From: Acidobacteriota bacterium | GTDB taxonomy: Bacteria > Acidobacteriota > UBA6911 | NCBI GenBank assembly: GCA_031271905.1 | Contig: JAISUT010000054.1 | Coordinates: 62,001-126,000, forward strand | Length of the DNA: 64,000 nt | Direction of reading: 5' to 3' | Part shown: piece after piece, positions 1-64,000 of the stretch | How positions within the stretch are numbered: position 1 is the first letter of the stretch | Layout of the letters: every line of letters starts with the position of its first letter | Translations under genes and position numbers: made by a program | The notes under the pieces: generated by a model | Databases searched by the model: none | What the model was told of the DNA's origin: nothing | The model's input: the letters and a program-made list of their open reading frames with translations, nothing else

Positions 1-1
1 G

Positions 2-469
2 GTGCCCAAGCTGCCCGCGCACGTCCCGAGCCTGAGCTTCGGGGAGCCGTTGCTTTTCCGCCTGGTCGCGGCGGTGACGCTCGGCTACGCCCCGGGCAGG
101 CAAGACCTGATGGCGCACCCGATGGCGATGGCCGGTTGGGTGGGGTTGCTCGCCACGAGCCTGAACCTGCTCCCGATCTGGCAGTTGGACGGGGGGCACA
201 TCGCCTATGCGATGTGCGGCGCCAAGTGGCAGAAACGGCTCTCGATCACGGCGTTGGTCGCGCTGATCCTGGTGAGCTTCCTGGGGTGGCCGACGCCGTC
301 CTACCTGCTGTTCGGCGTGATGCTGCTCCTCATCGGCTGGAGGGCGGGCTTCCACCACCCGGCGCCGCTCGTGGACGACCAGCCGCTGGGGGCGTGGCGC
401 GTCATCCTGGGTTGCGTGGCTTTCGCCATCCTGGTCCTCTCGTTCACCCCCGTCCCGATCGTCGCATAG
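2..469 (+). CDS. Site-2 protease family (M50) membrane metalloprotease, C-terminal part
   Basis: This is the 3' part of a gene that probably begins before the window; the frame is open to the first bases. The visible 155 residues are hydrophobic with several membrane spans. They contain an N-L-L-P-x-x-x-L-D-G-G-H stretch around residues 55-67, the second metal-binding motif of M50/S2P-type intramembrane zinc proteases, where the Asp is a zinc ligand. The first motif (HExxH) would lie upstream and is not visible. Such proteins cut membrane substrates within the bilayer; the substrate cannot be told. The chain ends with a last hydrophobic segment and a TAG stop. Confidence 0.75.
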   Translation: MPKLPAHVPSLSFGEPLLFRLVAAVTLGYAPGRQDLMAHPMAMAGWVGLLATSLNLLPIWQLDGGHIAYAMCGAKWQKRLSITALVALILVSFLGWPTPSYLLFGVMLLLIGWRAGFHHPAPLVDDQPLGAWRVILGCVAFAILVLSFTPVPIVA

Positions 470-674
470 CCGTGGGGACGGACGGGCGTTTGGCGAGTGG
501 GGCGAGTTTGGCGGTTTTAAGCGGTTTTAATTTGACGGGAAGGCGCATGACGGACAAGTCGTCGGTCGATGTTAAACAAGGTTCCTTGCCGACGGGGGAG
601 GACTCGCATCCGCCGTCCGGTCGGACGTTTTCTTTTCGGGTCGCGTTCCGCGCGAACGGCGGCCAGGAGGTTCT

Positions 675-1307
675 ATGAAGCATCTTGTGCAAGTGTTGTT
701 GTGCGTCGCCATGCTGTCGGTCGCCGTCCCGTTGACGGCCAGCGAAGTGGTCATTTACGGCGGTACGCAGAAACCGGGGGATCTCAGCCTGGGCAACTTC
801 GCCCCGACCACCGCCATCGGCGACGTCGCGGCTGATTTCGGCGGGACGTTCGGCGCACGTTTTTCGGCGGGGCGCGTCGTCGGCTTCGAACAGAACATCA
901 GCATCTCGCCCAAGTTCGCCCAGCCGGGGGTCAAGGCGTTCCAGACCGACTCCAACCTCTTGGTCCAGGCGCCGGGGAAGATCGTCCCTTACGGCACCGT
1001 CGGCATCGGCGTCCTCCGCACATGGGGCGGGTCGGGCGTCGGCTCGCTTGAGACGGCTGTGACCAACCCCACCCCCGGCACCGTCGCCGACGCGGTGTCC
1101 TACCTCGTGGGCAACATGGGCAGCAAGTTCACGATCAACTATGGCGGCGGGCTCAAGGTCAGGCGCCTGTGGGGGCCGATCGGCATCAACGTCGATGTGC
1201 GCGGCTACACGATCCCCAGCGTCAAGCTCGACTACCAGAACGCGAACATCGCGGACGACAGTTGGAGCTTCATACAGACCACCGCAGGCCTCGTCATCAC
1301 CTGGTGA
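675..1307 (+). CDS. Secreted outer-membrane beta-barrel-like protein
   Basis: A 210-residue protein with a clear Sec signal peptide (MKHLVQVLL..., hydrophobic to about residue 22, cleavage after TAS). The mature part is rich in Gly and alternating hydrophobic residues. It has strand-like segments such as YGTVGIGVLRTWGG and INYGGGLKVRR and ends in an aromatic residue (VITW), typical of small outer-membrane barrels recognised by BamA. AGGAGG sits six bases before the ATG. No specific family is recognised; an OmpA/OmpW-like fold is a reasonable guess. It stands alone between an M50 gene and a decayed gene on the other strand. Confidence 0.6.
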   Translation: MKHLVQVLLCVAMLSVAVPLTASEVVIYGGTQKPGDLSLGNFAPTTAIGDVAADFGGTFGARFSAGRVVGFEQNISISPKFAQPGVKAFQTDSNLLVQAPGKIVPYGTVGIGVLRTWGGSGVGSLETAVTNPTPGTVADAVSYLVGNMGSKFTINYGGGLKVRRLWGPIGINVDVRGYTIPSVKLDYQNANIADDSWSFIQTTAGLVITW

Positions 1308-1333
1308 GCATTCGCCACCCTTGGCATCTTCGC

Positions 1334-1375
1334 CGTCTTAGGAGCATGGCGGCTTGTCACCATGCTCCTAAGACG
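1334..1375. repeat. 16-bp perfect inverted repeat (strong hairpin)
   Basis: The arms 1334-1349 and 1360-1375 are perfectly complementary (16 of 16) around a 10-base loop. The hairpin lies between the convergent beta-barrel gene and the decayed HipB/HipA-like gene, so it may stop transcription from both sides, although no T-run follows. Confidence 0.7.
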
Positions 1376-1382
1376 CTGCCCA

Positions 1383-1406
1383 GCAACTTCGCCTAGGCGA
1401 AGTTGC
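1383..1406. repeat. Perfect 24-bp palindrome at the break point of a truncated gene
   Basis: The half GCAACTTCGCCT is followed directly by its reverse complement, with no spacer. The HipA-like coding similarity on the minus strand ends at this palindrome. It follows the hairpin at 1334-1375 by only seven bases, so two back-to-back palindromes mark the spot. Confidence 0.75.
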
Positions 1407-2103
1407 CCTAGGAAGCATGCCGTTGGTGGTCAGTTCGGGGGATGTGGTGAAAGCGCCTTCGGCGCTGCCCGCGCCGGTATAGGCGACCAACGCCAACGCC
1501 TCCGAAAAGCGGTTCTCGTAGAGATTGTAATCGGCGAATTTCCCCTTGAATCCCTGCGGAACCACCCAGTAGCTGTCGTTGAGGGATAGCCCCAGACAGA
1601 CGTCGATAATGCCTTTGGTGTCGTTATTAGGTCAGCGCAAAGGCGGCCAGGATTTTTTCGACAAATGTTCGGTTCTTGGGAATGACCCGGTGGGACAGCC
1701 AGTCTAAAAGGCTGTCCTCTGTGAGTTCCATATCAAGCGGCAACTGGTGTTTAGCCGATTTATCCACAAACAGTATTTTCGTGGAAAGCTCGCCGATCTC
1801 ATTCTTGTTAAAAACAAACGCCATCAAGGTGTCATCATACAACCGCAGTTCGTAAACACCGTCGGGCGCGGCAATAGGTTTCTCGACTGTCTTCAAATCT
1901 AATTCCAACCCCAGCGCGGCGGCGGTTTTCAGCAGATAATCCAACGACGGGTTGTGGTCTCCGCTTTCAAGGAGCGAGATGTTGGAACGCTGTGTTCCAA
2001 GCGCTTCGGCGAGTTGCGCCTGCGTCCACCCCTTCGCTTGGCGCGCCGCCGTGATGCGGCTTATGAACTCCTGCCGCCAACGCTGTAATTCTTGCTCCGT
2101 CAT
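1407..2103 (-). pseudogene. HipB/HipA-like gene: Xre helix-turn-helix with HipA-like region, frameshifted and truncated
   Basis: Translation from 2103 gives an Xre-type HTH (AQLAEALGTQRSNISLLESG, roughly residues 26-45). A region like the N-terminal part of HipA-type proteins follows, stopping at TAA 1627-1629. Directly downstream, in the next frame from 1628, the reading continues as N-N-D-T-K-G-I-I-D-V-C-L-G-L and SYWVVPQGFKGKFADYNLY, which from memory is the continuation of a HipA-like family. One extra base (or two lost) near 1629 explains the break. Similarity ends at about 1407, at a palindrome. The ATG at 2103 has GGAGG six bases upstream; the ATG at 2109 touches the same GGAGG. The intact HTH part may still act as a repressor. 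Confidence 0.65.
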
Positions 2104-2133
2104 AGCCATCCTCCGATGCCAAGATGACGAACC

Positions 2134-2149
2134 GTATCGCAAACGATAC
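2134..2149. promoter_or_regulatory. Operator-like palindrome upstream of the HTH gene
   Basis: GTATCG-CAAA-CGATAC is a perfect 6-bp inverted repeat lying 31 bp before the HTH start codon. Xre/HipB-type repressors commonly bind such sites to control their own gene; this role is inferred from position. Confidence 0.5.
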
Positions 2150-2363
2150 CAAAAAGTCAATCGGGCGGAATGTCGGGTGGGGTCGGGTGGAATGTCGGGA
2201 TGGGACGGGCCGAACCGGAAAATGCAGCTTATTCGCCCCCACCCATTCGCATGCTGCGGATCCGTGGCGAAGCCGGAGGCGGCTTCCTGCGGCGGGGTCT
2301 TCCGGAAGGTTTCCCGGCGGTTCCCGGGGGGACGGATCCTGAAACCCCGCCGCAGGTGAAAAC

Positions 2364-2392
2364 GCGCCCCGGCAGCGGCAAGGCCGGGGCGC
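2364..2392 (-). terminator. Intrinsic terminator of the TonB-family gene
   Basis: GCGCCCCGGC (2364-2373) pairs perfectly with 2383-2392 around a 9-base loop. Read on the minus strand the stem is followed by GTTTT. It lies 13 bp beyond the TonB-family stop codon. Confidence 0.65.
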
Positions 2393-2404
2393 AGCGACGC
2401 CAAA

Positions 2405-3148
2405 CTATTTCAGCTTGAACCGGAATACGATTTCAGAGGCAACCGGAACCGGCTCGCCGCTGAGCATCGTCGGGGAGAACCGCCATTGCCGCGCAGCTTC
2501 CAATGCCGCCTGCCTCAACAGGGGATGGCCGCTCACGACCTCGCAATGCGTCACCCCGCCCTCTTCATCGACCAACATCTTGACGACCACCTCGCCTTCG
2601 ACGCGGGCGCGGCGCGCCATCTCGGGATAGTCCGGCGGTATCTTTTGAATAGCCTTTGCCTCCTGTACGCCGCCGCTGATATGGAGGACGGGTTCAGGCT
2701 TCGATGATGGCGGCGCAGGCGGGCGAGCATGGGGCTCCTGGTCGCGAAGAACCGTGGTCAGGATCGGCGTCACAGGCGTCGAGGAGATCAAACCGGGACC
2801 TCCGGCGACCCTGGTATCGACGACCGGTATCTGAAAGTCGGTATCATCCGGCGGGAGGATGACGCCATCGGGTATTAAGACCGGCTCCACGAACTTGCCA
2901 GTCGTTTGGACGACGTCGGCAACGACTGTCGGCTCCCGAGACGGCGCGGGCGGCGCAGGCGGGGCGGGCGCCGTCGGCGGCGCGATGAGGAATGTCAACA
3001 ATTCGCTCTCCGGCAAGATGCTTACGAAAATCAGCGGAGTGACCAGCAGGGCGAAGATGATCGCCCCTTCTACGACTAGCGCCATGACTACGGATGCGGC
3101 ACGGCGGTTTCCATCCTGTTTTCCGATTTCATTGAGGTCGTCAAACAT
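2405..3148 (-). CDS. TonB-family energy-transducing protein
   Basis: 247 residues. A short cytoplasmic start (MFDDLNEIGKQDGNRR) leads into one membrane anchor (ASVVMALVVEGAIIFALLVT). A proline-rich periplasmic linker follows (PPTAPAPPAPPAP), then a C-terminal TonB domain with the typical Y-P-E-M-A-R-R-A-R-V-E-G-E-V core and an A-x-x-A-A-R-Q-W-R-F-S-P segment. It would link inner-membrane proton-motive force to outer-membrane receptors, or act as a periplasmic partner of another system; no ExbB/ExbD or receptor is adjacent. I chose the start at 3148 because GGGGGA sits 5-6 bases before it, although the frame is open to 3181. A TTGACA on the minus strand (3256-3251) may belong to its promoter, but the -10 is poor. 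Confidence 0.85.
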   Translation of the reverse strand: MFDDLNEIGKQDGNRRAASVVMALVVEGAIIFALLVTPLIFVSILPESELLTFLIAPPTAPAPPAPPAPSREPTVVADVVQTTGKFVEPVLIPDGVILPPDDTDFQIPVVDTRVAGGPGLISSTPVTPILTTVLRDQEPHARPPAPPSSKPEPVLHISGGVQEAKAIQKIPPDYPEMARRARVEGEVVVKMLVDEEGGVTHCEVVSGHPLLRQAALEAARQWRFSPTMLSGEPVPVASEIVFRFKLK

Positions 3149-3378
3149 ATCGTCCCCCTTCCCGCCCATATGGTTGCGCATGGGCGCTTCCAGCGTTTGC
3201 AGTATTGAAACGACTTGTTGATTACGAGGCTACTATCGTTGCCGTAGACTTGTCAACAAAAAAATCAAAAAATCGCGAAACATTTTTACGGGTCATGCGT
3301 ATAAGCGAAATCCTATGCGTGGCGCGGACCGCCGATCCAATGCGGTGCGCGCATTTTCAGGTCTCATCATGGCATCTC

Positions 3379-3611
3379 GCCTTGAAGTAGGCGACGATCT
3401 CGGCGGCGGCCTTCGGCCCCACATACGGGGCCAGCTCGTCGAAGGCGGCCTGCTTGGCCCGCTCTAGGCTCCCGAACGCCCGCAGCAGCACCTTCTTGCG
3501 GACTTCGCCCACCCCCGGCACGTCCATCAGCTCCGAGTCGAAGTCGCGCAGCTCCCGCCGCTTCCGGTGGTAGGTCACCGCGAAGCGGTGCGCCTCGTCG
3601 CGCATCCGCTG
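3379..3611 (-). pseudogene. Duplicated 3' end of uvrC
   Basis: These ~233 bp match the last coding part of uvrC (6954-7186) with about six mismatches that I counted by eye. They encode the helix-hairpin-helix end (QRMRDEAHRF...EIVAYFKA). The copy has the same orientation as uvrC and is not attached to the rest of the gene. Upstream it runs into unrelated DNA with a short tandem repeat. Together the two copies bracket a 3.3-kb accessory islet, as expected if an element entered the 3' end of uvrC carrying its own replacement end, or if the islet arose by duplication. Confidence 0.85.
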
Positions 3612-3626
3612 TATGGGGAATCTTCG

Positions 3627-3658
3627 GTGGTTGTTTTTGTGGTTGTTTTTGTGGTTGG
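3627..3658. repeat. 12-bp tandem repeat at the islet border
   Basis: The unit GTGGTTGTTTTT occurs twice in full (3627-3638, 3639-3650) and then partially. It abuts the junction where uvrC similarity stops. Just beyond it GATTTCCCAA (3671-3680) is mirrored by its reverse complement at 3735-3744, a 10-bp inverted repeat that may mark an element end. Confidence 0.6.
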
Positions 3659-3785
3659 CAATAAGACGTTGATTTCCCAAGGAGATTGATTCAAAATCAC
3701 ACTCGCATGTCGTTTGCTCTGACGACAGGTTCTTTTGGGAAATCGGAAAATCAGTGCTTTCTTAATAATGTGGGGAGGATTTCAA

Positions 3786-3998
3786 ATGGATCTGAAAGCT
3801 ATTGAATTTGAAACGGTGTACAAAGATGGCGTCATCTCCGTCCCTGCGGAGTATCGGGCGAACATTGACGAAGCGCCTTTAAAAGTGATCGTCCTTCAGC
3901 CAGTTTCGCAAAAACCTAACAAGCCGTTGCGTTTTGACGCATTCAGAATCGACACCAGGGGCTTCAAGTTTGACCGGGAAGAGGCAAATGAGCGGTAA
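3786..3998 (+). CDS. Small antitoxin-like protein paired with a PIN toxin
   Basis: 70 residues (MDLKAIEFETVYKDGVISVP...). The first part resembles a short swapped-hairpin DNA-binding antitoxin in which G-V-I-x-V-P is a common element. The charged tail (F-K-F-D-R-E-E-A-N-E-R) would wrap the toxin. The start at 3786 has GGGGAGG seven bases upstream; the frame is open further but lacks a ribosome site. The stop overlaps the next gene's start by 11 bp, the usual translational coupling of toxin-antitoxin pairs. The family assignment rests mainly on context. Confidence 0.6.
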   Translation: MDLKAIEFETVYKDGVISVPAEYRANIDEAPLKVIVLQPVSQKPNKPLRFDAFRIDTRGFKFDREEANER

Positions 3999-4413
3999 AT
4001 CATTCATAGACACGAATTTACTTATATATTTGTACACGGACAAGGAACCCGGGAAAACAGCCGTTGCAACAAGAACAATAGCCGAGCATGACTGTGTCAT
4101 CAGCGTTCAGGTTATGAACGAGTTTTCTTCCGTGATGATGAAAAAATATGGCAAGAGACTACAACAGGTTTTAGCTGCAATGCAAGAGATATTGGAAAAC
4201 GTGATCGCTGTTCCCATTGGTGCGGAAACGACTTTGGAAGCACTGCGAGTCTGCGAGCAATATGGTTATTCTTATTATGATAGTTGCATCATTGCCGCCG
4301 CATTGATCAATGGTTGCGATATTCTTTTTACAGAAGAGGCGAAGCTGTATAAAGCCCGTCACGACAGGGAAAACCCGAAATTCCGGAAATTTAGAAATCA
4401 CTTGACCGTATGA
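3988..4413 (+). CDS. PIN-domain ribonuclease toxin (VapC-like)
   Basis: 141 residues. The PIN acidic residues are visible: Asp in FIDTNLLIYLY (near residue 7), Glu in VMNEFSSV, Asp in YYDSCIIAAAL, and a further acidic pair in DILFTEEAKLY. Length and motif spacing fit VapC toxins, magnesium-dependent RNases that cut tRNA or rRNA when the antitoxin is lost. The ATG at 3988 lies inside the end of the antitoxin gene. Base composition is poorer in G+C than the surrounding chromosome, as throughout this islet. Confidence 0.8.
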   Translation: MSGKSFIDTNLLIYLYTDKEPGKTAVATRTIAEHDCVISVQVMNEFSSVMMKKYGKRLQQVLAAMQEILENVIAVPIGAETTLEALRVCEQYGYSYYDSCIIAAALINGCDILFTEEAKLYKARHDRENPKFRKFRNHLTV

Positions 4414-4572
4414 ACGCATGAACTGTAAGATGAAGTTTGTAAAAAATTAGGGCGATTGGATATGGCTTCTAATGACAAAAACTTAGGGAAATGCTGATTA
4501 ATTCATTTTCGAGAAAAGGTGATGTTGAAAACAATACATTTGCAGCCATCAATTCTTCTGGTTTTCGAATAA
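4414..4572. other. Non-coding gap, possible lost 5' end of the DUF1016 gene
   Basis: AT-rich stretch with no convincing gene. It ends at a TAA (4570-4572) in the frame of the DUF1016 gene. Family members normally begin within this distance, so part of a 5' coding end may be missing or frame-broken here. Confidence 0.4.
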
Positions 4573-4662
4573 ATCAGCGCTTCCTTAGCACTGGACAATT
4601 CGGCGGTCTTTGAAGAGGTTGCCGCAATTATTGAGCGCGCCCGCGAAAACGCCTTCCGCGCC

Positions 4663-5601
4663 GTGAACCGCGAACTCATCTCCATGTATTGGGAAATCGG
4701 ACGGTACGTCAGCAAAAAATCGACCGCCGCCAATTGGGGAAAGTCTGTCGTCAAGGCGTTCTCGGAATTCATCCAGTCGCGCTATGTGGGGATACAAGGC
4801 TTTTCACCGCAAAACATCTGGCGAATGAAGCAATTTTATGAGACTTATGCCAACAACGAAAAACTCTCGCCACTGGTGAGAGAAATTAGTTGGACGAACA
4901 ATCTGTTGATTTTGATGGCGGCGAAGACCGATGAGGAGCGCGAATTTTATCTGCTGCTTTGCTTCAAAAACAATTACTCCAAGCGCGAATTGGAGCGGCA
5001 GATTGACAGCGGCTTGTTTGAGCGAACGATGATTTCCGATAAAAAAAACGAGTTGTTTCTTGCCCGTAGCACAGGGCTTTCCGCATTGCGCGACAGCTAT
5101 GTGCTGGAGTTCCTCGACATCCCCGAAAGCCATAAAGAAAAAGAACTGCGGAAGGCAATAACCACCAACCTCAAGAACTTCATATTGGAGTTCGGCAAGG
5201 ACTTCACCTTGGTAGGCGAAGAATACCGTGTGCAGGTCGGCAACACGGACTTTAACATCGACCTTTTGTTTTACAACCGCGAACTGTCCTGTCTGGTGGC
5301 TGTTGAATTAAAGGTTGGTCGCTTCAAGCCGGAACATCTCGGCCAACTTGAATTTTATCTCGAAGCCCTCGACCGCGATGTGAAAAAGCCGAATGAAAAT
5401 CCAAGCGTTGGGCTTATCCTCTGCGCTAAAAAAGATGATGCGGTCGTGGAGTACGCCCTGAGCCGCAGTATGTCGCCCGCCTTGATTGCGAACTACCAAA
5501 CTCATTTGCCGCAGAAGGCGTTGCTTGAAAACAAGCTGCGCGAACTGCGCGAACTCGCCGAGGCAGAAGGGTTGACAGATGGCGAGGAAAGCGATGGATA
5601 A
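4663..5601 (+). CDS. DUF1016/YhcG-family PD-(D/E)XK nuclease
   Basis: 312 residues from a GTG codon. The N-terminal helical part (MYWEIGRYVSKK, SPQNIWRMKQFYETY) is typical of DUF1016. The C-terminal nuclease core shows the catalytic Asp in FNIDLLFYNRELSC and the E-x-K of VAVELKVGRFKPEHLGQL. Such proteins accompany restriction and other defence loci. The open frame extends upstream to 4573 and encodes the conserved FEEVAAIIERARENAFRAV segment, but no ATG, GTG or TTG start lies in that extension. The true start is therefore unusual, or the 5' end is damaged. No ribosome site is seen at 4663. Confidence 0.8.
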   Translation: MNRELISMYWEIGRYVSKKSTAANWGKSVVKAFSEFIQSRYVGIQGFSPQNIWRMKQFYETYANNEKLSPLVREISWTNNLLILMAAKTDEEREFYLLLCFKNNYSKRELERQIDSGLFERTMISDKKNELFLARSTGLSALRDSYVLEFLDIPESHKEKELRKAITTNLKNFILEFGKDFTLVGEEYRVQVGNTDFNIDLLFYNRELSCLVAVELKVGRFKPEHLGQLEFYLEALDRDVKKPNENPSVGLILCAKKDDAVVEYALSRSMSPALIANYQTHLPQKALLENKLRELRELAEAEGLTDGEESDG

Positions 5602-5911
5602 GGTGCATAAGCTGCATCCCCCGTTTCGCCTCATCCATCCCCGGCTTTCGATAGCCGGAGTTATGTCAACTTTTCCAACTACAAGAAGCCCCCGCACCAA
5701 AAGGAATTTCGGCTTTATTCTAAGATTCCGAGAGGGACGAAATCGTTGTTTTACGGAAAACGTCGTTGGGCACAACTACTGCTTATCCCCACCAGCGCGG
5801 GTTCGGTCTGCTTGGTTGAAATGTCGGGGTTCAGATGGTCGGCACACGGCTTGACAGTCGTCGGCTGCCCGTGCCATATAAAAGATAAATTGAAACAAAA
5901 GGAGATTTGAA
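5602..5911. other. Non-coding stretch inside the islet
   Basis: About 310 bp. One frame stays open over part of it and reads NFSNYKKPPHQKEFRLYSK and onward, but I recognise no family and see no start site. It may be the remnant of a gene. AAAGGAG just before 5912 serves the next gene. Confidence 0.35.
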
Positions 5912-6190
5912 ATGACTATTAATGAATTGGCAAAAATTCTTGCAAACATGTACGCTAATGCTGTTCGTGGTGAAAACAAAGGTGTGGTGCCACATATTTT
6001 TGGCATCAAATATGCCAGCGAAATCAAAAACAATTACTATTCCCCTAAAAGCATTATTGAAGTTGCACGAAAAACTTTTAGTTCTGATATACCAACATCT
6101 TATGGAACAGAAATATATAAAGGCACTAAGTTGGAAAAATATGTTACACTTAATCAGAAACACCTTGAAGATTTAATTGATAAGTCATAA
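5912..6190 (+). CDS. Small HTH-like protein of the accessory islet
   Basis: 92 residues (MTINELAKILANMYANAV...), AT-rich in codon use and preceded by AAAGGAG at good spacing. It looks like a small winged-helix-like protein of a type I vaguely know beside restriction and phage genes (HIFGIKYASEI, SYGTEIYKGTKLEKYV), but I cannot name a family with certainty. It is a plausible regulator or partner of the nuclease-like gene on the opposite strand, with which it converges. Confidence 0.5.
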   Translation: MTINELAKILANMYANAVRGENKGVVPHIFGIKYASEIKNNYYSPKSIIEVARKTFSSDIPTSYGTEIYKGTKLEKYVTLNQKHLEDLIDKS

Positions 6191-6361
6191 TAGTTGAAGC
6201 GTTTTTTGCAAAAAACATCTGGAATGGCAATCTCTCAACTCGTTTGCGTGGGTTCGAAAGACACATGGTGTGTCGATTGTCGGATGTTCATACCGCATTA
6301 ACGCAGTTATTGAAATATAGTGGAAGGATTGCAAGCCGTTCGCCATTTCCTTCGTTTTCAA
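6191..6361. other. Convergent intergenic region
   Basis: 171 bp between two convergent islet genes; AT-rich, with no feature I can support. Confidence 0.3.
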
Positions 6362-6898
6362 TTAATAGCCAAATATAAATAATCCTTTTACATTTGTATA
6401 ATTACCAATTGAAAAAAAAGAGCTGAGACGATTACACACTTGCTGATAGGCATTATATCCTTTTTTTTCTCTGTTGTGCTTCAACATTTTAGGAACGGCT
6501 AAAAACAAATAGTCGGCGTAATCGCAGATATGGCACTTCCACAAATCAAGCATGTCCATATTGTTCATAATGGTTTTGCCCCGCTCAACCTCAAATATTA
6601 TTCCACTATCCTTTATTTTTAGATAATAGTCTGGGCGTAAAAGTTTGTTTTTATAATTCGCAAACAGACCAGTTTTTTCGTCAGAAAAACCAATTGTGGA
6701 GAGATGTCGCAAGAATACATCTTGAACATCCTTACTATTAGAGCCAGGTTGATTTGCGTCATAAATCGCATCTAGCACTTCTGGTCTATTTAGATATCTC
6801 AACAAATCATTTGCAATTTCTTCTACAATATTGAAAATTTCTTCGTTTTTATTAGGAACAGAATAACACGTCATCTCGATATTATTATCATCTGCCAT
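6362..6898 (-). CDS. Restriction-endonuclease-like PD-(D/E)XK protein
   Basis: 178 residues, strongly AT-rich. After a helical N-terminal half comes LLRPDYYLKIKDSGIIFEVERGKT: a Pro-Asp, a turn, then Glu-Val-Glu and Arg-Gly-Lys. This is the layout of a PD-(D/E)XK nuclease core and recalls BglII-type enzymes, where E-x-E/Q replaces E-x-K. A following helix-strand (LWKCHICDYADYLFLAVPKM) also fits that fold. No methyltransferase is adjacent, so a standard restriction-modification pair is absent. Possible roles are an orphan nuclease, part of a defence module with the nearby HTH gene, or a relic. Function is inferred from motif layout only. Confidence 0.45.
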   Translation of the reverse strand: MADDNNIEMTCYSVPNKNEEIFNIVEEIANDLLRYLNRPEVLDAIYDANQPGSNSKDVQDVFLRHLSTIGFSDEKTGLFANYKNKLLRPDYYLKIKDSGIIFEVERGKTIMNNMDMLDLWKCHICDYADYLFLAVPKMLKHNREKKGYNAYQQVCNRLSSFFSIGNYTNVKGLFIFGY

Positions 6899-6946
6899 TT
6901 CTTTGTTTGTCTCCTAGTTCTGGTTCCACGATTTTTATAGACATCG

Positions 6947-8767
6947 TCACTTGGCTTTGAAGTAGGCGACGATCTCGGCGGCGGCCTTCGGCCCCACATA
7001 CGGGGCCAGCTCGTCGAAGGCGGCCTGCTTCACCCGCTCCAGGCTCCCGAACGCCCGCAGCAGCACCTTCTTGCGGACTTCGCCCACACCCGGCACGTCC
7101 ATCAGCTCCGAGTCGAAGTCGCGCAGCTCCCGCCGTTTCCGGTGGTAGGTCACCGCGAAGCGGTGCGCCTCGTCGCGCATCCGCTGGATCAGGTGCAGCA
7201 CGGGCGAGTCCTTCGGCAGCTCCACCGGCGCGTCCTCCCGCCCCTTCACGAAAAGCAGCTCCTCGCGCTTGGCGACCGCCGCCACCTGCTGGTTCTCCAA
7301 GCCCAGGTCGTCCAGCGCCGCCGCCGCCGCCGAGAGCTGCCCCTTGCCGCCGTCGATGAGCACCAGGTCGGGCAGCTCCCCCGCGTCGTCCTCCAGCACG
7401 TTCTCGTAGTGCCGCCGCACCACCTCGCGCATGGCGGCGAAGTCGTCCGGCATCTTCTCGTTTTCTATCTTGAACTTGCGGTAGGCGCCCCGCTTCATCT
7501 CGCCGTCCAGGCAGACGACCATGCTGGCGACCGTCTCCGCCCCCTGGATGTGCGAGATGTCGAACGTCTCGATGCGGCGCGGCGGCGCGGGCAGCCCCAG
7601 CGCCTCCTGCAACGGCTGGAGCAGCGCCTCCCCCTTCGGCTTCATGACGCGGAAGCGCGTCTCGAACGCCACCCCCGCGTTGCGCGTGACCAAGTCCATC
7701 ATCTCCGACTTCAGGCCGCGGCGCGGGGAGCGGATGGCGACCTTGCGCCCCTTGCGCTCGGAGAACCATTCCTCCAATATCTCCGCGTCCTCGATGTCCA
7801 CCGGGATGTAGATCTCCTTCGGGACGAAGTTGTCCGAGAGGTAATACTGCAAAAGCGCCTCGGAGAAGAACTCCTCCGGGTCGAAGGAGATCAGGTCCTC
7901 CCAGTAGAACTCGCGCCGCCCCATCACCCGGCCCCCGCGCATGGCGAAGACCTCCAGCGCGAGCCGCGCCCCCTCCTGGTGGTAGCCGAAGATGTCGCAG
8001 TCGTCCTGCCCGTCGAGCGCCATCTTCTGCCGCTCGGACACCTCGCGCATCATCGCGGCCCAGTCGCGGTAGACGGCGGCCGCCTCGTAGTTCGTCGCCT
8101 CGGCGGCGTCGGCCATGCGCTTTTCCAGCGACCGCACAAGCTCGTCGGTCTTGCCCGAAAGCAAGAGCTTCGCGTCCTCCACCGCCCGCCGGTACTCCTC
8201 GGGGGTGCACAGACCGCTGGCGCAGGGGCCGAGGCAGCGCTTCATCTGGTAGTCGAGGCAGGGGCGCGGCAGCGTGCCGTCGATCTCCAGGCTGCAGGTG
8301 CGCAGGCGGAAATAGCGGTTGACCAGCTTGATCGTCCGGCGCGCGTAGCTGGCGGGCAGGAACGGGCCGTAGTAGAGCGAGCCGTCCTTGCGGATGCGCC
8401 GCGTGATGAAGATGCGCGGGAACGCCTCGCCCACCGTGAGCTTGAGGTAGGGAAAGCTCTTGTCGTCCTTCAGCTTGATGTTGTAGCGCGGCTGGTGCTT
8501 CTTGACCAGGTTCGATTCGAGTATGAGCGCCTCGACCTCGCTGTCGGTGACGATGTACTCCAAGTCGGCGATCTCGGCGACCAGGTGCCGCGTCTTCAGG
8601 TCGTGGTCGCGGCTCTCCTGGAAATAGGAGCGGACGCGCGAACGCAGGGATCGCGCCTTGCCGACGTAGATGATCTTCCGGTCCGCGTCCCGGTAGAGGT
8701 AGACCCCCGGCTCCGCAGGCAGGTTGTCCAGCTTCGGGTTCAAGACCGCCGCAAATTCCGCGTTCAC
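6947..8767 (-). CDS. uvrC: UvrC, excinuclease ABC subunit C
   Basis: 606 residues, normal for the family. The order is an N-terminal GIY-YIG nuclease domain (AEPGVYLYRD, IIYVGKARSLRSRVRSYF) for the 3' incision, the Cys-containing region C-L-D-Y-Q-M-K-R-C-L-G-P-C, a UVR segment (residues ~195-240) that binds UvrB, an RNase H-like domain (VLIDGGKGQL, ~residue 480) for the 5' incision, and C-terminal helix-hairpin-helix motifs (DVPGVGEVRKKVLLRAFGS) for DNA binding. It performs the dual incision of nucleotide excision repair in the cytoplasm. Its last ~230 bp are duplicated beyond the islet at 3379-3611. It is divergent from aroK. Confidence 0.97.
   Translation of the reverse strand: MNAEFAAVLNPKLDNLPAEPGVYLYRDADRKIIYVGKARSLRSRVRSYFQESRDHDLKTRHLVAEIADLEYIVTDSEVEALILESNLVKKHQPRYNIKLKDDKSFPYLKLTVGEAFPRIFITRRIRKDGSLYYGPFLPASYARRTIKLVNRYFRLRTCSLEIDGTLPRPCLDYQMKRCLGPCASGLCTPEEYRRAVEDAKLLLSGKTDELVRSLEKRMADAAEATNYEAAAVYRDWAAMMREVSERQKMALDGQDDCDIFGYHQEGARLALEVFAMRGGRVMGRREFYWEDLISFDPEEFFSEALLQYYLSDNFVPKEIYIPVDIEDAEILEEWFSERKGRKVAIRSPRRGLKSEMMDLVTRNAGVAFETRFRVMKPKGEALLQPLQEALGLPAPPRRIETFDISHIQGAETVASMVVCLDGEMKRGAYRKFKIENEKMPDDFAAMREVVRRHYENVLEDDAGELPDLVLIDGGKGQLSAAAAALDDLGLENQQVAAVAKREELLFVKGREDAPVELPKDSPVLHLIQRMRDEAHRFAVTYHRKRRELRDFDSELMDVPGVGEVRKKVLLRAFGSLERVKQAAFDELAPYVGPKAAAEIVAYFKAK
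6954..7186. repeat. uvrC 3'-end segment shared with 3379-3611 (direct repeat)
   Basis: This is the intact-gene copy of the ~233-bp duplicated segment. The copies lie 3575 bp apart in the same orientation, so homologous recombination between them could delete the islet and still leave a complete uvrC. Confidence 0.85.
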
Positions 8768-8919
8768 CTTTCCACGCCTCCCTCTTCAATCCGCGCCGCT
8801 TGGTAAATATACCACTGCGGGGCTTTGGCAATTTCCCCGCAAACGGTTTAGACTTACCTCCGGCGCGGGACGTCGCGGAAGGTTTGAACTGTCAGTGATC
8901 ACGACCAAGGAGCAGAACC

Positions 8920-9429
8920 ATGGAAGGAAAAGCCAACATCATCCTATGCGGTTTCATGGCGACCGGAAAATCGTCGGTCGGGAAGCGGCTCGCCGAGCTG
9001 GCGCACTTCGAGTTCATCGACATGGACGCCGCCATCGAGGAGGAGGAAGGGGTCGGCATCCCGCAGATCTTCGCGGAACGCGGCGAGGCGGCGTTCCGCG
9101 AATTGGAGTCGCGCATGGTGGAGAGGCTGATGGGGCGCTCGGGGCTGGTGATCTCCACCGGCGGCGGAACCGTCGTCTCGCCGCGCAACCTCGCCAACCT
9201 GAAGAAATGCGGCGTCGTCATCGCCCTGACCGCCGACGTGCAGACCATCTTGCGCCGGACTGCAGGCGACACCGGCAGGCCGCTGCTGCAGACGGAAGAC
9301 CGCGAGGAGAAGATCCGCGCGCTGCTCGAAAAGCGCATGGCCGCCTACAACCAGGCCGATGTCGTGCTGGACACCTCCTCATCCTCCGTGGAGGAGGTCG
9401 CGCAGGCGTTGCTGCGGGCTTTGCAGTGA
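8920..9429 (+). CDS. aroK: Shikimate kinase
   Basis: 169 residues. The Walker A loop is GFMATGKS (11-18), the shikimate-binding D-M-D follows strand 2 (IDMDAAIEEEEG), and S-T-G-G-G-T marks the Walker B-like glycine loop. The lid carries R-R-T-A-G-D-T-G-R-P-L-L. It phosphorylates shikimate to shikimate-3-phosphate in aromatic amino acid synthesis in the cytoplasm. AAGGAG precedes the ATG by about seven bases. The gene is divergent from uvrC and stands alone; pheA lies 44 kb away in this window. Confidence 0.93.
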   Translation: MEGKANIILCGFMATGKSSVGKRLAELAHFEFIDMDAAIEEEEGVGIPQIFAERGEAAFRELESRMVERLMGRSGLVISTGGGTVVSPRNLANLKKCGVVIALTADVQTILRRTAGDTGRPLLQTEDREEKIRALLEKRMAAYNQADVVLDTSSSSVEEVAQALLRALQ

Positions 9430-9535
9430 CGCCTCCCCGCCGCCCGAGCTAGAGCCAGAGCCAGAGCCGCACGCGCCACCTGACGGCTCGCGGCGCAAAG
9501 CCCCGGCCGGACGATCCCGCCATGGTCGACGCCTT

Positions 9536-10378
9536 TTACTGCGAACTGCCCACCAACTGGTCGTATTGAAGGGCTTTCGCCGCATTGATCTCGCCGGCGT
9601 CGATATATAAGGCGGCGGTGTCGAGCACCTGCTTCGTACCCTTGACATAGACAAGTTTCGAAGGCAGGTCGTGTTGCCTGTACCTGGCGAGCTTCTCCGG
9701 GACATGGTGCCAATAGAAAAAACGGGAGACGCGGATATAGAACTCCCAATCGCAGAATACGGTCCGGGGGGCATACCCCCCAAGCGTCTCATAGACCGAC
9801 CGGTGCAACACGACTCCGGGCGGGTTCAAGGGGTTGCCGCGCAGCAGCAGATTGCGCCAATAGAGGAGCGGCAGGCGACCGGATTCGTCCGTCTGGAAAT
9901 CGGGGCTCGAATAGATGATTTGACCGTCGTCGTTGACATTCTCATACCCGACGCTGATCGCCACCGCCCCGGCGGCATGCACCTTGTCACGCACGGCTTG
10001 ATAGAAGCCCGGCAGGACGTAATCGTCGTCGTGGAGGAAATGCACATACTGTCCGCGCGCGTGCGATACCGCACGGTTCCAGTTCGAGTGGCAGTCCAGG
10101 TCGTCTTCATATTGCGCAAGGCGCACCTTGCCGTCGCCGTGATCATTGACGACTTCGGCGACGGCCAAGCGGTACGGCTCTGTCGCCATGGCGTGGACCA
10201 CCACCAATTCCATGTCGTCCCGCCACTGCGAGACGACGCTGGAGAGGGCGCGTCCAAGGAACTGGCACCGGTCGTGGCGAACGGGGACGACTACCGACAG
10301 GAACGGTCTGTCCGGCAACTCCTGCCCGTTCGCAACCGGGGGGATTCCCGGGAAGACGCCTTTCAATTTTTCGTGCAT
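9536..10378 (-). CDS. Family 2 glycosyltransferase
   Basis: About 280 residues. A GT-A fold begins at FLSVVVPVRHDRCQFLGRAL with the nucleotide-binding Asp region. The metal-binding D-D-D appears in HFLHDDDYVLPGFYQAV, and a late GGYAPRTVFCDWEFYIRVSR gives the E/D-W-E acceptor-site motif of GT2 enzymes. It would transfer a sugar from an NDP-sugar to a glycan or lipid acceptor, probably in surface polysaccharide synthesis; the substrate is unknown and no other glycan genes adjoin. The start at 10378 (ATG) follows a GAGAGA; a TTG at 10408 would add ten residues. Confidence 0.85.
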   Translation of the reverse strand: MHEKLKGVFPGIPPVANGQELPDRPFLSVVVPVRHDRCQFLGRALSSVVSQWRDDMELVVVHAMATEPYRLAVAEVVNDHGDGKVRLAQYEDDLDCHSNWNRAVSHARGQYVHFLHDDDYVLPGFYQAVRDKVHAAGAVAISVGYENVNDDGQIIYSSPDFQTDESGRLPLLYWRNLLLRGNPLNPPGVVLHRSVYETLGGYAPRTVFCDWEFYIRVSRFFYWHHVPEKLARYRQHDLPSKLVYVKGTKQVLDTAALYIDAGEINAAKALQYDQLVGSSQ

Positions 10379-10730
10379 GGCTGTCTCTCGCTTCAAATCC
10401 GACGTCAAATCGCCATCAACGTCATAAGGCTCCCATTTCCTTTCGCAACCTTGTCAACCTTGCCGCCGCATCGCCGCATCGCGTGACAATCGACCTGGCG
10501 CACCTATCGCCGTGGACGCGCCGCAGACGACTTATCGTCAGGCCGGGGGACGGGGACAAGAAAATTGAACGCACTCCCCTTGGAAAACGAAATTCCTGTT
10601 TCGGAGCGGTTATATGCCACGCAGCCTCGCCCACATAAAATTCCGAAACCCCGCGCCCCGCCCGAGGGCAACTGCTATAATGCGGGGCGTCTGCGGACGC
10701 GCAACGTCCGGGGGGGGAGGCATGGGGCGC
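10379..10730. other. Divergent intergenic region before the FabI-like gene
   Basis: About 350 bp between divergent genes. It holds an extended -10 promoter at 10673-10681 and a long G-run ribosome site (10711-10720) for the plus-strand reductase. I see nothing else convincing. Confidence 0.4.
10673..10681 (+). promoter_or_regulatory. Extended -10 promoter (TGCTATAAT)
   Basis: A perfect TGnTATAAT sits about 50 bp before the FabI-like start codon. The -35 region is poor, which is usual for extended -10 promoters. Confidence 0.6.
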
Positions 10731-11600
10731 ATGGCGAACGATTCTAAAAAATGGGCGCTGATCCTGGGGGCGTCCAGCGGCTTCGGCGCGGCGACGGCGC
10801 TGGCGCTTGCCGACGCAGGCTTCGACGTCGCCGGCGTCCACCTGGATCGTCGCGCCACCCTGCCGAACGCCGAGGCGGTCGCCGACGGGATCCGCGCCAA
10901 GGGGCGGGACGCGCTCTTTTTCAACGTCAACGCCGCCGATCCTGAGCGGCGCGCCGAGGTGGTCGCGACCTGTCGCGAGGCGGGCGCGGACATCCGGGTC
11001 ATGCTCCACTCCCTCGCCTTCGGAACCCTCAAGCCCTACGTCTGGCCTGGCGTCGCGACGGGCGAGGCGGGAGCCGTCGTCCGCCCCGCCGACATGGACA
11101 TGACGCTGTCGGTCATGGCGCACAGCCTCGTCTGGTGGGCGCAGGATCTGCTGGCGGCGGGACTGCTCGCGCGGGGGGCGCAACTATACGTCATGACGAG
11201 TGCGGGAAACCACCGGGTGTCGCCCGCCTACGGCCCGGTCTCCGCAGCCAAGGCGGCGCTGGAGGCGCATGTACGCCAATTGGCGGTGGAACTGGCACCG
11301 GCGGGCGTCGCGGTGAACGCCATCCAAGCCGGCGTCACCGACACCCCCGCCGCGCGGCGCATCCCCGGCAGCGAGGCGCTGTTCGCCTCGGCGCTGGCGT
11401 CCAACCCCGGCGGGCGGCTGACGACTCCGGCGGATGTCGCGGCGCTCATCGCGGCGCTGGCGGCGTGCGACGCCGCGACCTGGATGACGGGCAACGTCCT
11501 GAGGGTCGACGGGGGCGAAGACTTGGTCTGCCCCCCGCATCCCCGACTTCTTCAACCTGCGCCAAGCCGCCAGCCCCCGTCATACACATGCCGACAATGA
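10731..11600 (+). CDS. Enoyl-ACP reductase-like short-chain dehydrogenase (FabI type)
   Basis: 289 residues. A Rossmann NAD(P) motif GASSGFG (13-19), the FabI-like M-L-H-S-L-A-F (91-97), and an active site with Tyr167 and Lys174 separated by six residues (Y-G-P-V-S-A-A-K). The six-residue spacing is the FabI/FabL signature, whereas ordinary SDRs have three. The likely role is reduction of enoyl-ACP in fatty acid synthesis. Against a plain FabI, the start lacks the GVANxxSIA insert and the C-terminal 25 residues are a proline-rich tail. GGGGAGG lies ten bases before the ATG at 10731 and one before an alternative ATG at 10722; I prefer 10731. Confidence 0.75.
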   Translation: MANDSKKWALILGASSGFGAATALALADAGFDVAGVHLDRRATLPNAEAVADGIRAKGRDALFFNVNAADPERRAEVVATCREAGADIRVMLHSLAFGTLKPYVWPGVATGEAGAVVRPADMDMTLSVMAHSLVWWAQDLLAAGLLARGAQLYVMTSAGNHRVSPAYGPVSAAKAALEAHVRQLAVELAPAGVAVNAIQAGVTDTPAARRIPGSEALFASALASNPGGRLTTPADVAALIAALAACDAATWMTGNVLRVDGGEDLVCPPHPRLLQPAPSRQPPSYTCRQ

Positions 11601-11716
11601 TTGCGCGTGTTGCAAAGTGCAAGGATTTTCTTACGCTTTTACGGCGGTTCGCGTATGCGCCACCGGCGCCAGCGGGGTGCCGTCAAATATCTGTCATATG
11701 CCCGTGGGCTTGGCGA

Positions 11717-11745
11717 TTGCCATCGGCGTCTGGCGGTGGTACGAT
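11717..11745 (+). promoter_or_regulatory. Sigma70-like promoter (TTGCCA-17-TACGAT)
   Basis: The -35 box (11717-11722) and -10 box (11740-11745) are separated by exactly 17 bp. The expected start point is within a few bases of the ATG at 11755, so the transcript would be almost leaderless; no Shine-Dalgarno is seen there. Confidence 0.45.
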
Positions 11746-11754
11746 ACCCGGTTC

Positions 11755-12552
11755 ATGAACCGGAAAAGACACGTGGCTTTCCCGCGCTCCGCAATCCGCT
11801 TTCAAAGCGAGTTCCTCGACTTCCAGAAAGGGATCCGGGTCGGCCATCTCGACGACAACCAGCGGATCACACGCATCCTCAAACTGGCGCTGGAAGCCCG
11901 CCACCAAGAGGAGTTCGTCACCGAGCGTTTCGGGCGCGGCGTCTATTGGCAGTGGATCGGATTCGTCTTCCGCCCTAATCGCGCCGCCAAGCCCGTCTCC
12001 TCGAAAATCAGCTTCGGTTGCGCCAAGTTCTTTCTGACCATCGACTCCGAAGAAACCGGAGTCGGGACGCACGGGCAAGACGCCACCCGCGTCGAACCGC
12101 TCTTCAAATGCGGCTTTTCTGTGGAGCGGGGGCTGCTGACCACCTCGGAGCGCTTCCCGCAAATCCAGTTGCAGGACGACTGGGATTGGCATCGCCTCCT
12201 CGCGGGGTTGACCTCGGGCAGCCCCTTGGAAAAGGAGTTGCGACGGTTGGTGGCGCGCGAAGGCTTCTCCATCGACGTGGGGAATTGGGACGGGCGCAAC
12301 CGGTTCACCCGGAAGAACCTCCCCAAGGCGAACCTGACTTCGACCCTGAAGGGGATATTGACGCAAGCCCCGCCCGACATCTGGACGGGTTTTCAGGTAT
12401 ACTACCCGATGTCGGAAAAGGAAGTGCGCGCCGCCACCGGGCTCGACCTCGTCGAGTCGATGATGGCGGTCTTCGGGGAGACGACCCGGGCCATGAATCT
12501 CTGCATGCAGGTTCCGCTCGAAAATTCGCCCGACGAAATAGAATGGGAATAA
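11755..12552 (+). CDS. Conserved-looking protein of unknown function
   Basis: 265 residues from the ATG at 11755; I recognise no family. It is soluble, without signal peptide or membrane span. It is rich in Arg, Phe and Trp in the middle (RFGRGVYWQWIGFVFRPN), with a possible beta segment (KISFGCAKFFLTIDSEETG) and an amphipathic C-terminal part (YYPMSEKEVRAATGLDLVESM). The frame is open to 11617 but the upstream part reads like non-coding sequence. No ribosome site precedes either start. Its only context is a FabI-like gene upstream and serA downstream. Confidence 0.6.
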   Translation: MNRKRHVAFPRSAIRFQSEFLDFQKGIRVGHLDDNQRITRILKLALEARHQEEFVTERFGRGVYWQWIGFVFRPNRAAKPVSSKISFGCAKFFLTIDSEETGVGTHGQDATRVEPLFKCGFSVERGLLTTSERFPQIQLQDDWDWHRLLAGLTSGSPLEKELRRLVAREGFSIDVGNWDGRNRFTRKNLPKANLTSTLKGILTQAPPDIWTGFQVYYPMSEKEVRAATGLDLVESMMAVFGETTRAMNLCMQVPLENSPDEIEWE

Positions 12553-12755
12553 TGCAATATCTATGAATGATTGAACGATATACTTAAACAATTAGCATGA
12601 AATTTGGGCAATGATCGCGGAATCCTAGGAAGTTCGGCGAAAACGCTCGACGACGATAGCGGAGCGGAGCGGAACCTAAAAAATATATGGCAAGATAGAT
12701 CAATATCGATGAATTGTTGCGACACTAATTTAAACGACAACGCGAAGGTTGGAAA

Positions 12756-13982
12756 ATGAGTTCAGAATCCCAGGAAGCGACGAAAATCCTTTTGTTGGAA
12801 AATATTCACGCCGTGGCGTCGGACACGTTCAACGCCGCAGGCAAACCGCGCGACATCGCCACCTTCCCCGGCTCCCCGTCGGAGGAGCAACTGGTCGAGA
12901 TGCTGCGCGGGGTCAAAATCCTCGGCATCCGCTCCAAGACGAACATCACGGAGGGCGTCCTGCGGGCGGCGCCGGACTTGGTGGCGGTGGGGTGCTTTTG
13001 CATCGGAACCGACCAGGTGGACTTGGAGGCGGCGCGGCGGCACGGGGTCGCGGTCTTCAACGCCCCGTTCAGCAACACGCGCAGCGTGGCGGAGCTGGCC
13101 CTCGCGGAAATCATCATGCTGGCGCGCAAGGCGGCGCAGCGGTCGATGGAGCTGCACCGGGGCAAGTGGGAGAAATCGGCGAAGGGGTGCGTCGAGGTGC
13201 GGCGCAAGACCTTGGGCGTGGTGGGTTACGGGCACATCGGCCCGCAGATCGGACTGCTCGCCGAGGCGCTGGGCATGAAGGTGGTCTTCCATGACATCGT
13301 GAAGAAGCTGGCGCTCGGGAATGCACGACAAACAGTTGATCTGGATGAACTTTTGAAGGAAGCCGACTTTGTGACGATGCACGTCCCCGACACGCCGCTG
13401 ACGCGGAAGATGATCGGGGCGGAGCAGTTCGCCCTGATGAAGCCGGGGAGCTTCCTGCTGAACCTGAGCCGCGGGGCGGTCGTGGACATCCCGGCGTTGC
13501 GCGACGCGCTGGAGAGCGGCCAGATCGCCGGGGCGGCGTTGGACGTCTACCCGCAGGAGCCGGCGTCGGGCAAGGATCCGTTCGAATCGGAGGTGCGCGG
13601 GTTCGAGAACGTGATCCTCACGCCGCACATCGGCGGCAGCACCGAAGAGGCGCAGTACAACATCGGCATCGAGGTCGCCGAATCGCTGAGCTACTTCTTC
13701 GACGAGGGGACGTCCATCGGGTGTGTCAACCTGCCCGAGGCGCAACTTCCGGTGAGTGGCGACAGCGTGCGCATCATCAACATACACAAAGATATGCCGG
13801 GCGTGTTGAGCCGCATCAACGGCCTGATCGCCAGCCTGCACGTGAACATCAAGGCCCAGACCTACCACACGCGCGACGGGGTGGGCTACCTGATCATGGA
13901 TGCGGAAAAGGGGCTCTCCCGCGACATCGGCGCCGAGATCGAGGCGTTGGACAGCAACATCCGCACCCGGCTCCTGTTCTGA
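12756..13982 (+). CDS. serA: D-3-phosphoglycerate dehydrogenase
   Basis: 408 residues, the ~410-residue class with one ACT domain. The catalytic domain halves flank an NAD-binding Rossmann motif G-Y-G-H-I-G (157-162). The conserved LNLSRGAVVD, a D-V-Y-P-Q-E-P segment and the active-site H-I-G-G-S-T-E-E follow. The C-terminal ACT domain starts near residue 330 (VRIINIHKDMPGVLSRINGL) and is the serine feedback site in this enzyme type. It oxidises 3-phosphoglycerate to 3-phosphohydroxypyruvate, the first step of serine synthesis. The preceding 200 bp are AT-rich and likely hold the promoter. A hairpin terminator follows. Confidence 0.95.
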   Translation: MSSESQEATKILLLENIHAVASDTFNAAGKPRDIATFPGSPSEEQLVEMLRGVKILGIRSKTNITEGVLRAAPDLVAVGCFCIGTDQVDLEAARRHGVAVFNAPFSNTRSVAELALAEIIMLARKAAQRSMELHRGKWEKSAKGCVEVRRKTLGVVGYGHIGPQIGLLAEALGMKVVFHDIVKKLALGNARQTVDLDELLKEADFVTMHVPDTPLTRKMIGAEQFALMKPGSFLLNLSRGAVVDIPALRDALESGQIAGAALDVYPQEPASGKDPFESEVRGFENVILTPHIGGSTEEAQYNIGIEVAESLSYFFDEGTSIGCVNLPEAQLPVSGDSVRIINIHKDMPGVLSRINGLIASLHVNIKAQTYHTRDGVGYLIMDAEKGLSRDIGAEIEALDSNIRTRLLF

Positions 13983-14002
13983 CCTCCCGCCATCCCGGCG
14001 TA

Positions 14003-14024
14003 GGGGCGCGGTTCGCCGCGCCCC
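14003..14024 (+). terminator. Hairpin after serA
   Basis: GGGGCGCGG (14003-14011) pairs perfectly with 14016-14024 around a TTCG tetraloop, 20 bp after the serA stop. The T-tail is short (TTG). Confidence 0.55.
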
Positions 14025-14259
14025 TTGCAAGACGCCGTCGCAATTCCGTCGCCGGTTGACGGAATCTTGTCACACCTCCCCCCTTTTTCGTAAGCCAGCC
14101 CCGCCCCAGACGGAACATCCCTGCGTCAAACAACGTTTTTCATAGTTGGCGCACGAATTGCTTATATCTTATGCGGGAGGACGGCTCCCCCACCGGATGG
14201 AGCTTGCGCCGGAGTCCCGAGGAACCATAGACGGTCCCACGGAAGGGGGATGCGAGCGG

Positions 14260-15408
14260 ATGTCGCCGATGAATTTCCGAAAACTGGCCGACGGGCGCGG
14301 GGAGGACGCGCGTAGCCGGATATTGCGCGGGATTTACGAGGAAAACCAGGCGCTGGGGGACTTCACCGGAACGCTAAAGAAAAAATCCGCCCGCGGCGCG
14401 GCGTGGCAGGCGCGGCAATGGATTTCCATCGGCGCGCTGCTCATCGCCCTGGTCGGGCTGGCGACGCCGGTGTTCGTCAACCGCAACGGGGGGGAGACGG
14501 CGGCGGCTGTCACCGCGCCCACCCCTCAAGCCAAGGCGGTGGCGCCGGCGACGGCCGGAGAGGCCGCGGCGGAGCCGCCGGTGGCGGTCACGACCGCAGT
14601 GCCGGCGACGCCCCCTGCGCCAACGGCGACGACGCCCCGCGTCAGGGTCGCAAACGCCCGCGAGGTGGCGGGGCTGGAGATACTGGACGACCTGCCGCTC
14701 AGCCAAATGCTCGACCTGGGCATCCGGCGCATCGTGGTGGACGCCGGACACGGGGGGAGCGACAAGGGCGCCGTCGGCAAGGATGGGACGATGGAGAAGG
14801 ACGTGACGCTCGCCATCGCCCTCAAGTTGCGCGACCAGCTCAAGGAGCAGGGGATCGCCGACATCATCATGACCCGGACGGACGACAGCACGGTGGCGTT
14901 GCACGAGAGGGTGGACTTGGCGAAGGCGGCGAAGGCGGACATGTTCATCTCCATACATGTCAACTCCCTGCCCCGCTCGTCGAAGAACGTCGTCGAGACT
15001 TTTTACTTCGGGCCGTCCAAGGATCAGAGGACGTTGGAGCTGGCGGATCAGGAGAACAAGGGTTCCAAGTACGGGTTGAGCGATTTCACGGAGATCGTCG
15101 CCCGGCTCGGGAAGGCGATGAAGTTGCAGGAGTCGAAGAAGTTGGCGGAAGCCATCCAGCGAGACCTCTACCGCAGCGGCCGGGAGCTGGATCCGGACGC
15201 CATCGACACCGGGGTGAAAAGGGCGCCGTTCGTAGTGTTGCTGGGGCTGGACGTCCCGTCCGTCCTGGCGGAGGTTTCCTGCATGAGCAGCGAAAAGGCG
15301 GAGCGTTATTTGAATTCCGAGGAAGACCAGGGGCGCATCGCCGCAGCCATCGCGTCGGGCGTCATGCGTTATCAAAACAAGGGGGCGGTGAAAAATGAAA
15401 GGGAATGA
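14260..15408 (+). CDS. N-acetylmuramoyl-L-alanine amidase (Amidase_3), membrane-anchored
   Basis: About 382 residues from 14260. A cytoplasmic start and one transmembrane segment (SIGALLIALVGLATPVFV) are followed by an Ala/Pro/Thr-rich periplasmic linker and a zinc amidase domain. Zinc and catalytic motifs are visible: VVDAGHGGSDKGAVG (His), M-E-K-D-V (Glu), ISIHVNSLP (His) and a late VLAEVSCMSS (Glu). It hydrolyses the amide between MurNAc and the stem peptide during daughter-cell separation. GGAAGGGGG is ten bases before this ATG; an earlier TTG has no such support. Its last 14 bp overlap the MamK-like actin gene, suggesting coupled translation. Confidence 0.88.
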   Translation: MSPMNFRKLADGRGEDARSRILRGIYEENQALGDFTGTLKKKSARGAAWQARQWISIGALLIALVGLATPVFVNRNGGETAAAVTAPTPQAKAVAPATAGEAAAEPPVAVTTAVPATPPAPTATTPRVRVANAREVAGLEILDDLPLSQMLDLGIRRIVVDAGHGGSDKGAVGKDGTMEKDVTLAIALKLRDQLKEQGIADIIMTRTDDSTVALHERVDLAKAAKADMFISIHVNSLPRSSKNVVETFYFGPSKDQRTLELADQENKGSKYGLSDFTEIVARLGKAMKLQESKKLAEAIQRDLYRSGRELDPDAIDTGVKRAPFVVLLGLDVPSVLAEVSCMSSEKAERYLNSEEDQGRIAAAIASGVMRYQNKGAVKNERE

Positions 15409-16489
15409 CGAGTCGCAAGAGTATCAGGACAGTGTGCAGGACAACGAGCAACCACAGGAGGAAGAGCAGGCGCAAATGAAAGAGAAAGACAAAGTGTTGT
15501 ATGTGGGCATCGACCTGGGGACGTCGCGCAGCGCGATCTCCTCCGGCAACGGCAACCGCGAATGGATCGAGAGCTACGTGGGTTGGCCGAAGGACTTCAT
15601 CGCCGAGAAAGTCCTCGGCAAACCCGTGCTGTTCGGCAACGAGGCGCTGGAGAACCGGCTCTCGCTGGATGTCTGCCGCCCGCTCGACCGGGGCGTCATC
15701 CGCAAGGGGATCGAGGGGAGCGAGAAGGCGGTCAAGGAGATCATCCGGCACCTGATCGAGCAGGTCCACCCCGACTCCAATTGCAGCATCAACGCCGTGG
15801 TCGGCGTCCCCGCCGAGTCGCTCAACAGCAACAAGCTGGCGATCAAGGACGCGGTGTCCGGCTACGTCAACTCGCTGATGGTGGTCTCCGAGCCTTTCAC
15901 CATCGCTTACGGCGCGGATCTCCTGAACCACTCGCTGGTGATCGACATCGGCGCCGGCACCACCGACTTCTGCGTCATGCACGGCATGATCCCCTCAGAG
16001 GACGACCAGAAGACCCTGTTCACGGCGGGCGACTACATCGACGAGCAGTTGCTGAACGGCCTGTTGCAGAAGTTCCCCGGCTGCAAGCTCAACGCCTACA
16101 TGGCGCGCCAGTTCAAAGAGGCGCACAGCTTCGTGGGCGCGCTGGACGAGCCGGTCGTGGTGGAGTTGTCGGTCAACGGCAAGCTGGTGCGCCAAGACAT
16201 CAAAGAGGAGATGCGCCGGGCTTGCGAAAGCATCGTCCCGCCGATGGTGGAGACGGTCATCGAGCTGGTCGCCAAGGTCGAGCCGGAGTTCCAGGAGAAG
16301 GTCAAGAAGAACATCGTGCTGGGCGGCGGCGGCAGCCTGATCCGCGGCCTGTCCTCCTACCTCGAAAACCAGTTGGGCGAATATGGCAACTACTACGTGC
16401 GCTGCGTGTCCGACCCGCTGTTCGGCGGCGCGGACGGCGCGCTGAAGCTGGCGCAGGACATGCCCGCCCGCTATTGGGAGTCGCTGTAA
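15395..16489 (+). CDS. MamK-like bacterial actin
   Basis: 364 residues. The actin/Hsp70 ATPase elements are present: phosphate 1 loop GIDLGTSRSAIS (~39-50), phosphate 2 loop VIDIGAGTTDFC (~185) and adenosine loop VLGGGGSLIRGL (~310). Away from these motifs it resembles MamK more than MreB (VGWPKDFIAEKVLGKP, DDQKTLFTAGDYIDEQL, a final D-M-P-A-R-Y-W). MamK forms filaments that position magnetosomes, but no other magnetosome gene is here. Overlap with an amidase gene suggests a role in cell-wall or division geometry. The acidic 27-residue leader is unusual; an alternative start is at 15476. Confidence 0.85.
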   Translation: MKGNDESQEYQDSVQDNEQPQEEEQAQMKEKDKVLYVGIDLGTSRSAISSGNGNREWIESYVGWPKDFIAEKVLGKPVLFGNEALENRLSLDVCRPLDRGVIRKGIEGSEKAVKEIIRHLIEQVHPDSNCSINAVVGVPAESLNSNKLAIKDAVSGYVNSLMVVSEPFTIAYGADLLNHSLVIDIGAGTTDFCVMHGMIPSEDDQKTLFTAGDYIDEQLLNGLLQKFPGCKLNAYMARQFKEAHSFVGALDEPVVVELSVNGKLVRQDIKEEMRRACESIVPPMVETVIELVAKVEPEFQEKVKKNIVLGGGGSLIRGLSSYLENQLGEYGNYYVRCVSDPLFGGADGALKLAQDMPARYWESL

Positions 16490-16514
16490 GGTCGCAGCCC
16501 GAAGCGCCCCTGCG

Positions 16515-16554
16515 GCAGTGCGGCGCGCCTTGGATCGAGGCGGCGCCGCACTGC
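16515..16554. terminator. Hairpin between convergent genes (12-bp perfect stem)
   Basis: 16515-16526 pairs perfectly with 16543-16554; an inner GCCT/AGGC (16527-16530, 16538-16541) extends the stem. It lies between the convergent actin and MORN-repeat genes and could terminate both, although no T-run is present. Confidence 0.5.
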
Positions 16555-16573
16555 GTTGAGGCACGCTCCCTCT

Positions 16574-17347
16574 TCATTGCGCTTGCCGTGGTTCGTCTTG
16601 TGGCGCGCAAGGGGTGGCTTTCCCGGCGTCGAGCCAGTTTTTGACTTCTGCGCCGTCGAGTTTTCTTCCGTCACCGCAAGCGCCGCCGACGGGATTGCCG
16701 TTGCGATAGAGCAGTTTTATCAGCAAGCGCCCGTCTTCGGCGTACAGTTGCCGGTATCCCTCCTGCTTGCCGTTTTTGAAGGAGAACTCCTCTTGCAGCC
16801 GGCCGCTTCTGTAATACCATCGCTCGATGCCATCGACGATCCCGTATCGGTAGGGGGTCTCCCACCACAGGCGCCCGTCTTCGTAGTAATGCCTCGTCAC
16901 CCCTTCGTGCCTGCCATCCTCGAAGGGAGTCTCCCGCCACAAGTTCCCGTTTTCGTGGTACCACTTTGAAAGCCCCTCCTGCCTGCCGTTTTCATAGGGG
17001 CATTCGGCTTCCAACATCCCGCCCTCGTAATATCTTTTTTCAACCCCTTCCAGCACATTGCCCTCGTAGGGGGCTTCCTTCCACAATTCCCCGCTTTCAA
17101 AGTAATATCTCGCAATCCCTTCTTTCTTGCCGTCCCTGAACGGCATCTCCACGTTCACGGCATGGTTGCCATGGTAGGAGCACACCGTTCCGGTGACAGG
17201 CCGCCCGGTGGATTTTAAAACGCCCGCCCCGTCCGTTTCGTCAATCTCATCGACTTTGTATTGGCAGCGTCCTTGCGCATTCGCGGCATTGGCGATGCAC
17301 AGCCCTAAAACAACGACGATGATTGATTTTTTCATTCCATCATTCAT
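16574..17347 (-). CDS. Secreted MORN-like/YwqK-type repeat protein
   Basis: 257 residues with a signal peptide (KKSIIVVVLGLCIANAANAQ). The body is a tandem array of about seven ~22-residue units of the form Y-Y-E-x-G-x-L-x-x-E-x-P-Y-x-x-G-x-x-E-G. These MORN-variant hairpins are the type annotated as YwqK antitoxin repeats. The tail is unrelated. Such repeat solenoids usually bind proteins or membranes; YwqK proteins neutralise secreted polymorphic toxins in some bacteria, but no toxin adjoins this gene. GGGGGAGGG lies five bases before the ATG at 17347; MKKS at 17335 is an alternative start. Confidence 0.75.
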   Translation of the reverse strand: MNDGMKKSIIVVVLGLCIANAANAQGRCQYKVDEIDETDGAGVLKSTGRPVTGTVCSYHGNHAVNVEMPFRDGKKEGIARYYFESGELWKEAPYEGNVLEGVEKRYYEGGMLEAECPYENGRQEGLSKWYHENGNLWRETPFEDGRHEGVTRHYYEDGRLWWETPYRYGIVDGIERWYYRSGRLQEEFSFKNGKQEGYRQLYAEDGRLLIKLLYRNGNPVGGACGDGRKLDGAEVKNWLDAGKATPCAPQDEPRQAQ

Positions 17348-17468
17348 ATGCGCCCTCCCCCGCCCCGGGGCGCCCCCGCGCCGATGGGAAATTAGATTCT
17401 ATCGCGGGATTCCGCATGCTCGAAACTGTTTTTGACGAAAATGCGGGCGGGGATGCGGCGGGAACGGC

Positions 17469-19886
17469 TCAACCGCTGATCTTGTCCGAAGGCAGCCAGG
17501 TCGCGAGGACGTCGTTCAACTCCCTGGGGATGATCGGCTTTGAGATGAAATCGTTCATGCCCGCCTCCAGGAACGCCTCGCGCATCCCCGCGACGGCGTT
17601 GGCGGAGAGCGCGATGATCGGCAAGCCTTGGTGGCGCCCGCCGTCCATCTTGCGGATGAGCTTGGCGGCTTCGACGCCGTCCATCTCCGGCATCATGTGA
17701 TCCATGAACACCAGGTCGTAGTCCCTCCCCCGTATCTTGTCGATCGCTTCGGCGGCGCTGACGGCGGTGTCGGCGCGCACGCCGTGTTTGCGCAGGTAGC
17801 CGAGCGCGACGGTGAGGTTGATGGGGCTGTCGTCCACCAAGAGCACCTTGGTGGACGGCGCCGCCATGACGCGATACAGCTCCTCGCAGGAATCCATGCG
17901 CGCCGCGTCGCCCTCGACCAGGGGGAGCCGGACGGTGAAGGTCGTCCCCACGCCGTATTCGGACGCCACGGCGATCTCGCCGCCCATCATGCGCACCAGC
18001 GCCCGGGTGATGGCGAGCCCCAGCCCGGTGCCGGTGACGCCGCTGTTCTTCCGGGAGTCGAACCGCTCGAATTTCTCGAACACCTTCGGCAAGTCCTCCT
18101 GCCTGATGCCGACGCCGGTGTCCCGCACCGTGACGAGCAACGTGTCGCCCCCCGCCCCCCCGGCGCGCTCCAGCAAGAACTCCACCTCCCCCTCCGGGGT
18201 GTATTTCACCGCGTTGTTCAGCAGGTTGACGAGTATCTGGCGCACACGCACCTCGTCGCCGAAAAGGATTCCGGGCATGTCCCCGGAGATGTCGCTGGCG
18301 AAGCGCACGGGCTTGTTGCGGACGGCGACGCGCATGATCGAGCAGATGCTGTCGTACAGCTTGCGGATGTCGTAGTCGGCGGGCAGCAGCTCCAGCCGCC
18401 CCGCCTCGATCTTGGAAAAGTCGAGGATGTCGTTGAGGATCTGCAACAGCGTGTGCGACGTTTCGCGGATGTCCTGGAAGTACCGCCGCTGCTGCTCGTC
18501 CAAGTTGTCGGTGCGCATCAGGTCGGCCAGGCCGAGGATGGCGTTCATCGGCGTGCGTATCTCGTGGCTCATGGAGGCGAGGAAGTTGCTTTTCGCCTCG
18601 GCTGCCGCCTGCGCCCTCCGGCTGTCCAGCTCCAGCTCCTCGCTCCGCCTCTGCGCCTGGCGCAACTCCCGCAGGTCGCGCATGTAGCCGACGATCCGCC
18701 ATTGGTTCGCCCAGCGCACGCGCCGCAACACGGTCTCCACCGGCAACGGCTGGCGGTCCCGGGACAGGTGCTCCCAGATGAACCTGTTCTCGCCGAACTC
18801 GAAGGCGATGCGGAGCACCTCCGTCGCCTTGTCGCAGCTCCTTTCGCCGTCGGGCTGGAACTCCGGGGACAGGGAGAAGAAATCCCGCAGGTATTCCCGC
18901 TTGTCCTCGTAGCCGAACAGTTCCACCGCCCTTTTGTTGCAGTCGAGGATCCCCCCCTCCGGGGTGAAGATGGCGCACCCCACCTTCAGGGAGTCCAGCA
19001 TGAGGAGCAGCCGCTCGTTGACCTCCTGCGTCGCCTTACGCTGCTCCCGCTCCTCGCGCAGGTCGCGCGAATAGCTCACATAGAAATGGGCGCCCTCGTG
19101 GGGGATGCGCACCATCGTGGTCTCCAGCGGCAGCGGTTCGCCGGAGGCGGTGCGGACATCCCACTCGTAACGCACCTTGCCGGTGGCTGCGGCGACGCGG
19201 AAGAGCCGTTGCATCTTCGCGACGGTGACCTCGCCGTCGGGCTGGAACTCGGGGAGGAACTCCAGGAAATGATCGACGAACTGCGACTTTTCCTCCAGCC
19301 CGAACAAGCGCAACGCCTCGAGGTTGCAATCGACCATCGCCCCGTCGCCATCCCTGATGGTGGCGACCAGCGGCGCGGCGTCCAATATCGCCGTCACGCG
19401 CGCCTCGTCGTTGCGCAGCTTCTCCGCCTGCACCCGGCTCGTCATGTTGGAGACCAGCTCGTCGGAGGCGAGGACATGGGCGGTGGCGCCCGCGAAAGCG
19501 CCGTCGCCGTCAAACAGGGGGACGGCATGCACGATGAAGTGGCGCGGCGCCCCCTCGCCCGGATAGTCGATCTCCAGCTCCTCGTGCAGCGGCAGGCGCT
19601 TCTCCCGGATGGTTTGGAATATACGGAGCGCACCCTCGGCGAGCTCCCCGCCCCCGAAGCGCCGATGCACCTCCTCGTAATGCCGCCCGAGGACGTCTTC
19701 CGGGAACGGGGTGCCAAGCAGCCGCGCCATCCGCCTGCTGCAGAATTCGACGACGCCCTCCCTGTCCGCCAGCATGACGGCGTACGGCGTGTCTTTGAAA
19801 ACCAAATCCATGTACCTGAGTCCCCGCGCGGAGTCCGTGCCGCGCAGCGGCGCATGGCCGACGGGGTGTTCCAATGCAGTGGTCAT
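17469..19886 (-). CDS. Hybrid sensor histidine kinase with three PAS domains and a receiver
   Basis: About 805 residues and no membrane span, so probably cytosolic. Three PAS-like domains (about 25-140, 165-295, 305-420) share a repeated FGxExKxxFxxxF-like block. HisKA follows with the phosphorylated His in SMSHEIRTPMNAILGLADLM (near 441), then HATPase_c with NLLNNAVKYT (N box), DTGVGI (G1) and GTGLGLAI (G2). A C-terminal receiver carries Asp in DLVFMDHMMPEMDG (near 727) and a late Lys in FISKP. The signal is unknown and no output regulator is adjacent. I chose the ATG at 19886 as the start of the conserved part. Confidence 0.9.
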   Translation of the reverse strand: MTTALEHPVGHAPLRGTDSARGLRYMDLVFKDTPYAVMLADREGVVEFCSRRMARLLGTPFPEDVLGRHYEEVHRRFGGGELAEGALRIFQTIREKRLPLHEELEIDYPGEGAPRHFIVHAVPLFDGDGAFAGATAHVLASDELVSNMTSRVQAEKLRNDEARVTAILDAAPLVATIRDGDGAMVDCNLEALRLFGLEEKSQFVDHFLEFLPEFQPDGEVTVAKMQRLFRVAAATGKVRYEWDVRTASGEPLPLETTMVRIPHEGAHFYVSYSRDLREEREQRKATQEVNERLLLMLDSLKVGCAIFTPEGGILDCNKRAVELFGYEDKREYLRDFFSLSPEFQPDGERSCDKATEVLRIAFEFGENRFIWEHLSRDRQPLPVETVLRRVRWANQWRIVGYMRDLRELRQAQRRSEELELDSRRAQAAAEAKSNFLASMSHEIRTPMNAILGLADLMRTDNLDEQQRRYFQDIRETSHTLLQILNDILDFSKIEAGRLELLPADYDIRKLYDSICSIMRVAVRNKPVRFASDISGDMPGILFGDEVRVRQILVNLLNNAVKYTPEGEVEFLLERAGGAGGDTLLVTVRDTGVGIRQEDLPKVFEKFERFDSRKNSGVTGTGLGLAITRALVRMMGGEIAVASEYGVGTTFTVRLPLVEGDAARMDSCEELYRVMAAPSTKVLLVDDSPINLTVALGYLRKHGVRADTAVSAAEAIDKIRGRDYDLVFMDHMMPEMDGVEAAKLIRKMDGGRHQGLPIIALSANAVAGMREAFLEAGMNDFISKPIIPRELNDVLATWLPSDKISG

Positions 19887-20146
19887 AGCAATGTCCCAAT
19901 GATGGCGCCGCCGGCGAGGGGCGGCGATGCGAGGCGGCATCTGGGAGCCGCCCGTGTCAGTTGCCCACCATATCGGCGCCGACGGCGCGGCGCATTACTC
20001 CGCGCAACCGCAATCCCGGCAAAAGATTGACGTTGGAATTCCCGCCCCGAGTCGATAGAGTAGAGGCGGTTGCGGCGTCACGGTTTGCGCATCCAATCGG
20101 GCGATCGGAGGCGGAGTTGTTTTTTGACTGGCTGGAGTTGATCGAC

Positions 20147-21973
20147 ATGGGCTTTCTCGCATTTGTGGGGGTGATCGTCTTGATCGTCCTGCACGTCAAC
20201 CTTTCCGGCAGGGTGCGCTCCCTGGAGCGGCGCTTGAAAGAACAGGCGCAGCCCGCCGAGCCCCCGGCTGCGGCGACCCCGCCCTTGCGCGTCGTGCCGC
20301 CGCGGCCGTCGGCGACGCCCGGGGCGGACTTGGCGCCGGAGGCGGCGTCCGCGTCCGTATCCCCGTTCCGCCCGGCCGCCGCCGAGACGGCGACGCCCCC
20401 GCGCAGGCAGGGGCCGCAACCCGAGCCGGGCGCGGCGGCGAGGTTCGCGGCATGGCTCCGGCAAGACTGGATGTTGAAGCTGGGGGCGCTGCTGCTGCTG
20501 ATCGGCTTCGGCTGGCTCGCCACCTATGCGTTCCTCAACGACTGGATAGGGCCGATGGGGCGCATCGCGGTGGGGCTGTGCGCAGGCACGGCGTTCATCA
20601 TCCTCGGCTGGTTGCGCCTGCGGACGTCGCTCGCGCAAGGGGGGGTGTTCCTCGCCCTGGGCTCGGGCGTGATCCTGGTGACGACATTTGCGGCGCGGGC
20701 GTCCTACGGCTTCTTCTCGCCGCTCTCGGCCCTGGTCGTGATGTTCCTGAGCGTCTGCTTCGTCGCGACGGCGAGCGTGGTCTACCGCAGCCGTTCCTTG
20801 GCGATGACGAGCCTGGTGCTCGCGGGCGTGGTCCCGGCCTTGACCAACGCGCCGGAGTCGGATCACGTCGGGCTCTTCGCCTACCTGCTGGTCGTGGTCG
20901 CCGGGGCGATCTGGATCGTCGCCCTGACCGGGTGGCGCTCCCTGACGACGGTGGCGCTCGTCATCATCGCCATCTACAGCGCCTGGCACTTTTTCGACGC
21001 CTCCCCCCTGGCGGACGACCGGCGGCTGGTCTGGTTCGCCTACGCCTTCTCCGCGCTGTTTTTCACGACCAACACCCTGGGCATCCTCAAGCGCACGTCG
21101 GGGGGGCTGCTGCCCGACCTCCTGACTGCGGCGGGCAACGGCATGTTCCTGCTGGCGTGGATCCTCGCCGGGGTGCCGGAGGAATGGCAGAGCCTCGCCA
21201 TCGCCCTCTGGATGGTGCTGTTCGCCGCGAGCGCGTTCTGGCTGTTCAAGATCACCCGAAGGAAGTCGCCGTTCTACGTCTACGCCGGGGTCGGCATCGT
21301 CATGCTGGCGGCGGCGACCGCCGTGCAGTTGGACGGCCCGGCGCTCGTCATCGCCTACACGCTGGAGGGCGCGCTGGTCGCGGCGGCGACCCAACTGGCG
21401 ACACGAAACGCCAAGAGCTCCGGGTTCCTCGGGCTCCTCTTGGCGGTGCCCGCGTTCATGTCCGTCGAGAGCATCGATTCGGAGGCATGGGAGTTCGCGG
21501 TGCTGCACAGCGATTTCTTCGTGCTGGCGGTCCTCGCGGCGGCGCTCATGGGCCTGGGTTTGTTCTTTTTACGCGACGCGGCAACGCATGCGGCGCCCGA
21601 CGCCGGGGTCGCGGCCCGGCGTTTCGGCGCGGCCTACCTGGTCGCCGGGTCGGTGTTCGCCTGCATCCTCCTGTGGCTGTCGCTGAGGGCATGGCTCGGG
21701 GACGACAACCTCGCCGCGACGGTGGCGCTGGTCGTCTACACCCTGGCGGGGCTCGTCTGCTATTTCACGGGGCTGCGCCGGCAGGGGCGGGGGCTGCGCA
21801 CCTACGGGGGCGCGCTGGTCGGGTTCGTCGTCGTCCGGCTGCTTTTCGTGGACATCTGGAAGATGGAGCTGGCGGGGCGGATAACCACGTTCTTTTTGAT
21901 AGGGGCGCTTTTGATAAGCACGGCGTTCATCGGGAAGAAAAGGAAAAGGCATGAAAGCGATGGGAACGATTAA
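20147..21973 (+). CDS. DUF2339 multi-pass membrane protein
   Basis: 608 residues. An N-terminal membrane helix and a short basic coiled coil ([14 protein letters not shown]) are followed by a Pro/Ala-rich linker, then well over a dozen hydrophobic spans with the DUF2339 start [11 protein letters not shown]. The family's function is not established. Because members sit with envelope genes, a role in moving or modifying surface material is possible but unproven. Gly/Ala/Leu-rich spans give a strongly biased composition. The gene overlaps the next one by 23 bp, so the two are probably translated together. Confidence 0.85.
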
Positions 21974-23126
21974 ACCGGCGGGGCCGTCCGCCTTGGCGGC
22001 AGTCCTGCTCATCCTGTCCCTATGCGGCGGCTTCGCCTTGTCGCAGACGGCGGCGACGACCGGCGGTGCCAAGGACGACCCCGCCGCCGCGTTCCGTTTC
22101 TTCAGCGACATCGACCGGCCCGCCATCAAGGCGCCGACGGTGGTCGAGGTGCCGCTCGGGGCGCAGCACGCCGTCTCGGAGTTTGCCGTCTTCGACAAGG
22201 CGGCGCAGGTTTTCGAACCTTGGGCGTTCATCCCTCCCAGCCGGGCCGCGCTGGAATTCCCGCTCGCCGCCACGTCCACCCCCGCCGCGCCTGCGGAGAG
22301 GCTGGTGGACGGCGACGATGGGACCTACGTCGATTTCGACCTGCCGGAAGCCGGCGGAGGCAAGGCCACCGTCACGCTGGAAAGCCCCCGGCCCGTCACC
22401 GCCTCCGCGCTGACGGCGCACTTGGCGGCGAACGTCTCCCTGCCGCAGGCCGTGGAGATACGCGCGTCGGTGGACGGCAGGGAGAAGATCGTCGTCGCCG
22501 CGAAGAAGATGGAGCAAGAGGAAGTCCGCTTCCCGCAGACCACCTCCGCGCGCTGGACGGTGCGCTTCGAATACGCCCAGCCGTTGCGCATCGCCGAGTT
22601 GCGCCTGTCGCAGGAGAACGCCGGGGACGAGCGGGGGAACGCCGTCCGCTTCCTGGCGCGCCCCGGACGCTCGTACCGCGTCTATTCCGGCGCCGACCGG
22701 CGCCCCGGCATCCCGGTCGGCGAGGCGGGCGACCTGCTCTCGGCGCGCAACGTCCTGAAGATCGAAGCCCCGGCGAAGGACAACCCCGGCTACGTCCCTG
22801 CGGACACGGACGGGGACGGCATCCCCGACTACAAGGACAACTGCCCCGACGTGGCGAACCCCGACCAGGCGGACATCGACGGCGACGGCGTGGGGGACGC
22901 TTGCGAGGACTTCGACCGGGACGGCGTCATCAACGCCTTGGACAACTGCCCGGACGTTCCGAACGCAGGGCAGGAGGACTCGGACGGGGACGGCGTCGGC
23001 GACGCCTGCGACCCGTCCGACGATCGCGTCACAGAGCGCCTGCCCTGGCTCCCTTGGGCGGGCATGGGCTTGGCGGCGCTGGTCATCGCGACGCTGTTCA
23101 TCCTCACCGTCCGCAGCAAGAAATAG
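21951..23126 (+). CDS. Membrane-anchored protein with thrombospondin type-3 calcium repeats
   Basis: 391 residues. It has an N-terminal signal ([19 protein letters not shown]), a beta-rich extracytoplasmic domain of about 240 residues resembling a discoidin-like or DUF3999-type sandwich, and then three type-3 repeats with the calcium pattern D-x-D-x-D-G ([53 protein letters not shown]). A C-terminal membrane helix ([19 protein letters not shown]) with basic end follows. DUF2339 and DUF3999-like proteins are often neighbours, as far as I recall. Calcium probably stiffens the stalk between domain and membrane. Confidence 0.75.
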
Positions 23127-23138
23127 CGGGGGGCCGCC

Positions 23139-24326
23139 ATGCACACGCTCCCCCCGGCGCTTGCGCCCGTCGCCTCGGTTTCCGGGCTCCTCTACCGGGC
23201 GGGGGTCGGCTTGCGCAACCGCGCCTATTCGTCCGGATGGCTGCCGTCGCGGCGGCTGGGGCGTCCGGTCGTGAGCGTCGGCAACCTGACGACGGGGGGG
23301 ACGGGCAAGACGCCGATGGTCATCCACCTCGCCGGGATGCTGGGGGAGGCGGGCTACGACGTCGCCATCCTGACGCGGGGGTACGGGCGCAGGGACGCGA
23401 AGCGAACCATCGTCCTCCCGCCGACGCAGGCGCCCCCCATGGAAACGGCGCAGGGGGGGGCGCGGGAGACGGCGCCGCCGGAACGCCATGCGGCAGGCAT
23501 CCCCGAACCTGGGGACGCCGAACCCGCCCCTGTCGCGGACGCGCCGGACGCCGCCACGATCGGCGACGAGGCGGCGTTGCTGCGGCGACGCCTCCCCCTG
23601 GCGTGGATGGGCGTCTCCGCCGACCGCTTCGCCGCAGGTGCCGCCATCCTGCGCGAAGCGCCGCGCGCGGTGTTCATCCTGGACGACGGATTCCAGCACC
23701 GCAGGCTTTCCCGCAACCTGGACATCGTCATGATCGACGGGACGGCGGGCGCGGAGGGGCTCGGCGACGGGCGCCTGCTCCCCTGCGGCACGTTGCGCGA
23801 GCCGCCCGGGGGCTTGCGGCGGGCGCGCGTGGTCGTCATCAACGGCGGCGCGGACGACGCAGGCGCGGACATGGAGCTGGAGCGACGCCTGCGCAGGCAT
23901 GCGCCGGAATCGGTGTTCTTCCACTGCACCCAGCGCATCGCCGCCCTGATCCCCTTTGAACGCTGGTCGAAGCCGCTGGCGCCGTCCCCATGCGCCCCCG
24001 CAGGCGGCGAGCCCCCTTCCCCGCCCCGCTCGGCCTTCCTCGTCGCCGCCATCGGCAATCCCGGGCGGTTTGCGCGCGACGTCGGGCTGTCGGGCGTCGC
24101 CGTCGCCGGCACCCGTTTTTTCAGGGATCACGCGACCGTCCTCCCGCCCGAGTGGGACGCCTGCGCCGCAGAGGCGCAAGCGAAAGACGCCGACGCCATC
24201 GTCATCACGGAAAAAGACGCCGTCAAGGTCGCCAGACCGCCAGGCTTCCCGCTGCTGGTCGCCGTCCAGGCCACCGAGCTGAAAGAACCCGCCCGCTTCC
24301 GGGAGATCGTGCGCAGTTGCATCTGA
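23139..24326 (+). CDS. lpxK: Tetraacyldisaccharide 4'-kinase
   Basis: 395 residues. The Walker A motif G-G-T-G-K-T-P lies at 53-59, preceded by the typical R-P-V-V-S-V-G-N-L; RGYGRR follows, then LDDGFQHRRLSRNLDIV with the catalytic Asp region, and LPCGTLREPPGGLRRARVVVIN. It phosphorylates lipid A precursor at the 4' position on the inner membrane. This is direct evidence for LPS-type lipid A and a diderm envelope. Two low-complexity inserts (~90-145 and ~285-300) make it longer than usual. It starts 12 bp after the calcium-repeat gene and is probably in the same operon. Confidence 0.94.
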   Translation: MHTLPPALAPVASVSGLLYRAGVGLRNRAYSSGWLPSRRLGRPVVSVGNLTTGGTGKTPMVIHLAGMLGEAGYDVAILTRGYGRRDAKRTIVLPPTQAPPMETAQGGARETAPPERHAAGIPEPGDAEPAPVADAPDAATIGDEAALLRRRLPLAWMGVSADRFAAGAAILREAPRAVFILDDGFQHRRLSRNLDIVMIDGTAGAEGLGDGRLLPCGTLREPPGGLRRARVVVINGGADDAGADMELERRLRRHAPESVFFHCTQRIAALIPFERWSKPLAPSPCAPAGGEPPSPPRSAFLVAAIGNPGRFARDVGLSGVAVAGTRFFRDHATVLPPEWDACAAEAQAKDADAIVITEKDAVKVARPPGFPLLVAVQATELKEPARFREIVRSCI

Positions 24327-24390
24327 CCGCACGTTCGACGCGGCGATGCGGAGACGTCCGCCGGGGCGCGGACGCGCCGTTGCCGGCGCC

Positions 24391-25638
24391 TTACGTGCTC
24401 AGGATGGGGGTGAGGATGGGCTTGCGGCTGCGTTTGTAGACGTACATCTTCTCGTCGGCGATGCTCATCAGCTCGCTCGCCTCCAATTGGTTGCCGGCAT
24501 CGACTTCGACCAGGCCGTAGCTGATGCTGTGCATGTACTCCCGCCCCGCCTCGTGGTCATGCACCGCCAGGGCGTCGCGCAACTTCTCCATGCGCTTGCC
24601 CGCCATCTCCTCGTCCCAGCCCGAGGCGAGGAGCATGAATTCGTCCCCCCCGAGGCGGCAGACGACGGCGGAGTTGGAGAACCGCCGCAAGGTCTCCGCC
24701 ACCGACAGGATGTAGGCGTCCCCCTCGTTGTGCCCGAACTGGTCGTTGACGTATTTCAGGTTGTCCATGTCCACGAAGCAGATGGTGAAGTCCTTGCGCT
24801 TTTCCAACCAGTCCGAAAGCAGCTCCATGCCGTAGCGGCGGTTGTAAGCCTTGGTCAGGGGGTCGCGGTACGCCATCCCCTCCAGCTTTTTCAGGCGGGC
24901 GCGGTTGGCGCTGATGTCGGTCAGGATGAACGCCAAGGCGTCGTGCTCCCGCCATTGCAGGGGGTGTATCTCCACCCGGAAATACTGCTCCGCCCCGTCG
25001 TCGCGCAACTCCAACTCCTCGGTGCGGGGGACGGTCTTGGCGATGTCGGACTGCTGCTCCAGCCATTCGCGCAACTGGCTCTCGAACGCCACGTTCGAGA
25101 GCAACTCCCCGACCGGGTGGTTGGCGTAGCGCCAGACCTTTTCTTTCCGGTCCATCACGATGACCCACTGGGTCACCTGCGCGGAGATGGCTTCAAACAG
25201 GCTCTTGCTCTGGGCGAGCGCCACCACCTTGCGGTTGTTGCGGTCGATCTCCTCAAGCAGCGCCTGCTGCCGCAACGCCAACTGCTCGACCATGATGTTG
25301 AAGCCCGCCGCGAACTCCCCCATGAAGTTCACGCGCTGGTTGTAGTCCCCGTTCGCCACCTGCTGCGTCTGCCAGGTCAGGTGGCGCAACGAGGCGCAGA
25401 GCGACTTGAGCGGCGCAGCCATCTCGTTGTCGGGCGACGCCGCGGCCCCGCGCAGGTTGCCCTTGGAGAGGTCGCGCGCCATGCTGGTGACCTCTTGGAC
25501 GCAGTGGACGTAATAGGCCAGGCCCTTGGCGAGGTCACGGAACCCCTCGGGCAGTTTTTCCATGTCCAGCACGGCCTTGGCAGGGCTGTAGATCGCATCG
25601 CGCAGATAGTCGAACAAGATTTCGGCAACCGGATCCAT
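24391..25638 (-). CDS. Diguanylate cyclase (HAMP-like/PAS/GGDEF), cytosolic
   Basis: 415 residues. The N-terminal part contains a HAMP-like helical region without membrane segments (NEMAAPLKSLCASLRHL...VANGDYNQRV) and a coiled coil, then a PAS-like domain (~150-245). GGDEF follows with intact R-L-G-G-D-E-F (near residue 328) and the D-x-D-x-L-K-x-V-N-D segment. The product would be cyclic di-GMP. The usual inhibitory RxxD site five residues before GGDEF is absent (here N-S-A-V-V-C), so product inhibition is unlikely. It lies 101 bp downstream of a V4R-domain gene on the same strand, a likely sensor partner. Confidence 0.88.
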   Translation of the reverse strand: MDPVAEILFDYLRDAIYSPAKAVLDMEKLPEGFRDLAKGLAYYVHCVQEVTSMARDLSKGNLRGAAASPDNEMAAPLKSLCASLRHLTWQTQQVANGDYNQRVNFMGEFAAGFNIMVEQLALRQQALLEEIDRNNRKVVALAQSKSLFEAISAQVTQWVIVMDRKEKVWRYANHPVGELLSNVAFESQLREWLEQQSDIAKTVPRTEELELRDDGAEQYFRVEIHPLQWREHDALAFILTDISANRARLKKLEGMAYRDPLTKAYNRRYGMELLSDWLEKRKDFTICFVDMDNLKYVNDQFGHNEGDAYILSVAETLRRFSNSAVVCRLGGDEFMLLASGWDEEMAGKRMEKLRDALAVHDHEAGREYMHSISYGLVEVDAGNQLEASELMSIADEKMYVYKRSRKPILTPILST

Positions 25639-25739
25639 GACGGCTCACACAAAAGTTCTGGCGTTACGACGAACAGGTCGCCTCCTGCCTTGGGGTTTAG
25701 AGGGTGGGACGGCGATGCCGCGCCCGACGGCTCCCGCCG

Positions 25740-26273
25740 TCACTGGATGGTTCCGTTGAAACGGCAAACCCTGTCGCCGTTCGCCCAACAGTCCACCTCG
25801 CGCACACGGTACTTCTTGCCGGTATACGCCTCGAGGATGCCGGCGATGAAGCCCTCGTCATAGTTGCAGACGTTCTCGTTCGTGACCGGAAGGCCGCTGC
25901 AGTCCAAGTCCTGCCCCACCGTCAACACGATCTCCCCGGTCTCCATGTCGAACGTCTCCATGCGCAGGATGCCGATCTTGAGCTCCTGCAGCGTCTTCTG
26001 CAGGTTGGCGATGAAGGTGTTGAAGTCCGCGCTCAGATCCAGCGTGTTGCGGGCGAACTCGGTCCCGGCCAGGAACCCCGCGTCGCGGAAATATTCGTTG
26101 GCTTTCTCGGGGCCGTGCGCCTTGCTGAGGACGTCCAGCATGGTGTATTGCATGAGGCGGTACACCAGGACGGGCATCTCCTCGCCCAAGTCCCCGCGCC
26201 CCTCCCGAATGTCGCCGAGGTTTTTCCAAGCGAAGGTGTTGTGGGAAACATTCGATTTGAAGACGTTTTCCAT
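25740..26273 (-). CDS. V4R (4-vinyl reductase) domain sensor protein
   Basis: 177 residues forming essentially one V4R domain. It has the characteristic Y-R-L-M-Q-Y-T-M start, the FLAGTEFAR segment, and the C-terminal Cys-rich end (NVCNYDEGFIAGIL, REVDCWANGDRVCRF). V4R domains bind small hydrophobic ligands or metals and often feed signalling proteins. The family pattern G-x-G-x-x-C-x-F is replaced by N-G-D-R-V-C-R-F. The gene lies directly upstream of the diguanylate cyclase, so it may supply a ligand-controlled input to c-di-GMP synthesis. A ribosome site (GGAGAG) precedes the ATG. Confidence 0.8.
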   Translation of the reverse strand: MENVFKSNVSHNTFAWKNLGDIREGRGDLGEEMPVLVYRLMQYTMLDVLSKAHGPEKANEYFRDAGFLAGTEFARNTLDLSADFNTFIANLQKTLQELKIGILRMETFDMETGEIVLTVGQDLDCSGLPVTNENVCNYDEGFIAGILEAYTGKKYRVREVDCWANGDRVCRFNGTIQ

Positions 26274-26463
26274 GCGAGCAACTCTCCTTTGTCATGAACA
26301 GAACAAGACCGTCGCGCCCCAGCGATCCGATGCGGACTCATAAGATATATCGGCGGGGGGCGCGTGTTTCTTAAGCAAACATTCAAATTTGACGAAGGTT
26401 TAGCCGTCCGCCCGCCGACGGGAGGCCCCATAGACCCGGACGGCAAGGGCGCGCGGCCTGGAA

Positions 26464-26985
26464 CTACGCGCCTGGGCTGCGGTAGCCGGCGATGTAGCGG
26501 ATGTAGTTTCCCGACGACGCGGCGATGTTGGCGCGCTCGCCTTCCGTGACCGGCCGCACCACCTTGGCGGGGACGCCGGCGACCATCATGCCCGACGGGA
26601 CGCGGAACCCCTGCCGGACCAGCGCGCCTGCCGCCACCACCGACCAGGGCTCCACGGTGCAGCCGTCGAGCAACACCGCGCCCATGCCGACCAGCACGTG
26701 GTCTTGGACGGAGCAGGCGTGCAGGATGGCGCCATGGCCGATGGTGACGTCCGCGCCGATGTGGAGCGGCCCCGTGTCGTGCGTCACATGGAGCGTCGCG
26801 TTGTCCTGCACATTGGTCCGTTCGCCGATGCGGATGGGGCAGACGTCCCCCCGTATGACGGCGTTGAACCAGACGCTGGCGTCCGCGCCGATCTTCACGT
26901 CGCCGATGATCCGCGCCCCTTCGGCGACGAACACGCTGGGGTGTATTTCGGGATGCATGCCGCGATAAGGCAAAATCTGTTTCAT
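26464..26985 (-). CDS. Gamma-carbonic-anhydrase-like hexapeptide-repeat protein
   Basis: 173 residues of left-handed beta-helix repeats (IGADASVWFNAVIRGDVCPIRIG). The metal-site residues of gamma-class carbonic anhydrases are in place: H in NATLHVTHD and two in DVTIGHGAILHAC. A C-terminal helix packs along the helix. It belongs to the YrdA/PaaY/CaiE-like group, which binds zinc or iron and, in some members, hydrates CO2. In an organism with acetyl-CoA synthase, CO2/bicarbonate exchange would be useful, but many YrdA-like proteins show no such activity. It is transcribed alone. Confidence 0.85.
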   Translation of the reverse strand: MKQILPYRGMHPEIHPSVFVAEGARIIGDVKIGADASVWFNAVIRGDVCPIRIGERTNVQDNATLHVTHDTGPLHIGADVTIGHGAILHACSVQDHVLVGMGAVLLDGCTVEPWSVVAAGALVRQGFRVPSGMMVAGVPAKVVRPVTEGERANIAASSGNYIRYIAGYRSPGA

Positions 26986-27187
26986 AGACGCTCGCTCCTC
27001 TCAGAAAAAATCCGGCGAAGGCAAGCCGCTTCTCGCCACAGCCTGCGCCGGGTGTTGATTTTACCGCGAGACCCGCGCCCGGGCTATTTCCATTTGCCCA
27101 AGCCCCGGGGTTTTCCGAGGTCGCCGCCTCTCTCCGCAGGTTCCGGTGGAAAAAGCGCGCGCTCGTGCATCCGCCTGCTTTTGGCGC

Positions 27188-27215
27188 TTGACAGGCGAAT
27201 GCGGTTGCATATACA
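27188..27215 (+). promoter_or_regulatory. Promoter of the MarR gene (TTGACA-16-TATACA)
   Basis: A perfect -35 (27188-27193) and a good -10 (27210-27215) lie just upstream of the MarR start codon at 27227, leaving a very short leader. Confidence 0.6.
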
Positions 27216-27217
27216 AC
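27204..27217. promoter_or_regulatory. Putative MarR operator overlapping the -10 box
   Basis: GTTGCATATACAAC is palindromic at 12 of 14 positions and covers the -10 box. MarR proteins usually repress their own promoter from such sites; the assignment rests on position and symmetry. Confidence 0.5.
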
Positions 27218-27226
27218 TATGACCGC

Positions 27227-27718
27227 ATGGCTAAGAAAAAGCAGGAATGCGAGCATATAAAAATCGCCCGGGCGATAGCCGAGGATTGCTTGGCGGTGCG
27301 TATCCGGTTCCTGGGGCGCGTCGTGACCGGGCTGTACGACCGCGCCCTGCAGGGGTTGGACATCAAGACCAACCAGGCGACCATCCTCGTCTTTCTCACG
27401 CTCCATCCGGGCGCCAGCCCCGCCAAGGTCGGGCGGGCGCTCCAGATGGAGAAATCGACCGTCAGCCGGGGGTTGGAGCGGATGCGGAAAAAAGGATGGA
27501 TCGAAATCGCCTCCGGCGCGACGCCCGGGGGCGCCCGCGGCACCTTGGCGGTGCGGGTGACGGCGGACGGCGGCAGGCTTCTGGCGTCTTTGCATCGCGA
27601 ATGGCAGAAAGCCCAAGAAGAGGCGCAGGCGTTGCTGGGCGACGAGGGGGTGCGGGCGGCTCGCAGGATATTCGATGTTTTGAAGCGCAGGGGCTACGCC
27701 GCAGGGAGTGATTTGTAG
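27227..27718 (+). CDS. MarR-family transcriptional regulator
   Basis: 163 residues with a winged helix: SPAKVGRALQMEKSTVSRGL is the recognition region (about 70-90), a wing follows around GATPGGARGTLAV, and long N- and C-terminal helices form the dimer. It most resembles MarR proteins that respond to small aromatic or halogenated molecules. It lies 27 bp before the Tat-exported RdhA/QueG-like gene and probably shares its transcript. In organohalide respirers MarR-type regulators are known next to rdhA genes, so control of the downstream gene is a reasonable inference. Confidence 0.85.
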   Translation: MAKKKQECEHIKIARAIAEDCLAVRIRFLGRVVTGLYDRALQGLDIKTNQATILVFLTLHPGASPAKVGRALQMEKSTVSRGLERMRKKGWIEIASGATPGGARGTLAVRVTADGGRLLASLHREWQKAQEEAQALLGDEGVRAARRIFDVLKRRGYAAGSDL

Positions 27719-27745
27719 GCACGAGACAAAACCAAAGGAGGGCTT

Positions 27746-28825
27746 ATGAAAAACAGGGGACAGATCGACCGCAGGGGTTTTTTGAAGGCGTCCGTGCAGG
27801 GTGTCGCCGTCGCGGGCATCGTGGGGGCGGCGGAGATGGCGGGGGTGGTCGACATGGTGCCGTCGGCGCCGGCGCAAACCAGCAACCGGGACAACCCGGC
27901 GGAATGGATCGCCGGGGAGATCCGGCGGTTCACGGCGACCTCGCCACGCAACGCGCTCCACAAGGACGTCGCCGGCGAGTTGCCGGAACCCGAGAAGAAG
28001 TGGGCGGCGCAGAAGGCGTGGGACACCCCCTTGGTGGGCTTCGCCAGCGGCGCAGACCCGCTCTTCCCCCAGTACAAGGAATTGGTCGGCCCCTACCACT
28101 GGACGCCGGAGGAGATCTTCAAGCTGGCGCATCCCGGCGTGGACGCCAAACCTGAGGAGTTGGCGGTCGTCGTGTGGATCCTGCCGGCGCTGGAGGCGGT
28201 CAAAGGCTCCCTGCGCAAGGAGGACAAGAACCCCGCCGAACCTTGGGTGCGCGCGCGCATGTACGGGGAGCTGTTCAACGAGGATCTGCGCCGCCACGTC
28301 GCCGAAATCCTCGCCGGCGCGGGCTATCCGGCGGTCGCGCCGACGCTCTACAAGGACTTCCAGACGCAGAAGTCTGAGAAATACGTGTTCGCGTCCAACT
28401 GGTCCGAGCGCCACGCGGCCTATGCCGCCGGGTTGGGGACCTTCGGCCTCTGCGACGGGCTGATCACCGCCAAGGGAAAGGCGATGCGTTGCGGCGCGGT
28501 GGTGGCGAAGATGCCCGCCACGCCCGCCCCCCGCCCCGACTCCGACCCCCACGCCGACTGCCTGCACTACGCCAAGGGGACGTGCGGCGTCTGTATCTCG
28601 CGTTGCGCCGGCAAGGCGGTCAGCAAGGATGGCCACGACAAAAACGCCTGTTACAAGCAGCTCGGGGTCACCACCCAGTACGCCAAGGAGCATTACGGCA
28701 TCGACGGCTACGGGTGCGGCTTCTGCCAGACCCGCACCCCCTGCGAATCGGGCATCCCTACTCCGCGACCAGCCAGACGGTTGATCGTGAGCCGCACCCC
28801 CTGCGAATCGGGCATCCCGGTCTGA
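27746..28825 (+). CDS. Tat-exported reductive dehalogenase/QueG-like iron-sulfur protein
   Basis: 359 residues. A Tat signal (D-R-R-G-F-L-K, then SVQGVAVAGIVGAAEMAGV) targets the periplasm. The C-terminal half has YAAGLGTFGLCDGLIT, the corrinoid-domain element of the RdhA/QueG family. Two ferredoxin-like Cys clusters follow (CLHYAKGTCGVCISRC; C-Y-K-Q-L-G...CGFCQTRTPC) for two [4Fe-4S] centres. It is shorter than typical respiratory RdhA and no rdhB anchor gene follows, so dehalogenase activity is only a possibility. The C-terminus is duplicated: R-T-P-C-E-S-G-I-P occurs twice because of a 60-bp repeat. AAAGGAGG precedes the start. Confidence 0.75.
   Translation: MKNRGQIDRRGFLKASVQGVAVAGIVGAAEMAGVVDMVPSAPAQTSNRDNPAEWIAGEIRRFTATSPRNALHKDVAGELPEPEKKWAAQKAWDTPLVGFASGADPLFPQYKELVGPYHWTPEEIFKLAHPGVDAKPEELAVVVWILPALEAVKGSLRKEDKNPAEPWVRARMYGELFNEDLRRHVAEILAGAGYPAVAPTLYKDFQTQKSEKYVFASNWSERHAAYAAGLGTFGLCDGLITAKGKAMRCGAVVAKMPATPAPRPDSDPHADCLHYAKGTCGVCISRCAGKAVSKDGHDKNACYKQLGVTTQYAKEHYGIDGYGCGFCQTRTPCESGIPTPRPARRLIVSRTPCESGIPV
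28732..28818. repeat. 27-bp direct repeat within the 3' end of the RdhA-like gene
   Basis: 28732-28758 is repeated exactly at 28792-28818, a period of 60 bp. The 33 bp between them keep the reading frame and add 20 residues before the stop. The original C-terminus was probably at the first copy. Confidence 0.85.
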
Positions 28826-28830
28826 GCCCT

Positions 28831-28956
28831 TTTTTCGTCATCGAATGACGCGAATGCGCGCGAATCCCTCCATGCTTTCCATTCGCGTCGATTCGCGTCG
28901 TTCGATGGCCTTCCCCTGCTTCGAGCGCCGAACCGACCCCGATATTTCCGTCGCGC
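28831..28956. repeat. Palindromic intergenic repeat, copy 1 (left border of the type VII-like locus)
   Basis: About 126 bp that recur almost exactly at 39895-40020 in the same orientation. The first half forms a long hairpin: 28839-28865 pairs with 28881-28907 at 23 of 27 positions around a 15-base loop. It lies between the RdhA-like gene and the first gene of the secretion-like locus. The remaining ~170 bp up to 29127 contain an AT-rich segment that probably holds the promoter of the next gene. Confidence 0.85.
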
Positions 28957-29127
28957 CGGCGGGTTCAAAGGGGCTCCCTGCGCCCCGGACGCCCTTCGCC
29001 ATCGGCCTGCGTCGGACTCGCGCCTGGCGTGCGATAAAGATTTCTTAACCTTCCACAAATCGCCATTTCTTTCACGATATATTCCACTCTCCGAACGGGG
29101 GGTGAATATGGGAATGGAGGGTGCGCG

Positions 29128-30645
29128 ATGAAATGCGGGAATTGCGGTACGGAAATCAGCCAAGGTGAGTTCTGCCCCCGATGCGGCGCAGCCGTTTCGT
29201 CGGCACCCGCGCCTGAAACCGCGCCGCCGCCTGAGGTCGCGGTGGCCGCAGCTCCTTGGAAGCGACGGTCCCAGGCCGGTCAAGGCGCGCCGCAGGCCGT
29301 GGCGGCGGCAGAAGCGGCTGCGCCTGCCGCACCCGCGACCCCGCCGCCTCCGCTCGCGCCGCCGCCGCCGGTTGCCGCTCCGGTCGTCGCCGCGCCGCCG
29401 CCGCCACCGGTTCCCGAACCTGTCCCAGTGACGCAAGCCCCCGCCCTGCCGGTAGAGCCGATGACGCAACCGGAGGCGGCGCCGGAGCCCCGCAAGTCCG
29501 GAGGCAAGAAACTCGCCGTCATCCTAGGCGCGGCGATCTTACTGGTCGCGGCGGCGGGAGGCGCGGCATGGTACTTCTTCCTGCGCGGCGGCGGCGCGGG
29601 ATCGGGCGGCGGCTCTAAAGCCGCGTCGCGGGTTCTCGCAGGAAACGGTCTGGACGGCTTGGCGCAGGTCGGGCTGGTTTCGGAGGAATTGGACGAAGAA
29701 TGGGACGAGACGCCGGCCGAACCGGCCGAGGGCGCGCCCGCCGCCTCCGGCCAGTCCGTCGCTTCGAACCCGAGCCAGGCCGCAGGGTCGGCACAACAAC
29801 CGCAAGGCGGACAGGATCGCGGGCAACAGGCGAAGCCGCCGGCTCAATCCGGGCAACAGGCCGCCAAGCCCCAGGGGAAAAACCAGCCCGCGCCATCCAC
29901 CGCCGGGACGTCGCCTTCCGTCGCCGCGCCGACGGGGACTTACGCCCGCCTGTCGGTGAAGACCGCTCCGGGCGTGTCCGTCTTCCTGGACGGACGTTCG
30001 CTCGGCACCACGAACGGCGCAGGCGAGTTGCACTATGACGAGGTGCCGCCGGGGATGCACGAAGTGGCCGCGCGGCTCGCGGGCCACGCCGAAGTGAAGC
30101 AGAACCTGCAATTCGCGACCGGGGGGCAGCAGTTCATATCGCTGGAGTTGAAAAAACTGCTCGGCAACCTTTCGGTCACGGTCAACGTCGCAAACGCGGA
30201 CATCGCGGTCAAGGGCGCGGGACATTCCGGGACTTACCAGGACAAGGTGACGGCATTGGCGCTTCCGGAAGGCGACTACGACGTCGTCGTGTCGAAACCG
30301 GGCTACAACACGTCCTCCCAGCGGGTGCACGTCGGGGCAAACCAAGGCAAGGGGCTCACTGTGACGCTTGCTTCCAGCTACGCCGGGGCGCGCTCTGGGA
30401 CGCTGGTCTGGGAAGGGGAAGTCCGCGACACGGACCTGGTGACCATCGAGAACGGGAAGGCCAGCGCGGGGAAGCTCACGGGCGATCCGTTGCCTGGCGT
30501 GCCGTGCCAAGTCCAGTCGTCCGACACGGGCAAGGTGACCGTCGATGTCGCGCCCGGGCCGGAGAACCAATACCGAGGCATGACCTTGCGGGTGGCCGGG
30601 AAGAAGAAGGTCAAGGTGTCGCTGAAATGGACGGTCACCCCCTGA
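29128..30645 (+). CDS. Zinc-ribbon membrane protein with PEGA domain (type VII-like locus)
   Basis: 505 residues. An N-terminal zinc ribbon (CGNCGTEISQGEFCPRCG: two C-x-x-C) is followed by a long Pro/Ala-rich linker and a membrane helix (AVILGAAILLVAAAGGAAWYFFL). An acidic, Gln-rich low-complexity stretch comes next, then two or more beta domains including a PEGA domain (ARLSVKTAPGVSVFLDGRSLGTT...GMHEVAARLAGH). PEGA domains are small Ig-like modules on surface-exposed anchored proteins. As the first gene of the locus it may be a membrane scaffold for the secretion machine; this is inference from position. Confidence 0.7.
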   Translation: MKCGNCGTEISQGEFCPRCGAAVSSAPAPETAPPPEVAVAAAPWKRRSQAGQGAPQAVAAAEAAAPAAPATPPPPLAPPPPVAAPVVAAPPPPPVPEPVPVTQAPALPVEPMTQPEAAPEPRKSGGKKLAVILGAAILLVAAAGGAAWYFFLRGGGAGSGGGSKAASRVLAGNGLDGLAQVGLVSEELDEEWDETPAEPAEGAPAASGQSVASNPSQAAGSAQQPQGGQDRGQQAKPPAQSGQQAAKPQGKNQPAPSTAGTSPSVAAPTGTYARLSVKTAPGVSVFLDGRSLGTTNGAGELHYDEVPPGMHEVAARLAGHAEVKQNLQFATGGQQFISLELKKLLGNLSVTVNVANADIAVKGAGHSGTYQDKVTALALPEGDYDVVVSKPGYNTSSQRVHVGANQGKGLTVTLASSYAGARSGTLVWEGEVRDTDLVTIENGKASAGKLTGDPLPGVPCQVQSSDTGKVTVDVAPGPENQYRGMTLRVAGKKKVKVSLKWTVTP

Positions 30646-30712
30646 CAAGGGCGGCGCAAGTCGTGGTGCGCCAAGGGAGAGGAAGTAGGCAAAGCTAAGA
30701 GTAAAGGGAGCC

Positions 30713-30819
30713 TCTAAAAACCTCGCAGACAAGGCGTCGCAGAAGGTCGAAAAGCGGGGTTTACTACGGCGAATGAGCATTTTCGACTCAGGCGCAACGC
30801 AGCGTCCGGGGTTTTTAGA
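30713..30819. repeat. Nested inverted-repeat element between two locus genes
   Basis: TCTAAAAACC (30713-30722) is matched by its reverse complement at 30810-30819. Inside lies a second pair (GTCGAAAA and TTTTCGAC), so the ~107 bp fold into a long cruciform-like structure. The open frame of the next gene runs back into it (to 30773), but that part is not likely coding. Confidence 0.7.
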
Positions 30820-30850
30820 CGTTCCCCAAAGACTAAGGAGAAAGAGCCCA

Positions 30851-31846
30851 ATGGAATACAAGAAAAACCCGGACGGAGCACCTCGGGACGGAGCGCCTTC
30901 TTCGGACGGCACATCGGCGTTGTTCGTATCCGCGCGCAAGAAGCAGTTGGCGCAGCAGGAGGCGGAGCGCGCCGCGCGGGAGAAGGAAGAGCAGCGGCTG
31001 GCCGCCGAGGCGGAGGTGCGGCGTCTGGAGGCCGAGGTGGTGGAACGGAAGCGCAGGGCGGAGGAAGAGGCTCTGCGCGTCGAAGCTGACAACGCCGAGA
31101 AGCGGCGCCTCGCGGAAGCGGAGGCGAAGCGGATCGCCGCGGAGGCCAATGCGCTAAAGGCGCAGGCCGCGGCAAATCCGAACGCCGTCCTCGGCACGCC
31201 CCCGCCCCAGGCCCCGGCGTTTGCGGCACCCGTCCAGCCCGCCGCCGCGGCGCCGGCGAAGCCGCTGAACATGAAGCTGATCATCGGCGCGGCGGCGGGC
31301 GCGTTGGTGGTGCTCATCTTGGCCATCGTCTTGATTTCATCGATCGGCGGCGGCGGGGTCGATTCGGACGCGAAGTTCGACGCCTCGACACAGGTGACCG
31401 TCATGGCGATGGGGATCAACTACCCGAAAAGCCAGCTCAAAATATCGAGCCAAAACGCCAACGGCGTCGCCTTCGGCCCGATCGATCAGGGGGACGACGT
31501 CACCATCAACTGCGTGGTTCATTCCGTGGGAAACACCACCATCCAAGCGCTCAACGCCACGAACATGGAATTCGTCAAGGCGTTGTCAACCAATATAGTC
31601 GATGGGAAGATCGGCGCGGCCGATACGGTCGGCTCCCATGTGCGACGTCGGATGGCGGGCGTCGATTCGGACACCGGCAATGCCATGGTCCTCTATGTGC
31701 AGACCGGCGGTTGGAAGAACATCCATAACAACAAGGTATACACCTACAGCTTTCTGCTCGCGTGCCCGCAGAAGTCCGAGGACGCCTGGGTGAAGCTGTG
31801 GGATAGGATGCTCGACGAACTCTACGACCCGTCGGCGGCGGGGTAA
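30851..31846 (+). CDS. Coiled-coil single-pass membrane protein of the type VII-like locus
   Basis: 331 residues from 30851, chosen because AAGGAG lies about ten bases upstream and because the longer frame enters a palindromic element. Residues ~30-110 are a highly charged Ala/Glu/Arg coiled coil (EEQRLAAEAEVRRLEAEV), then a Pro/Ala linker and a membrane helix (LIIGAAAGALVVLILAIVLI). The extracytoplasmic domain of ~150 residues has many beta strands and no family I can name. The layout fits a structural membrane component, like the non-conserved membrane subunits of type VII systems, but no homology is evident to me. Confidence 0.6.
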   Translation: MEYKKNPDGAPRDGAPSSDGTSALFVSARKKQLAQQEAERAAREKEEQRLAAEAEVRRLEAEVVERKRRAEEEALRVEADNAEKRRLAEAEAKRIAAEANALKAQAAANPNAVLGTPPPQAPAFAAPVQPAAAAPAKPLNMKLIIGAAAGALVVLILAIVLISSIGGGGVDSDAKFDASTQVTVMAMGINYPKSQLKISSQNANGVAFGPIDQGDDVTINCVVHSVGNTTIQALNATNMEFVKALSTNIVDGKIGAADTVGSHVRRRMAGVDSDTGNAMVLYVQTGGWKNIHNNKVYTYSFLLACPQKSEDAWVKLWDRMLDELYDPSAAG

Positions 31847-31869
31847 ACCGATGTTTGACGCAGCGGTTC

Positions 31870-31913
31870 GTGGCCTGTGATCCGTGGTCTGCAAACCGCG
31901 GATCGCGGGCCAC
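31870..31913 (+). promoter_or_regulatory. Strong 19-bp hairpin in the leader of the EssC-like gene
   Basis: 31870-31888 pairs with 31895-31913 at all 19 positions if three G-U pairs are allowed, with a 6-base loop. The three wobbles keep pairing only in the plus-strand RNA, which suggests an RNA structure. It ends 33 bp before the start codon, so it may partly terminate, protect or attenuate the message. Confidence 0.55.
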
Positions 31914-31946
31914 GGCTATGCAAGTCCAATCGCGGAGGGGGAGAGA

Positions 31947-34900
31947 ATGAGTCTGCTACTGACGACGGTCTTCGAAAACGGTTTCCAGGAAATCTACCTG
32001 CCCGGCGTGGACAACAAGACCGTGCCCATCGACATCCGCCCGCACATCAGCGGCTGGGCCAAGGACATCACCCTCCCCTTGGACGTGTGGAACGGCGTCT
32101 GGACGCTGCACGGCAGCAAGCAGTTCGCCATCATGCGTGACGAGCGGCCGGTGGACGAGGCGGTGCTCGAACCCGGCCTCCTGCTCAACTGCCAGTTGGC
32201 CGACGGCGAGACGATGTTCTCCCTGACCGTGGAGGAGGTGGACGCGGGCCACACCCAGTTCGACAAGTTCTTCCTCGACTTCGGCGCCTGGCCGAGCGTG
32301 AACATCGGGAGCGCGGCAGGGAACGTCATCCGCTACGGCAACCAATACTGCTCGCCCCGGCACGCGGAGATCGTCAGCGAGAACGGCCAGGCCGTCGTGC
32401 GCGACCTGGGGAGCGTCAACGGCACCTTCGTGGGCGGCAGCATCCTTTCGGGGAGCCGCCCGCTGAAATACGGCGACGTCATCTACGTCATCGGCCTGAA
32501 GATCGTCTACCTCGGCAACGTCTTGGCCATCAACGACCCCAAGGGGCGGCGCTCGGTGGACGAGGCGAAGCTGAAGCCCATCCACATCGAGTCGGGCGGG
32601 GAAGAGGCGCAGGAGAGCGACTTCGAGGCGGAGGAGACTTATTTCCTGCGCACGCCGCGCACCTTGGAGAAGCTGGACGACGAGACGTTCTCCATCGAGA
32701 AGTGCCCGCCGCCGAACACGCAGAAGCGCCAGCCGATACTGTTCACCATCGGCCCCGCCTTCACGATGATGATCCCGATGGTGGCCGGCGCGATGATGAT
32801 GGGGGGCGGGGGCTCGATGGCCAGCGGCCTCGTGATGAGCGTCGGCGCGGCGCTGATCGGCGCCATATGGGGCATTTTGAACATCCAGTACCAGAAGAAG
32901 GAGGAGGCCGAGACCGAGGCCGCCCGCGTGGGCAACTACACCGCCTACCTCGCGAAGATCGCGACCCGCATCCGGGAGAAGATGGTGCACAACCGGGGCG
33001 TGCTCGCCCGCATGCTCCCCTCCACCGACGAGGTGGTCGCCTTCGCCGCCGACGGCAGCCCGCGGCTCTGGGAAAAGGGCGCCCTCCACGAGGACTTCCT
33101 CCATTTGCGGCTCGGCGCCGGCGCCATCCCCTCGCCGAACCGCATCGAGACGCCGAAAGAGCAGTTGATGACCCAGCACGACCCGCTCAACGACAAGATG
33201 GACGACCTGCGCGTCGGCACGTCGGAGCTGCACAACGTCCCGGTGGGGCTGTCGCTCTACCAGAACCGGATGGTGGGCGTCGTGAGCCACGACCGCGACA
33301 AGGCGCTGAACCTCTCCCGCATCCTCGGCGCGCAGATCGCCGGGCTGCACCCCTACACCGACGTGCGGCTCTGCTACGTCTATCCCATGCGCGAGTCCGC
33401 AAGCTGGGACTACGTCCGCTTCCTGCCCCACACCTGGACCCCTGACGGGAGCCTGCGCCTCGTCGCCAACGACGCGGGCACGGTGGGCGACGTGATGTAT
33501 TTCCTCTCCGGCGTCGTCCGCGACCGCCTGGAGAAGCAGCAGGACGCGGCGGACGAGAACGCCAAGGCCCTCCCCCACTACGTCGTGGTCGTGGCCGACT
33601 GGCAGCTCGTGGAGAACGAGCCGATCGCGAAATACCTGACGAACCCCGCCCCCGCGCTGGGGCTGACGGTGGTGTTCCTAGTGGACTCCACCGACAAGCT
33701 CCCCTCCGGCTGCACCGCCATCGTGCGCGACGACAAGGAAGGCTCCTTCTTCTACAGCACGACGGGCTCCTTCCCCCGGCGCGACGGCGTCACCTTCGAC
33801 AACGTGTCCTTGGAGCAGACCGACGATTTCGCGCGGAACCTCTCCACCTACCGCGTGCGCGAGTTGAACGTGTCCGCCGCCGTCCCCGACATGCTCACCT
33901 TCCTCGACATGTACAAGACCTCCCGCGTGGAAGACCTGGACGTCCTGCACAAGTGGCTGGAAAACCGCACCTACGAGAGCATGAAGTCGATGGTCGGCTA
34001 CAAGTCGGGCAGCCAGCCCCTCTACCTGGACATCCATGAGAAGTACCACGGGCCGCACGGGCTGGTGGCCGGCACCACCGGGTCGGGCAAGTCCGAGACC
34101 CTGCAAAGCTACATCCTGTCGCTGGCGGTCAGCTACCACCCCCACGAGGTCGCCTTCATCCTCATCGACTACAAGGGGGGCGGCATGGCGCAGAGCTTCC
34201 TCGGCCTGCCCCACCTGGCGGGGGTCATCACGAACCTGGGCGGCAACGCCACCAACCGCGCGCTCCTGTCCATCAACGCGGAGATCAAGCACCGCCAGCG
34301 CGTGTTCAACGAATACAAGGTCAAGCACATCGACGCCTACATCGAACTCTACCGCTCCGGCGTCGCCACGGAGCCGATGCCGCACCTGCTGATCATCGCG
34401 GACGAGTTCGCGGAGCTGAAGAAGGAGCAGCCCGAGTTCGTGCGGGCGCTGGTCTCGGCGGCGCGCGTGGGCCGTTCGCTGGGGGTGAACCTGATCCTCG
34501 CGACGCAGAAGCCGTCCGGCGTCGTGGACGACGAGATCTGGTCGAACACGCGCTTCCGGCTCTGCCTGCGCGTGGCCGACAAGCAGGATTCCAACGAGAT
34601 GCTCAAGCGGCCCGACGCGGCCTTCATCACCGGCACCGGGCGCGGCTACTTCCAGGTCGGCAACGACGAGATCTTCGAGGAGTTCCAGTCCGGCTGGTCG
34701 GGCGCGGAGTACACGCCGGAGGTGCCGTTCGCCGACGACAAGAACATCAAGGTGGAGCTGCTGAACCTGATCGGCAAAAACGGCGTGCCCAAGCAGAAGA
34801 TGAAAAAGAAGAGCGACAACATCGCCAAGCTCACCCAGCTCGACGTCGTGGTGAAGCACACCGCCCAGGTCGCCGCCGAGAACCAGATTTCCGAGCTGCG

Positions 34901-36557
34901 GCAGATCTGGCTGCCGCCGCTGCCCAAGACGCTGTACCTGGAAGACCTGGCGGAAACCCCCAAGCCGGAGGGCTTCTCGCTCCTCGTGCCCGTGGGCCTC
35001 GCCGACAACCCCGAGAACCAGAGCCAGTACCCGGTGGCGGTGGACTTCCTCCGCGACGGGCACCTGCTCGTGTGCGGCTCGGGCGGCTCGGGACGGACGA
35101 CGCTCCTGCAGACGCTCATCTACGGCGCGGCCGCCCGGTACTCCGCCGAGGAGGTCAACATCTACGTCGCCGACTTCTCCAGCCGCACGATGGCGGTCTT
35201 CTCCAGCCTGCCGCATGTGGGCGGCGTGCTGTTCGAGGGGGACGACGACAAGATAGCCGAGGTCTTCGAGTTGTTGCAGAAGACGCTGGCGCGGCGCAAG
35301 AGCGAGTTCGCCGAGCAGGGCGTCGGCTCCTTCCGCGAGTATGTCACGCAGAAGAGCGACTGCCCGGCCATCCTGTTCTTCATCGACAACTACGTCGCCT
35401 TCCTCGAAAGCTACGAGCAGTACGAGGACACGCTGGCGCAACTCTCCCGCGAGGCGTCCAGCTACGGCATCTACCTGGTGCTCGCCATGAACAACTCCGG
35501 CGAGCTGCGCAGCCGCCTCCGGCAGAACTTCACCTCCGGCATCGCCTTGCAGATGTCCGACCGCTTCGAGTACGAGGCGGTCGTCGGCGACCGCACGGAG
35601 ATCGTCCCCGAGGGCCGGACGCCGGGGCGCGGCCTGATCAAGTCGCCGCTGCCGGTGGAGTTCCACGTCGCCTTCTGCGTGAAGGAGGAGCCCGGCCAGT
35701 CGCAGGCGCAGACCCTGCGCCGCAAGTTCGCGGCCATGTCGCCGGCTTCGTCCGGCGGCGGGGTGAAGAAGATCGGCGACACCTTGGAGGGCGTCGGCTT
35801 CGAGGCGTTCGTGGCGCGGGCCGACGTGAAGGCCCTGCCGGAGGGCGAGCTGGCGCTCGGGCTGGCCGCGGAGGACGCGGGGCTGGTGACGATCCACCTG
35901 GACGACGAGTTCTGCTACACGGTGGGCGGCTCCGGCCAGTCCGGCAAGACCAACCTGCTGGCCTCCCTGGCCAAGCAGGCCAAGGCCAAGGGCGCGCGCC
36001 TGTTCCTGTTCGACAACGCGGGCGGTCCGCTTGAGGCGCTGGGCGTCTTCGAAAGGGTCGCCCACGACGACGCGGAGCTGTTCAGCCTGATGGAAGACGT
36101 GCTGGTCGCCGAGTTCACCGAGCGCAACGGCGTGGTGAACGACGCGCGGGACGCGGGCGGCAGCGTGGCCGAGGCGATGAAGGGGCACGGGCGCATCGTG
36201 TTCTTCGTCAACGACATGTCGGCCTTCATGCGCGCCGTCTACAGCCCGTCGATGGACATGGGCGGGTTCATGGAGGTCGCGCTGGAGAAGGGGCGCGAGC
36301 ACAAGATCCACTTCTTCGCGGCGGTCACGCCGGACGACTACGGCGACATGGCCCGCTACGCCGCCATGCGCACCTGGGCGAACTGGGGGCGCGGCGTGCA
36401 TCTGGGCGGGCTCTTCGACCAGCAGGGCATCCTGCGTTTCGAGATGTCGGCGGCCGACAGCGTGCGCCAGCTTCCGGCGGGCGTCGGCTACTCTGCCGGG
36501 AAGGGCGGCGCGGCGGTCAAGGTCGTGACGCCGAAAACGGCCGAAATCGGCGGGTAA
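31947..36557 (+). CDS. EssC-like type VII secretion ATPase (FHA, two TM, three FtsK/SpoIIIE domains)
   Basis: 1536 residues, the EssC size and layout. An N-terminal FHA region has S-P-R-H-A-E-I and DLGSVNGTFVGG (~155). Two membrane helices span ~265-313. Three FtsK-like ATPase domains follow. The first has an intact Walker A G-T-T-G-S-G-K-S (~709) and Walker B I-I-A-D-E-F (~817). The second is degenerate: its P-loop reads G-S-G-G-S-G-R-T-T, with Arg for Lys, and Walker B ends in F-I-D-N. The third keeps G-S-G-Q-S-G-K-T (~1330) but has V-N-D at Walker B. This is the motor that exports WXG100 proteins in monoderm type VIIb systems; WXG100-like genes follow. AGGGGGAG precedes the ATG. Confidence 0.92.
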   Translation: MSLLLTTVFENGFQEIYLPGVDNKTVPIDIRPHISGWAKDITLPLDVWNGVWTLHGSKQFAIMRDERPVDEAVLEPGLLLNCQLADGETMFSLTVEEVDAGHTQFDKFFLDFGAWPSVNIGSAAGNVIRYGNQYCSPRHAEIVSENGQAVVRDLGSVNGTFVGGSILSGSRPLKYGDVIYVIGLKIVYLGNVLAINDPKGRRSVDEAKLKPIHIESGGEEAQESDFEAEETYFLRTPRTLEKLDDETFSIEKCPPPNTQKRQPILFTIGPAFTMMIPMVAGAMMMGGGGSMASGLVMSVGAALIGAIWGILNIQYQKKEEAETEAARVGNYTAYLAKIATRIREKMVHNRGVLARMLPSTDEVVAFAADGSPRLWEKGALHEDFLHLRLGAGAIPSPNRIETPKEQLMTQHDPLNDKMDDLRVGTSELHNVPVGLSLYQNRMVGVVSHDRDKALNLSRILGAQIAGLHPYTDVRLCYVYPMRESASWDYVRFLPHTWTPDGSLRLVANDAGTVGDVMYFLSGVVRDRLEKQQDAADENAKALPHYVVVVADWQLVENEPIAKYLTNPAPALGLTVVFLVDSTDKLPSGCTAIVRDDKEGSFFYSTTGSFPRRDGVTFDNVSLEQTDDFARNLSTYRVRELNVSAAVPDMLTFLDMYKTSRVEDLDVLHKWLENRTYESMKSMVGYKSGSQPLYLDIHEKYHGPHGLVAGTTGSGKSETLQSYILSLAVSYHPHEVAFILIDYKGGGMAQSFLGLPHLAGVITNLGGNATNRALLSINAEIKHRQRVFNEYKVKHIDAYIELYRSGVATEPMPHLLIIADEFAELKKEQPEFVRALVSAARVGRSLGVNLILATQKPSGVVDDEIWSNTRFRLCLRVADKQDSNEMLKRPDAAFITGTGRGYFQVGNDEIFEEFQSGWSGAEYTPEVPFADDKNIKVELLNLIGKNGVPKQKMKKKSDNIAKLTQLDVVVKHTAQVAAENQISELRQIWLPPLPKTLYLEDLAETPKPEGFSLLVPVGLADNPENQSQYPVAVDFLRDGHLLVCGSGGSGRTTLLQTLIYGAAARYSAEEVNIYVADFSSRTMAVFSSLPHVGGVLFEGDDDKIAEVFELLQKTLARRKSEFAEQGVGSFREYVTQKSDCPAILFFIDNYVAFLESYEQYEDTLAQLSREASSYGIYLVLAMNNSGELRSRLRQNFTSGIALQMSDRFEYEAVVGDRTEIVPEGRTPGRGLIKSPLPVEFHVAFCVKEEPGQSQAQTLRRKFAAMSPASSGGGVKKIGDTLEGVGFEAFVARADVKALPEGELALGLAAEDAGLVTIHLDDEFCYTVGGSGQSGKTNLLASLAKQAKAKGARLFLFDNAGGPLEALGVFERVAHDDAELFSLMEDVLVAEFTERNGVVNDARDAGGSVAEAMKGHGRIVFFVNDMSAFMRAVYSPSMDMGGFMEVALEKGREHKIHFFAAVTPDDYGDMARYAAMRTWANWGRGVHLGGLFDQQGILRFEMSAADSVRQLPAGVGYSAGKGGAAVKVVTPKTAEIGG

Positions 36558-36568
36558 AGGGAGGAGAC

Positions 36569-36822
36569 ATGAGCAAGATCTACCTTGACGTGCAAGTTCC
36601 GGGGATCGCGAAGACCTATGAATTCGCCGCCGACAGCGTGCTGTCCGTCGGCAAGGTGAAAAGCCAGATCGTCTCGCAGACTCCGCCGTGGAGGGGCGCA
36701 CGGTCTTCGACGACCCCGGACAGGTGCTGTTCTGCTCGCGGGCGCTGGAAGGGCTGCTGCAAGACTCGGAGATACTGGGCGAGGTCGGCGTCAGGAGCGG
36801 GGACACCATCATATTGCTTTAG
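36569..36822 (+). pseudogene. YukD/EsaB-like ubiquitin-fold gene with a frameshift
   Basis: The start (MSKIYLDVQVPGIAKTYEF) has GGAGG upstream and lies 11 bp after the ATPase gene. Around 36670 the frame must move back by one base to continue as V-E-G-R-T-V-F-D-D-P-G-Q-V-L-F and to end in V-G-V-R-S-G-D-T-I-I-L-L at TAG 36820-36822. The joined product is ~84 residues, the size and ending of YukD/EsaB ubiquitin-like proteins encoded next to EssC. I see no slippery heptamer, so a one-base deletion or a sequence error is more likely than programmed frameshifting. Confidence 0.75.
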
Positions 36823-36878
36823 GTTTCCCGCAGGGAATCTTTCAACGGGAGGCTTCAAAGGGGAGGCGAGGAGGCGCG

Positions 36879-37187
36879 ATGCCGGATATCAGCAACGTGG
36901 ATTCGGAAAAGATCCTGTCGGCGGTCAGCCAGCTTGAGGGGGTCGTGGACAGGATAAACGGGTGCGTGGGCAAGTTCGCCGACGCCATCGGGACGCTGGA
37001 CAAGGGCTGGGCTTCGGAGGTGAAGGCGTCCTTCATGGACAACTACCAGGTCGACTGGGACGCCATGCAGGAGATGATCGCCCAGCTCCGCGAGATCAAC
37101 GAGGGGTTGAAGGAGACCGCGAGCGACTTCGACAAGGCCGAGAACGAAATCCTCGCGGACATCAACTCTTTGGGCGCCGTGGGCTAA
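36879..37187 (+). CDS. WXG100-family-like secreted helical protein 1
   Basis: 102 residues, two predicted amphipathic helices joined at T-L-D-K-G-W-A-S-E-V. The central turn has the Trp but Ser in place of the Gly of W-x-G, so it is a variant. No signal peptide, as expected for a type VII substrate. The end (LADINSLGAVG) lacks a clear Y-x-x-x-D/E tail, although F-D-K-A-E comes close. GGAGG is four bases before the ATG. It is the first of six small genes with short spacers behind the EssC-like gene. Confidence 0.7.
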   Translation: MPDISNVDSEKILSAVSQLEGVVDRINGCVGKFADAIGTLDKGWASEVKASFMDNYQVDWDAMQEMIAQLREINEGLKETASDFDKAENEILADINSLGAVG

Positions 37188-37217
37188 AGGGCGCCGCGCG
37201 CCGGAAGGAGGATGACG

Positions 37218-37541
37218 ATGGCGACGGGAAACGAGAGCAAGATCGACACGAAGTTGTTCGCGTCCACGGCCGAGCGGGTCGGCACGGTGGCCAAAGACCT
37301 GGAAAACTGTTTCCAGGACTGGTCGAGGATCATGCAGAGCCTGCGCTCCAACTGGCAGGGGGACACCTCGGACGACATCAAGAACACGGTGGAGGCCGTC
37401 CAAGGGAGCGCGGCGACGCTCGTCAGGACGCTGAGCGGCTACCGCGCGACCTTGAACGAGCTGGCCGGCATCTACGACCAGACCGAGAAGAACGTGCAGG
37501 AGACGGGGAAGTCCCTCAAGTTCGACAAGGCGTTCCGATAG
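37218..37541 (+). CDS. WXG100-family protein 2
   Basis: 107 residues, helix-turn-helix hairpin with a proper W-Q-G at the turn (LRSNWQGDTSDDIKNTV). No signal peptide. The start at 37218 is favoured because AAGGAGG is six bases upstream; the ATG at 37212 touches that site. Such proteins form head-to-tail four-helix dimers and are exported folded by the EssC motor. A Y-D-Q-T-E near the end of the second helix resembles the Y-x-x-x-D/E export signal. Confidence 0.8.
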   Translation: MATGNESKIDTKLFASTAERVGTVAKDLENCFQDWSRIMQSLRSNWQGDTSDDIKNTVEAVQGSAATLVRTLSGYRATLNELAGIYDQTEKNVQETGKSLKFDKAFR

Positions 37542-37553
37542 GAGGATGGGCCG

Positions 37554-37847
37554 ATGGCGATCAAATTCGACTACAACCAGACCGTCGCCCAGGCGAAGCT
37601 GCTGGACGAGCTGGCGAACGACATGCAGAACCAGTGTTGCAAGAAGATGGCGGAAATCGCCGAGAACATCGAGGCGGCTTGGGGCGGCCAAGCGGCCAAG
37701 ACCTATCACAAATATGTCGTGGGCGTGCGGGACGACCTTTTGAAAAAGGCGAAGTTCATGCGGGACACGGCGGAATTCCTGCGTAACGCGGCAAAGAAGA
37801 TGCAAAGCGCCGACGCCGCGGCCAAGCAGGCGGCGCAGGGCATTTAG
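37554..37847 (+). CDS. WXG100-family protein 3
   Basis: 97 residues with W-G-G at the turn (NIEAAWGGQAAKTYHKYV). An unusual Cys pair (N-Q-C-C-K-K) lies in the first helix. No signal peptide. GGAGG is eight bases upstream of the ATG, 12 bp after the previous gene. The second helix is lysine-rich, unlike the acidic proteins 1 and 2, so these may form oppositely charged heterodimers. Confidence 0.8.
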   Translation: MAIKFDYNQTVAQAKLLDELANDMQNQCCKKMAEIAENIEAAWGGQAAKTYHKYVVGVRDDLLKKAKFMRDTAEFLRNAAKKMQSADAAAKQAAQGI

Positions 37848-37891
37848 CGGGGCATTTTCAGCAGGGCGTCTAAAGGAAGGAGCGGGAGCGG

Positions 37892-38197
37892 ATGGCACAA
37901 AGCACGGTCAATTTGCAGAAGATGAAAAGCGTGTCTTCTGAACTGGACAAGATCTACACGACCTTGACCAACAACCAGAAGAAGCTGAACGAGCTGGTCA
38001 CGAGCCTGATGAAAGTCTGGAAGGGCGAGGGGGCGACCGCCTACAACGCCGCCTACCAGTCGAGCACGCAGGAGTTCACCCAACTGGCCGAGGCGGTTCG
38101 GAGCTGCTCCGCCTCGCTCGCCACGATCGCCACCACCTACGGCAAGGCGGACAGCGCGGCCGCCGAGGCGATCAAATCCAAGATGGCCAAAGGCTAA
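37892..38197 (+). CDS. WXG100-family protein 4
   Basis: 101 residues with W-K-G at the turn (LMKVWKGEGATAYNAAYQ), the most typical of the set. Helix 1 is rich in Lys, Asn and Leu, helix 2 in Ala and Ser. GGAAGGAG precedes the ATG. No signal peptide. It probably encodes an EsxA-like secreted protein or chaperone partner. Confidence 0.82.
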   Translation: MAQSTVNLQKMKSVSSELDKIYTTLTNNQKKLNELVTSLMKVWKGEGATAYNAAYQSSTQEFTQLAEAVRSCSASLATIATTYGKADSAAAEAIKSKMAKG

Positions 38198-38218
38198 ACG
38201 AGAGGGAGGGAACGAGAG

Positions 38219-38542
38219 ATGGCGAACGAAATCACCGCGAATCCGGCCGAACTGAGGAGATACGCCGACGAGATCGGCAAGTGCTACAACGTCTGCCGCA
38301 CGAGCCTGTACAACTCCAAGAGCCAGGTCGATTCGTTGAAGGGGGTCTGGACGGGCGCGGCCGCCGAAGCCTTCGCCGCCAGCTTCCAGAAGCTCTTGGA
38401 CAAGTGCGCCGAGAGCCTGGAGACGATGGGGCACATGGGGGACGCGCTGTACGAGTCCGCCGACGCCTACGAGCGCAACGAGAAGGCCGTTCAGAACGAG
38501 GCGTCCAAGATGCCCAAGCTGCCCAACAACACGATGCGATAG
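38219..38542 (+). CDS. WXG100-family protein 5
   Basis: 107 residues with W-T-G at the turn (LKGVWTGAAAEAFAASFQ). It has three Cys, two in the first helix (GKCYNVCRTSLYN) and one in the second. A Y-E-R-N-E just before the flexible tail fits the Y-x-x-x-D/E export signal. GGAGGGA lies upstream, 21 bp after the previous gene. Confidence 0.82.
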   Translation: MANEITANPAELRRYADEIGKCYNVCRTSLYNSKSQVDSLKGVWTGAAAEAFAASFQKLLDKCAESLETMGHMGDALYESADAYERNEKAVQNEASKMPKLPNNTMR

Positions 38543-38569
38543 CGGTTTCCGGGAAAGGGGGGTGTCCGC

Positions 38570-39181
38570 ATGGCGGGATACAAGGTGTCTTACAAGGTTC
38601 TGCGCCAGCAGGGCGAGGCGCTAAAGGCCGTCGCCAAGCTGGTGGACGGCTATGCCGAGCGGGTCGGCCAGGTCGGCGGGAAGCTGGGCGACGGCGAAAT
38701 GCTGGCCCAGGTGCGCACCAACCTGCAAAAGTTGCGCGAGCAGCTCGGGGAGTCGCGCGCGGTGCTCAACACCGCCGGGGAGTGCCTTTCCAAGAGCGTG
38801 GAGAGCTATTCCGGCGTCGAGACCCGCCAGGTCAAGAAGGTGGACGGCATGAAGGCGCACCAGCGCGACTTCTACAAGAATCCGGTCGTGGTCGCTTCCG
38901 CGGGAGGCGCGGCCGCCGGGGCCGCGACCGCGGCGGGCATGTCTGCGCCAGCCGCAGCCGCGCCGGCTTCGTCAGGCGCCGCGGCGGGGCTGGGCGCGCT
39001 CGGCGGTGCCGCGTCCGGAGCCGCCGCGCTCGGCGGGCTCAATGTGAAGAAGGTGTTCGACAAGAAGAAGGAAGCGGCGGCAGCCGCAGCCGCTTCTGCC
39101 GATGCCTACGACCCCGAAGCGGAATTGGAAAAAGCCATCCAGCGGCTGAACGCGCTGTCCGCAGACGGCGCGGAATCTTGA
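38570..39181 (+). CDS. Long helical protein ending the type VII-like operon
   Basis: 203 residues. The first ~105 are a two-helix hairpin like a WXG100/LXG protein without the W-x-G (turn near G-G-K-L-G-D-G-E-M-L). An Ala/Gly-rich hydrophobic stretch follows (~112-160; VVVASAGGAAAGAATAAGM), then a charged tail (DPEAELEKAIQRLNAL). It could be a pore-like or membrane-active effector, or a partner of the smaller proteins. No toxin domain is recognised. It lies 27 bp after protein 5. Confidence 0.6.
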   Translation: MAGYKVSYKVLRQQGEALKAVAKLVDGYAERVGQVGGKLGDGEMLAQVRTNLQKLREQLGESRAVLNTAGECLSKSVESYSGVETRQVKKVDGMKAHQRDFYKNPVVVASAGGAAAGAATAAGMSAPAAAAPASSGAAAGLGALGGAASGAAALGGLNVKKVFDKKKEAAAAAAASADAYDPEAELEKAIQRLNALSADGAES

Positions 39182-39320
39182 TGTGGCTGCTTCTGCGCGA
39201 AAAAGCCGGCCATGCGGAACCCCTTGTCGGAAGCCGGGAGGGGACGGGGCGCGCCGGAAAATGTAGATCGCTCGCCCTGTCCACAACGTTGTATGATGCT
39301 TGCCGAAAGGAAGTGATGCA

Positions 39321-39860
39321 ATGAAAAAGAATGCGCTCGTTTTAATCGTTTCTTTAATTTTTGGAATTGCCGCTTCAACCGCTTGTTCGCCTGACAAGTC
39401 AGGCGGCAATGGTTCTGACAACGGCGCATCAACTGAGATCTCGCTTGTCGGCGAATGGAAAGATGCGAATCTGACGGCTCAAGACGAATTAAACGACAAG
39501 GCTTTCAAGGATTTGACCGGCAAACCTTATTCCGATGAATTATTTGATGAATTGACAGATGAGCAACGCGAAAAATTCTTTGCGGCGGTTGGAACCGCTC
39601 CTGACGGTTGGCGAATAACTTTTAATGAGGACAATACTTTCGAGGGTGGTTATCTTTCCGATGGTTTCGACGGGAAATATTCTTATGATCTGCCGACAAA
39701 AACATATACATTGGTTTTAAACAGTCCATTCGGTAGTTGGGATTCCGAAACTGGATACGCAGACGATGCAGTTAAAACTGCGACAATAAAGAGCGTTGGC
39801 GAGACCAAAATCAAGTTGCATTTCGGCTCCGATGACGTTGAGCTTGTTAAAGCGAAATAA
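39321..39860 (+). CDS. Putative lipoprotein of unknown function
   Basis: 179 residues. A signal peptide (KKNALVLIVSLIFGIAAS) leads to a Cys in A-S-T-A-C-S, a loose lipobox, so lipidation is probable but not certain. The mature part is acidic and beta-rich (ISLVGEWKDANL, WRITFNEDNTFEGG, GKYSYDLPTKTYTLVL), like small lipocalin-type or DUF-type domains that begin with G-x-W. Its composition is clearly poorer in G+C than the locus before it, suggesting later arrival. AAAGGAAG precedes the ATG. It ends 34 bp before repeat copy 2. Confidence 0.65.
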   Translation: MKKNALVLIVSLIFGIAASTACSPDKSGGNGSDNGASTEISLVGEWKDANLTAQDELNDKAFKDLTGKPYSDELFDELTDEQREKFFAAVGTAPDGWRITFNEDNTFEGGYLSDGFDGKYSYDLPTKTYTLVLNSPFGSWDSETGYADDAVKTATIKSVGETKIKLHFGSDDVELVKAK

Positions 39861-39894
39861 AAAGGGCGAACGATTCCATCGATGCATCCCGTAT

Positions 39895-40020
39895 TTTTTC
39901 GTCATCGAATGACGCGAATGCGCGCGAATCCCCCCATGCTTTCCATTCGCGTCGATTCGCGTCGTTCGATGGCCTTCCCCTGCTTCGAGCGCCGAACCGC
40001 CCCGACATCTCCGTTGCGCC
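39895..40020. repeat. Palindromic intergenic repeat, copy 2 (right border of the type VII-like locus)
   Basis: Matches 28831-28956 with only a few substitutions and one deleted base, at a constant offset of 11064 bp, same orientation. It carries the same hairpin. It sits between the lipoprotein gene and the DHH gene on the other strand. Confidence 0.85.
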
Positions 40021-40045
40021 GACCATGGAAACCGGGACGGGGGCG

Positions 40046-41545
40046 TCACCGCCCTGCGGCGGGGGCGTAGGTTTTTTCGAAGATCGCGCGGTTGACCACG
40101 AAGATGTCACCGGGGTCGAAGTCGGATGCGGCGATGTAGTCCCCCGCCCGCCCGAGAAAATACCGCTCCCTGTCCCAGTCGCTGAAAACCTTCGCATCCC
40201 TCCCCAGCTCGATGGCGCGGATGAGTTTCTCGCGCCGTGGGACGCAGGCGCGGACATGCGGCAGCAGCGCCTTCCTTTCGCCGTCGCGCCGGTCGATCAC
40301 CGACGGGGGGTACTCGGCGACGGAGGCGTAAGCCGAGGCGAGCGCCTCGTAGTCGCGCTCGAACCGCCCCCGCCCGATGGGGTACACCTCGCCCGCCACG
40401 CCGATCATCAGGTAGACGTCCTTGGACGCCACGGTGTCGATGTCCCCCTCCAACGTCCTGACGCATATCGGGGCGCCTTCCGGGAAAACGTCCGCCGTTT
40501 TGGCGAACCCTTGGACGTTGCGGAGTTTCCTGTAGACGGGGGCGCGGTTGAAATCCACGTCGCAGGCGCCGCAGTATATATGGTCGAAATGGCCGTTGTA
40601 GCGGCGTATCCGCTCCAGCAGGTAGTCGTCCGGCGCGACGCCGGGAGCGACCTTGCCTATGTCGGAACATGCCATGAACGCCCCCGCCTTCTCCATGCCG
40701 CCGCCGCCCGAGCCCGCCTCGCCGGCAAGGAAGGCCGCCAGCTCGCTGGCCATGACCTCGCGCACGGAACTGCGCACGGACAGCTTCAGCCCCGCGTTGA
40801 CATGGCAGTAGACGACGCATGCGGCGAAGCCGTCCACCTGCTGGGCGATGTCGCTGGCAAAGCCCAAGATGTTGGGATCGCAGGGTTTGGCCTTCAGGAC
40901 GCCGACATCCCCCACCGTGAACGCCGAAGCGAGGGCGTCCGAGACGATGCCCAGCTCCCCGGCGGTCAGCGTCGAGTTCCTCATCTCCTTGACCGTCGCC
41001 CAGTCCACCGGGGAGAGTTCCGCCAAGTCCCTGTCCAGCGGGTGGCGCAACTCGGAGAGTTGGTTCGTGTCTGTGAAAAGGCCGTAGTAGAGGGCGGTGT
41101 TCACCGGCATGGCGCTTGCGAAGTCGAAGCCCGCGTCGCGCAGGAGATCCCACACCAAGGTCGAGCAACTCCCCAACGCCGGACGGATGAGGACGTTCGC
41201 CCCCTCCGGGATGCCCGGGCGATGGTGGTCGATGACCGCGAAGTCGTCCGCCTCGAAGCGCGCGAGGTTCCCTCCCCCGTATTGGCAGTCCACGGTGACG
41301 AGCATGCGCGGACGCGGCAATTCCCGGACATGCTCCAAGGGCACTTCGAGTTTTCGCACCATGCGCGTCAGGTTGGGTTTGGTGATCGGGCGAGGCCCCC
41401 CGTACACGAAACGGGCTTTGCAGCCCCTGGACTCGATGAAACGCGAAAGCGCGAAGCCGCTGGCGATGGCGTCCGCATCCGGGACGTCGTGGCACTGCAC
41501 GACGACATCCCCATGCCGCAACACTTCCTGCAACAACGCATTCAC
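40046..41545 (-). CDS. DHH-family phosphoesterase
   Basis: 499 residues. The metal-binding motifs of the RecJ/NrnA superfamily are clear: HDVPDADAIASGFAL (~20-35), V-D-C-Q-Y-G and V-I-D-H-H-R-P-G. A C-terminal part of about 200 residues without clear family follows. DHH enzymes hydrolyse oligonucleotides, 3'-phosphoadenosine phosphate or cyclic dinucleotides; which one cannot be told. The start is a GTG at 41545 with AAAGGAGG seven bases upstream; the open frame goes further but is not supported. It is 34 bp downstream of a TIR-domain gene and may be co-transcribed. Confidence 0.85.
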   Translation of the reverse strand: MNALLQEVLRHGDVVVQCHDVPDADAIASGFALSRFIESRGCKARFVYGGPRPITKPNLTRMVRKLEVPLEHVRELPRPRMLVTVDCQYGGGNLARFEADDFAVIDHHRPGIPEGANVLIRPALGSCSTLVWDLLRDAGFDFASAMPVNTALYYGLFTDTNQLSELRHPLDRDLAELSPVDWATVKEMRNSTLTAGELGIVSDALASAFTVGDVGVLKAKPCDPNILGFASDIAQQVDGFAACVVYCHVNAGLKLSVRSSVREVMASELAAFLAGEAGSGGGGMEKAGAFMACSDIGKVAPGVAPDDYLLERIRRYNGHFDHIYCGACDVDFNRAPVYRKLRNVQGFAKTADVFPEGAPICVRTLEGDIDTVASKDVYLMIGVAGEVYPIGRGRFERDYEALASAYASVAEYPPSVIDRRDGERKALLPHVRACVPRREKLIRAIELGRDAKVFSDWDRERYFLGRAGDYIAASDFDPGDIFVVNRAIFEKTYAPAAGR

Positions 41546-41579
41546 CGGCGCGCCTCCTTTCGAACCGCCCCATTGGGAG

Positions 41580-43070
41580 CTATTTGGAACTGGCTGCGGG
41601 GGTGGGGGAAGCCATCGCCGCACCCGGCGCCTCCACGTCCACGGGCATCAGCCCGACCAGCGTCGCGTCCGTCCACACCTTGTCGTTGGAGTATCCGCGC
41701 ATCTCGTATCTGCCCGGCTGCTGCGGCGCGTCGAAACTCATGGTGCCGGCGCGGTCGAACACGGTTATATAGGTGATGTACGAAGGCCGCACCCCTTTGG
41801 CGGCGTCGCCCGTCTCGCCATGGCGGAACAACCCGACCACAGCCGCGCCCACCATCGACCAAGGGACTCCGTCGAACTTGACGTAAAACCCCTCGCCGGG
41901 GGCGAACACCGTCTTGTCTGTGGAAAGGGCGAAGGCGTCGCGCATGTCCCCCTCCACATTGAAACCGGCGACACCCTTCAAGGTCTTGCGGGACAGGTCG
42001 CTGCCGTCGGCATACCACCTGACCTCGTAACCGCCTTTTTCAACCGGCGCGACAAAGCGCACCGTAGCGTTTTCCTTGCGGATGAACTCGTGGGCGGCGA
42101 ATTCATGGGAGAGGAACCGCCCGTCTCCGGCGCCTGCCGGGACGATGCCGACCACGGTTCCCTTCGCCAGCATGTCCGGCGTCACGCCGGGGAGGGTGAA
42201 GAGGATAGGCTCGGTCGGGCGGAACACCTTTTTTGACAAGGATATCGAATCAACGGTGGCATTTCCGCCGGAGTCGCCGCCTTTCCCCTGACCGTCGTTT
42301 CCATCGAGCCCCGCGCGTCCGTCGCGCGGCACCCCCCCTTCTGGCGCGGGTTCCGCCGTCACGGCGGGGACGGCGTGCGGCGAGCCGGCATCCCCGTCAG
42401 AAGTCCGCACGGCGGTTTCATGGGCGGCGTCCCGCGCCGGGACGCGAGAGCCTTCCGGGGGGAATAAGGCGCGGCGGGGGAGCCCCACGCCCGCGACCAA
42501 CCCCAGGAGCAATCCCAGAGCCGTCCCCAGGAAAGCGAGGCGGTGCGGGGACCTGCGCTTGCCTGCATGCGCGGCGGCGACCGTATTGCCCGCAACGGCG
42601 GGGACTTGCGTTTCGGCGCGCCGCGGCACGTCGTTGAACTCCAGCGCGGCGCAGACCTGTTGCGCGATCACTCCGGGAGTTCCGACGTCCGTGATCCCCT
42701 GCGTCGCGTTCAGCCCCATCGCCAGGCCGGGGGGCAGGATGTTCATGCCGTCGAGGTACACCGGCACGATCTTCTTGTTCCTGTTCAGCGCGTACTCGAC
42801 CTCCGAGCGGACGTAGGGCGACCCGACGGCGCTGTCGGAGACGAAAAACAGGAACACCTTGCAGTTCATGATCGCCAGCGCGATCTCGTCCGTCCAGGTG
42901 GAGCTTATGTTGATCCCCTTGTCGTACCAGATCGCGTATCCCCGCTCAGACACCAGCTCCAAGACCGGGAAGACGGCGTCCGCGTCTTCGTGCGCGTAAC
43001 TGATAAAGACGAAAGACTCCTCGTTGGGATTGCACGAGGCGACCCCGTTCCCCTGCATTGCTTCGGACAT
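41580..43070 (-). CDS. Membrane-anchored TIR-domain protein with extracytoplasmic beta domains
   Basis: 496 residues. The N-terminal TIR domain (~15-150) starts with FVFISYAHEDADAV (box 1). It has a WYDKGI loop and a helix SPYVRSEVEYALNRNKKIV whose Glu may be the NADase catalytic residue. A membrane helix follows (LAFLGTALGLLLGLVAGVGL, ~190), then a low-complexity Gly/Asp linker and two or three Ig-like beta domains. The topology would put TIR in the cytoplasm and the beta domains outside, unlike typical soluble defence TIRs. It may be a signalling receptor or an envelope-linked defence protein. It is adjacent to a DHH gene. Confidence 0.8.
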   Translation of the reverse strand: MSEAMQGNGVASCNPNEESFVFISYAHEDADAVFPVLELVSERGYAIWYDKGINISSTWTDEIALAIMNCKVFLFFVSDSAVGSPYVRSEVEYALNRNKKIVPVYLDGMNILPPGLAMGLNATQGITDVGTPGVIAQQVCAALEFNDVPRRAETQVPAVAGNTVAAAHAGKRRSPHRLAFLGTALGLLLGLVAGVGLPRRALFPPEGSRVPARDAAHETAVRTSDGDAGSPHAVPAVTAEPAPEGGVPRDGRAGLDGNDGQGKGGDSGGNATVDSISLSKKVFRPTEPILFTLPGVTPDMLAKGTVVGIVPAGAGDGRFLSHEFAAHEFIRKENATVRFVAPVEKGGYEVRWYADGSDLSRKTLKGVAGFNVEGDMRDAFALSTDKTVFAPGEGFYVKFDGVPWSMVGAAVVGLFRHGETGDAAKGVRPSYITYITVFDRAGTMSFDAPQQPGRYEMRGYSNDKVWTDATLVGLMPVDVEAPGAAMASPTPAASSK

Positions 43071-43412
43071 TCCCGTCAACACCCCGCCAATGTTTCTACG
43101 CCCCGCCGCCCGCGCCACCGTCGCGTCAAACAGCCCAGCCCCGTCATGCAGCCCACATGGCGACCGCCTGCCGCACACGGACATTAAATCGTCAAAGATA
43201 GTTGCCAAGATGAGATTTAACTGGAAAATCGCTTGCGGCGCGCCTCGTCGCATGGCTCACCGTCGCAAAGCCCCATTTCGACCGCCCTTGGACGATAAAC
43301 ATGGCGTCCGCCTACCGCAGGTTTTGGAATAGACATACCGCCAACAAAATTTATCATCTACATGCCGCATTTTATGGTATTTGAATACCATATTTTATGA
43401 TATGGTATCGGC
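43071..43412. other. Divergent intergenic region
   Basis: About 340 bp between divergent TIR and ATPase genes. Its right end holds the palindrome array at 43374-43408. The rest is high in G+C, with short frames I cannot support as genes. Confidence 0.4.
43374..43408. promoter_or_regulatory. Palindromic operator array (three ATGGTAT half-sites)
   Basis: ATGGTATT-TG-AATACCAT (43374-43391) is a perfect 8-bp inverted repeat. The second half also pairs with ATATGGTAT (43400-43408) as a 9-bp inverted repeat. The three alternating half-sites end four bases before the ATPase start codon, so a bound protein would block its transcription or translation. The stretch is AT-rich in a G+C-rich setting. 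Confidence 0.6.
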
Positions 43413-44678
43413 ATGAACGAACGGGAGCCGATACCGCCATTTTGCGAACGACAACTGGGAGAAGTGCTTTTGCAAGCGCTACAAACCCATGGTTTGGTTT
43501 ATCTTGGAGGTCCGAGAGGGGCTGGGAAATCCATGCTGGCGCATACGGTCTGCCCAGGACGGCACGTCAGCTTCAATTCCCCGTTGCTCTTGTCATCCGC
43601 GCTGGCGGAGCCGGAGGCGTTCGTCTACCGGCTGGCGGCGGACGAACTGAACATCGTGGATGAGGCGCAGTTCGCGCCCGGATTGTTCCGAATCCTCGCC
43701 AACCTCGCCGCGCAGACGGGCGCAACCCCGACAGCGGCGAAAAGCCCCCGATGCCTGTTGGTCGGCGCGACGGACGCATCCGTCTTTCCGGGCTTTGCCG
43801 AGGTGCCGGGGGGACGGGTGGCGGAATTGGCGCTACTTCCGTTTTCCGCCGCCGAACGGCACCGGTCGGCGGCGAACTTCCTGCGCCGGTTGCTCGCCAG
43901 AAAGCCGTCGCCACGGACGTTCCCCCCCGCCCGCTTGGCGGACGAGATCGGGGGCGCGACCTTCCCCGCATTGGCGTTATGCCCCGATGTTGCGCGAACG
44001 CAATGGTTTGACGACTATCTGAGTGAAGTCTTGCAACGCGATGTCCAAAACGTGGCGGGCATCCGCAACCCGGAACGGATGGTTCCCCTACTCGAAGCGC
44101 TGGCGCGGCGCGTAGGCGGGTTGCTCAACGACGCCGCCGTGACCAAGGAGGCGGGGCTCGACGCGAAGACCTGTGGCAAATACAAGGCGGCGGCGCGGCA
44201 CACCTTCCTGACCTTCGAGATCGAGCCGTGGGACAAGCCCGGTCTGACGGGCAGGCGCAACGTCCGGCAACGCAAGCTCTATTTCATGGACACGAACCTG
44301 CTGTGCTACGTCATGCGCCGCGACCTCGGCGAGGTTTTGGAGGGCGACCCGGCGACGGCTGCACGGTTGTTCGAGAACTTCGTCGCCACCGAGCTCGTCA
44401 AGCAGGTGGGTGCCATCCTCGGCACCCGGATCCGGCATTTCAACCCCTCGGGCGGGCGGGAGGTGGATTTCGTGCTTGAAGACGCGACCGGCACCGCCGT
44501 GGGCATCGACGTCAAACACAAGCCCGTGCTTTCGAGCGGCGACTTCGACAGCCTGCGCGCGATGCGCGGCACCCTGGGCATCGACTTCAACCGGGGCATC
44601 GTCCTTTACAGCGGCGTGGAGCTGGCGCAGTTCGACGACAACCTATGGGCGGTCCCGGTCAACGCCCTGTGGGAATGA
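43413..44678 (+). CDS. AAA_14/DUF4143 ATPase
   Basis: 421 residues. An N-terminal P-loop (GGPRGAGKSMLAHTV, ~33-47) and a Walker B I-V-D-E-A-Q-F are followed by the DUF4143 C-terminal region. That region includes the helix-turn segment (LLNDAAVTKEAGLDAKTCGKY) and a PD-(D/E)XK-like end, FNPSGGREVDFVLED then G-I-D-V-K-H-K. The middle of the ATPase differs from standard members: the usual R-G-Y is not evident. These are common, mobile and poorly understood genes, often linked to toxin-antitoxin control. The upstream operator array suggests autoregulation. Confidence 0.85.
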   Translation: MNEREPIPPFCERQLGEVLLQALQTHGLVYLGGPRGAGKSMLAHTVCPGRHVSFNSPLLLSSALAEPEAFVYRLAADELNIVDEAQFAPGLFRILANLAAQTGATPTAAKSPRCLLVGATDASVFPGFAEVPGGRVAELALLPFSAAERHRSAANFLRRLLARKPSPRTFPPARLADEIGGATFPALALCPDVARTQWFDDYLSEVLQRDVQNVAGIRNPERMVPLLEALARRVGGLLNDAAVTKEAGLDAKTCGKYKAAARHTFLTFEIEPWDKPGLTGRRNVRQRKLYFMDTNLLCYVMRRDLGEVLEGDPATAARLFENFVATELVKQVGAILGTRIRHFNPSGGREVDFVLEDATGTAVGIDVKHKPVLSSGDFDSLRAMRGTLGIDFNRGIVLYSGVELAQFDDNLWAVPVNALWE

Positions 44679-44793
44679 TGGCGGGAACGCGGATGGGCAC
44701 GACGGCGGTCATTTCCCGACAAAACAATATATTTCAATAATTTGTTGGCTCCATCGCAAGGGGGCGCGTCCAGCGCGGACGACAGCCCCGCCC

Positions 44794-46953
44794 CTACCGG
44801 AACAGCGAGGCGTCGGTGTGCGGGAGGAAGCAGGCTGCGACGAAGGCGTCCATGTAGCCGGGTTGCGCGCTCAACTCCATGTAGGTCATGGCGCGCGCCA
44901 CTTCGCGCAGCTTTTCTTCCGCATCGTCCGAGACCAGCATGGCATAGGCGCCGATGAGCGAGGCGTTGCCGATGTAGCTGTACCTCTCCACGGGCAGGGG
45001 CGGGAACATGCCGACGCGGATGGCGTTCGGGATGTCGATGCCGCCGCCTATCCCCCCCGCCACGAATATCTTTTGGATATCCGAAGGCGCAAAGCCGAGC
45101 GATTCCAACAAAGTCATGAGCGCCGAGAAGATAGCCCCCTTGGCGCGGATGAAGTTGTCGATGTCCACTTCCGTTATGGCGACTTCGCGCCCTGTGGCGG
45201 ATTCGTTGGCAAACGCCAGCACATAGCGCCCCATGTCGAACTCGTCCCGCCGGACGCGCCCTCCATCCCTTCCGATGCCACACCCGTCCTCGCCCCCCCC
45301 GCCCCCTCGCCCCCCGTCCACGAACTTGCCCCTGCCGTCGATGGCCCCGGCGGCCAACAACTCCGCCACAAGGTCGATCAGCCCCGACCCGCACACGCCG
45401 ACCGGCTTGCCGCCGCCGATGACGGAAAGCGTCGGCGCGAGCGTGGCGCGGTCGAGCTTGCAAGCTTCGACGGCGCCGTCGGTCGCCCGCATCCCGCAAC
45501 CGATGTCCCCGCCCTCGAAGGCGGGGCCTGCGGAGCAGGCGCAGGAGACCAGGAACTCGTCGTTGCCGACGACGATCTCGCCGTTGGTGCCGAGGTCGAT
45601 CAGCATCTGCAACTCCGACCGGTTCCAGACGAGGGACGCCAACACCCCGGCGGAGATGTCCCCGCCGACGTAACTGCCGACGTTTGGGGAGAGATGCAGC
45701 CGCGCCCCCGCCCCCAGCCGGACGCCTATCGATTCCGTCCGGGGCGGGTCGATCTCGAAAAACGCCGGGACGTAGGGTTCCATCCGCACCCCGCTCGCGG
45801 GGACGCCCAACAGCAGGTGCTCCATCGTCGTGTTGCCCGCCACCGCCATCCGGTAGATGTTCTCGCAAACGACGCCCCCGGCTTGGCAAAGCGAGTCGAT
45901 AAGCGGGTTAAGTGTTTCTTCCACAATGGCTTCCTGCAACTTTGCCCGCCCTCCCGGCCGCTCCTGCTCCATGATCCGGTGGATGACGTCCGCACCGTAG
46001 CGGATCTGCCCGTTGCCCGCCCCCGCCTTGGCGAGGACATCCCCGGTGGAAAGATCGACCAACAGGGCGGACACCGTGGTCGTCCCCACGTCCACGGCGA
46101 GACCGCAAATCCTCGGCACGGCGTTCACAGACCCGTTCAAGTCGCCCGCCTCCACGGTGCCAGACGGATTCCCGTCCGGGGTCGCGCCATCGCCAACCTT
46201 ATGATTCCTTTCGTCTTGGGAGATTTCATCGCCATGCGCGCCAACGGCGTCGGTGGACGGGAGCGAAGCGAGCACTTCCAGCGGGAGGGCGTCGGAGGAT
46301 GCACCCGAACCCGCCAAATCGAGCCGCGACGGTTGCAAGTCCAAGATTTCCAATCCGTCCGGAGTCCTCTCCAAGACGCAGGCGACCCCGAAGCCGCCTT
46401 CCCGCAGGGCATCCGGCAACTTTTGCAAGACCGGGAACGGTAACGTGACGTTTTCCGCCCCGGTTGCGGCGACGATGGCGCGGAGCAGGCGCTCGTTGTC
46501 GGGCAGCGTGTCCTCAAGCGTCGGCGGTTCCAAGCCTATTGCTAAACAAAAAATTGAAGTTTTATTGCAAAAACCAGCTTCCTCAAGTTGTTTTTTTGCA
46601 TCGTTAAATGCCGCCATTTCTTCCGGCGAGGAGAGGTCGGTGACGCGCAGGCGGCTTCGATATGCCGAGGCGATGTCGGGGGCGAGAATGGTCGCGTCCC
46701 CGTCGGCGACGGTGGAGGCGCACGCCAATCGCCAGCCGTCGGCGTAGTCGTCGTCAGGGACGTGGAGCGTCGGGCGGGAGGCGAGGACGCCTTGCAGGAG
46801 GCGCACCCGGCACTTGCCGCAGGAACCGTTGCCGGAGCAGGGGGCGTCGATGGGGACATTGGCCTTGCGCGCCAGTTCGAGCAGGTTCTCACCCGGAGAA
46901 GCGGCGATGGAGACCGCTTCTCCGGCTTCGGGTTGAAACGTTATCGTGGGCAT
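44794..46953 (-). CDS. acsV: Corrinoid activation protein (RACo-like) of the CODH/ACS pathway
   Basis: 719 residues. The N-terminal [2Fe-2S] ferredoxin domain has Cys39, Cys45, Cys48 and a fourth Cys near 78. A linker and middle domain follow, then an ASKHA ATPase domain with VDVGTTTVSALLVDL and LIDLGTNGEIVVGN phosphate loops. It uses ATP to push an electron onto the inactive Co(II) corrinoid protein and so reactivates it. Two low-complexity inserts (~240-300, and a Gly-rich loop near 590) make it longer than the usual ~630-650 residues. It starts four bases after acsB ends and is the last gene of the operon. Confidence 0.9.
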   Translation of the reverse strand: MPTITFQPEAGEAVSIAASPGENLLELARKANVPIDAPCSGNGSCGKCRVRLLQGVLASRPTLHVPDDDYADGWRLACASTVADGDATILAPDIASAYRSRLRVTDLSSPEEMAAFNDAKKQLEEAGFCNKTSIFCLAIGLEPPTLEDTLPDNERLLRAIVAATGAENVTLPFPVLQKLPDALREGGFGVACVLERTPDGLEILDLQPSRLDLAGSGASSDALPLEVLASLPSTDAVGAHGDEISQDERNHKVGDGATPDGNPSGTVEAGDLNGSVNAVPRICGLAVDVGTTTVSALLVDLSTGDVLAKAGAGNGQIRYGADVIHRIMEQERPGGRAKLQEAIVEETLNPLIDSLCQAGGVVCENIYRMAVAGNTTMEHLLLGVPASGVRMEPYVPAFFEIDPPRTESIGVRLGAGARLHLSPNVGSYVGGDISAGVLASLVWNRSELQMLIDLGTNGEIVVGNDEFLVSCACSAGPAFEGGDIGCGMRATDGAVEACKLDRATLAPTLSVIGGGKPVGVCGSGLIDLVAELLAAGAIDGRGKFVDGGRGGGGGEDGCGIGRDGGRVRRDEFDMGRYVLAFANESATGREVAITEVDIDNFIRAKGAIFSALMTLLESLGFAPSDIQKIFVAGGIGGGIDIPNAIRVGMFPPLPVERYSYIGNASLIGAYAMLVSDDAEEKLREVARAMTYMELSAQPGYMDAFVAACFLPHTDASLFR

Positions 46954-46957
46954 CCCA

Positions 46958-49087
46958 TTACATCAGCGCCGACAGCGCGAGCGCCGGATGCCCCTTCTCC
47001 TGTAGGAACGCCATCACCCCATCGGAATCGGAGGCGATGCTTTCGTCGCAGATCATATCTGAAAAATTGTCAATATTATAAAGGATTTTAGCCGTTTTGT
47101 TCAACTTTTCCTTTATGTCGTCTTTCAGCTCTTTGGGCATCCAGACGATGCGCTGGACGCCGCCTTCGGCCGAGATGAACTTCTTTGAGGCGATGAAGTG
47201 GCGGCCGTGCCCCATGAATCCCGGCGTCTGCACCCCGCCGCCGGTCATGGAGGCGAGCTCGCCAAAGGTCATCCCGGTCGGGGTCATCCCGCCGTACTCG
47301 CGGTTGACCACCACGACGCCGTTGGCCTCCGGCATGACGCCCGAGATGCACTCGAAGCAACCGCAACTGGTCATCGGGTCTTCCAGCAACGAGTAGAGCG
47401 TGACGGTGTGGACTGCGCCGTGGGTCGCCGACTCCACCATCTGGTTGACCTGCTCGTAAGACCCCGTGCGGGCGTCGAGGCAGTTCTCCTTGGCGATGGG
47501 CTGGCTAGGCCCGGTCGGGGTCAGCTCGCGCGTCGCCTTGGCGTCGAGCCAGGAGACCGCACCGCACAGCCCCAGCCGCTCCGGCGTGATGACGCAACAG
47601 TGCGAGGGGGCGAACGACTGGCAGAGCGTGCAGGTGTAGAAGGTGTCCACGCTCTCGTCGGTCATGGCGGCCAGGCGCTCGTCGCGTGCCTTGTAGCGCG
47701 GCATCGCCTCCCCTTCCAATATCTTCTCGACCTTCGCCTTGTCGGTCACCAGCGTCACTTGGCACTTGTCCACGACGCTGTCGAAGTCCTGCATCACCTC
47801 GTGGTAGATGACCTCCGCCAAGTCCTTCAACCGCAACCCTTTGGCATAGGCGTCCTTGCTGACGCGGATGCGGAACAGGTTGCGCTGGCCGGTGTGCATC
47901 ACCCCTTCCACGTAGTTGAGCCAGTGGTGTATCTTGCGCTCGATGACCGGCTCGAAGTCGGCCTGCATCTTCGCCCCGGCGACTTCGACATAGGTCGCCA
48001 GCGGCAGCTCCACCGGCGCCGCGCCGTCGATGTCCGGGCCGTCGATGGTGATCTTGTGGTCTTCCAGCTCGTCGAGGCCGCGCGTCACCACCAGCTCGCA
48101 GGTCGGGTTGACGTTGGAGTAGAACTCCGCGTGGACGTCCTTCTTGCGGACGATCTCCCCCTCGAAGGCGGAGGCGTAGCCCATGCAGATGTCCATCTGC
48201 TTGTGCTTGACCTTGATGTTGCGCAGCTCCAGGGAGCGCGCGACCGTCTCCTTGTGGTCGGTGACCGAGACCAAGGCGCCGGGGACTTGCAGGTCGCCGA
48301 GGTCGGAATCGACGACGACCGGGAAGCCGAGGGCGATGGCGCCCGCGCCGGCCGCGACCACGACTTCGCTGAGCGCGCCGAAGGCGTTGACGAAGGCGGG
48401 GACGCGCAGCTTGGTGTACTCCAGCAGCCCCTTGAGGTCGCCCGGCTGCACCGCGCCGAAGATGAGCGCGGCGCGCACGGCCACGGTGACGACGTGGATG
48501 ACCGCGGTCACGTCATGGCCGAGCGGCACGACCCGGAAATCGACCCCCATCTTGACCCCTTGGGCGGCGGCCTGGTCTATGACCTCCCCGACCAGGAAGG
48601 TCAGGATCCCCTTGTTCTGGTAGTCCTTCACCACCAGCGCCACGTCGGCGGGGTCGTCGGCTTTGCCCAGGACGACCGCCACGCCGGGGATGTCGCCGGT
48701 CACCAGCGGCACGCCGAGGGCGCGGATGACGGCGTCGGGGACGAATCCGATGCCCCCCTCGTTCTCATACGGGTTGCCGCCGGGGGCGTACTTCAGCCCC
48801 TCCAGTATCTCGGCGCCCACGGCCGTCGCCAGCCCCGCGTTCAGGGCGTCGCCCAAGTCCTCCTTGTTGGTGATGAGGCTCTTGAGGACGCCGACGCAGG
48901 GCGCGAGGTCGCCCAGCTTTTGCACCTTCACGCCGGTGGCGGCGTAGATGGCCGGGAAGAAATAGGCGGTGTCGGGGAACGCCAGCTTCCGCTCCGCGCC
49001 GTATTTGGCGACGGCGTCGTTCACGGCCCCCTCGGTCAGTCCGGCGACGGCGTTGGCGCCGGCGTAAATCAGGTCGGTCAATCCCAT
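46958..49087 (-). CDS. acsB: Acetyl-CoA synthase (CODH/ACS beta subunit)
   Basis: 709 residues, close to the ~730 of acetogen AcsB. A-cluster ligands are present: TCTLCQSFAPSHCCV with a further Cys in LGLCGAVSW (~483-510) for the [4Fe-4S] cubane, and the S-C-G-C-F-E-C (~572) whose Cys-Gly-Cys holds the distal nickel. It joins a methyl group from the corrinoid protein, CO and CoA to make acetyl-CoA. The N-terminal domain that docks with CODH is present, though acsA is not in this window. AGGAGG precedes the ATG. Confidence 0.95.
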   Translation of the reverse strand: MGLTDLIYAGANAVAGLTEGAVNDAVAKYGAERKLAFPDTAYFFPAIYAATGVKVQKLGDLAPCVGVLKSLITNKEDLGDALNAGLATAVGAEILEGLKYAPGGNPYENEGGIGFVPDAVIRALGVPLVTGDIPGVAVVLGKADDPADVALVVKDYQNKGILTFLVGEVIDQAAAQGVKMGVDFRVVPLGHDVTAVIHVVTVAVRAALIFGAVQPGDLKGLLEYTKLRVPAFVNAFGALSEVVVAAGAGAIALGFPVVVDSDLGDLQVPGALVSVTDHKETVARSLELRNIKVKHKQMDICMGYASAFEGEIVRKKDVHAEFYSNVNPTCELVVTRGLDELEDHKITIDGPDIDGAAPVELPLATYVEVAGAKMQADFEPVIERKIHHWLNYVEGVMHTGQRNLFRIRVSKDAYAKGLRLKDLAEVIYHEVMQDFDSVVDKCQVTLVTDKAKVEKILEGEAMPRYKARDERLAAMTDESVDTFYTCTLCQSFAPSHCCVITPERLGLCGAVSWLDAKATRELTPTGPSQPIAKENCLDARTGSYEQVNQMVESATHGAVHTVTLYSLLEDPMTSCGCFECISGVMPEANGVVVVNREYGGMTPTGMTFGELASMTGGGVQTPGFMGHGRHFIASKKFISAEGGVQRIVWMPKELKDDIKEKLNKTAKILYNIDNFSDMICDESIASDSDGVMAFLQEKGHPALALSALM

Positions 49088-49190
49088 GGTTCAGCCTCCT
49101 AATATGTTTTATTACAGCGACTTGTAATTGCGATAGTCATCCACGTCCCCCCTAGCCTGCACACTTGCAACCGCCTTGCGGCCATCCGTC

Positions 49191-49976
49191 CTAGAACTCC
49201 AGATAGGAATCGGCGTAAAGGTAGTTGTTGCGGATGACGTCGCACGATTTTATGGTCTGCATCAGGCGCAGGTCGCACGGGTTGCAGATGGCGCTCGAAA
49301 GGCCGTTCATCATCGCCATCGCGACCATCGCCGAGTCGATGACGGGGCGGATGTCCTTGGGCATCCCGTTGGAGACGTTGGAGAGCCCCCCGGTGGTCTT
49401 GAGCCCCATCTCCGAGCATTGGCGGACGAACTCCAGCACCTCCAACTGCTTGTCCTGCATCCCCTTGATGACCAGGAAGAGCGGGTCGAACCAGACGTCC
49501 TCGGCCTCCATGCCGAGCGAGAGGGCGCGTTCCAGCATCTCCTGGCAGTGGGCCATGCGCTCGTCGTTGTCGGCGGAGATGCCCGACTTGGAGCAGAGGG
49601 CGAGGACGATGGCGTCGTTCGCGGCGGCCAGGTCGATGTTCGAGATGCGGTCGCCCGCGTCGGCGGAGTTGATGACGGGCTTGCCCTTGGCGCGGTTGTA
49701 GACCGAGATGCCCGCCTCGATGGCCTTGCGGTTCGAGGTGTCGAAGCAGAGCGGCGCGTTGTCGCAAGCCCCTTGGATGAGCGTCACCGCCCATTTCATG
49801 ATCTCCTCGCCGGAGCTCTCAGCCGGGCCGATGTTCACGTCGAGGTACGTCGCCCCCGCGTCGAGCTGCTCCTTGGCGCGCTTGAGGATCGGCTCCGGCT
49901 TGCGGTTTTCCATCGCGTCGCGGATGGACGGCGAAATGCAGTGGATGCGTTCGCCGATAGTGATGAATCTCGCCAT
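49191..49976 (-). CDS. acsE: Methyltetrahydrofolate:corrinoid/iron-sulfur protein methyltransferase
   Basis: 261 residues, the normal AcsE size and a single TIM barrel. Visible pterin-binding features are GATYLDVNIGPAE, CFDTSNRKAIEAG and KPVINSADAGDR with the conserved Asn, and a late T-T-G-G-L-S-N-V-S-N. It moves the methyl group from methyl-tetrahydrofolate to the cobalt of AcsC/AcsD in the Wood-Ljungdahl pathway. It lies 103 bp before acsB and 30 bp after acsC. Confidence 0.95.
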   Translation of the reverse strand: MARFITIGERIHCISPSIRDAMENRKPEPILKRAKEQLDAGATYLDVNIGPAESSGEEIMKWAVTLIQGACDNAPLCFDTSNRKAIEAGISVYNRAKGKPVINSADAGDRISNIDLAAANDAIVLALCSKSGISADNDERMAHCQEMLERALSLGMEAEDVWFDPLFLVIKGMQDKQLEVLEFVRQCSEMGLKTTGGLSNVSNGMPKDIRPVIDSAMVAMAMMNGLSSAICNPCDLRLMQTIKSCDVIRNNYLYADSYLEF

Positions 49977-50006
49977 AACCCCTCCTGTCGCAACTGGAAA
50001 ACCCGT

Positions 50007-51410
50007 TTATCGCTTCAGCGTCTTCAGGAACCGCACGATCTGCACCGCCTCGTTCGGGCCGACGACGATCTCCCAGCCGGGGAGGCTCGCCTCCAGCTCC
50101 CCTTTGAGCACCGCCACCTTGCCGGGGATGACCAGCGTCCGGTTCTTGACGACCCCTTCGACGCCCCCCTCCTTGATGAACTTGGCGACGGACGACGCCG
50201 AGAGCTTGCCCGCCGCCCACGCCGTCAAGACCGAGTAGCCCCCCGCGTCGGGGATCAGGAGGTTGACCGGCACCCCCGACCGCTCGATCTCGCCCGAGAC
50301 CACGAAGTAGGTCAGCGCGAAATCCACCGTCAGGCAGCATAGGGCGTCCTCGTCCGCGCCGCCGATGGGGTAGATGCCGGGGGTGACCTTCATCGGCTTT
50401 TGCGGGTCGGTGAAGATGTTCTGCCGCAGCCCGTAAAGCGGCAGCGCCTCGGCGTACCCCATCCGCTCCAGAATGACGATCGAGCCGTAGCGCAGGGTGA
50501 ATACCGCCGCGAGCGCCGCCTGCGTCACGGAATCGCCCGGCGCCAGCGCCGCCAGGTCCACCAGCGACGGGTAGCCGAACGTCCTGTCCTGGTCCTTCAG
50601 CGCGGCGCGGCGGATCTGCACGGCGCTCGCGAAGGCGTCCTTGGCCGAAGGGGCCGCCGGGTCGCCGAGCCGCAGGAGGAGGTTCTTGTTCCCGGCGGCT
50701 TCGAGCTTCTCCACCGTGTCGTGCAGCTCCTCCAGGGTCGCCCCGCCGACTCCGAGCGCCAGCCCTTTCGAGGACGCCAGCGCGTTCATAGTCTCCCAGT
50801 TGGCGGCGCGCGCCCCGCAGAGCACCGGCTTGAACCCTTGCGCCGCCTCGACCAGGGGGGCGGCGGCCGCCGCGTCGGCGCACTCCAAGAGCAACACGCG
50901 CGACTTGCCCTGGTTCGGGGCATGCCCCGGGTCGAGCGCCGCCAGCACCCTTTGCAAGACCGCCCTGTTCCGCGCCGCGTCGCTTGTAAATACAATATAG
51001 ACGCATTCGACGTACATGCGCTCGCCGATGCGCTCGTAGTCCATCCCCAGCGCCTCGGCCAGGGTCGCGTCGATGGCGGCGTCGTCCATCCGGGCGGCGT
51101 CGGCGTCGATGCGGACGCCGTAGAGGTTCTGGTGCACCAAGGTCTTCTCGTGCCGGAACATGACGGTCTCGCCGCCGAGCTTGTGCGGGGGCGCGCCATC
51201 GGAACCCGCGCCGACCTCGACGGTCTTCATCGGCGGCTCGGCGGCCTCGGAGATCTTCGCCAGCGCCTCGGGCGCCATGTGCGGGCATTTGGAGATGGGC
51301 AGCGCCCCTTGGGCCACTTTCATGGCGAACGCCATGCAGGTCGGGCTGCCGCAGTCCTTGCAGTTGGTCTTGGGGGTCAGTTTGAAGATGTCGAGTCCTT
51401 TGAGAGCCAT
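50007..51410 (-). CDS. acsC: Corrinoid/iron-sulfur protein large subunit
   Basis: 467 residues. The N-terminal [4Fe-4S] domain is clear (NCKDCGSPTCMAFAMKV, then KCPHMAPE). A TIM barrel and a C-terminal corrinoid-binding domain follow (IPDAGGYSVLTAWAAGKLS). With AcsD it carries the methyl group on cobalt from AcsE to AcsB. The start is two bases after the acsD stop, so translation is coupled. Confidence 0.95.
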   Translation of the reverse strand: MALKGLDIFKLTPKTNCKDCGSPTCMAFAMKVAQGALPISKCPHMAPEALAKISEAAEPPMKTVEVGAGSDGAPPHKLGGETVMFRHEKTLVHQNLYGVRIDADAARMDDAAIDATLAEALGMDYERIGERMYVECVYIVFTSDAARNRAVLQRVLAALDPGHAPNQGKSRVLLLECADAAAAAPLVEAAQGFKPVLCGARAANWETMNALASSKGLALGVGGATLEELHDTVEKLEAAGNKNLLLRLGDPAAPSAKDAFASAVQIRRAALKDQDRTFGYPSLVDLAALAPGDSVTQAALAAVFTLRYGSIVILERMGYAEALPLYGLRQNIFTDPQKPMKVTPGIYPIGGADEDALCCLTVDFALTYFVVSGEIERSGVPVNLLIPDAGGYSVLTAWAAGKLSASSVAKFIKEGGVEGVVKNRTLVIPGKVAVLKGELEASLPGWEIVVGPNEAVQIVRFLKTLKR

Positions 51411-51412
51411 CG

Positions 51413-52369
51413 CTACACCCCCAGCGCCTTGATTAACGCCGCGATCTTGCCGACGGTCACCGGGTGGCGCAGCACCACGGCGTCCGAACCGGAGGCCAGG
51501 CACGCCGCCGCCGTCACCGCCTCCATCTGGATCGCCCTCTGTTCGAGCTCCCCCCACTCCGGCACGTCCTCGGCGGAGGCTATCGACTCCTTGACCGCCC
51601 AAGCCTCCTGCGACACCAGGGTGACGATCGGCATCTGCAACATCGCGTCCTCCTGCTCCAGCGCCGCCGCGCGCACCCGGTCCATGGTGGAGGCGACGTA
51701 CTCGAAGCCGTAGCCCGCCGCCGCGCCGCCGACGTTCATGGCGATGCTCTCCTTGGGGACGCCGAGCTGGGTCATCAGGACGTTGAGCTGCTTGGCGAGG
51801 TTGATGTCCACCGCCGACTCCGCGCCGACCTTGTGGCCGTAGGCCAGGGCCGCCGCCGCGCCGATTTGCTTGTAGTCCTCCTCGCGGGCGGAGAGGAAGA
51901 GGACGTTGCGCCCTTGCAATGCCTCGGCCAGCGCCGTGAAAAGCGCGGTGTCCTTCTCCACGTTCTTGCAACCGGCGATGGCGACGGGCAGGGGCGAGGC
52001 GTCGAGGGCTTCCTTGGCGAGGGCGACGCATTCCTCGACCGGGCGGTCGACGCCGCCGGGGTCTGCGCCTTCGAAGCGGAGGCAGACGAAGTCGGCGCCG
52101 TCGAGGGATGCGGCGCGCCGGACGCGCTCGGCCAAGGTCGCCGCGCCGTCGTAACAGGCGGCGAGGAGCGGCAGCCCCTCGGCGGCGAACCCGGTGTCGG
52201 CGACCTCGACGCCGACCTTCGGCAGACGGGGCGGCGCATCGGGCTTGGCGTCGAAGAAATGGAGCGGCAGGGTGCCGCCGCCGCCGATGGTGACGGCGCT
52301 TGGACCCGGGCCGAAGGTCAGCGCGCCGATGGACGCCTTGAACGAACGTGGTTTGCTAACGAATGACAT
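51413..52369 (-). CDS. acsD: Corrinoid/iron-sulfur protein small subunit
   Basis: 318 residues forming a TIM barrel typical of the CFeSP small subunit (VGVEVADTG, NVGGAAAGYGFEYVASTMDR). It caps the corrinoid held by AcsC. I chose the ATG at 52369 because GAGG is a few bases upstream; the open frame to 52399 adds ten residues without support. The 111 bp between it and cooC contain a short stem-loop module that recurs at 60034-60066. Confidence 0.94.
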   Translation of the reverse strand: MSFVSKPRSFKASIGALTFGPGPSAVTIGGGGTLPLHFFDAKPDAPPRLPKVGVEVADTGFAAEGLPLLAACYDGAATLAERVRRAASLDGADFVCLRFEGADPGGVDRPVEECVALAKEALDASPLPVAIAGCKNVEKDTALFTALAEALQGRNVLFLSAREEDYKQIGAAAALAYGHKVGAESAVDINLAKQLNVLMTQLGVPKESIAMNVGGAAAGYGFEYVASTMDRVRAAALEQEDAMLQMPIVTLVSQEAWAVKESIASAEDVPEWGELEQRAIQMEAVTAAACLASGSDAVVLRHPVTVGKIAALIKALGV

Positions 52370-52417
52370 GACCGCCTCACACCTCCCTGAACCCGACAAC
52401 CCTGGGCTTTGTCACGG

Positions 52418-52450
52418 AGCCCTTTCAGGGCTCTTGCAACCGCTTCGCGG
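52418..52450. repeat. Stem-loop module shared with the pyrH-tsf gap, copy 1
   Basis: About 33 bp (AGCCCT-TTC-AGGGCT, spacer, then CAACCGCTTCGCGG) match 60034-60066 with about three differences. It lies between cooC and acsD inside the operon. Confidence 0.7.
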
Positions 52451-52480
52451 TTGATGGCGGGACGCCGCCCCGCGCCCCGC

Positions 52481-53242
52481 TTACAAGCCTAGCTTCTCGA
52501 TGATCGGGCGCAACGCCTGCTTGACGGGGCTGTCCTCCGGAACTGCGGAGCTGGGCCGCCCCTCGCAGTCGTAGCGGTAGACCGCCTGGTCGTCCGGCAA
52601 CGCGCCGAGCAGTTCGAGCTTTTGCGCCGCGACCTCCTCCAACACCCCCGGGTCGGGCACGCCCCCCGGCGTCCGGTTCACGACCAGGCCGACCTTCCCA
52701 GGGTTCAGCTTCAGCTCCTCCGCCATGCGGGCGATGCGCCCCGCCGCCTGGACGCCGCGACGCGACGAGTCGCTCAGAAGCAGCAGGACGTCGATGGCGG
52801 GCAGGATGCCCCGGCTGATGTGCTCCATCCCCGCCTCGTTGTCCACGACGATGTAGCGGTAGGCGGCCGAGTGTTTGTCCACCTGCGTCTTCAAGACGCC
52901 GTTGACGAAGCAGTAGCATCCCTTGCCCTGCGTGCGCCCCATGACAAGCATGTCGTAGCGCGCCCCCTCGACGAGGGCGTCGCCGAAGCGGAACTCGGCG
53001 TATTCCTGCTTGGTCATCCCCGCCGGGACCTCGCCGCCGTCCGCTTCGCCGCGCAGCATCTGCTCGCGGATGTCGCCCAGCGTGGCAGGCAGCTCCACCC
53101 CCAGCACCTCGTTGAGGTTGGAGTTCGGGTCGGCGTCCACCGCGAGGACGGCGCCGTCGTTCTTCTTGCTCAGGTATTCGATCAGGATGCCGCAGACGGT
53201 GGTCTTGCCGGTGCCGCCTTTTCCAGCCACTGCGATGGTCAT
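52481..53242 (-). CDS. cooC: CooC-type nickel-insertion ATPase
   Basis: 253 residues of the MinD/ParA fold. The deviant Walker A KGGTGKT is at 8-14, followed by V-D-A-D-P-N. The Cys109-x-Cys111 pair (G-K-G-C-Y-C-F-V-N) binds nickel between two monomers in CooC. It matures the nickel clusters of CODH and/or acetyl-CoA synthase. It is the promoter-proximal gene of the acs operon. A GTG at 53251 with GGAGGA upstream is a competing start and would add three residues. Confidence 0.92.
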   Translation of the reverse strand: MTIAVAGKGGTGKTTVCGILIEYLSKKNDGAVLAVDADPNSNLNEVLGVELPATLGDIREQMLRGEADGGEVPAGMTKQEYAEFRFGDALVEGARYDMLVMGRTQGKGCYCFVNGVLKTQVDKHSAAYRYIVVDNEAGMEHISRGILPAIDVLLLLSDSSRRGVQAAGRIARMAEELKLNPGKVGLVVNRTPGGVPDPGVLEEVAAQKLELLGALPDDQAVYRYDCEGRPSSAVPEDSPVKQALRPIIEKLGL

Positions 53243-53281
53243 GGGTCTCACGCGGTCTTTCCTCCGGTGACAGCAATGGCT

Positions 53282-53310
53282 ATTGTAAATCATTCCCGGC
53301 GGGATGCGAA
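53282..53310 (-). promoter_or_regulatory. Promoter of the acs operon (TTCGCA-17-TACAAT)
   Basis: On the minus strand a -35-like TTCGCA (53310-53305) is 17 bp from TACAAT (53287-53282), about 40 bp before the cooC start. Confidence 0.5.
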
Positions 53311-53383
53311 GCGGAGAAAGTTTTTTTTCGGATTTTCCCGCCCTATATCCGGCGGCGCCCCGCCAATCGGCGGTGCGCGCGGT

Positions 53384-54247
53384 TCAGACGGCGGAGTAGG
53401 AGCCGAGCAGCTTGAAATACAGGGTCAGCTCCCGCAGGTGGCGCAGGGCGTTGCGGCACTCCGGGCTGCTTGCGCCGATGCCGAGGTCGAGGTAGAAAAG
53501 GTACTCCCACGGCGTCCCCCGGATGGGGCGCGACTCGATCTTCGTCATGTCGATGTCGCGCAGGGCGAAGACCGAGAGCGCCTTGAAAAGCACCCCCGGC
53601 TCGTTGCGCAACCCGAACACGATCGAGGTCTTGTCGCCGTCCCGCCTGCGCCCGCCGTGGCGCGCCAGCGCGAGGAAGCGGGTGTAGTTCTCCGGATCGT
53701 CCTCGACGCCGTGTTTGATCACGTTCATGCCGTAGACCGTGGCGGCCTTCACCGAGGCGATGGCTGCGGCGTCGCGCGGGCGTTGCTCGCTGACGAACTT
53801 GACGCTCCCGGCCGTGTCGTAGAAAGGGACGCGCTCCACCCCCTTCATCCTGCCCAGGAGCTTCGTGCATTGCTCCAGCGCCACCGGATGCGAGTAGACG
53901 CGCTTGACCTGCCGGAACGACACGCCCGGCGCGGCGATGAGACAGTGCTCGATGCGCAGGGAGGTCTCGGCGACGATCTCCAGCGAATGGCGCGCCAGCA
54001 GGTCGAAGTTCTTGTGGATGCTCCCCGCCAGGGAGTTCTCGATGGGGATGACGGCGTAGTCGGCCTCTTTGCGCGCGACCGCCTCGAACGAGCGCTCGAA
54101 CGAGCCGGCATGCACCGGCTCGCTCCCCGCGCCGAAGAAGCGCAGGCTCGCCTGGTGGCTGAACGATCCCAGCTCCCCCTGGATGGCGACTTTCACGGCT
54201 TTCGCGGCCTGGGCGCGCGCGCCGGACGACGTCTTCTTCGCAACCAT
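53384..54247 (-). CDS. pheA: Prephenate dehydratase (monofunctional)
   Basis: 287 residues from 54247. The dehydratase domain begins V-K-V-A-I-Q-G-E-L-G-S-F-S-H-Q and has VIPIENSLAGSIHKNFDLL and the catalytic E-N-Y-T-R-F. The C-terminal ACT domain starts at TSIVFGLRNEPGVLFKAL and carries the ESRPIRGTPWEYLFYLDL phenylalanine-sensing element. It makes phenylpyruvate. There is no chorismate mutase domain. An alternative start at 54262 is possible; neither has a strong ribosome site. The gene follows leuA by 81 bp. Confidence 0.93.
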   Translation of the reverse strand: MVAKKTSSGARAQAAKAVKVAIQGELGSFSHQASLRFFGAGSEPVHAGSFERSFEAVARKEADYAVIPIENSLAGSIHKNFDLLARHSLEIVAETSLRIEHCLIAAPGVSFRQVKRVYSHPVALEQCTKLLGRMKGVERVPFYDTAGSVKFVSEQRPRDAAAIASVKAATVYGMNVIKHGVEDDPENYTRFLALARHGGRRRDGDKTSIVFGLRNEPGVLFKALSVFALRDIDMTKIESRPIRGTPWEYLFYLDLGIGASSPECRNALRHLRELTLYFKLLGSYSAV

Positions 54248-54328
54248 GTCTTTGCCCCGCATTCCGCGCGAACCGCCGCCTGTCGCAGAGGGCGGCTGCG
54301 CATCCTCGCCCCTGCGGCGCACCCGCCC

Positions 54329-55864
54329 CTAGCGGTTGCGGTGGGCGTCCAGCGCCATCTGGTAGTGTATCGACTTGTTCACCGCGTCTACGTAGGCGCG
54401 GGCGCTCGCCTCCACCACGTCCAGGCTGGCGGCCTTGCCGATGAAGGCGGCCTTGCCGAAATTCACCTTCATGAAGACCTCGCCCACCGCGTCCTTGCCG
54501 TGCGTGATGGCGCGCACGGTGTAGTCGATGAGCTTCCCCTCGATGCCCGTGATGCGGTCCACCGCCTTGAGCATGGCGTCCACCGGGCCGCTGCCGGTGG
54601 CCGAGTCCTTGAGCAGCACCCCGTCCTTCTCCAGCAGGATCGTGGCGGTGGCGATCACCTGGTTGCCCGCGATCGACTGGATGTTCTTCACCTTGTAGAC
54701 CGACGGGGTGACGTGCAGGGCGTCGCGCACGATGATGACCAGGTCGTCGTCGTAGACCTCTTTCTTCTTGTCGGCGACCTTCTTGAGCAGGACGTAGGCC
54801 TTGTCCAGCTCCGCGTCGCTGAGGTTGAACCCCATCTCCTCGTACCGCTGCCGCAGGGCGTGGCGGCCCGAGTGCTTGCCCATCACCAGGTGGTTCTCCT
54901 TGATGCCCACGTCCTCGGGCCGCATGATCTCGTAGGTCTGCTTCGCCTTGAGCACGCCGTCCTGGTGGATGCCCGACTCGTGGGCGAAGGCGTTCTTGCC
55001 GACGACCGCCTTGTTGGGCTGGACGATCACGCCGGTCAGGTTGGTGACCATGTTGCTGGAGGCGAAGATCTCCTCGGTCTGGACGCCGCACTCCACGCCG
55101 AAAAGGTCGCGGCGCGTCTTGAGCGCCATGACGATCTCCTCCAACGAGGCGTTGCCCGCGCGCTCGCCGATGCCGTTGACGGTGCATTCCACCTGCCGCG
55201 CGCCGCCCTGCACCGCCGCCAGGGAGTTGGCCACCGCCATGCCCAAGTCGTCGTGGCAATGCACCGAGACCACCGCCTTGCCGATGTTCGGCACATGGTC
55301 GAACAGGTGCCGGACGCGCGCCGTGTACTCGGACGGCGCGGTGTAGCCCACCGTGTCGGGGATGTTCACCACCGACGCGCCGGCGTCGATGACCGCCTCG
55401 GCGACCTTCGACAGGTACGCGAGGTCGGAGCGGGTGGCGTCCTCGGCCGAGAACTCGACCTCGGGGCAGAGCGTCCGGGCGTAGGCCACCGCCTCCCGCG
55501 CCATCTCCAACACCTCGTCGCGCGTCTTGCGCAGCTTGTGCTCCAGGTGGATGTCGGAGGTGGCGAGGAATATGTGGATGCGCGGCTTTGCCGCCCCTTT
55601 GAGCGCCTCCCAGCAACGGTCGATGTCCCCCTTGGCGGCGCGCGCCAGCCCCGCGACGGTCAACGTGCGCACCTTCTCCGCGATACTGCGCACCGACTCG
55701 AAGTCGCCGTCCGAGGAGATCGGGAAGCCCGCCTCGATCACATCGACCCGCAGCCGTTCGAGCTGCTCGGCCAGCATCAGCTTCTCGGCGATGGTCATGC
55801 TGGCGCCTGGCGACTGCTCGCCGTCCCTCAACGTCGTGTCGAAAATCATCACCCGGTCTGTCAT
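54329..55864 (-). CDS. leuA: 2-Isopropylmalate synthase
   Basis: 511 residues, typical of bacterial LeuA. The TIM barrel opens with [35 protein letters not shown] and [14 protein letters not shown] give the metal-site His residues. The C-terminal regulatory domain (~380-511, V-T-P-S-V-Y onward) is the leucine-binding region. It condenses acetyl-CoA with 2-oxoisovalerate. A citramalate synthase role cannot be fully excluded, but the length and N-terminal motif favour LeuA. It needs acetyl-CoA, the product of the neighbouring acs operon. Confidence 0.92.
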
Positions 55865-55897
55865 GCTCTCCAGTCCTTCATCCTCATGGGACTCGCG

Positions 55898-55938
55898 AAA
55901 ACCCCGGACGCTGCGGCGACGCCGTGTCGCGGGGTTTT
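55898..55938 (-). terminator. Terminator after speA
   Basis: AAAACCCCG (55898-55906) pairs with CGGGGTTTT (55930-55938), with a smaller hairpin inside. On the minus strand it follows the speA stop by about 12 bp and gives CGGGGTTTT at the 3' arm. Confidence 0.65.
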
Positions 55939-55949
55939 GGACGCCCCAG

Positions 55950-57866
55950 TCAATCTTCAAGATAGGTGTAGCTCTCCAAGGCGGCCTCGTAGGACTCGCA
56001 GAACGCCTCCCTGTCCGCCGTCGCAATCCTCGACTGCGCCTCCGCCCGTTGGGCGATCTGACGCAGGCTCTCCAGCAGGTCTTTCGACTGGTAGCCGACC
56101 GCCTCCAGCACTTGGCTGAGCGACGCCCCCCGCACCACCTTGTCGATGTGCGGCCTACCGGCGTCATCCACCAGGAAGTGCGCCTCGTTGGGCGAGCCCA
56201 GCAGGTTGTGGTTCATCCCCAGCGATTCCTGGTACGCGCCGACCAGGAAGATGGCGAGGTAGTAAGGATCATGGTTTACACTATGTAGTTCAAGCGATTG
56301 TTTGACGTCTCGCAAGTCCACGAACTTGTCGATCTGCCCGTCCGAGTCGCAGGTGATGTCGCACAGGGTCGCCTGCACCGTCGGTTCCTCCGTCAGTCGC
56401 GTCAGCGGGACGATAGGGAAAAGTTGATCCAGGGCCCAACTGTCGGGGGTGGACTGGAAGACCGAAAAGTTACAGATGTACTTACTCGCGAGAATATTTT
56501 CAAGATCGATGAATTCTTCCGGTCTTTCCTTCATGGAGCGCGAGAACTTTATCGCCTTGCGACAGATCTCCCAGAAGAGCCACTCCCCCTGGGCGCGGTT
56601 CTGCAAATTCAGATAGCCGAGGTTGAACAGGGACTGGAGCTCCTCCCGGTGTTGCAGGGCGTCGTGGTAATACTCCCGGAAATTCTTGTGGTTGATCTCC
56701 TTGTGCAGATCCATCATCTCGCGCACCACCTCGGAATCGACCTTGGACTGGTCGATCTCCGAGCCGCCCAGGCCGGGGTTCAACGTCCGGATGACGTTCG
56801 TCACGAACAGCGAGTGGTGGGCGACGATGGCGCGCCCGCTCTCGGTGATGATGGTCGGGGGCGGGACGTTCTCCGACTGGCAGATCTCGTTGATGGTGTA
56901 GACGATGTCGTTGGCGAACTCCTGCATGTTGTAATTGATGCTGCAGTCGGACGCCGTGCGGCTCCCGTCGTAGTCCACCCCCAGTCCGCCGCCGACGTCC
57001 AAATACTCGATGGGGAAGCCCATCTTGCAGACTTTGGCGTAGACGCGCGCCGCCTCTTTGATGGCGTTTTTGATGCGGCGGATGTCGGTGATCTGCGAGC
57101 CGATATGGAAATGGAGCATCTTGAGTTGCCGCCCCATCTCCCGGTCGGCGGCCATCCGCAGCAAGTCCAGCAACTGCATGGTGTTGATGCCGAATTTCGA
57201 GGTCTCGCCCCCCGACTCCTCCCACTTGCCCGCCCCGCGGGAGAAGACGCGCACCCGCACCCCCAAGGCGGGGCGCATGTCGAGCGCGGCGGCGACTTCG
57301 GCGACTTTTTTAAGGTCGGAGACCTCCTCCAGCACGATGATCGGGTTCTTGCCCACCTTGGCAGACTGCATCGCCCATTCCAAGTAGCGCCGATCCTTGA
57401 CGCCGTTGCAGATCAGGAGGGCGTTCGGGTGCATGGCGATGGTCAACGCCGCCGCCAGCTCGGCCTTAGTCCCCACCTCCAAGCCGTATTCATAGCGGTG
57501 GCCGGCGGACATCAGGCGCTCCACGACGCTCTTTTTCTGATTCACCTTCATGGGGAAGACCCCGCGATGCCGCGCCCCGTAGTTGTACTCTGCGATGGAG
57601 TTGCGGAAAGCCTCGTGCAACTCCTTGATCCGGGTGTCCAGGATCTGGGGGAAGCGGAGGAGGAAAGGGGCGGTCACCTTCCGCTGCAGGAGCATCTGCA
57701 CCAAGGAGTTGAGCTCGACCCCCATGAGAGGGTTGCGCGTGGGGTGGACCGTGAGGCATCCCTGCTCGCTGACGCCGAAATAGCCGCCGCTCCAGTTTTC
57801 GACGCCGTAGATCCGGTTGGGAATCTCGCTGGGAGAGAGACGGAGACTCTGAGTAAACTCTTTCAT
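55950..57866 (-). CDS. speA: Biosynthetic arginine decarboxylase
   Basis: 638 residues, the normal SpeA size. The PLP Lys is Lys107 in G-V-F-P-M-K-V-N-Q. The phosphate-binding region is [14 protein letters not shown], and the second-subunit Cys/Asp region is [17 protein letters not shown]. It converts arginine to agmatine for polyamine synthesis. It is flanked by a strong terminator downstream and efp upstream, so it is probably its own unit. The 72 bp before it are AT-rich. Confidence 0.96.
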
Positions 57867-57938
57867 GGACTTCCCCCATGCAAGGCAGAAAAATACGATG
57901 CTTTGATTTAAAAAATCACATCAAAACAACCATGTTTG

Positions 57939-58502
57939 TTATGATTTTACGCGCTCCATGTACTTGCCTTCGCTCGTGTCCACGCGAATCAGCTCGCCCT
58001 CGTTGACGAAAGGCGGCACCTGGACGACCAAGCCCGTCTCCAAGGTGGCGGGCTTGTTGACGTTGCTGACCGTGGCACCTTTCAGCCCCGGTTCCGTGGC
58101 AACGACGCGAAGCTCCACCGCGGCGGGGAGTTCGACTCCGATGGGGGTGTTCTCGTAAAACTCGATCTTCAGCTTGATGTTGGGGGTCATGTAGGGGATG
58201 GCGTCCTCAAGCACGTCGGCGGAAAGGTGGAACTGCTCGAAGGATTCCGTGTTCATGAAGTAGTAGTCCGTGCCGTCCGAATAGAGGTACTCGACCTCGT
58301 GCGTTTCGAGGAACGCCTGTTCCAACCTGTCTTCCGAGCGGAACCGGTGCTCGATGATGGAGCCCGACTTCAGCGACTTCAACTTGGTCTGCACCATGCC
58401 GCGCCAATTCCCCGGCGTGATGTGCTGGAAGGAGAAGACGCGATACAATTCGTTGTTATGCTTGATGGTCATGCCCCGTTTGATCTGTGTCGCTGCTATC
58501 AT
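57939..58502 (-). CDS. efp: Elongation factor P
   Basis: 187 residues with three beta-barrel domains. It relieves ribosome stalling at proline runs. The tip loop of domain I, normally P-G-K (modified Lys) or P-G-R, reads T-P-G-N-W-R-G here, so the residue at the tip is Asn. Lysine or arginine modification is therefore unlikely. The start at 58502 (MIAATQIKRGM) is chosen from family length; the frame is open beyond it. The signature KGATVSNVNKPATLETGL is intact. Confidence 0.95.
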   Translation of the reverse strand: MIAATQIKRGMTIKHNNELYRVFSFQHITPGNWRGMVQTKLKSLKSGSIIEHRFRSEDRLEQAFLETHEVEYLYSDGTDYYFMNTESFEQFHLSADVLEDAIPYMTPNIKLKIEFYENTPIGVELPAAVELRVVATEPGLKGATVSNVNKPATLETGLVVQVPPFVNEGELIRVDTSEGKYMERVKS

Positions 58503-58562
58503 CGCTTGCCTCGAAAAATTTTTATAGGAAACTTGTAATAATCGCAAAACGCCCCTGCGACG

Positions 58563-59123
58563 TCATATCTCCATGATCTCGGATTCCTTCTTCTTCAAAA
58601 GGGCGTCGATCTTGTCGATGCAGGCTTTGGTCTGATCCTGCACCTTCTTCAGCGCGTCTTTCTCCTCGTCCTCGGATATCTGCTTCTCCTTGAGCGCCGC
58701 CTTCACCGCGTCGTTGGCGTCGTGGCGCACCTGACGCACCGCCACCCGGTGCTGCTCCCCGATCTGGCCGACCGATTTGGCCAACTGCTTGCGCCGCTCC
58801 CCGGTCAAAGGCGGGATGGGCAGGCGCACCACCTTGCCGTCGTTGGTGGGGTTGAGCCCCAAGTCCGAGGTCAGGATCGCCTTCTCGATCGCAGAGATCG
58901 TCGAAGCGTCCCAAGGCTGGATCACAATCATGGACGGGTCGGGGGTCGAAAGCGACGCCATCTGGCTGAGCGGCGTGGGCGTGCCGTAATAATTGGCTTG
59001 GACGTTGTCCAAGATGCTGACGGAAGCCCTCCCGGTGCGAATCGTCCCCAGATTGCGTTGCAGGTCTTCGACGCACTTGTCCATCCCTTTTTTCGCGTTA
59101 TCCAGAATCTCTTTGACCGTCAT
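58563..59123 (-). CDS. frr: Ribosome recycling factor
   Basis: 186 residues, the family norm. Long helices with KGMDKCVEDLQRNLGTIRTGRAS and the R-L-P-I-P-P-L-T-G-E-R-R-K signature; C-terminal helices are Lys/Glu rich. It splits ribosomes with EF-G after termination. AAAGGAG is six bases before the ATG. It follows pyrH by 75 bp, the usual order. Confidence 0.96.
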   Translation of the reverse strand: MTVKEILDNAKKGMDKCVEDLQRNLGTIRTGRASVSILDNVQANYYGTPTPLSQMASLSTPDPSMIVIQPWDASTISAIEKAILTSDLGLNPTNDGKVVRLPIPPLTGERRKQLAKSVGQIGEQHRVAVRQVRHDANDAVKAALKEKQISEDEEKDALKKVQDQTKACIDKIDALLKKKESEIMEI

Positions 59124-59198
59124 GGCTAGCTCCTTTTTCGTAACATTGGACATGTGTCGCAGCAACCGCCCCCTGCGGCCAAGACGCACCGCACACGG

Positions 59199-59918
59199 CT
59201 ACGCCGTCACTACAGTCCCGATGTCCGCGCCCATCACCACATCGCGGATGTTGCCGCGCTGCAAGAGGTTGAACACCACGATGGGCAACCCGTTCTCCTT
59301 GCACAGCGCGACCGCCGTCGTGTCCATCACCCGCAGGTCTTTCTCCAACACCTCGTGGTAGGTGAGGTGCCGGAACAGCTTGGCGTCCGGGTTCTTCTTG
59401 GGGTCGGAATCGTAGATGCCGTCCACCTTGGTCGCCTTCAGGATCGTCTCAGCCCCGATTTCCATCGCCCTCAAAGCCGCGGCGGTGTCGGTGGAGAAAT
59501 AGGGGTTGCCTATGCCGGCGGCGAAGATGACCACACGCCCCTTCTCCAGATGGCGGATGGCGCGGCGGCGGATGAAGGGCTCCGCCACCTGCTTCATGTC
59601 GATGGCGGACAGCACCCTTGTGAAGACATCCCGCTTTTCCAGCGCGTTTTGCATCGCCAAGGCGTTGATCGTGGTGGCGAGCATCCCCATGTAGTCGCCG
59701 TTCACCCGATCCATCCCCGCCTCGCTGACGGAGATGCCCCGGACGATGTTGCCGCCCCCCACGGTGACGGCGACCTCGACGCCCAGGGAGTGGAGCTCCG
59801 CGATCTCCCCGGCTATCTGCGTCGCCATCGCCGGATCGACGCCATAGCCTTGCCCGCCCATCAGCGCCTCGCCGCTGAGTTTAAGCAGCACCCTGCGGTA
59901 TTTCGGCTTCTCTTGCAT
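59199..59918 (-). CDS. pyrH: Uridylate kinase
   Basis: 239 residues. The amino-acid-kinase fold has [20 protein letters not shown], and [18 protein letters not shown] for UMP and ATP binding. It makes UDP from UMP and is regulated by GTP and UTP in this family. GAGAGG lies four bases before the ATG. It sits between tsf and frr. Confidence 0.96.
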
Positions 59919-59967
59919 AAAACCTCTCTCCGCCAACCCGCCCTTTAGAGCAGAGGACATGTGGAGT

Positions 59968-60049
59968 GCGGCGGCAAGCCGCCGCCGCAGCGGGGCGAAG
60001 CCCCGCCACAACCGCGAAGCGGTTGCGTAACGAAGCCCTTTCAGGGCTT
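59968..60049. repeat. Four consecutive short stem-loops between pyrH and tsf
   Basis: Perfect hairpins follow one another at 59968-59985, 59990-60006, 60009-60025 and 60033-60049, most with a GAA/TTC three-base loop. The last is followed by T-rich sequence on the plus strand, i.e. antisense to the operon. The array could tune expression or protect the tsf message. Confidence 0.65.
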
Positions 60050-60066
60050 TTTCAACCGCTTCGCGG
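60034..60066. repeat. Stem-loop module, copy 2 (see 52418-52450)
   Basis: Contains AGCCCT-TTC-AGGGCT and CAACCGCTTCGCGG, as in the cooC-acsD gap. It overlaps the fourth hairpin of the array and ends 12 bp before the tsf stop codon. Confidence 0.7.
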
Positions 60067-60078
60067 CGGTTTGCCGCA

Positions 60079-60672
60079 TTACTCGCCGCCGAGCTTGTAG
60101 CGGACGAACCGGCGCACTTGGATGTTCTCGCCGATCTTCTGGATGAGCGTCGCGATGCAGTCTTGCACCGTCACGGACGGATCCTTGACGAAAGGCTGTT
60201 CCAAAAGGCAGGCTTCCGAATAATACTTGGACATGCGCCCCTCCACGATCTTCTCCAGCACGTTCTCGGGTTTGCCTGTCTGCCGCGCCTGCTCCAAGTA
60301 TATCTCCCGCTCCTTGGCGAGCACGTCCTCGGTGACGTCCTCCTTGCGAATGAAGCGCGGGTCGCTCGCCGCGATGTGCATGGCGATGTCTTTCACCAGC
60401 GCTTGGAATTCGGGGTTGCGCGCCACGAAATCGGTCTCGCAGTTCACCTCGAGCATCACGCCGATCTTGCCGTTGTGAATGTAGGAGCCGATCAGCCCGT
60501 CCTTGGCGTCCCGCGACGACTTTTTCGCCAGCGACGCCAAGCCCCGTTTGCGCAAGATCGTGATCGCCTCTTCCATGTCGCCGTTCGCTTCCGTCAGCGC
60601 GCTCTTGCATTCCATGAAACCGACGCCGGTCTTCTCCCTGAGTTCCTTCACCATATCTGCGGAAATGGCCAT
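60079..60672 (-). CDS. tsf: Elongation factor Ts
   Basis: 197 residues, the short EF-Ts form with a single core subdomain. The N-terminal [16 protein letters not shown] and the [18 protein letters not shown] signature are clear. It is the nucleotide exchange factor for EF-Tu. The start at 60672 follows the family pattern; GGAGG is 12 bases upstream, rather far. It follows rpsB. Confidence 0.95.
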
Positions 60673-60898
60673 GTCTCTAACTAACCTCCCTGTATCCCGG
60701 AGCGCCCTCCCGCCTCTGCCGCCGTTTGCAGGCGGCTTCGCCGTGCAAGCCGACGGCAAACCGACGCGGGTGCGTCTGAAACGAAACAATTTATGCGATT
60801 TTAGTAAAAATCCTGTTTCCCCGGGGGCGCCGGGAAAACAGGATGAACATCCGTTGGAAAACCTTCGCAACGGCAGGCGGGCGGATGGCGCCCCGCCC

Positions 60899-61927
60899 TT
60901 ATTCCGGCTGTTGCGCGGCGGGTGCCGCCGGTGTTTCCGTCACTTGCGCATCGACAGGCGCCGACGCAGGTTCGGACGCGACTTCCGGCGCGGCGGCATC
61001 GGCATCGGCTTCCGCAGCGGCGTCGGCTTTCTTTCCTTTGGGCTTGCGCTGCAAGGTCTTGCGCATCGTGGTCTTGGGCTTGGACGCGATGTCGGCGCCC
61101 GTCTCGGCCGCGCCTTCGGCGTCCCCCTGCCCTTCCGCGCTTGCCGCGCGTTGGGCTGCGGCTTCACGGACGGCGGCGGCCTGTTGCGCCTGCATCTGGC
61201 GCTCCTTCTCGCGTTGCGCCGCGAGCTCCTTCTGCTGCGCCTCGTAGACGGACTTGCCGTCCAGGTACGCCTGCGAGATGGTCTCGGTGATCAGGCGGAT
61301 GGCGCGGAGCGCGTCGTCGTTGCCCGGGATGATATAGTCGATGGCGTCCGGGTTGCAGTTCGTGTCCGCCACGCCGATGATCGGGATGCCGAGCTTGGAG
61401 GCTTCCTTGATGGCGATGGCTTCCATGTTGGTGTCGATGACGAACAGCGCATCCGGGAGCCCCCCCATGTCCTTGATGCCGGAGAGGTTCTTCTCCATCT
61501 TTTTGCGCTCGCGCTCGTACCGGGCGACTTCCTTCTTGGAGTAGTCGTCGTACTTGCCGGTGTTCTTCATCGTCTCCAGTTCGCGAAAACGCTTGATGCT
61601 CTTCTGGATCGTCACAAAGTTGGTCAAGAGTCCACCCAGCCACCTTTGGTTGACGTAGAACATGGAGGTGCGGGCGGCAGCCTCCGCGATCGCATCCTGC
61701 GCCTGTCGCTTGGTGCCCAGAAACAGGACAGTCTTGCCCTGGGCGCCCAGTTCATACATGAATTGAATCGCATTTTTAAAGAGCTTGATGCTCTTCTGCA
61801 AGTCAATGATGTATATGCCGTTCCTTTGACCGAAGATATAGTCCTTCATCTTCGGGTTCCAACGTTTGGTCTGGTGGCCGAAGTGGACTCCCGCCTCCAG
61901 AAGTTGCTTCATGGTGATAGAAACCAA
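60899..61927 (-). CDS. rpsB: Ribosomal protein S2 with long Ala/Glu-rich C-terminal extension
   Basis: 342 residues. The S2 body ([56 protein letters not shown]) ends near residue 235. About 105 residues of charged then Ala/Pro-rich sequence follow, with [19 protein letters not shown]. The start is TTG at 61927, fixed by GGGAGG six bases upstream and by the position before T-M-K-Q-L-L. The extension is much longer than in E. coli S2 (241 residues) and likely disordered. Confidence 0.94.
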
Positions 61928-61944
61928 GCAGAACCTCCCTGGGA

Positions 61945-62343
61945 CTAGCGCTTCGAGAACTGGAATCTCTTGCGGGCCCCTTTCTGACCATATTTTTTAC
62001 GTTCTTTGACTCGGGAATCCCGGCTGAGCAACCCGGCCTTCTTCAACCGGGGGCGCAACTCCGCATCGAACTGCAAGAGCGCCTTGGCGATGCCGAGGCG
62101 AATCGCGCCCGCCTGCCCGGAAGTGCCGCCGCCGTCCACGAGGGCCTTGATGTCGAACTTTTCGACATTTTCCGTCAGCGCCAGCGGATACCTCACCACC
62201 GTGCGCTGGGTTTCGTTTTTGAAGTAGTCGCTCAGGGGGCGCTTGTTGATCGTGACCTCCCCGTTGCCGGGCAGGAGCCGCACGCGCGCCGTGGAGCTCT
62301 TCCTCTTGCCTGTTCCGTAATACTCAACGTTGCTTGTCGCCAT
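61945..62343 (-). CDS. rpsI: Ribosomal protein S9
   Basis: 132 residues. [14 protein letters not shown], the [19 protein letters not shown] signature and the C-terminal [17 protein letters not shown] tail that reaches the P site are intact. The ATG at 62343 is preferred to 62349 because GAGG is seven bases before it. Confidence 0.96.
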
Positions 62344-62420
62344 TGACATTCCTCAAATCGACGCAGGGTGTTAAAGATCGCCCGCCACTCCCGACGCGGT
62401 CGCGGCGGACGCGAACCAGC

Positions 62421-62849
62421 CTAGATCGCGAGCGGCTCCGGCCGTTGCGCCTGATGCGGATGCTCGGCGCCGGCGTACACCTTCAACTTCTTGCGCATCG
62501 CCCGCCCCAGCTTCGTCTTGGGAAGCATGCCGGTGACCGCCTCTTGGATGAGCTTGCCGGGGTTTTTCGCCAAGAGATCCGCCGCCGTCGTCTCCTTCAA
62601 CCCGCCCGGGAACCCGGTGTGGTAGCGGTACATCTTGTCGCTCAACTTCTTGCCCGTCAGCTTGACCTTCTCGGCGTTGATGACGACCACATGGTCGCCA
62701 GTGTCCAGGAACGGGGTGTACACCGGCTTGTCCTTGCCGGTCAGAAGCGTCGCGACCTTGGTGGCGAGGCGTCCGAGGACTTGTCCTTCGGCGTCGATGA
62801 CATGCCAGCGCTTCTGCATATCCTTCTCTTTGGGGATGAAACTCTTCAT
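62421..62849 (-). CDS. rplM: Ribosomal protein L13
   Basis: 142 residues, the family norm. [46 protein letters not shown] and [19 protein letters not shown] are all characteristic. It is an early-assembly protein of the large subunit. It is the first gene of the minus-strand ribosomal cluster. Confidence 0.96.
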
Positions 62850-63367
62850 TGCACGCTCCCTTTGTTAACTTCCAGACAAAATAGTCTTTTAGGTTATTCC
62901 AGCCGCGCCTGTGCGTCAAGGGGGTACTTGCCTGATTTTGCAAATCCCCGCCGGAAAAATCAAAAAAACCTGCGTCCGTCCCCGCCCCCTCCCTCGCCCG
63001 CCGCGCAGGAGCCGGGGAGGAAAGACCGATCTGGAAATTTGAAATAAAGCCCCGCCGCCGACTTGCCGATGAGAAACCGGGTCGTTCACGCACTTTCCGT
63101 GAAATATTCCCGGCACTCGCGAAACTATATACACGGTGCCCCACACGGAATCGCAACGGCGACCCCCAAGGGAAAAACGTAATCGGATAAAAAATTGCAG
63201 AAAAAATGCAATGAATTCCGAATCCATTACGATAAGGAATGCAGGAAGCCCTTCGTAGACGGGGTGCTTCCTGTGGCAAGGCAGTGATGCAGTTGGGTTT
63301 GGGAGGTTTTCCGGCACCACCGGGACGCCTTTCGGGTAAAAAAACAGGAAACCTCGGCGCAAAACCT
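62850..63367. other. Divergent promoter region between rplM and pilM
   Basis: About 520 bp without a gene I can support. The left end holds the rplM promoter. The middle contains AT-rich stretches (63120-63240) that probably drive pilM. Confidence 0.45.
62891..62919 (-). promoter_or_regulatory. Promoter of the rplM operon (TTGACG-17-TAACCT)
   Basis: On the minus strand TTGACG (62919-62914) and TAACCT (62896-62891) have 17-bp spacing, about 40 bp before the rplM start. Confidence 0.6.
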
Positions 63368-64000
63368 ATGTTTAATATCCTAAGTCAGAAGAAACAGTCC
63401 GTGGGTCTGGACATCGGATCCAGCTCGCTGAAGGCCGTGGAGCTTCGTTCGACCCGCAAGGGATGCTTCGAGCTCGTCGGCATGGGATTCGAAGAACTGT
63501 CGCCCGACTACATCGTGGACGGCGCCATTCTCGACAAGAACTCGGTCGCGGATGCGATCAATCGCATTTTCGCGCATGAGCACATCAAGAACAACCGCGT
63601 CGCCACCTCCATCTCGGGGCATTCGGTCATCGTGAAGAAGATCTCCGTCGTAGCCCAGCAAGAGGCGGACTTGGCGGAGGCCATTCACTGGGAGGCTGAA
63701 CAGTACATCCCCTTCGACATCGCCGACGTGAACATCGATTACCAGATACTCGGCGAAGACGACATCGACGGGAAGTGGAACGTCCTGCTCGTGGCGGTGA
63801 AAAAGGAGAAGATCCAAGACTACACCCAGGTGCTCACCCTCGCCGGCAAGGTGCCCGCGCTGGTGGACGTGGACGCATTCGCCCTGCAGAACGCCTACGA
63901 GTTCAACTACGAGCCGGCGGGCAACACCACGGCGGCGTTGCTGGACATCGGCTCCACCACCATGACGATCAACATCGTCTCCGGGACGGAGTTCCTCTTC
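63368..64000 (+). CDS. pilM: PilM, type IV pilus assembly ATPase-like protein, 5' part
   Basis: 211 residues are visible; the gene runs off the window. It starts MFNILSQKKQSVGLDIGSSS, with the actin-like phosphate loop GLDIGSSSLKAVEL. YIVDGAILD, SVIVKKISV and EAIHWEAEQYIPFDI are PilM hallmarks. A second phosphate loop LLDIGSTTMTINI comes near the end. PilM is a cytoplasmic actin-like ring protein that binds the PilN tail in the inner membrane. pilN, pilO, pilP and pilQ are expected downstream. No good ribosome site precedes the ATG. Confidence 0.93.
   Translation, partial: MFNILSQKKQSVGLDIGSSSLKAVELRSTRKGCFELVGMGFEELSPDYIVDGAILDKNSVADAINRIFAHEHIKNNRVATSISGHSVIVKKISVVAQQEADLAEAIHWEAEQYIPFDIADVNIDYQILGEDDIDGKWNVLLVAVKKEKIQDYTQVLTLAGKVPALVDVDAFALQNAYEFNYEPAGNTTAALLDIGSTTMTINIVSGTEFLF

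Follow-up and report, generated by a model that had tools for sequence, protein, structure and literature searches.

The predicted nuclease gene and its AT-rich island

The window, by which we mean the whole 64,000-nucleotide stretch of DNA that was analysed, carries a small open reading frame whose ATG lies at 6898 and whose stop codon ends at 6362 on the minus strand (178 codons, frame intact), with an AGGAG-like sequence, in our reading, 12 nt before the start codon (Table 1). The predicted protein contains LRPDYYLK and, further on, GIIFEVERGKT. An earlier sequence-only reading had remarked on this layout, P-D and then FEVERGK in an AT-rich gene, and the description holds on both counts: LRPD and E-V-E-R-G-K are present in the 178-aa minus-strand frame, and the gene region has a G+C content of 34-38% (500-base bins) versus approximately 64% in the contig stretches that were counted.

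Table 1. Positions in the window of the nuclease gene, its conserved codons and the neighbouring features.
Feature	Position	Strand	Basis
Solitary nuclease gene (178-aa, BglII/BamHI-fold; predicted active site P89-D90, E103-x-E105)	6362..6898	-	ORF, alignment, predicted fold
Codons L87-R88-P89-D90, conserved LRPD block	6629..6640	-	computed from ORF start at 6898
Codons E103-V104-E105, conserved E-x-E	6584..6592	-	computed from ORF start at 6898
uvrC (our reading); stop 48 bp before the nuclease ATG	6947..8767	-	ORF reading
uvrC 3' end, right copy of 236-bp direct repeat (97%)	6954..7189		repeat comparison
uvrC 3'-end repeat, left copy; left border of AT-rich island	3379..3614		repeat comparison
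HTH_73 protein (PF24718), 92-aa, convergent with the nuclease	5912..6190	+	Pfam
DUF1016/YhcG-type gene (PF17761, PF06250; PADLOC PDC-S02), start codon uncertain	4600..5601	+	Pfam, PADLOC
PIN-domain toxin-like gene (PF01850), island neighbour	3934..4413	+	Pfam
ORF of 87 aa preceding the PIN gene; position alone suggests an antitoxin	3735..3998	+	no Pfam match above cut-off

Of the genes in an AT-rich stretch bounded by two copies of the 3' end of uvrC, the nuclease gene lies furthest to the right; the two copies extend over 236 bp and differ at 7 positions, six of them third codon positions. No integrase gene was seen by ORF reading in the 3.3 kb between the copies, and a search of the host for an integron integrase gave only sub-threshold matches of a kind that control genomes gave as well. 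The arrangement looks as if an element had integrated and carried in a uvrC end of its own. The end of uvrC is a possible integration site, here framing a 3.3-kb AT-rich island. With no intrinsic terminator detected in the interval 6100-7200, where the number of promoter-like sites (4, against a shuffled mean of 2.2) is also near expectation, the nuclease gene may be expressed by read-through from uvrC. Pfam confirms both neighbours noted earlier, the small HTH-like gene (PF24718) and the DUF1016 one (PF17761 and PF06250), and HTH_73 was not found named in the literature searched. Elsewhere in the window, at 15395-16489, there is an MreB-family actin-like gene (PF06723), which we take to read like the magnetosome gene MamK.

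Predicted fold and conserved residues

The protein has no naming match in Pfam, NCBIfam, PADLOC or the PDB sequences, no PADLOC model covers the family, and PHROGs returned a single weak and unnamed match (E 0.047). The profile of the family (A4) likewise retrieved no BglII/BamHI-type enzyme from the PDB sequences; the only low E-values obtained there came from numerous weak matches to designed repeat proteins, in which no individual stretch passed, and were discarded as artefacts. An AlphaFold2 model built from six sequences is of good quality (pLDDT 86.2, pTM 0.87, weakest at 142-144), and was used in preference to a poor two-sequence model (pLDDT 57). Foldseek found six PDB matches to it at E<=0.001, all of them chains of OkrAI, BglII or BamHI, and no match at the same threshold in a viral library of predicted folds. 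When the structures were realigned, the top 11 rows were again BglII, BstYI, OkrAI and BamHI (Z 12.8-9.5, with 139-155 residues aligned at 3.3-3.9 A), and the next, unrelated row had a Z of 7.3, a level that the tool calls common. With a Z of 12.8 to BglII (148 of the 178 residues, 3.4 A) and of 11.2 to BamHI, the model is assigned to the same fold as these enzymes. The earlier suggestion of a restriction-like nuclease of the PD-(D/E)XK type, and of the BglII type in particular, is thereby supported: the comparison with BglII-type folds that it had called for yielded a confident model whose best matches are BglII, BstYI, OkrAI and BamHI rather than an unrelated fold.

At the level of sequence, hhalign of the family profile against the single sequences of BamHI and BglII gave E-values of 0.38 and 0.24, neither of which is significant; as such, and with no sequence match in Pfam or the PDB, kinship to these enzymes rests on the predicted fold together with the register of the motifs. 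Since the protein matches no curated Pfam or NCBIfam family, we describe it as having the fold, and do not place it in a named BglII/BamHI sequence family.

Alignment of the six intact sequences described below reveals 17 invariant columns, including D90, E103, V104, E105, G107 and N113, while P89 is kept in five of the six; the blocks LRPD(Y/F) and WKCH.C are common to the five closer sequences. The E-V-E core that had been read from FEVERGK is thus invariant (6/6), but the lysine that ends this string is not conserved, K108 giving way to Q in L013 and to R in the distant relative, so that the conserved acidic core is better written as D...E-x-E. The catalytic residues of BamHI are D94, E111 and E113. 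In the hhalign alignment to BamHI, which is not statistically significant, D90, E103 and E105 fall in register with these three, RPDYY lying on PIDVY and FEVERGK on MEFETGN. E105 occupies the position at which many such enzymes have a lysine, a residue that is replaced by E in BamHI and by Q in BglII (PMC4081073), and the pattern D...E-x-(E/Q) of the BglII/BamHI structural group is present, through D90, E103 and E105, in all six sequences. Taken together, the model and the motif register argue that the nuclease very probably has the fold of BglII and BamHI and a D...ExE site like that of BamHI, and would be a metal-dependent DNA endonuclease of BamHI-like chemistry.

The loop that follows the P136 strand (about 138-149) varies in both sequence and length among the relatives, and the DNA site of the BglII/BamHI enzymes is therefore not transferable to this nuclease. 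The sites of BglII and BstYI centre on GATC. That of BamHI is GGATCC (PMC4081073). In 142 kb of host contig the observed/expected ratios were 0.85 for GATC, 0.56 for CGATCG, 0.61 for AGATCT, 0.79 for TGATCA and 1.12 for GGATCC, and in 200 kb of genome G1427, which carries a relative, the four GATC hexamers stood at 0.55-1.08 of expectation; neither sequence displays a strong avoidance of NGATCN hexamers, and in the host other palindromes fall far below these values (CAGCTG 0.07, AAGCTT 0.11). The palindrome statistics thus give no support to a GATC-type cut site, and the gene may have arrived too recently to have left a trace in its host. As a separate observation, contig C61 of the host, which holds the window and loci L044-L047, displays a strong shortage of CAGCTG, ACGCGT, AAGCTT, GTCGAC, CTAG and GGCC.

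Relatives and their settings

Five intact relatives were found elsewhere, all aligning over the core, so that the motif layout is more than a chance occurrence. They are a Nitrosomonadales MAG protein (L002, 45% identity to the window protein), proteins of genomes G668 (L004/L005, 53%) and G1427 (L013/L015, 44%), one of the viral contig IMGVR_UViG_2894460714_000004 (L007, 40%), and a distant one of genome G1250 (L014/L016, 25%, E 7.8e-5). A further relative (L012), decayed and broken in frame, comes from G1070, a genome of 1.6 Mb that shares its order with G396. Relatives are rare (four clear, one distant and one decayed): in overlapping samples of genomes the positives numbered 1/100, 1/396 and 1/38, in all three the window's own genome only, and in further overlapping samples 2/398, 1/78, 2/399 (one decayed) and 3/350 (one distant). 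A search of genome contigs yielded one relative out of 24 candidate stretches, and the searches of viral contigs found a relative on one contig, several of them finding none. The distant relative (P0004), used as the query, found its own genome only among 94 and had no match in an E. coli genome search, and phage and plasmid collections otherwise yielded no member of the family, one search having matched ankyrin repeats only. A match on a Granulicella plasmid (22.9% identity, E 0.2) was dropped, as it sits among polysaccharide genes.

The settings of these copies are diverse. In L002 the nuclease stands second among the ORFs of an integron-type array, preceded by a 70-nt attC-like site (3290-3359) and followed by further sites near 3906-3971 and 4291-4353; each of these three folds better than all 200 of its shuffles (z -5.0, -5.9 and -5.6), while a fourth, near 4824-4906, folds unremarkably (z -1.5) but repeats the core of the first at 91%. 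The same array (2567-4827) includes an ORF of 242 aa that matches nothing in Pfam, one of 85 aa resembling a zinc ribbon, and one of 131 aa with weak similarity to the Mrr endonuclease. The L002 gene is thus bounded by attC-like sites whereas the window copy is not, and scans of the window, L005, L015, L016 and L007 copies found no such site. Among the six settings, a single one is a clear integron array. By our readings, the relative in L015 starts 22 bp behind glmS, and that in L005 lies between an AddB-like gene and purA. In G1250 (L014) the gene overlaps an upstream 78-aa ORF by 4 nt. The viral copy is the C-terminal nuclease domain of a 402-aa prophage protein (L007 7245-8453) with N-terminal ankyrin repeats, encoded antisense within a capsid/tail module, between DUF6441 and the capsid E gene. 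The nuclease gene most likely travels on mobile DNA as a lone gene, in an integron (L002), a prophage (L007), behind glmS (L015) and in an island (the window).

The absence of a methyltransferase had been noted earlier for the window, and we too saw none adjoining the nuclease gene. The amino-methyltransferase motif [NDS]PP[YFW] does not occur in any ORF of at least 150 aa within the window, and by motif scan and ORF reading no methyltransferase was seen beside the nuclease there or at the five other intact loci, the one DPPY match in L007 being about 6 kb from the nuclease in a stretch of tail genes. The linked cognate methyltransferase of a Type II restriction-modification (R-M) system was accordingly seen at 0/6 loci.

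Probable function of the nuclease and comparison with known systems

In the mechanism that we propose, D90 and E103-x-E105 would form a metal-binding site of the BamHI kind, with which the protein, probably as a dimer, would cut double-stranded DNA in a presumed role in defence, and the host would have to be spared somehow. With moderate confidence, we read it as a solitary, mobile dsDNA endonuclease of BglII/BamHI fold without a methyltransferase, most likely a stand-alone barrier against incoming DNA. Of the parts of this reading, that the nuclease is active in the cell appears probable, and that it is used against incoming DNA has what we consider a little better than an even chance.

Several other explanations must be weighed against this one. 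The gene could supply the endonuclease of an ordinary Type II R-M system that has its methyltransferase at a distant place in the genome ('separated') or has had it replaced by a resident one; separated systems are documented, as 57 of 272 solitary restriction endonucleases were assigned a distant methyltransferase in the part of PMC3488263 drawn on here. The window's host does have two PF01555 matches elsewhere, but one of these methyltransferases (N6/N4) adjoins a ScaI-type endonuclease (G000:C18, locus L025 972-2304) and is therefore already paired. PF01555, the one methyltransferase family searched, was matched in three of five genomes and in neither G668, which may be incomplete, nor G1427. 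As the solitary state furthermore recurs at all six loci, we consider a separated system unlikely. We give a still smaller chance to an active nuclease with another job, that of a conditional genome-damaging effector in abortive infection or a weapon of one element against another; the ankyrin-fused, antisense copy inside the phage structural module would suit such a role, as would the PIN-type toxin and DUF1016 genes that share the window's island, but five of the six intact copies are bare single domains and no neighbour in the window recurs beside the others. That the gene is a decaying or inactive remnant without present function is very unlikely: a decayed relative does exist in G1070, and some solitary restriction endonucleases are inactive according to the portion of PMC3488263 that we used, yet the frame here is intact, a ribosome-binding-like site is present, and the catalytic residues are kept in all six intact relatives at identities of 25-53%.

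The sequence-only reading had proposed that the nuclease, the HTH_73 gene and the DUF1016 gene constitute one undescribed defence module, and this we now regard as extremely improbable. The three do lie within 2.3 kb of one AT-rich island, and the DUF1016 gene matches a PADLOC candidate (PDC-S02); however, the trio is split between opposite strands, the HTH gene being convergent with the nuclease, and neither neighbour was found at the other five intact loci, which span only 5-16 kb. The neighbourhood check that had been suggested for the HTH/nuclease pair, run over these five loci, found an HTH relative at 0/5, and at E<=0.01 phmmer found no relative there of DUF1016, HTH_73, the PIN gene or its upstream ORF.

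Returning to a stand-alone barrier as the preferred reading, our first guess as to how self-DNA would be spared, and a tentative one, is that the nuclease confines its attack to DNA whose mark or state is foreign, in the manner of Type IV enzymes. Protection by an unlinked and unrelated host methyltransferase ranks next and is doubtful, and the remaining share falls to expression that is weak or needs a trigger, to an inactive protein or to a different role. A stronger form of the first guess would hold that the family is solitary by nature and not through loss of a partner, that is, a single-gene cassette with its own discrimination of self from non-self that cuts only DNA of foreign modification or state; we believe this to be rather unlikely, but if it is true, the BamHI fold would be serving a Type IV-like purpose. 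In any case, a restriction enzyme without a methyltransferase should poison its host, yet the catalytic residues are preserved throughout these few proteins from distant bacteria, and their genes move unaccompanied. An active enzyme would make a compact model for studying how cutters of the BamHI type leave the DNA of their own cell intact, and a single-gene type would join the integron defence genes already on record; an inactive one would exemplify a repurposed restriction fold.

The closest known proteins are BglII, BstYI, BamHI and OkrAI (PDB 1d2i, 1sdo/2p0j, 2bam/1bam and 3odh, respectively), which the predicted fold resembles over nearly the whole chain; the likeness to BamHI extends to the D...E-x-E site, with E in the place of lysine. 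Unlike these enzymes, the window nuclease has a shorter chain, no significant sequence similarity to them and no partner methyltransferase seen beside it. Type IV modification-dependent nucleases are also described (PMC12707154, in the part consulted), whereas the enzymes that lead the nuclease's fold list are Type II. Integrons are known to carry anti-phage genes (work cited in PMC12444791), and the L002 copy, a single gene between attC-like sites, resembles such cassettes, unlike the window, L005, L015, L016 and L007 copies with no attC-like site. In the literature searched on BamHI-group enzymes, solitary restriction and integron-borne restriction, of which the portions consulted form a part, the family was not found. 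The nearest parallel is to the solitary Type II endonucleases, which likewise have no methyltransferase gene nearby: in the sections of Ershova et al. (2012, PMC3488263) that we drew on, the 272 analysed comprised, apart from those with a distant methyltransferase, 99 fragments and 116 left open, and the 21 Type II cases without methyltransferase remnants all belonged to orthologous groups that include ordinary R-M systems, whereas in the present family, a small sample, 0/6 loci pair the nuclease with a methyltransferase. Solitary restriction genes are therefore already known, and what appears to be new here is a restriction-fold family that is methyltransferase-free in every copy seen and that recurs in mobile settings.

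What the first reader, a model, noticed from the sequence alone, without database searches (positions are those of the whole stretch)
28831..40020. Type VII (EssC/WXG100) secretion-like locus in a lipid A-making diderm, bracketed by direct palindromic repeats
Seen: an FHA/FtsK EssC-like ATPase, a YukD-like gene, five WXG100-size proteins, a longer helical protein and two large membrane proteins lie between two ~126-bp repeats in direct orientation, 11064 bp apart. The same window has lpxK and pilM, so the cell has an outer membrane. Known: type VIIb systems with EssC, YukD and EsxA are described mainly in monoderms. Inference: the PEGA and coiled-coil membrane proteins may be adaptations for a second membrane, and the repeats may let the locus move or be lost.
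Basis: partly seen in the sequence, partly recalled or inferred. Interest (0 to 1): 0.92.

Follow-up and report, generated by a model that had tools for sequence, protein, structure and literature searches.

The report
Type VII secretion in outer-membrane bacteria
A protein-export machine known from Gram-positive bacteria and mycobacteria sits, as a conserved eight-gene block, in this and at least two other gut-type bacterial genomes that have an outer membrane, apparently acquired from Clostridia, which raises the question of how its cargo crosses a second membrane.

Summary
Window 31947-36554 encodes a true EssC (NCBIfam TIGR03928, 1109.6 bits against a cut-off of 778.4), not a DNA-translocating FtsK. 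It is followed by a YukD-like gene (broken by one frameshift here, intact in four relatives), five WXG100 proteins and a sixth EsxA-fold protein. Upstream lies a coiled-coil membrane protein. The contig also carries lpxK and rpoB, and the genome encodes Omp85, so the host is an LPS-type diderm. EssC, YukD, the five WXG100 genes and the longer protein keep one order, with 119/119 cross-locus best hits orthologous, in five loci: this window, three other diderm MAGs and one Oscillospiraceae MAG. The EssC proteins form one 100%-supported clade inside Clostridial EssC diversity, 73-78% identical between hosts whose RpoB is only 57-62% identical. EssC passes the cut-off in 1 of 396 genomes of its own phylum. 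This points to transfer between Clostridia and diderms. The locus lacks EsaA, EssA, EssB, kinase and phosphatase genes, so it fits none of T7SSa-j. I read it as a new T7SS variant exporting WXG100 proteins at least to the periplasm; the outer-membrane step is unknown. The flanking repeats are a dispersed palindrome; mobility is unproven.

The parts
28831..28939 (.). left copy of the palindromic direct repeat
   Evidence: 98% identity to 39895-40003; hairpin, z -4.8; two other copies at 74%
29128..30645 (+). zinc-ribbon, one-TM (residues 129-147) PEGA protein, 505 aa; membership in the system uncertain
   Evidence: no homologue by tblastn in L010-L016
30851..31846 (+). coiled-coil, one-TM protein with an extracytoplasmic Mog1/PsbP-like domain, 331 aa (longer start at 30773 possible)
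   Evidence: conserved N-terminal part in L013 and L014, C-terminal part in L010, L011, L013
31947..36557 (+). EssC-type ATPase with FHA domain, two TM helices and FtsK/SpoIIIE ATPase domains, 1536 aa
   Evidence: TIGR03928 1109.6 bits; Pfam; PDB match to YukB 9qks at 2.1e-148; trees
36569..36823 (+). YukD/EsaB-like ubiquitin-fold gene, frameshifted after about codon 37 in this assembly
   Evidence: intact 84-aa orthologues in L010, L011, L013, L015 with weak YukD/ubiquitin matches
36879..37187 (+). WXG100 protein Wx1 (FxxxE tail motif)
   Evidence: PF06013 30.8 bits; orthologues in four loci
37212..37541 (+). WXG100 protein Wx2 (WQG, YxxxE)
   Evidence: PF06013 39.8 bits
37554..37847 (+). WXG100 protein Wx3 (WGG, no YxxxD/E)
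   Evidence: PF06013 33.4 bits
37892..38197 (+). WXG100 protein Wx4 (WKG, YxxxD)
   Evidence: PF06013 45.1 bits
38219..38542 (+). WXG100 protein Wx5 (WTG, YxxxE)
   Evidence: PF06013 41.4 bits
38570..39181 (+). H203: EsxA-fold helical hairpin with invariant YxxxE and a variable Ala/Pro-rich tail; candidate substrate
   Evidence: EsxA/EsxB structures, TM-score to target about 0.8
39300..39860 (+). lipocalin-like (DUF4923) lipoprotein, low GC; probably a later arrival, not core
   Evidence: DUF4923 23.6 bits; GC3 0.41 against 0.79-0.96 for the neighbours
39895..40003 (.). right copy of the palindromic direct repeat

Best explanation
[quoted passage not shown] The most likely mechanism is as follows. 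EssC in the inner membrane, helped by the YukD-like protein, recognises pairs drawn from the five WXG100 proteins and the longer EsxA-fold protein through their YxxxD/E-type tails, and pushes them out as folded helical bundles driven by ATP. The coiled-coil membrane protein takes the place of EssB/EsaA: its cytoplasmic coiled coil docks EssC, and its Mog1/PsbP-like outer domain receives the cargo. Shown by sequence: component identity, conservation, gene order and diderm hosts. Inferred: pairing, secretion and the docking role. Nothing here shows delivery beyond the inner membrane; the first stop would be the periplasm, and no outer-membrane channel is encoded in the locus.
For: EssC passes the curated EssC cut-off and falls below those for EccCa/EccCb; FtsK scores 77.7 bits, and the genome has a separate FtsK. 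EssC, YukD, five WXG100 and H203 are collinear in window, L010, L011, L013, L015, with 119/119 best hits orthologous. H203's hairpin matches EsxA/EsxB structures. Y/FxxxD/E is invariant in Wx1, Wx2, Wx4, Wx5 and H203 in the five loci; YxxxD/E is a known T7 export signal (PMC10765036). Host is diderm: LpxK in the window and in 12 of 14 relatives, three Omp85 proteins; rpoB lies on the same contig. Other diderm carriers: TonB_C on the L013 contig, Omp85 in G060, G061, G063 but none over cut-off in G062, G064, G065; SLH protein on the L015 contig. Horizontal transfer: EssC clade at 100/100 support inside Clostridial EssC; EssC 73-78% identical while RpoB is 57-62%; EssC over cut-off in 1/396 genomes of the phylum and found in 1/345 of G061's phylum.
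Against: No secretion, expression or structure of the complex is shown. yukD is frameshifted in this assembly, which is either an assembly error or the start of decay. EsaA, EssA and EssB have no match in the locus, so nothing recognisable spans the envelope. No toxin or LXG effector lies nearby. The close comparators are all MAGs, some on short contigs.
Confidence: 0.8

Rival explanations
1. A decaying relic: the locus was acquired from a Clostridium-like donor but no longer works, as its yukD frameshift shows.
For: Single-base frameshift in yukD; locus absent in all sampled relatives.
Against: All other core genes are open and 36-78% identical to orthologues; the codons after the yukD frameshift are still intact in another frame; GC3 of the genes matches the host, so they have stayed coding for a long time.
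Confidence: 0.12
2. Misbinning or misassembly: the locus belongs to a monoderm and was placed in diderm bins by error.
For: All close relatives are MAGs; L012, L014, L015 contigs are short; a 110-bp direct repeat flanks the locus.
Against: The window locus has host-like GC3 (EssC 0.96, LpxK 0.89, AcsB 0.91), above the relatives' EssC copies (0.58-0.84); the same contig carries rpoB and lpxK; L013 carries tonB on the same contig.
Confidence: 0.06
3. The repeats make the locus a mobile or excisable cassette.
For: Two 98%-identical direct copies bracket the locus; the locus is patchy in the family.
Against: The repeat is a small dispersed palindrome family with two more copies; the relatives' contigs L010-L016 lack it; no integrase or transposase among the genes scanned within the bracket; codon usage long ameliorated.
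Confidence: 0.2
4. A DNA-translocating FtsK-like or conjugation system rather than protein secretion.
For: The ATPase shares the FtsK/SpoIIIE domain.
Against: EssC architecture and score, EssC clade, adjacent WXG100 and YukD genes; no relaxase or mating-pair match among the locus proteins scanned.
Confidence: 0.02

Closest known systems
T7SSb of Bacillota (EssC, EsaB/YukD, EsxA, EssA, EssB, EsaA)
   Same: FHA-bearing EssC, YukD-like protein, WXG100 proteins; TIGR03928 match above cut-off
   Different: EssA, EssB and EsaA not found in the locus; five WXG100 paralogues instead of one; diderm host; EssC only about 28-36% identical to the T7SSb copies compared
T7SSe-like loci of Clostridia (nearest EssC sister group in the tree, L097-L099, L106)
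   Same: FHA-bearing EssC; a zinc-ribbon-headed protein near EssC in L127; Oscillospiraceae hosts
   Different: Those loci seem to carry kinase-like and large multi-domain proteins next to EssC (read from ORF sequences only, no domain search); none in the locus here; EssC 39-41% identical
T7SSc-T7SSj of Garrett et al. 2024 (PMC11217815)
   Same: EssC plus WXG100 plus ubiquitin-like core
   Different: Component sets differ (vWA, kinase, phosphatase, EspG-like, Tad linkage, beta-propeller); all described from Gram-positive phyla only
T7SSa / ESX of mycobacteria
   Same: WXG100 export; works in a two-membrane envelope (mycomembrane)
   Different: EccB, EccD, EccE, MycP not found in the locus; EccCa/EccCb scores under the cut-offs
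WXG100 plus FtsK/SpoIIIE genes noted in certain Gram-negatives (Sutcliffe 2011; Unnikrishnan 2017, as cited in PMC10765036)
   Same: Earlier notice that such pairs occur outside Gram-positives
   Different: Those two papers could not be read here; whether they concern this EssC clade is unknown

Membership tests
Type VII secretion system (general) | EssC/EccC ATPase with FtsK/SpoIIIE domains over its full length | tested here: met
   TIGR03928 1109.6 bits, residues 232-1465; tree
Type VII secretion system (general) | WXG100 protein encoded beside the ATPase | tested here: met
   Five above the Pfam cut-off
Type VII secretion system (general) | Ubiquitin-like EsaB/YukD protein | tested here: inconclusive
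   Right place and size; intact orthologues match YukD only weakly (best 0.0025); frameshifted in the window
Type VII secretion system (general) | Demonstrated ATPase-dependent export of WXG100 proteins | not testable with these tools
   Needs experiment
T7SSb | EssB pseudokinase, EsaA and EssA in the locus | tested here: not met
   No Pfam or NCBIfam match among the ten locus proteins scanned; rest of the genome not searched
T7SSa (ESX) | EccC equivalog score and EccB/D/E, MycP | tested here: not met
   EccCa 411.7 under 509.15, EccCb 301.2 under 346.55; no other Ecc match in the locus
T7SSe / T7SSj | Ser/Thr kinase, PPM phosphatase and large envelope-spanning TsxI in the locus | tested here: not met
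   No such domain in any of the ten locus proteins scanned
FtsK DNA translocase | Clusters with FtsK, FtsK equivalog score | tested here: not met
   PRK10263 77.7 bits against 1566; FtsK rows form a separate 100%-supported outgroup

The most novel reading that the evidence does not exclude
A distinct T7SS subtype, defined by EssC, YukD, five fixed WXG100 paralogues, a sixth EsxA-fold substrate and a coiled-coil/Mog1-like membrane protein, has crossed the monoderm-diderm divide and works across a true LPS outer membrane, with the secreted WXG100 proteins themselves forming the path through it.
Probability: 0.2. Interest if true: 0.93.

Novelty: new variant of a known kind. Interest (0 to 1): 0.74.

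Why it matters
A 2016 survey of secretion systems excluded the ESX system because it is absent from LPS diderms (PMC4793230), and a 2024 survey lists T7SS subtypes only in Gram-positive phyla (PMC11217815). A conserved T7SS cassette shared by Clostridia and several LPS diderms makes two open questions testable: whether the inner-membrane T7SS core can work without the known envelope-spanning partners, and how T7 cargo behaves when a second membrane is in the way. Five fixed WXG100 paralogues also give a natural system for asking which pairs form and what each is for.

Tried and rejected
An empty-site test for mobility: the DHH gene right of the locus has no match in 14 relatives, and lpxK is conserved but its neighbours are not, so no empty site could be read. 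Viral contigs: no relative of EssC. Plasmids: only more distant EssC/EccC of Bacillota and Actinomycetota. Rfam on the window: nothing. Sequence profile of the coiled-coil protein's outer domain against PDB: no convincing match; profile comparison with the L014 lipoprotein: no match, so my impression from reading it that it is PsbP-like is not confirmed. My first RpoB comparison picked antisense frames and was discarded. An autotransporter-like reading of L010 12135-14348 was not confirmed by Pfam and is not used. AU test of one diderm clade: not rejected (p 0.078); window plus Oscillospiraceae alone rejected (p 0.0055), so the number of transfers is open. The window's exact place within the clade is poorly supported (83%, unresolved).
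Full report
1. What is there. The ORF at 31947-36554 is a 1536-residue EssC: FHA domain at 119-180 and FtsK/SpoIIIE domains, TIGR03928 'type VII secretion protein EssC' at 1109.6 bits against a curated cut-off of 778.4, with EccCa and EccCb below their cut-offs and FtsK at 77.7 bits. The best solved relative is B. subtilis YukB (9qks, E 2.1e-148). Hydropathy shows the two TM helices expected of EssC near residues 264-313. The five WXG100 proteins all pass the Pfam cut-off and are the only ones in the genome. The 203-aa protein after them has no Pfam match, but its predicted helical hairpin (residues 8-87, pLDDT about 80) matches EsxA and EsxB crystal structures with target TM-scores near 0.8 (Foldseek E-values are 0.06 and up, so the evidence is the consistency of the hit list).

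2. Conserved cassette. Four other loci (L010, L011, L013, L015) carry EssC, YukD, Wx1 to Wx5 and H203 in the same order. In all-against-all BLAST of the six small genes, 119 of 119 cross-locus best hits fall on the gene in the same position. Four of the five WXG100 proteins and H203 keep a Y/FxxxD/E motif at the end of the second helix in all five loci, the motif described as a T7 export signal (PMC10765036). So the five paralogues are fixed, specialised parts and not random duplicates.

3. The yukD gene is frameshifted by one base in this assembly; four relatives have an intact 84-aa gene, and the remainder is still open in another frame here. Pfam YukD matches to the intact copies are weak; the identification rests on size, position and the ubiquitin-like matches.

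4. Host envelope. LpxK is in the window and in 12 of 14 family members. The genome has three Omp85 proteins over the cut-off. rpoB lies on the same contig about 33 kb from the locus.

5. Distribution. None of 14 same-genus or same-family genomes has EssC, only FtsK. In the phylum 1 of 396 genomes passes the cut-off, this one. In the phylum of L011's genome, 1 of 345 has it. In the family of L014's genome, 35 of 299 have some EssC, mostly at 32-42% identity, and one the 77% form.

6. Horizontal transfer. The EssC proteins of the window, three 'Deltaproteobacteria' MAGs and three Oscillospiraceae MAGs form one clade with 100/100 support, nested among EssC of Oscillospiraceae. EssC identity inside the clade (73-78%) exceeds RpoB identity between the same hosts (57% to L011's genome, 62% to L014's), the reverse of what descent would give. 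Whether the diderm sequences form one group is open (AU p 0.078). Codon usage of each copy follows its own contig (window EssC GC3 0.96; L013 0.58), so transfer is not recent. This also argues against misbinning, as do the TonB gene on the L013 contig and the SLH protein on the L015 contig.

7. The two membrane proteins. The coiled-coil protein has a long cytoplasmic-side helix, one TM helix and an outer domain; its predicted outer domain matches LpqN, MTC28, DcrB and Eag chaperones, and more weakly Mog1, which I take as one Mog1/PsbP-like fold (model confidence is low, mean pLDDT 55.5, and only the first match is under E 0.001). The N-terminal part is about 50% identical to both monoderm L014 and diderm L013, so it is a core part and not an invention for the outer membrane; the outer domain differs between L014 and the diderm copies. 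The PEGA protein has no homologue in the other loci, including L013 and L014 where the upstream sequence is available. Its membership is therefore a guess from adjacency.

8. Mechanism. ATP-driven export by EssC of WXG100-fold pairs is what the families do (established knowledge); here it is inferred from components. The role of the coiled-coil protein as EssB/EsaA stand-in is my inference from topology. No outer-membrane channel is encoded, so export to the periplasm is the safe claim.

9. Repeats. The 109-bp copies differ at two positions, form a strong hairpin and have two diverged relatives elsewhere in the genome, one of which keeps a stem pair by a change on both sides. They look like a dispersed palindromic element. 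Their near-identity suggests recent duplication or conversion, but nothing shows that they move the locus.

10. Comparison. The component set fits none of T7SSa-T7SSj as described in PMC11217815. PMC4793230 states that ESX is absent from LPS diderms; PMC10765036 notes unconfirmed WXG100 plus FtsK pairs in some Gram-negatives, so the bare idea is not new, and the two papers it cites could not be read. Verdict: new variant of a known kind.

Noticed in passing
window 36569-36823: The YukD-like gene carries a one-base frameshift relative to four intact relatives; assembly error or early decay cannot be told apart.
   Followed up: partly
window 39300-39860: The lipocalin-like lipoprotein inside the repeats has GC 0.44 and GC3 0.41 against 0.79-0.96 GC3 for the neighbouring locus genes, so it looks recently acquired; L010 and L013 have other small secreted proteins at the same position.
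   Followed up: partly
window 41580-43253; L011 11303-12517: TIR-domain proteins lie near the T7SS locus in both the window and L011.
   Followed up: no
L010 9348-11891; L013 4116-6641: Similar LuxR-type large regulators (about 845 aa) sit beside the T7SS in two diderm MAGs; none seen in the window.
   Followed up: no
window 44794-52399: A CODH/acetyl-CoA synthase cluster (RACo, AcsB, CdhD) follows the locus, suggesting Wood-Ljungdahl metabolism in the host.
   Followed up: no
window 38570-39181 and 37554-37847: H203 and Wx3 are about as close or closer to the Oscillospiraceae copy L015 (76-77% and 69-73%) than to the diderm copies, while Wx1, Wx2, Wx4, Wx5 are closest to the diderm copies, a mosaic pattern that hints at recombination between versions.
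   Followed up: no
window 28729-28818: The 3' end of the Tat-signal protein gene before the locus holds a near-exact 30-bp duplication, 60 bp apart.
   Followed up: no
L014 4241-5410: A lipoprotein between the coiled-coil gene and EssC in L014 matches TIGR03931 (type VII secretion-associated protein) below the cut-off (E 0.0058).
   Followed up: no
G063 (genome of L013): More than one RpoB-like gene was found in this MAG, a hint of contamination.
   Followed up: no
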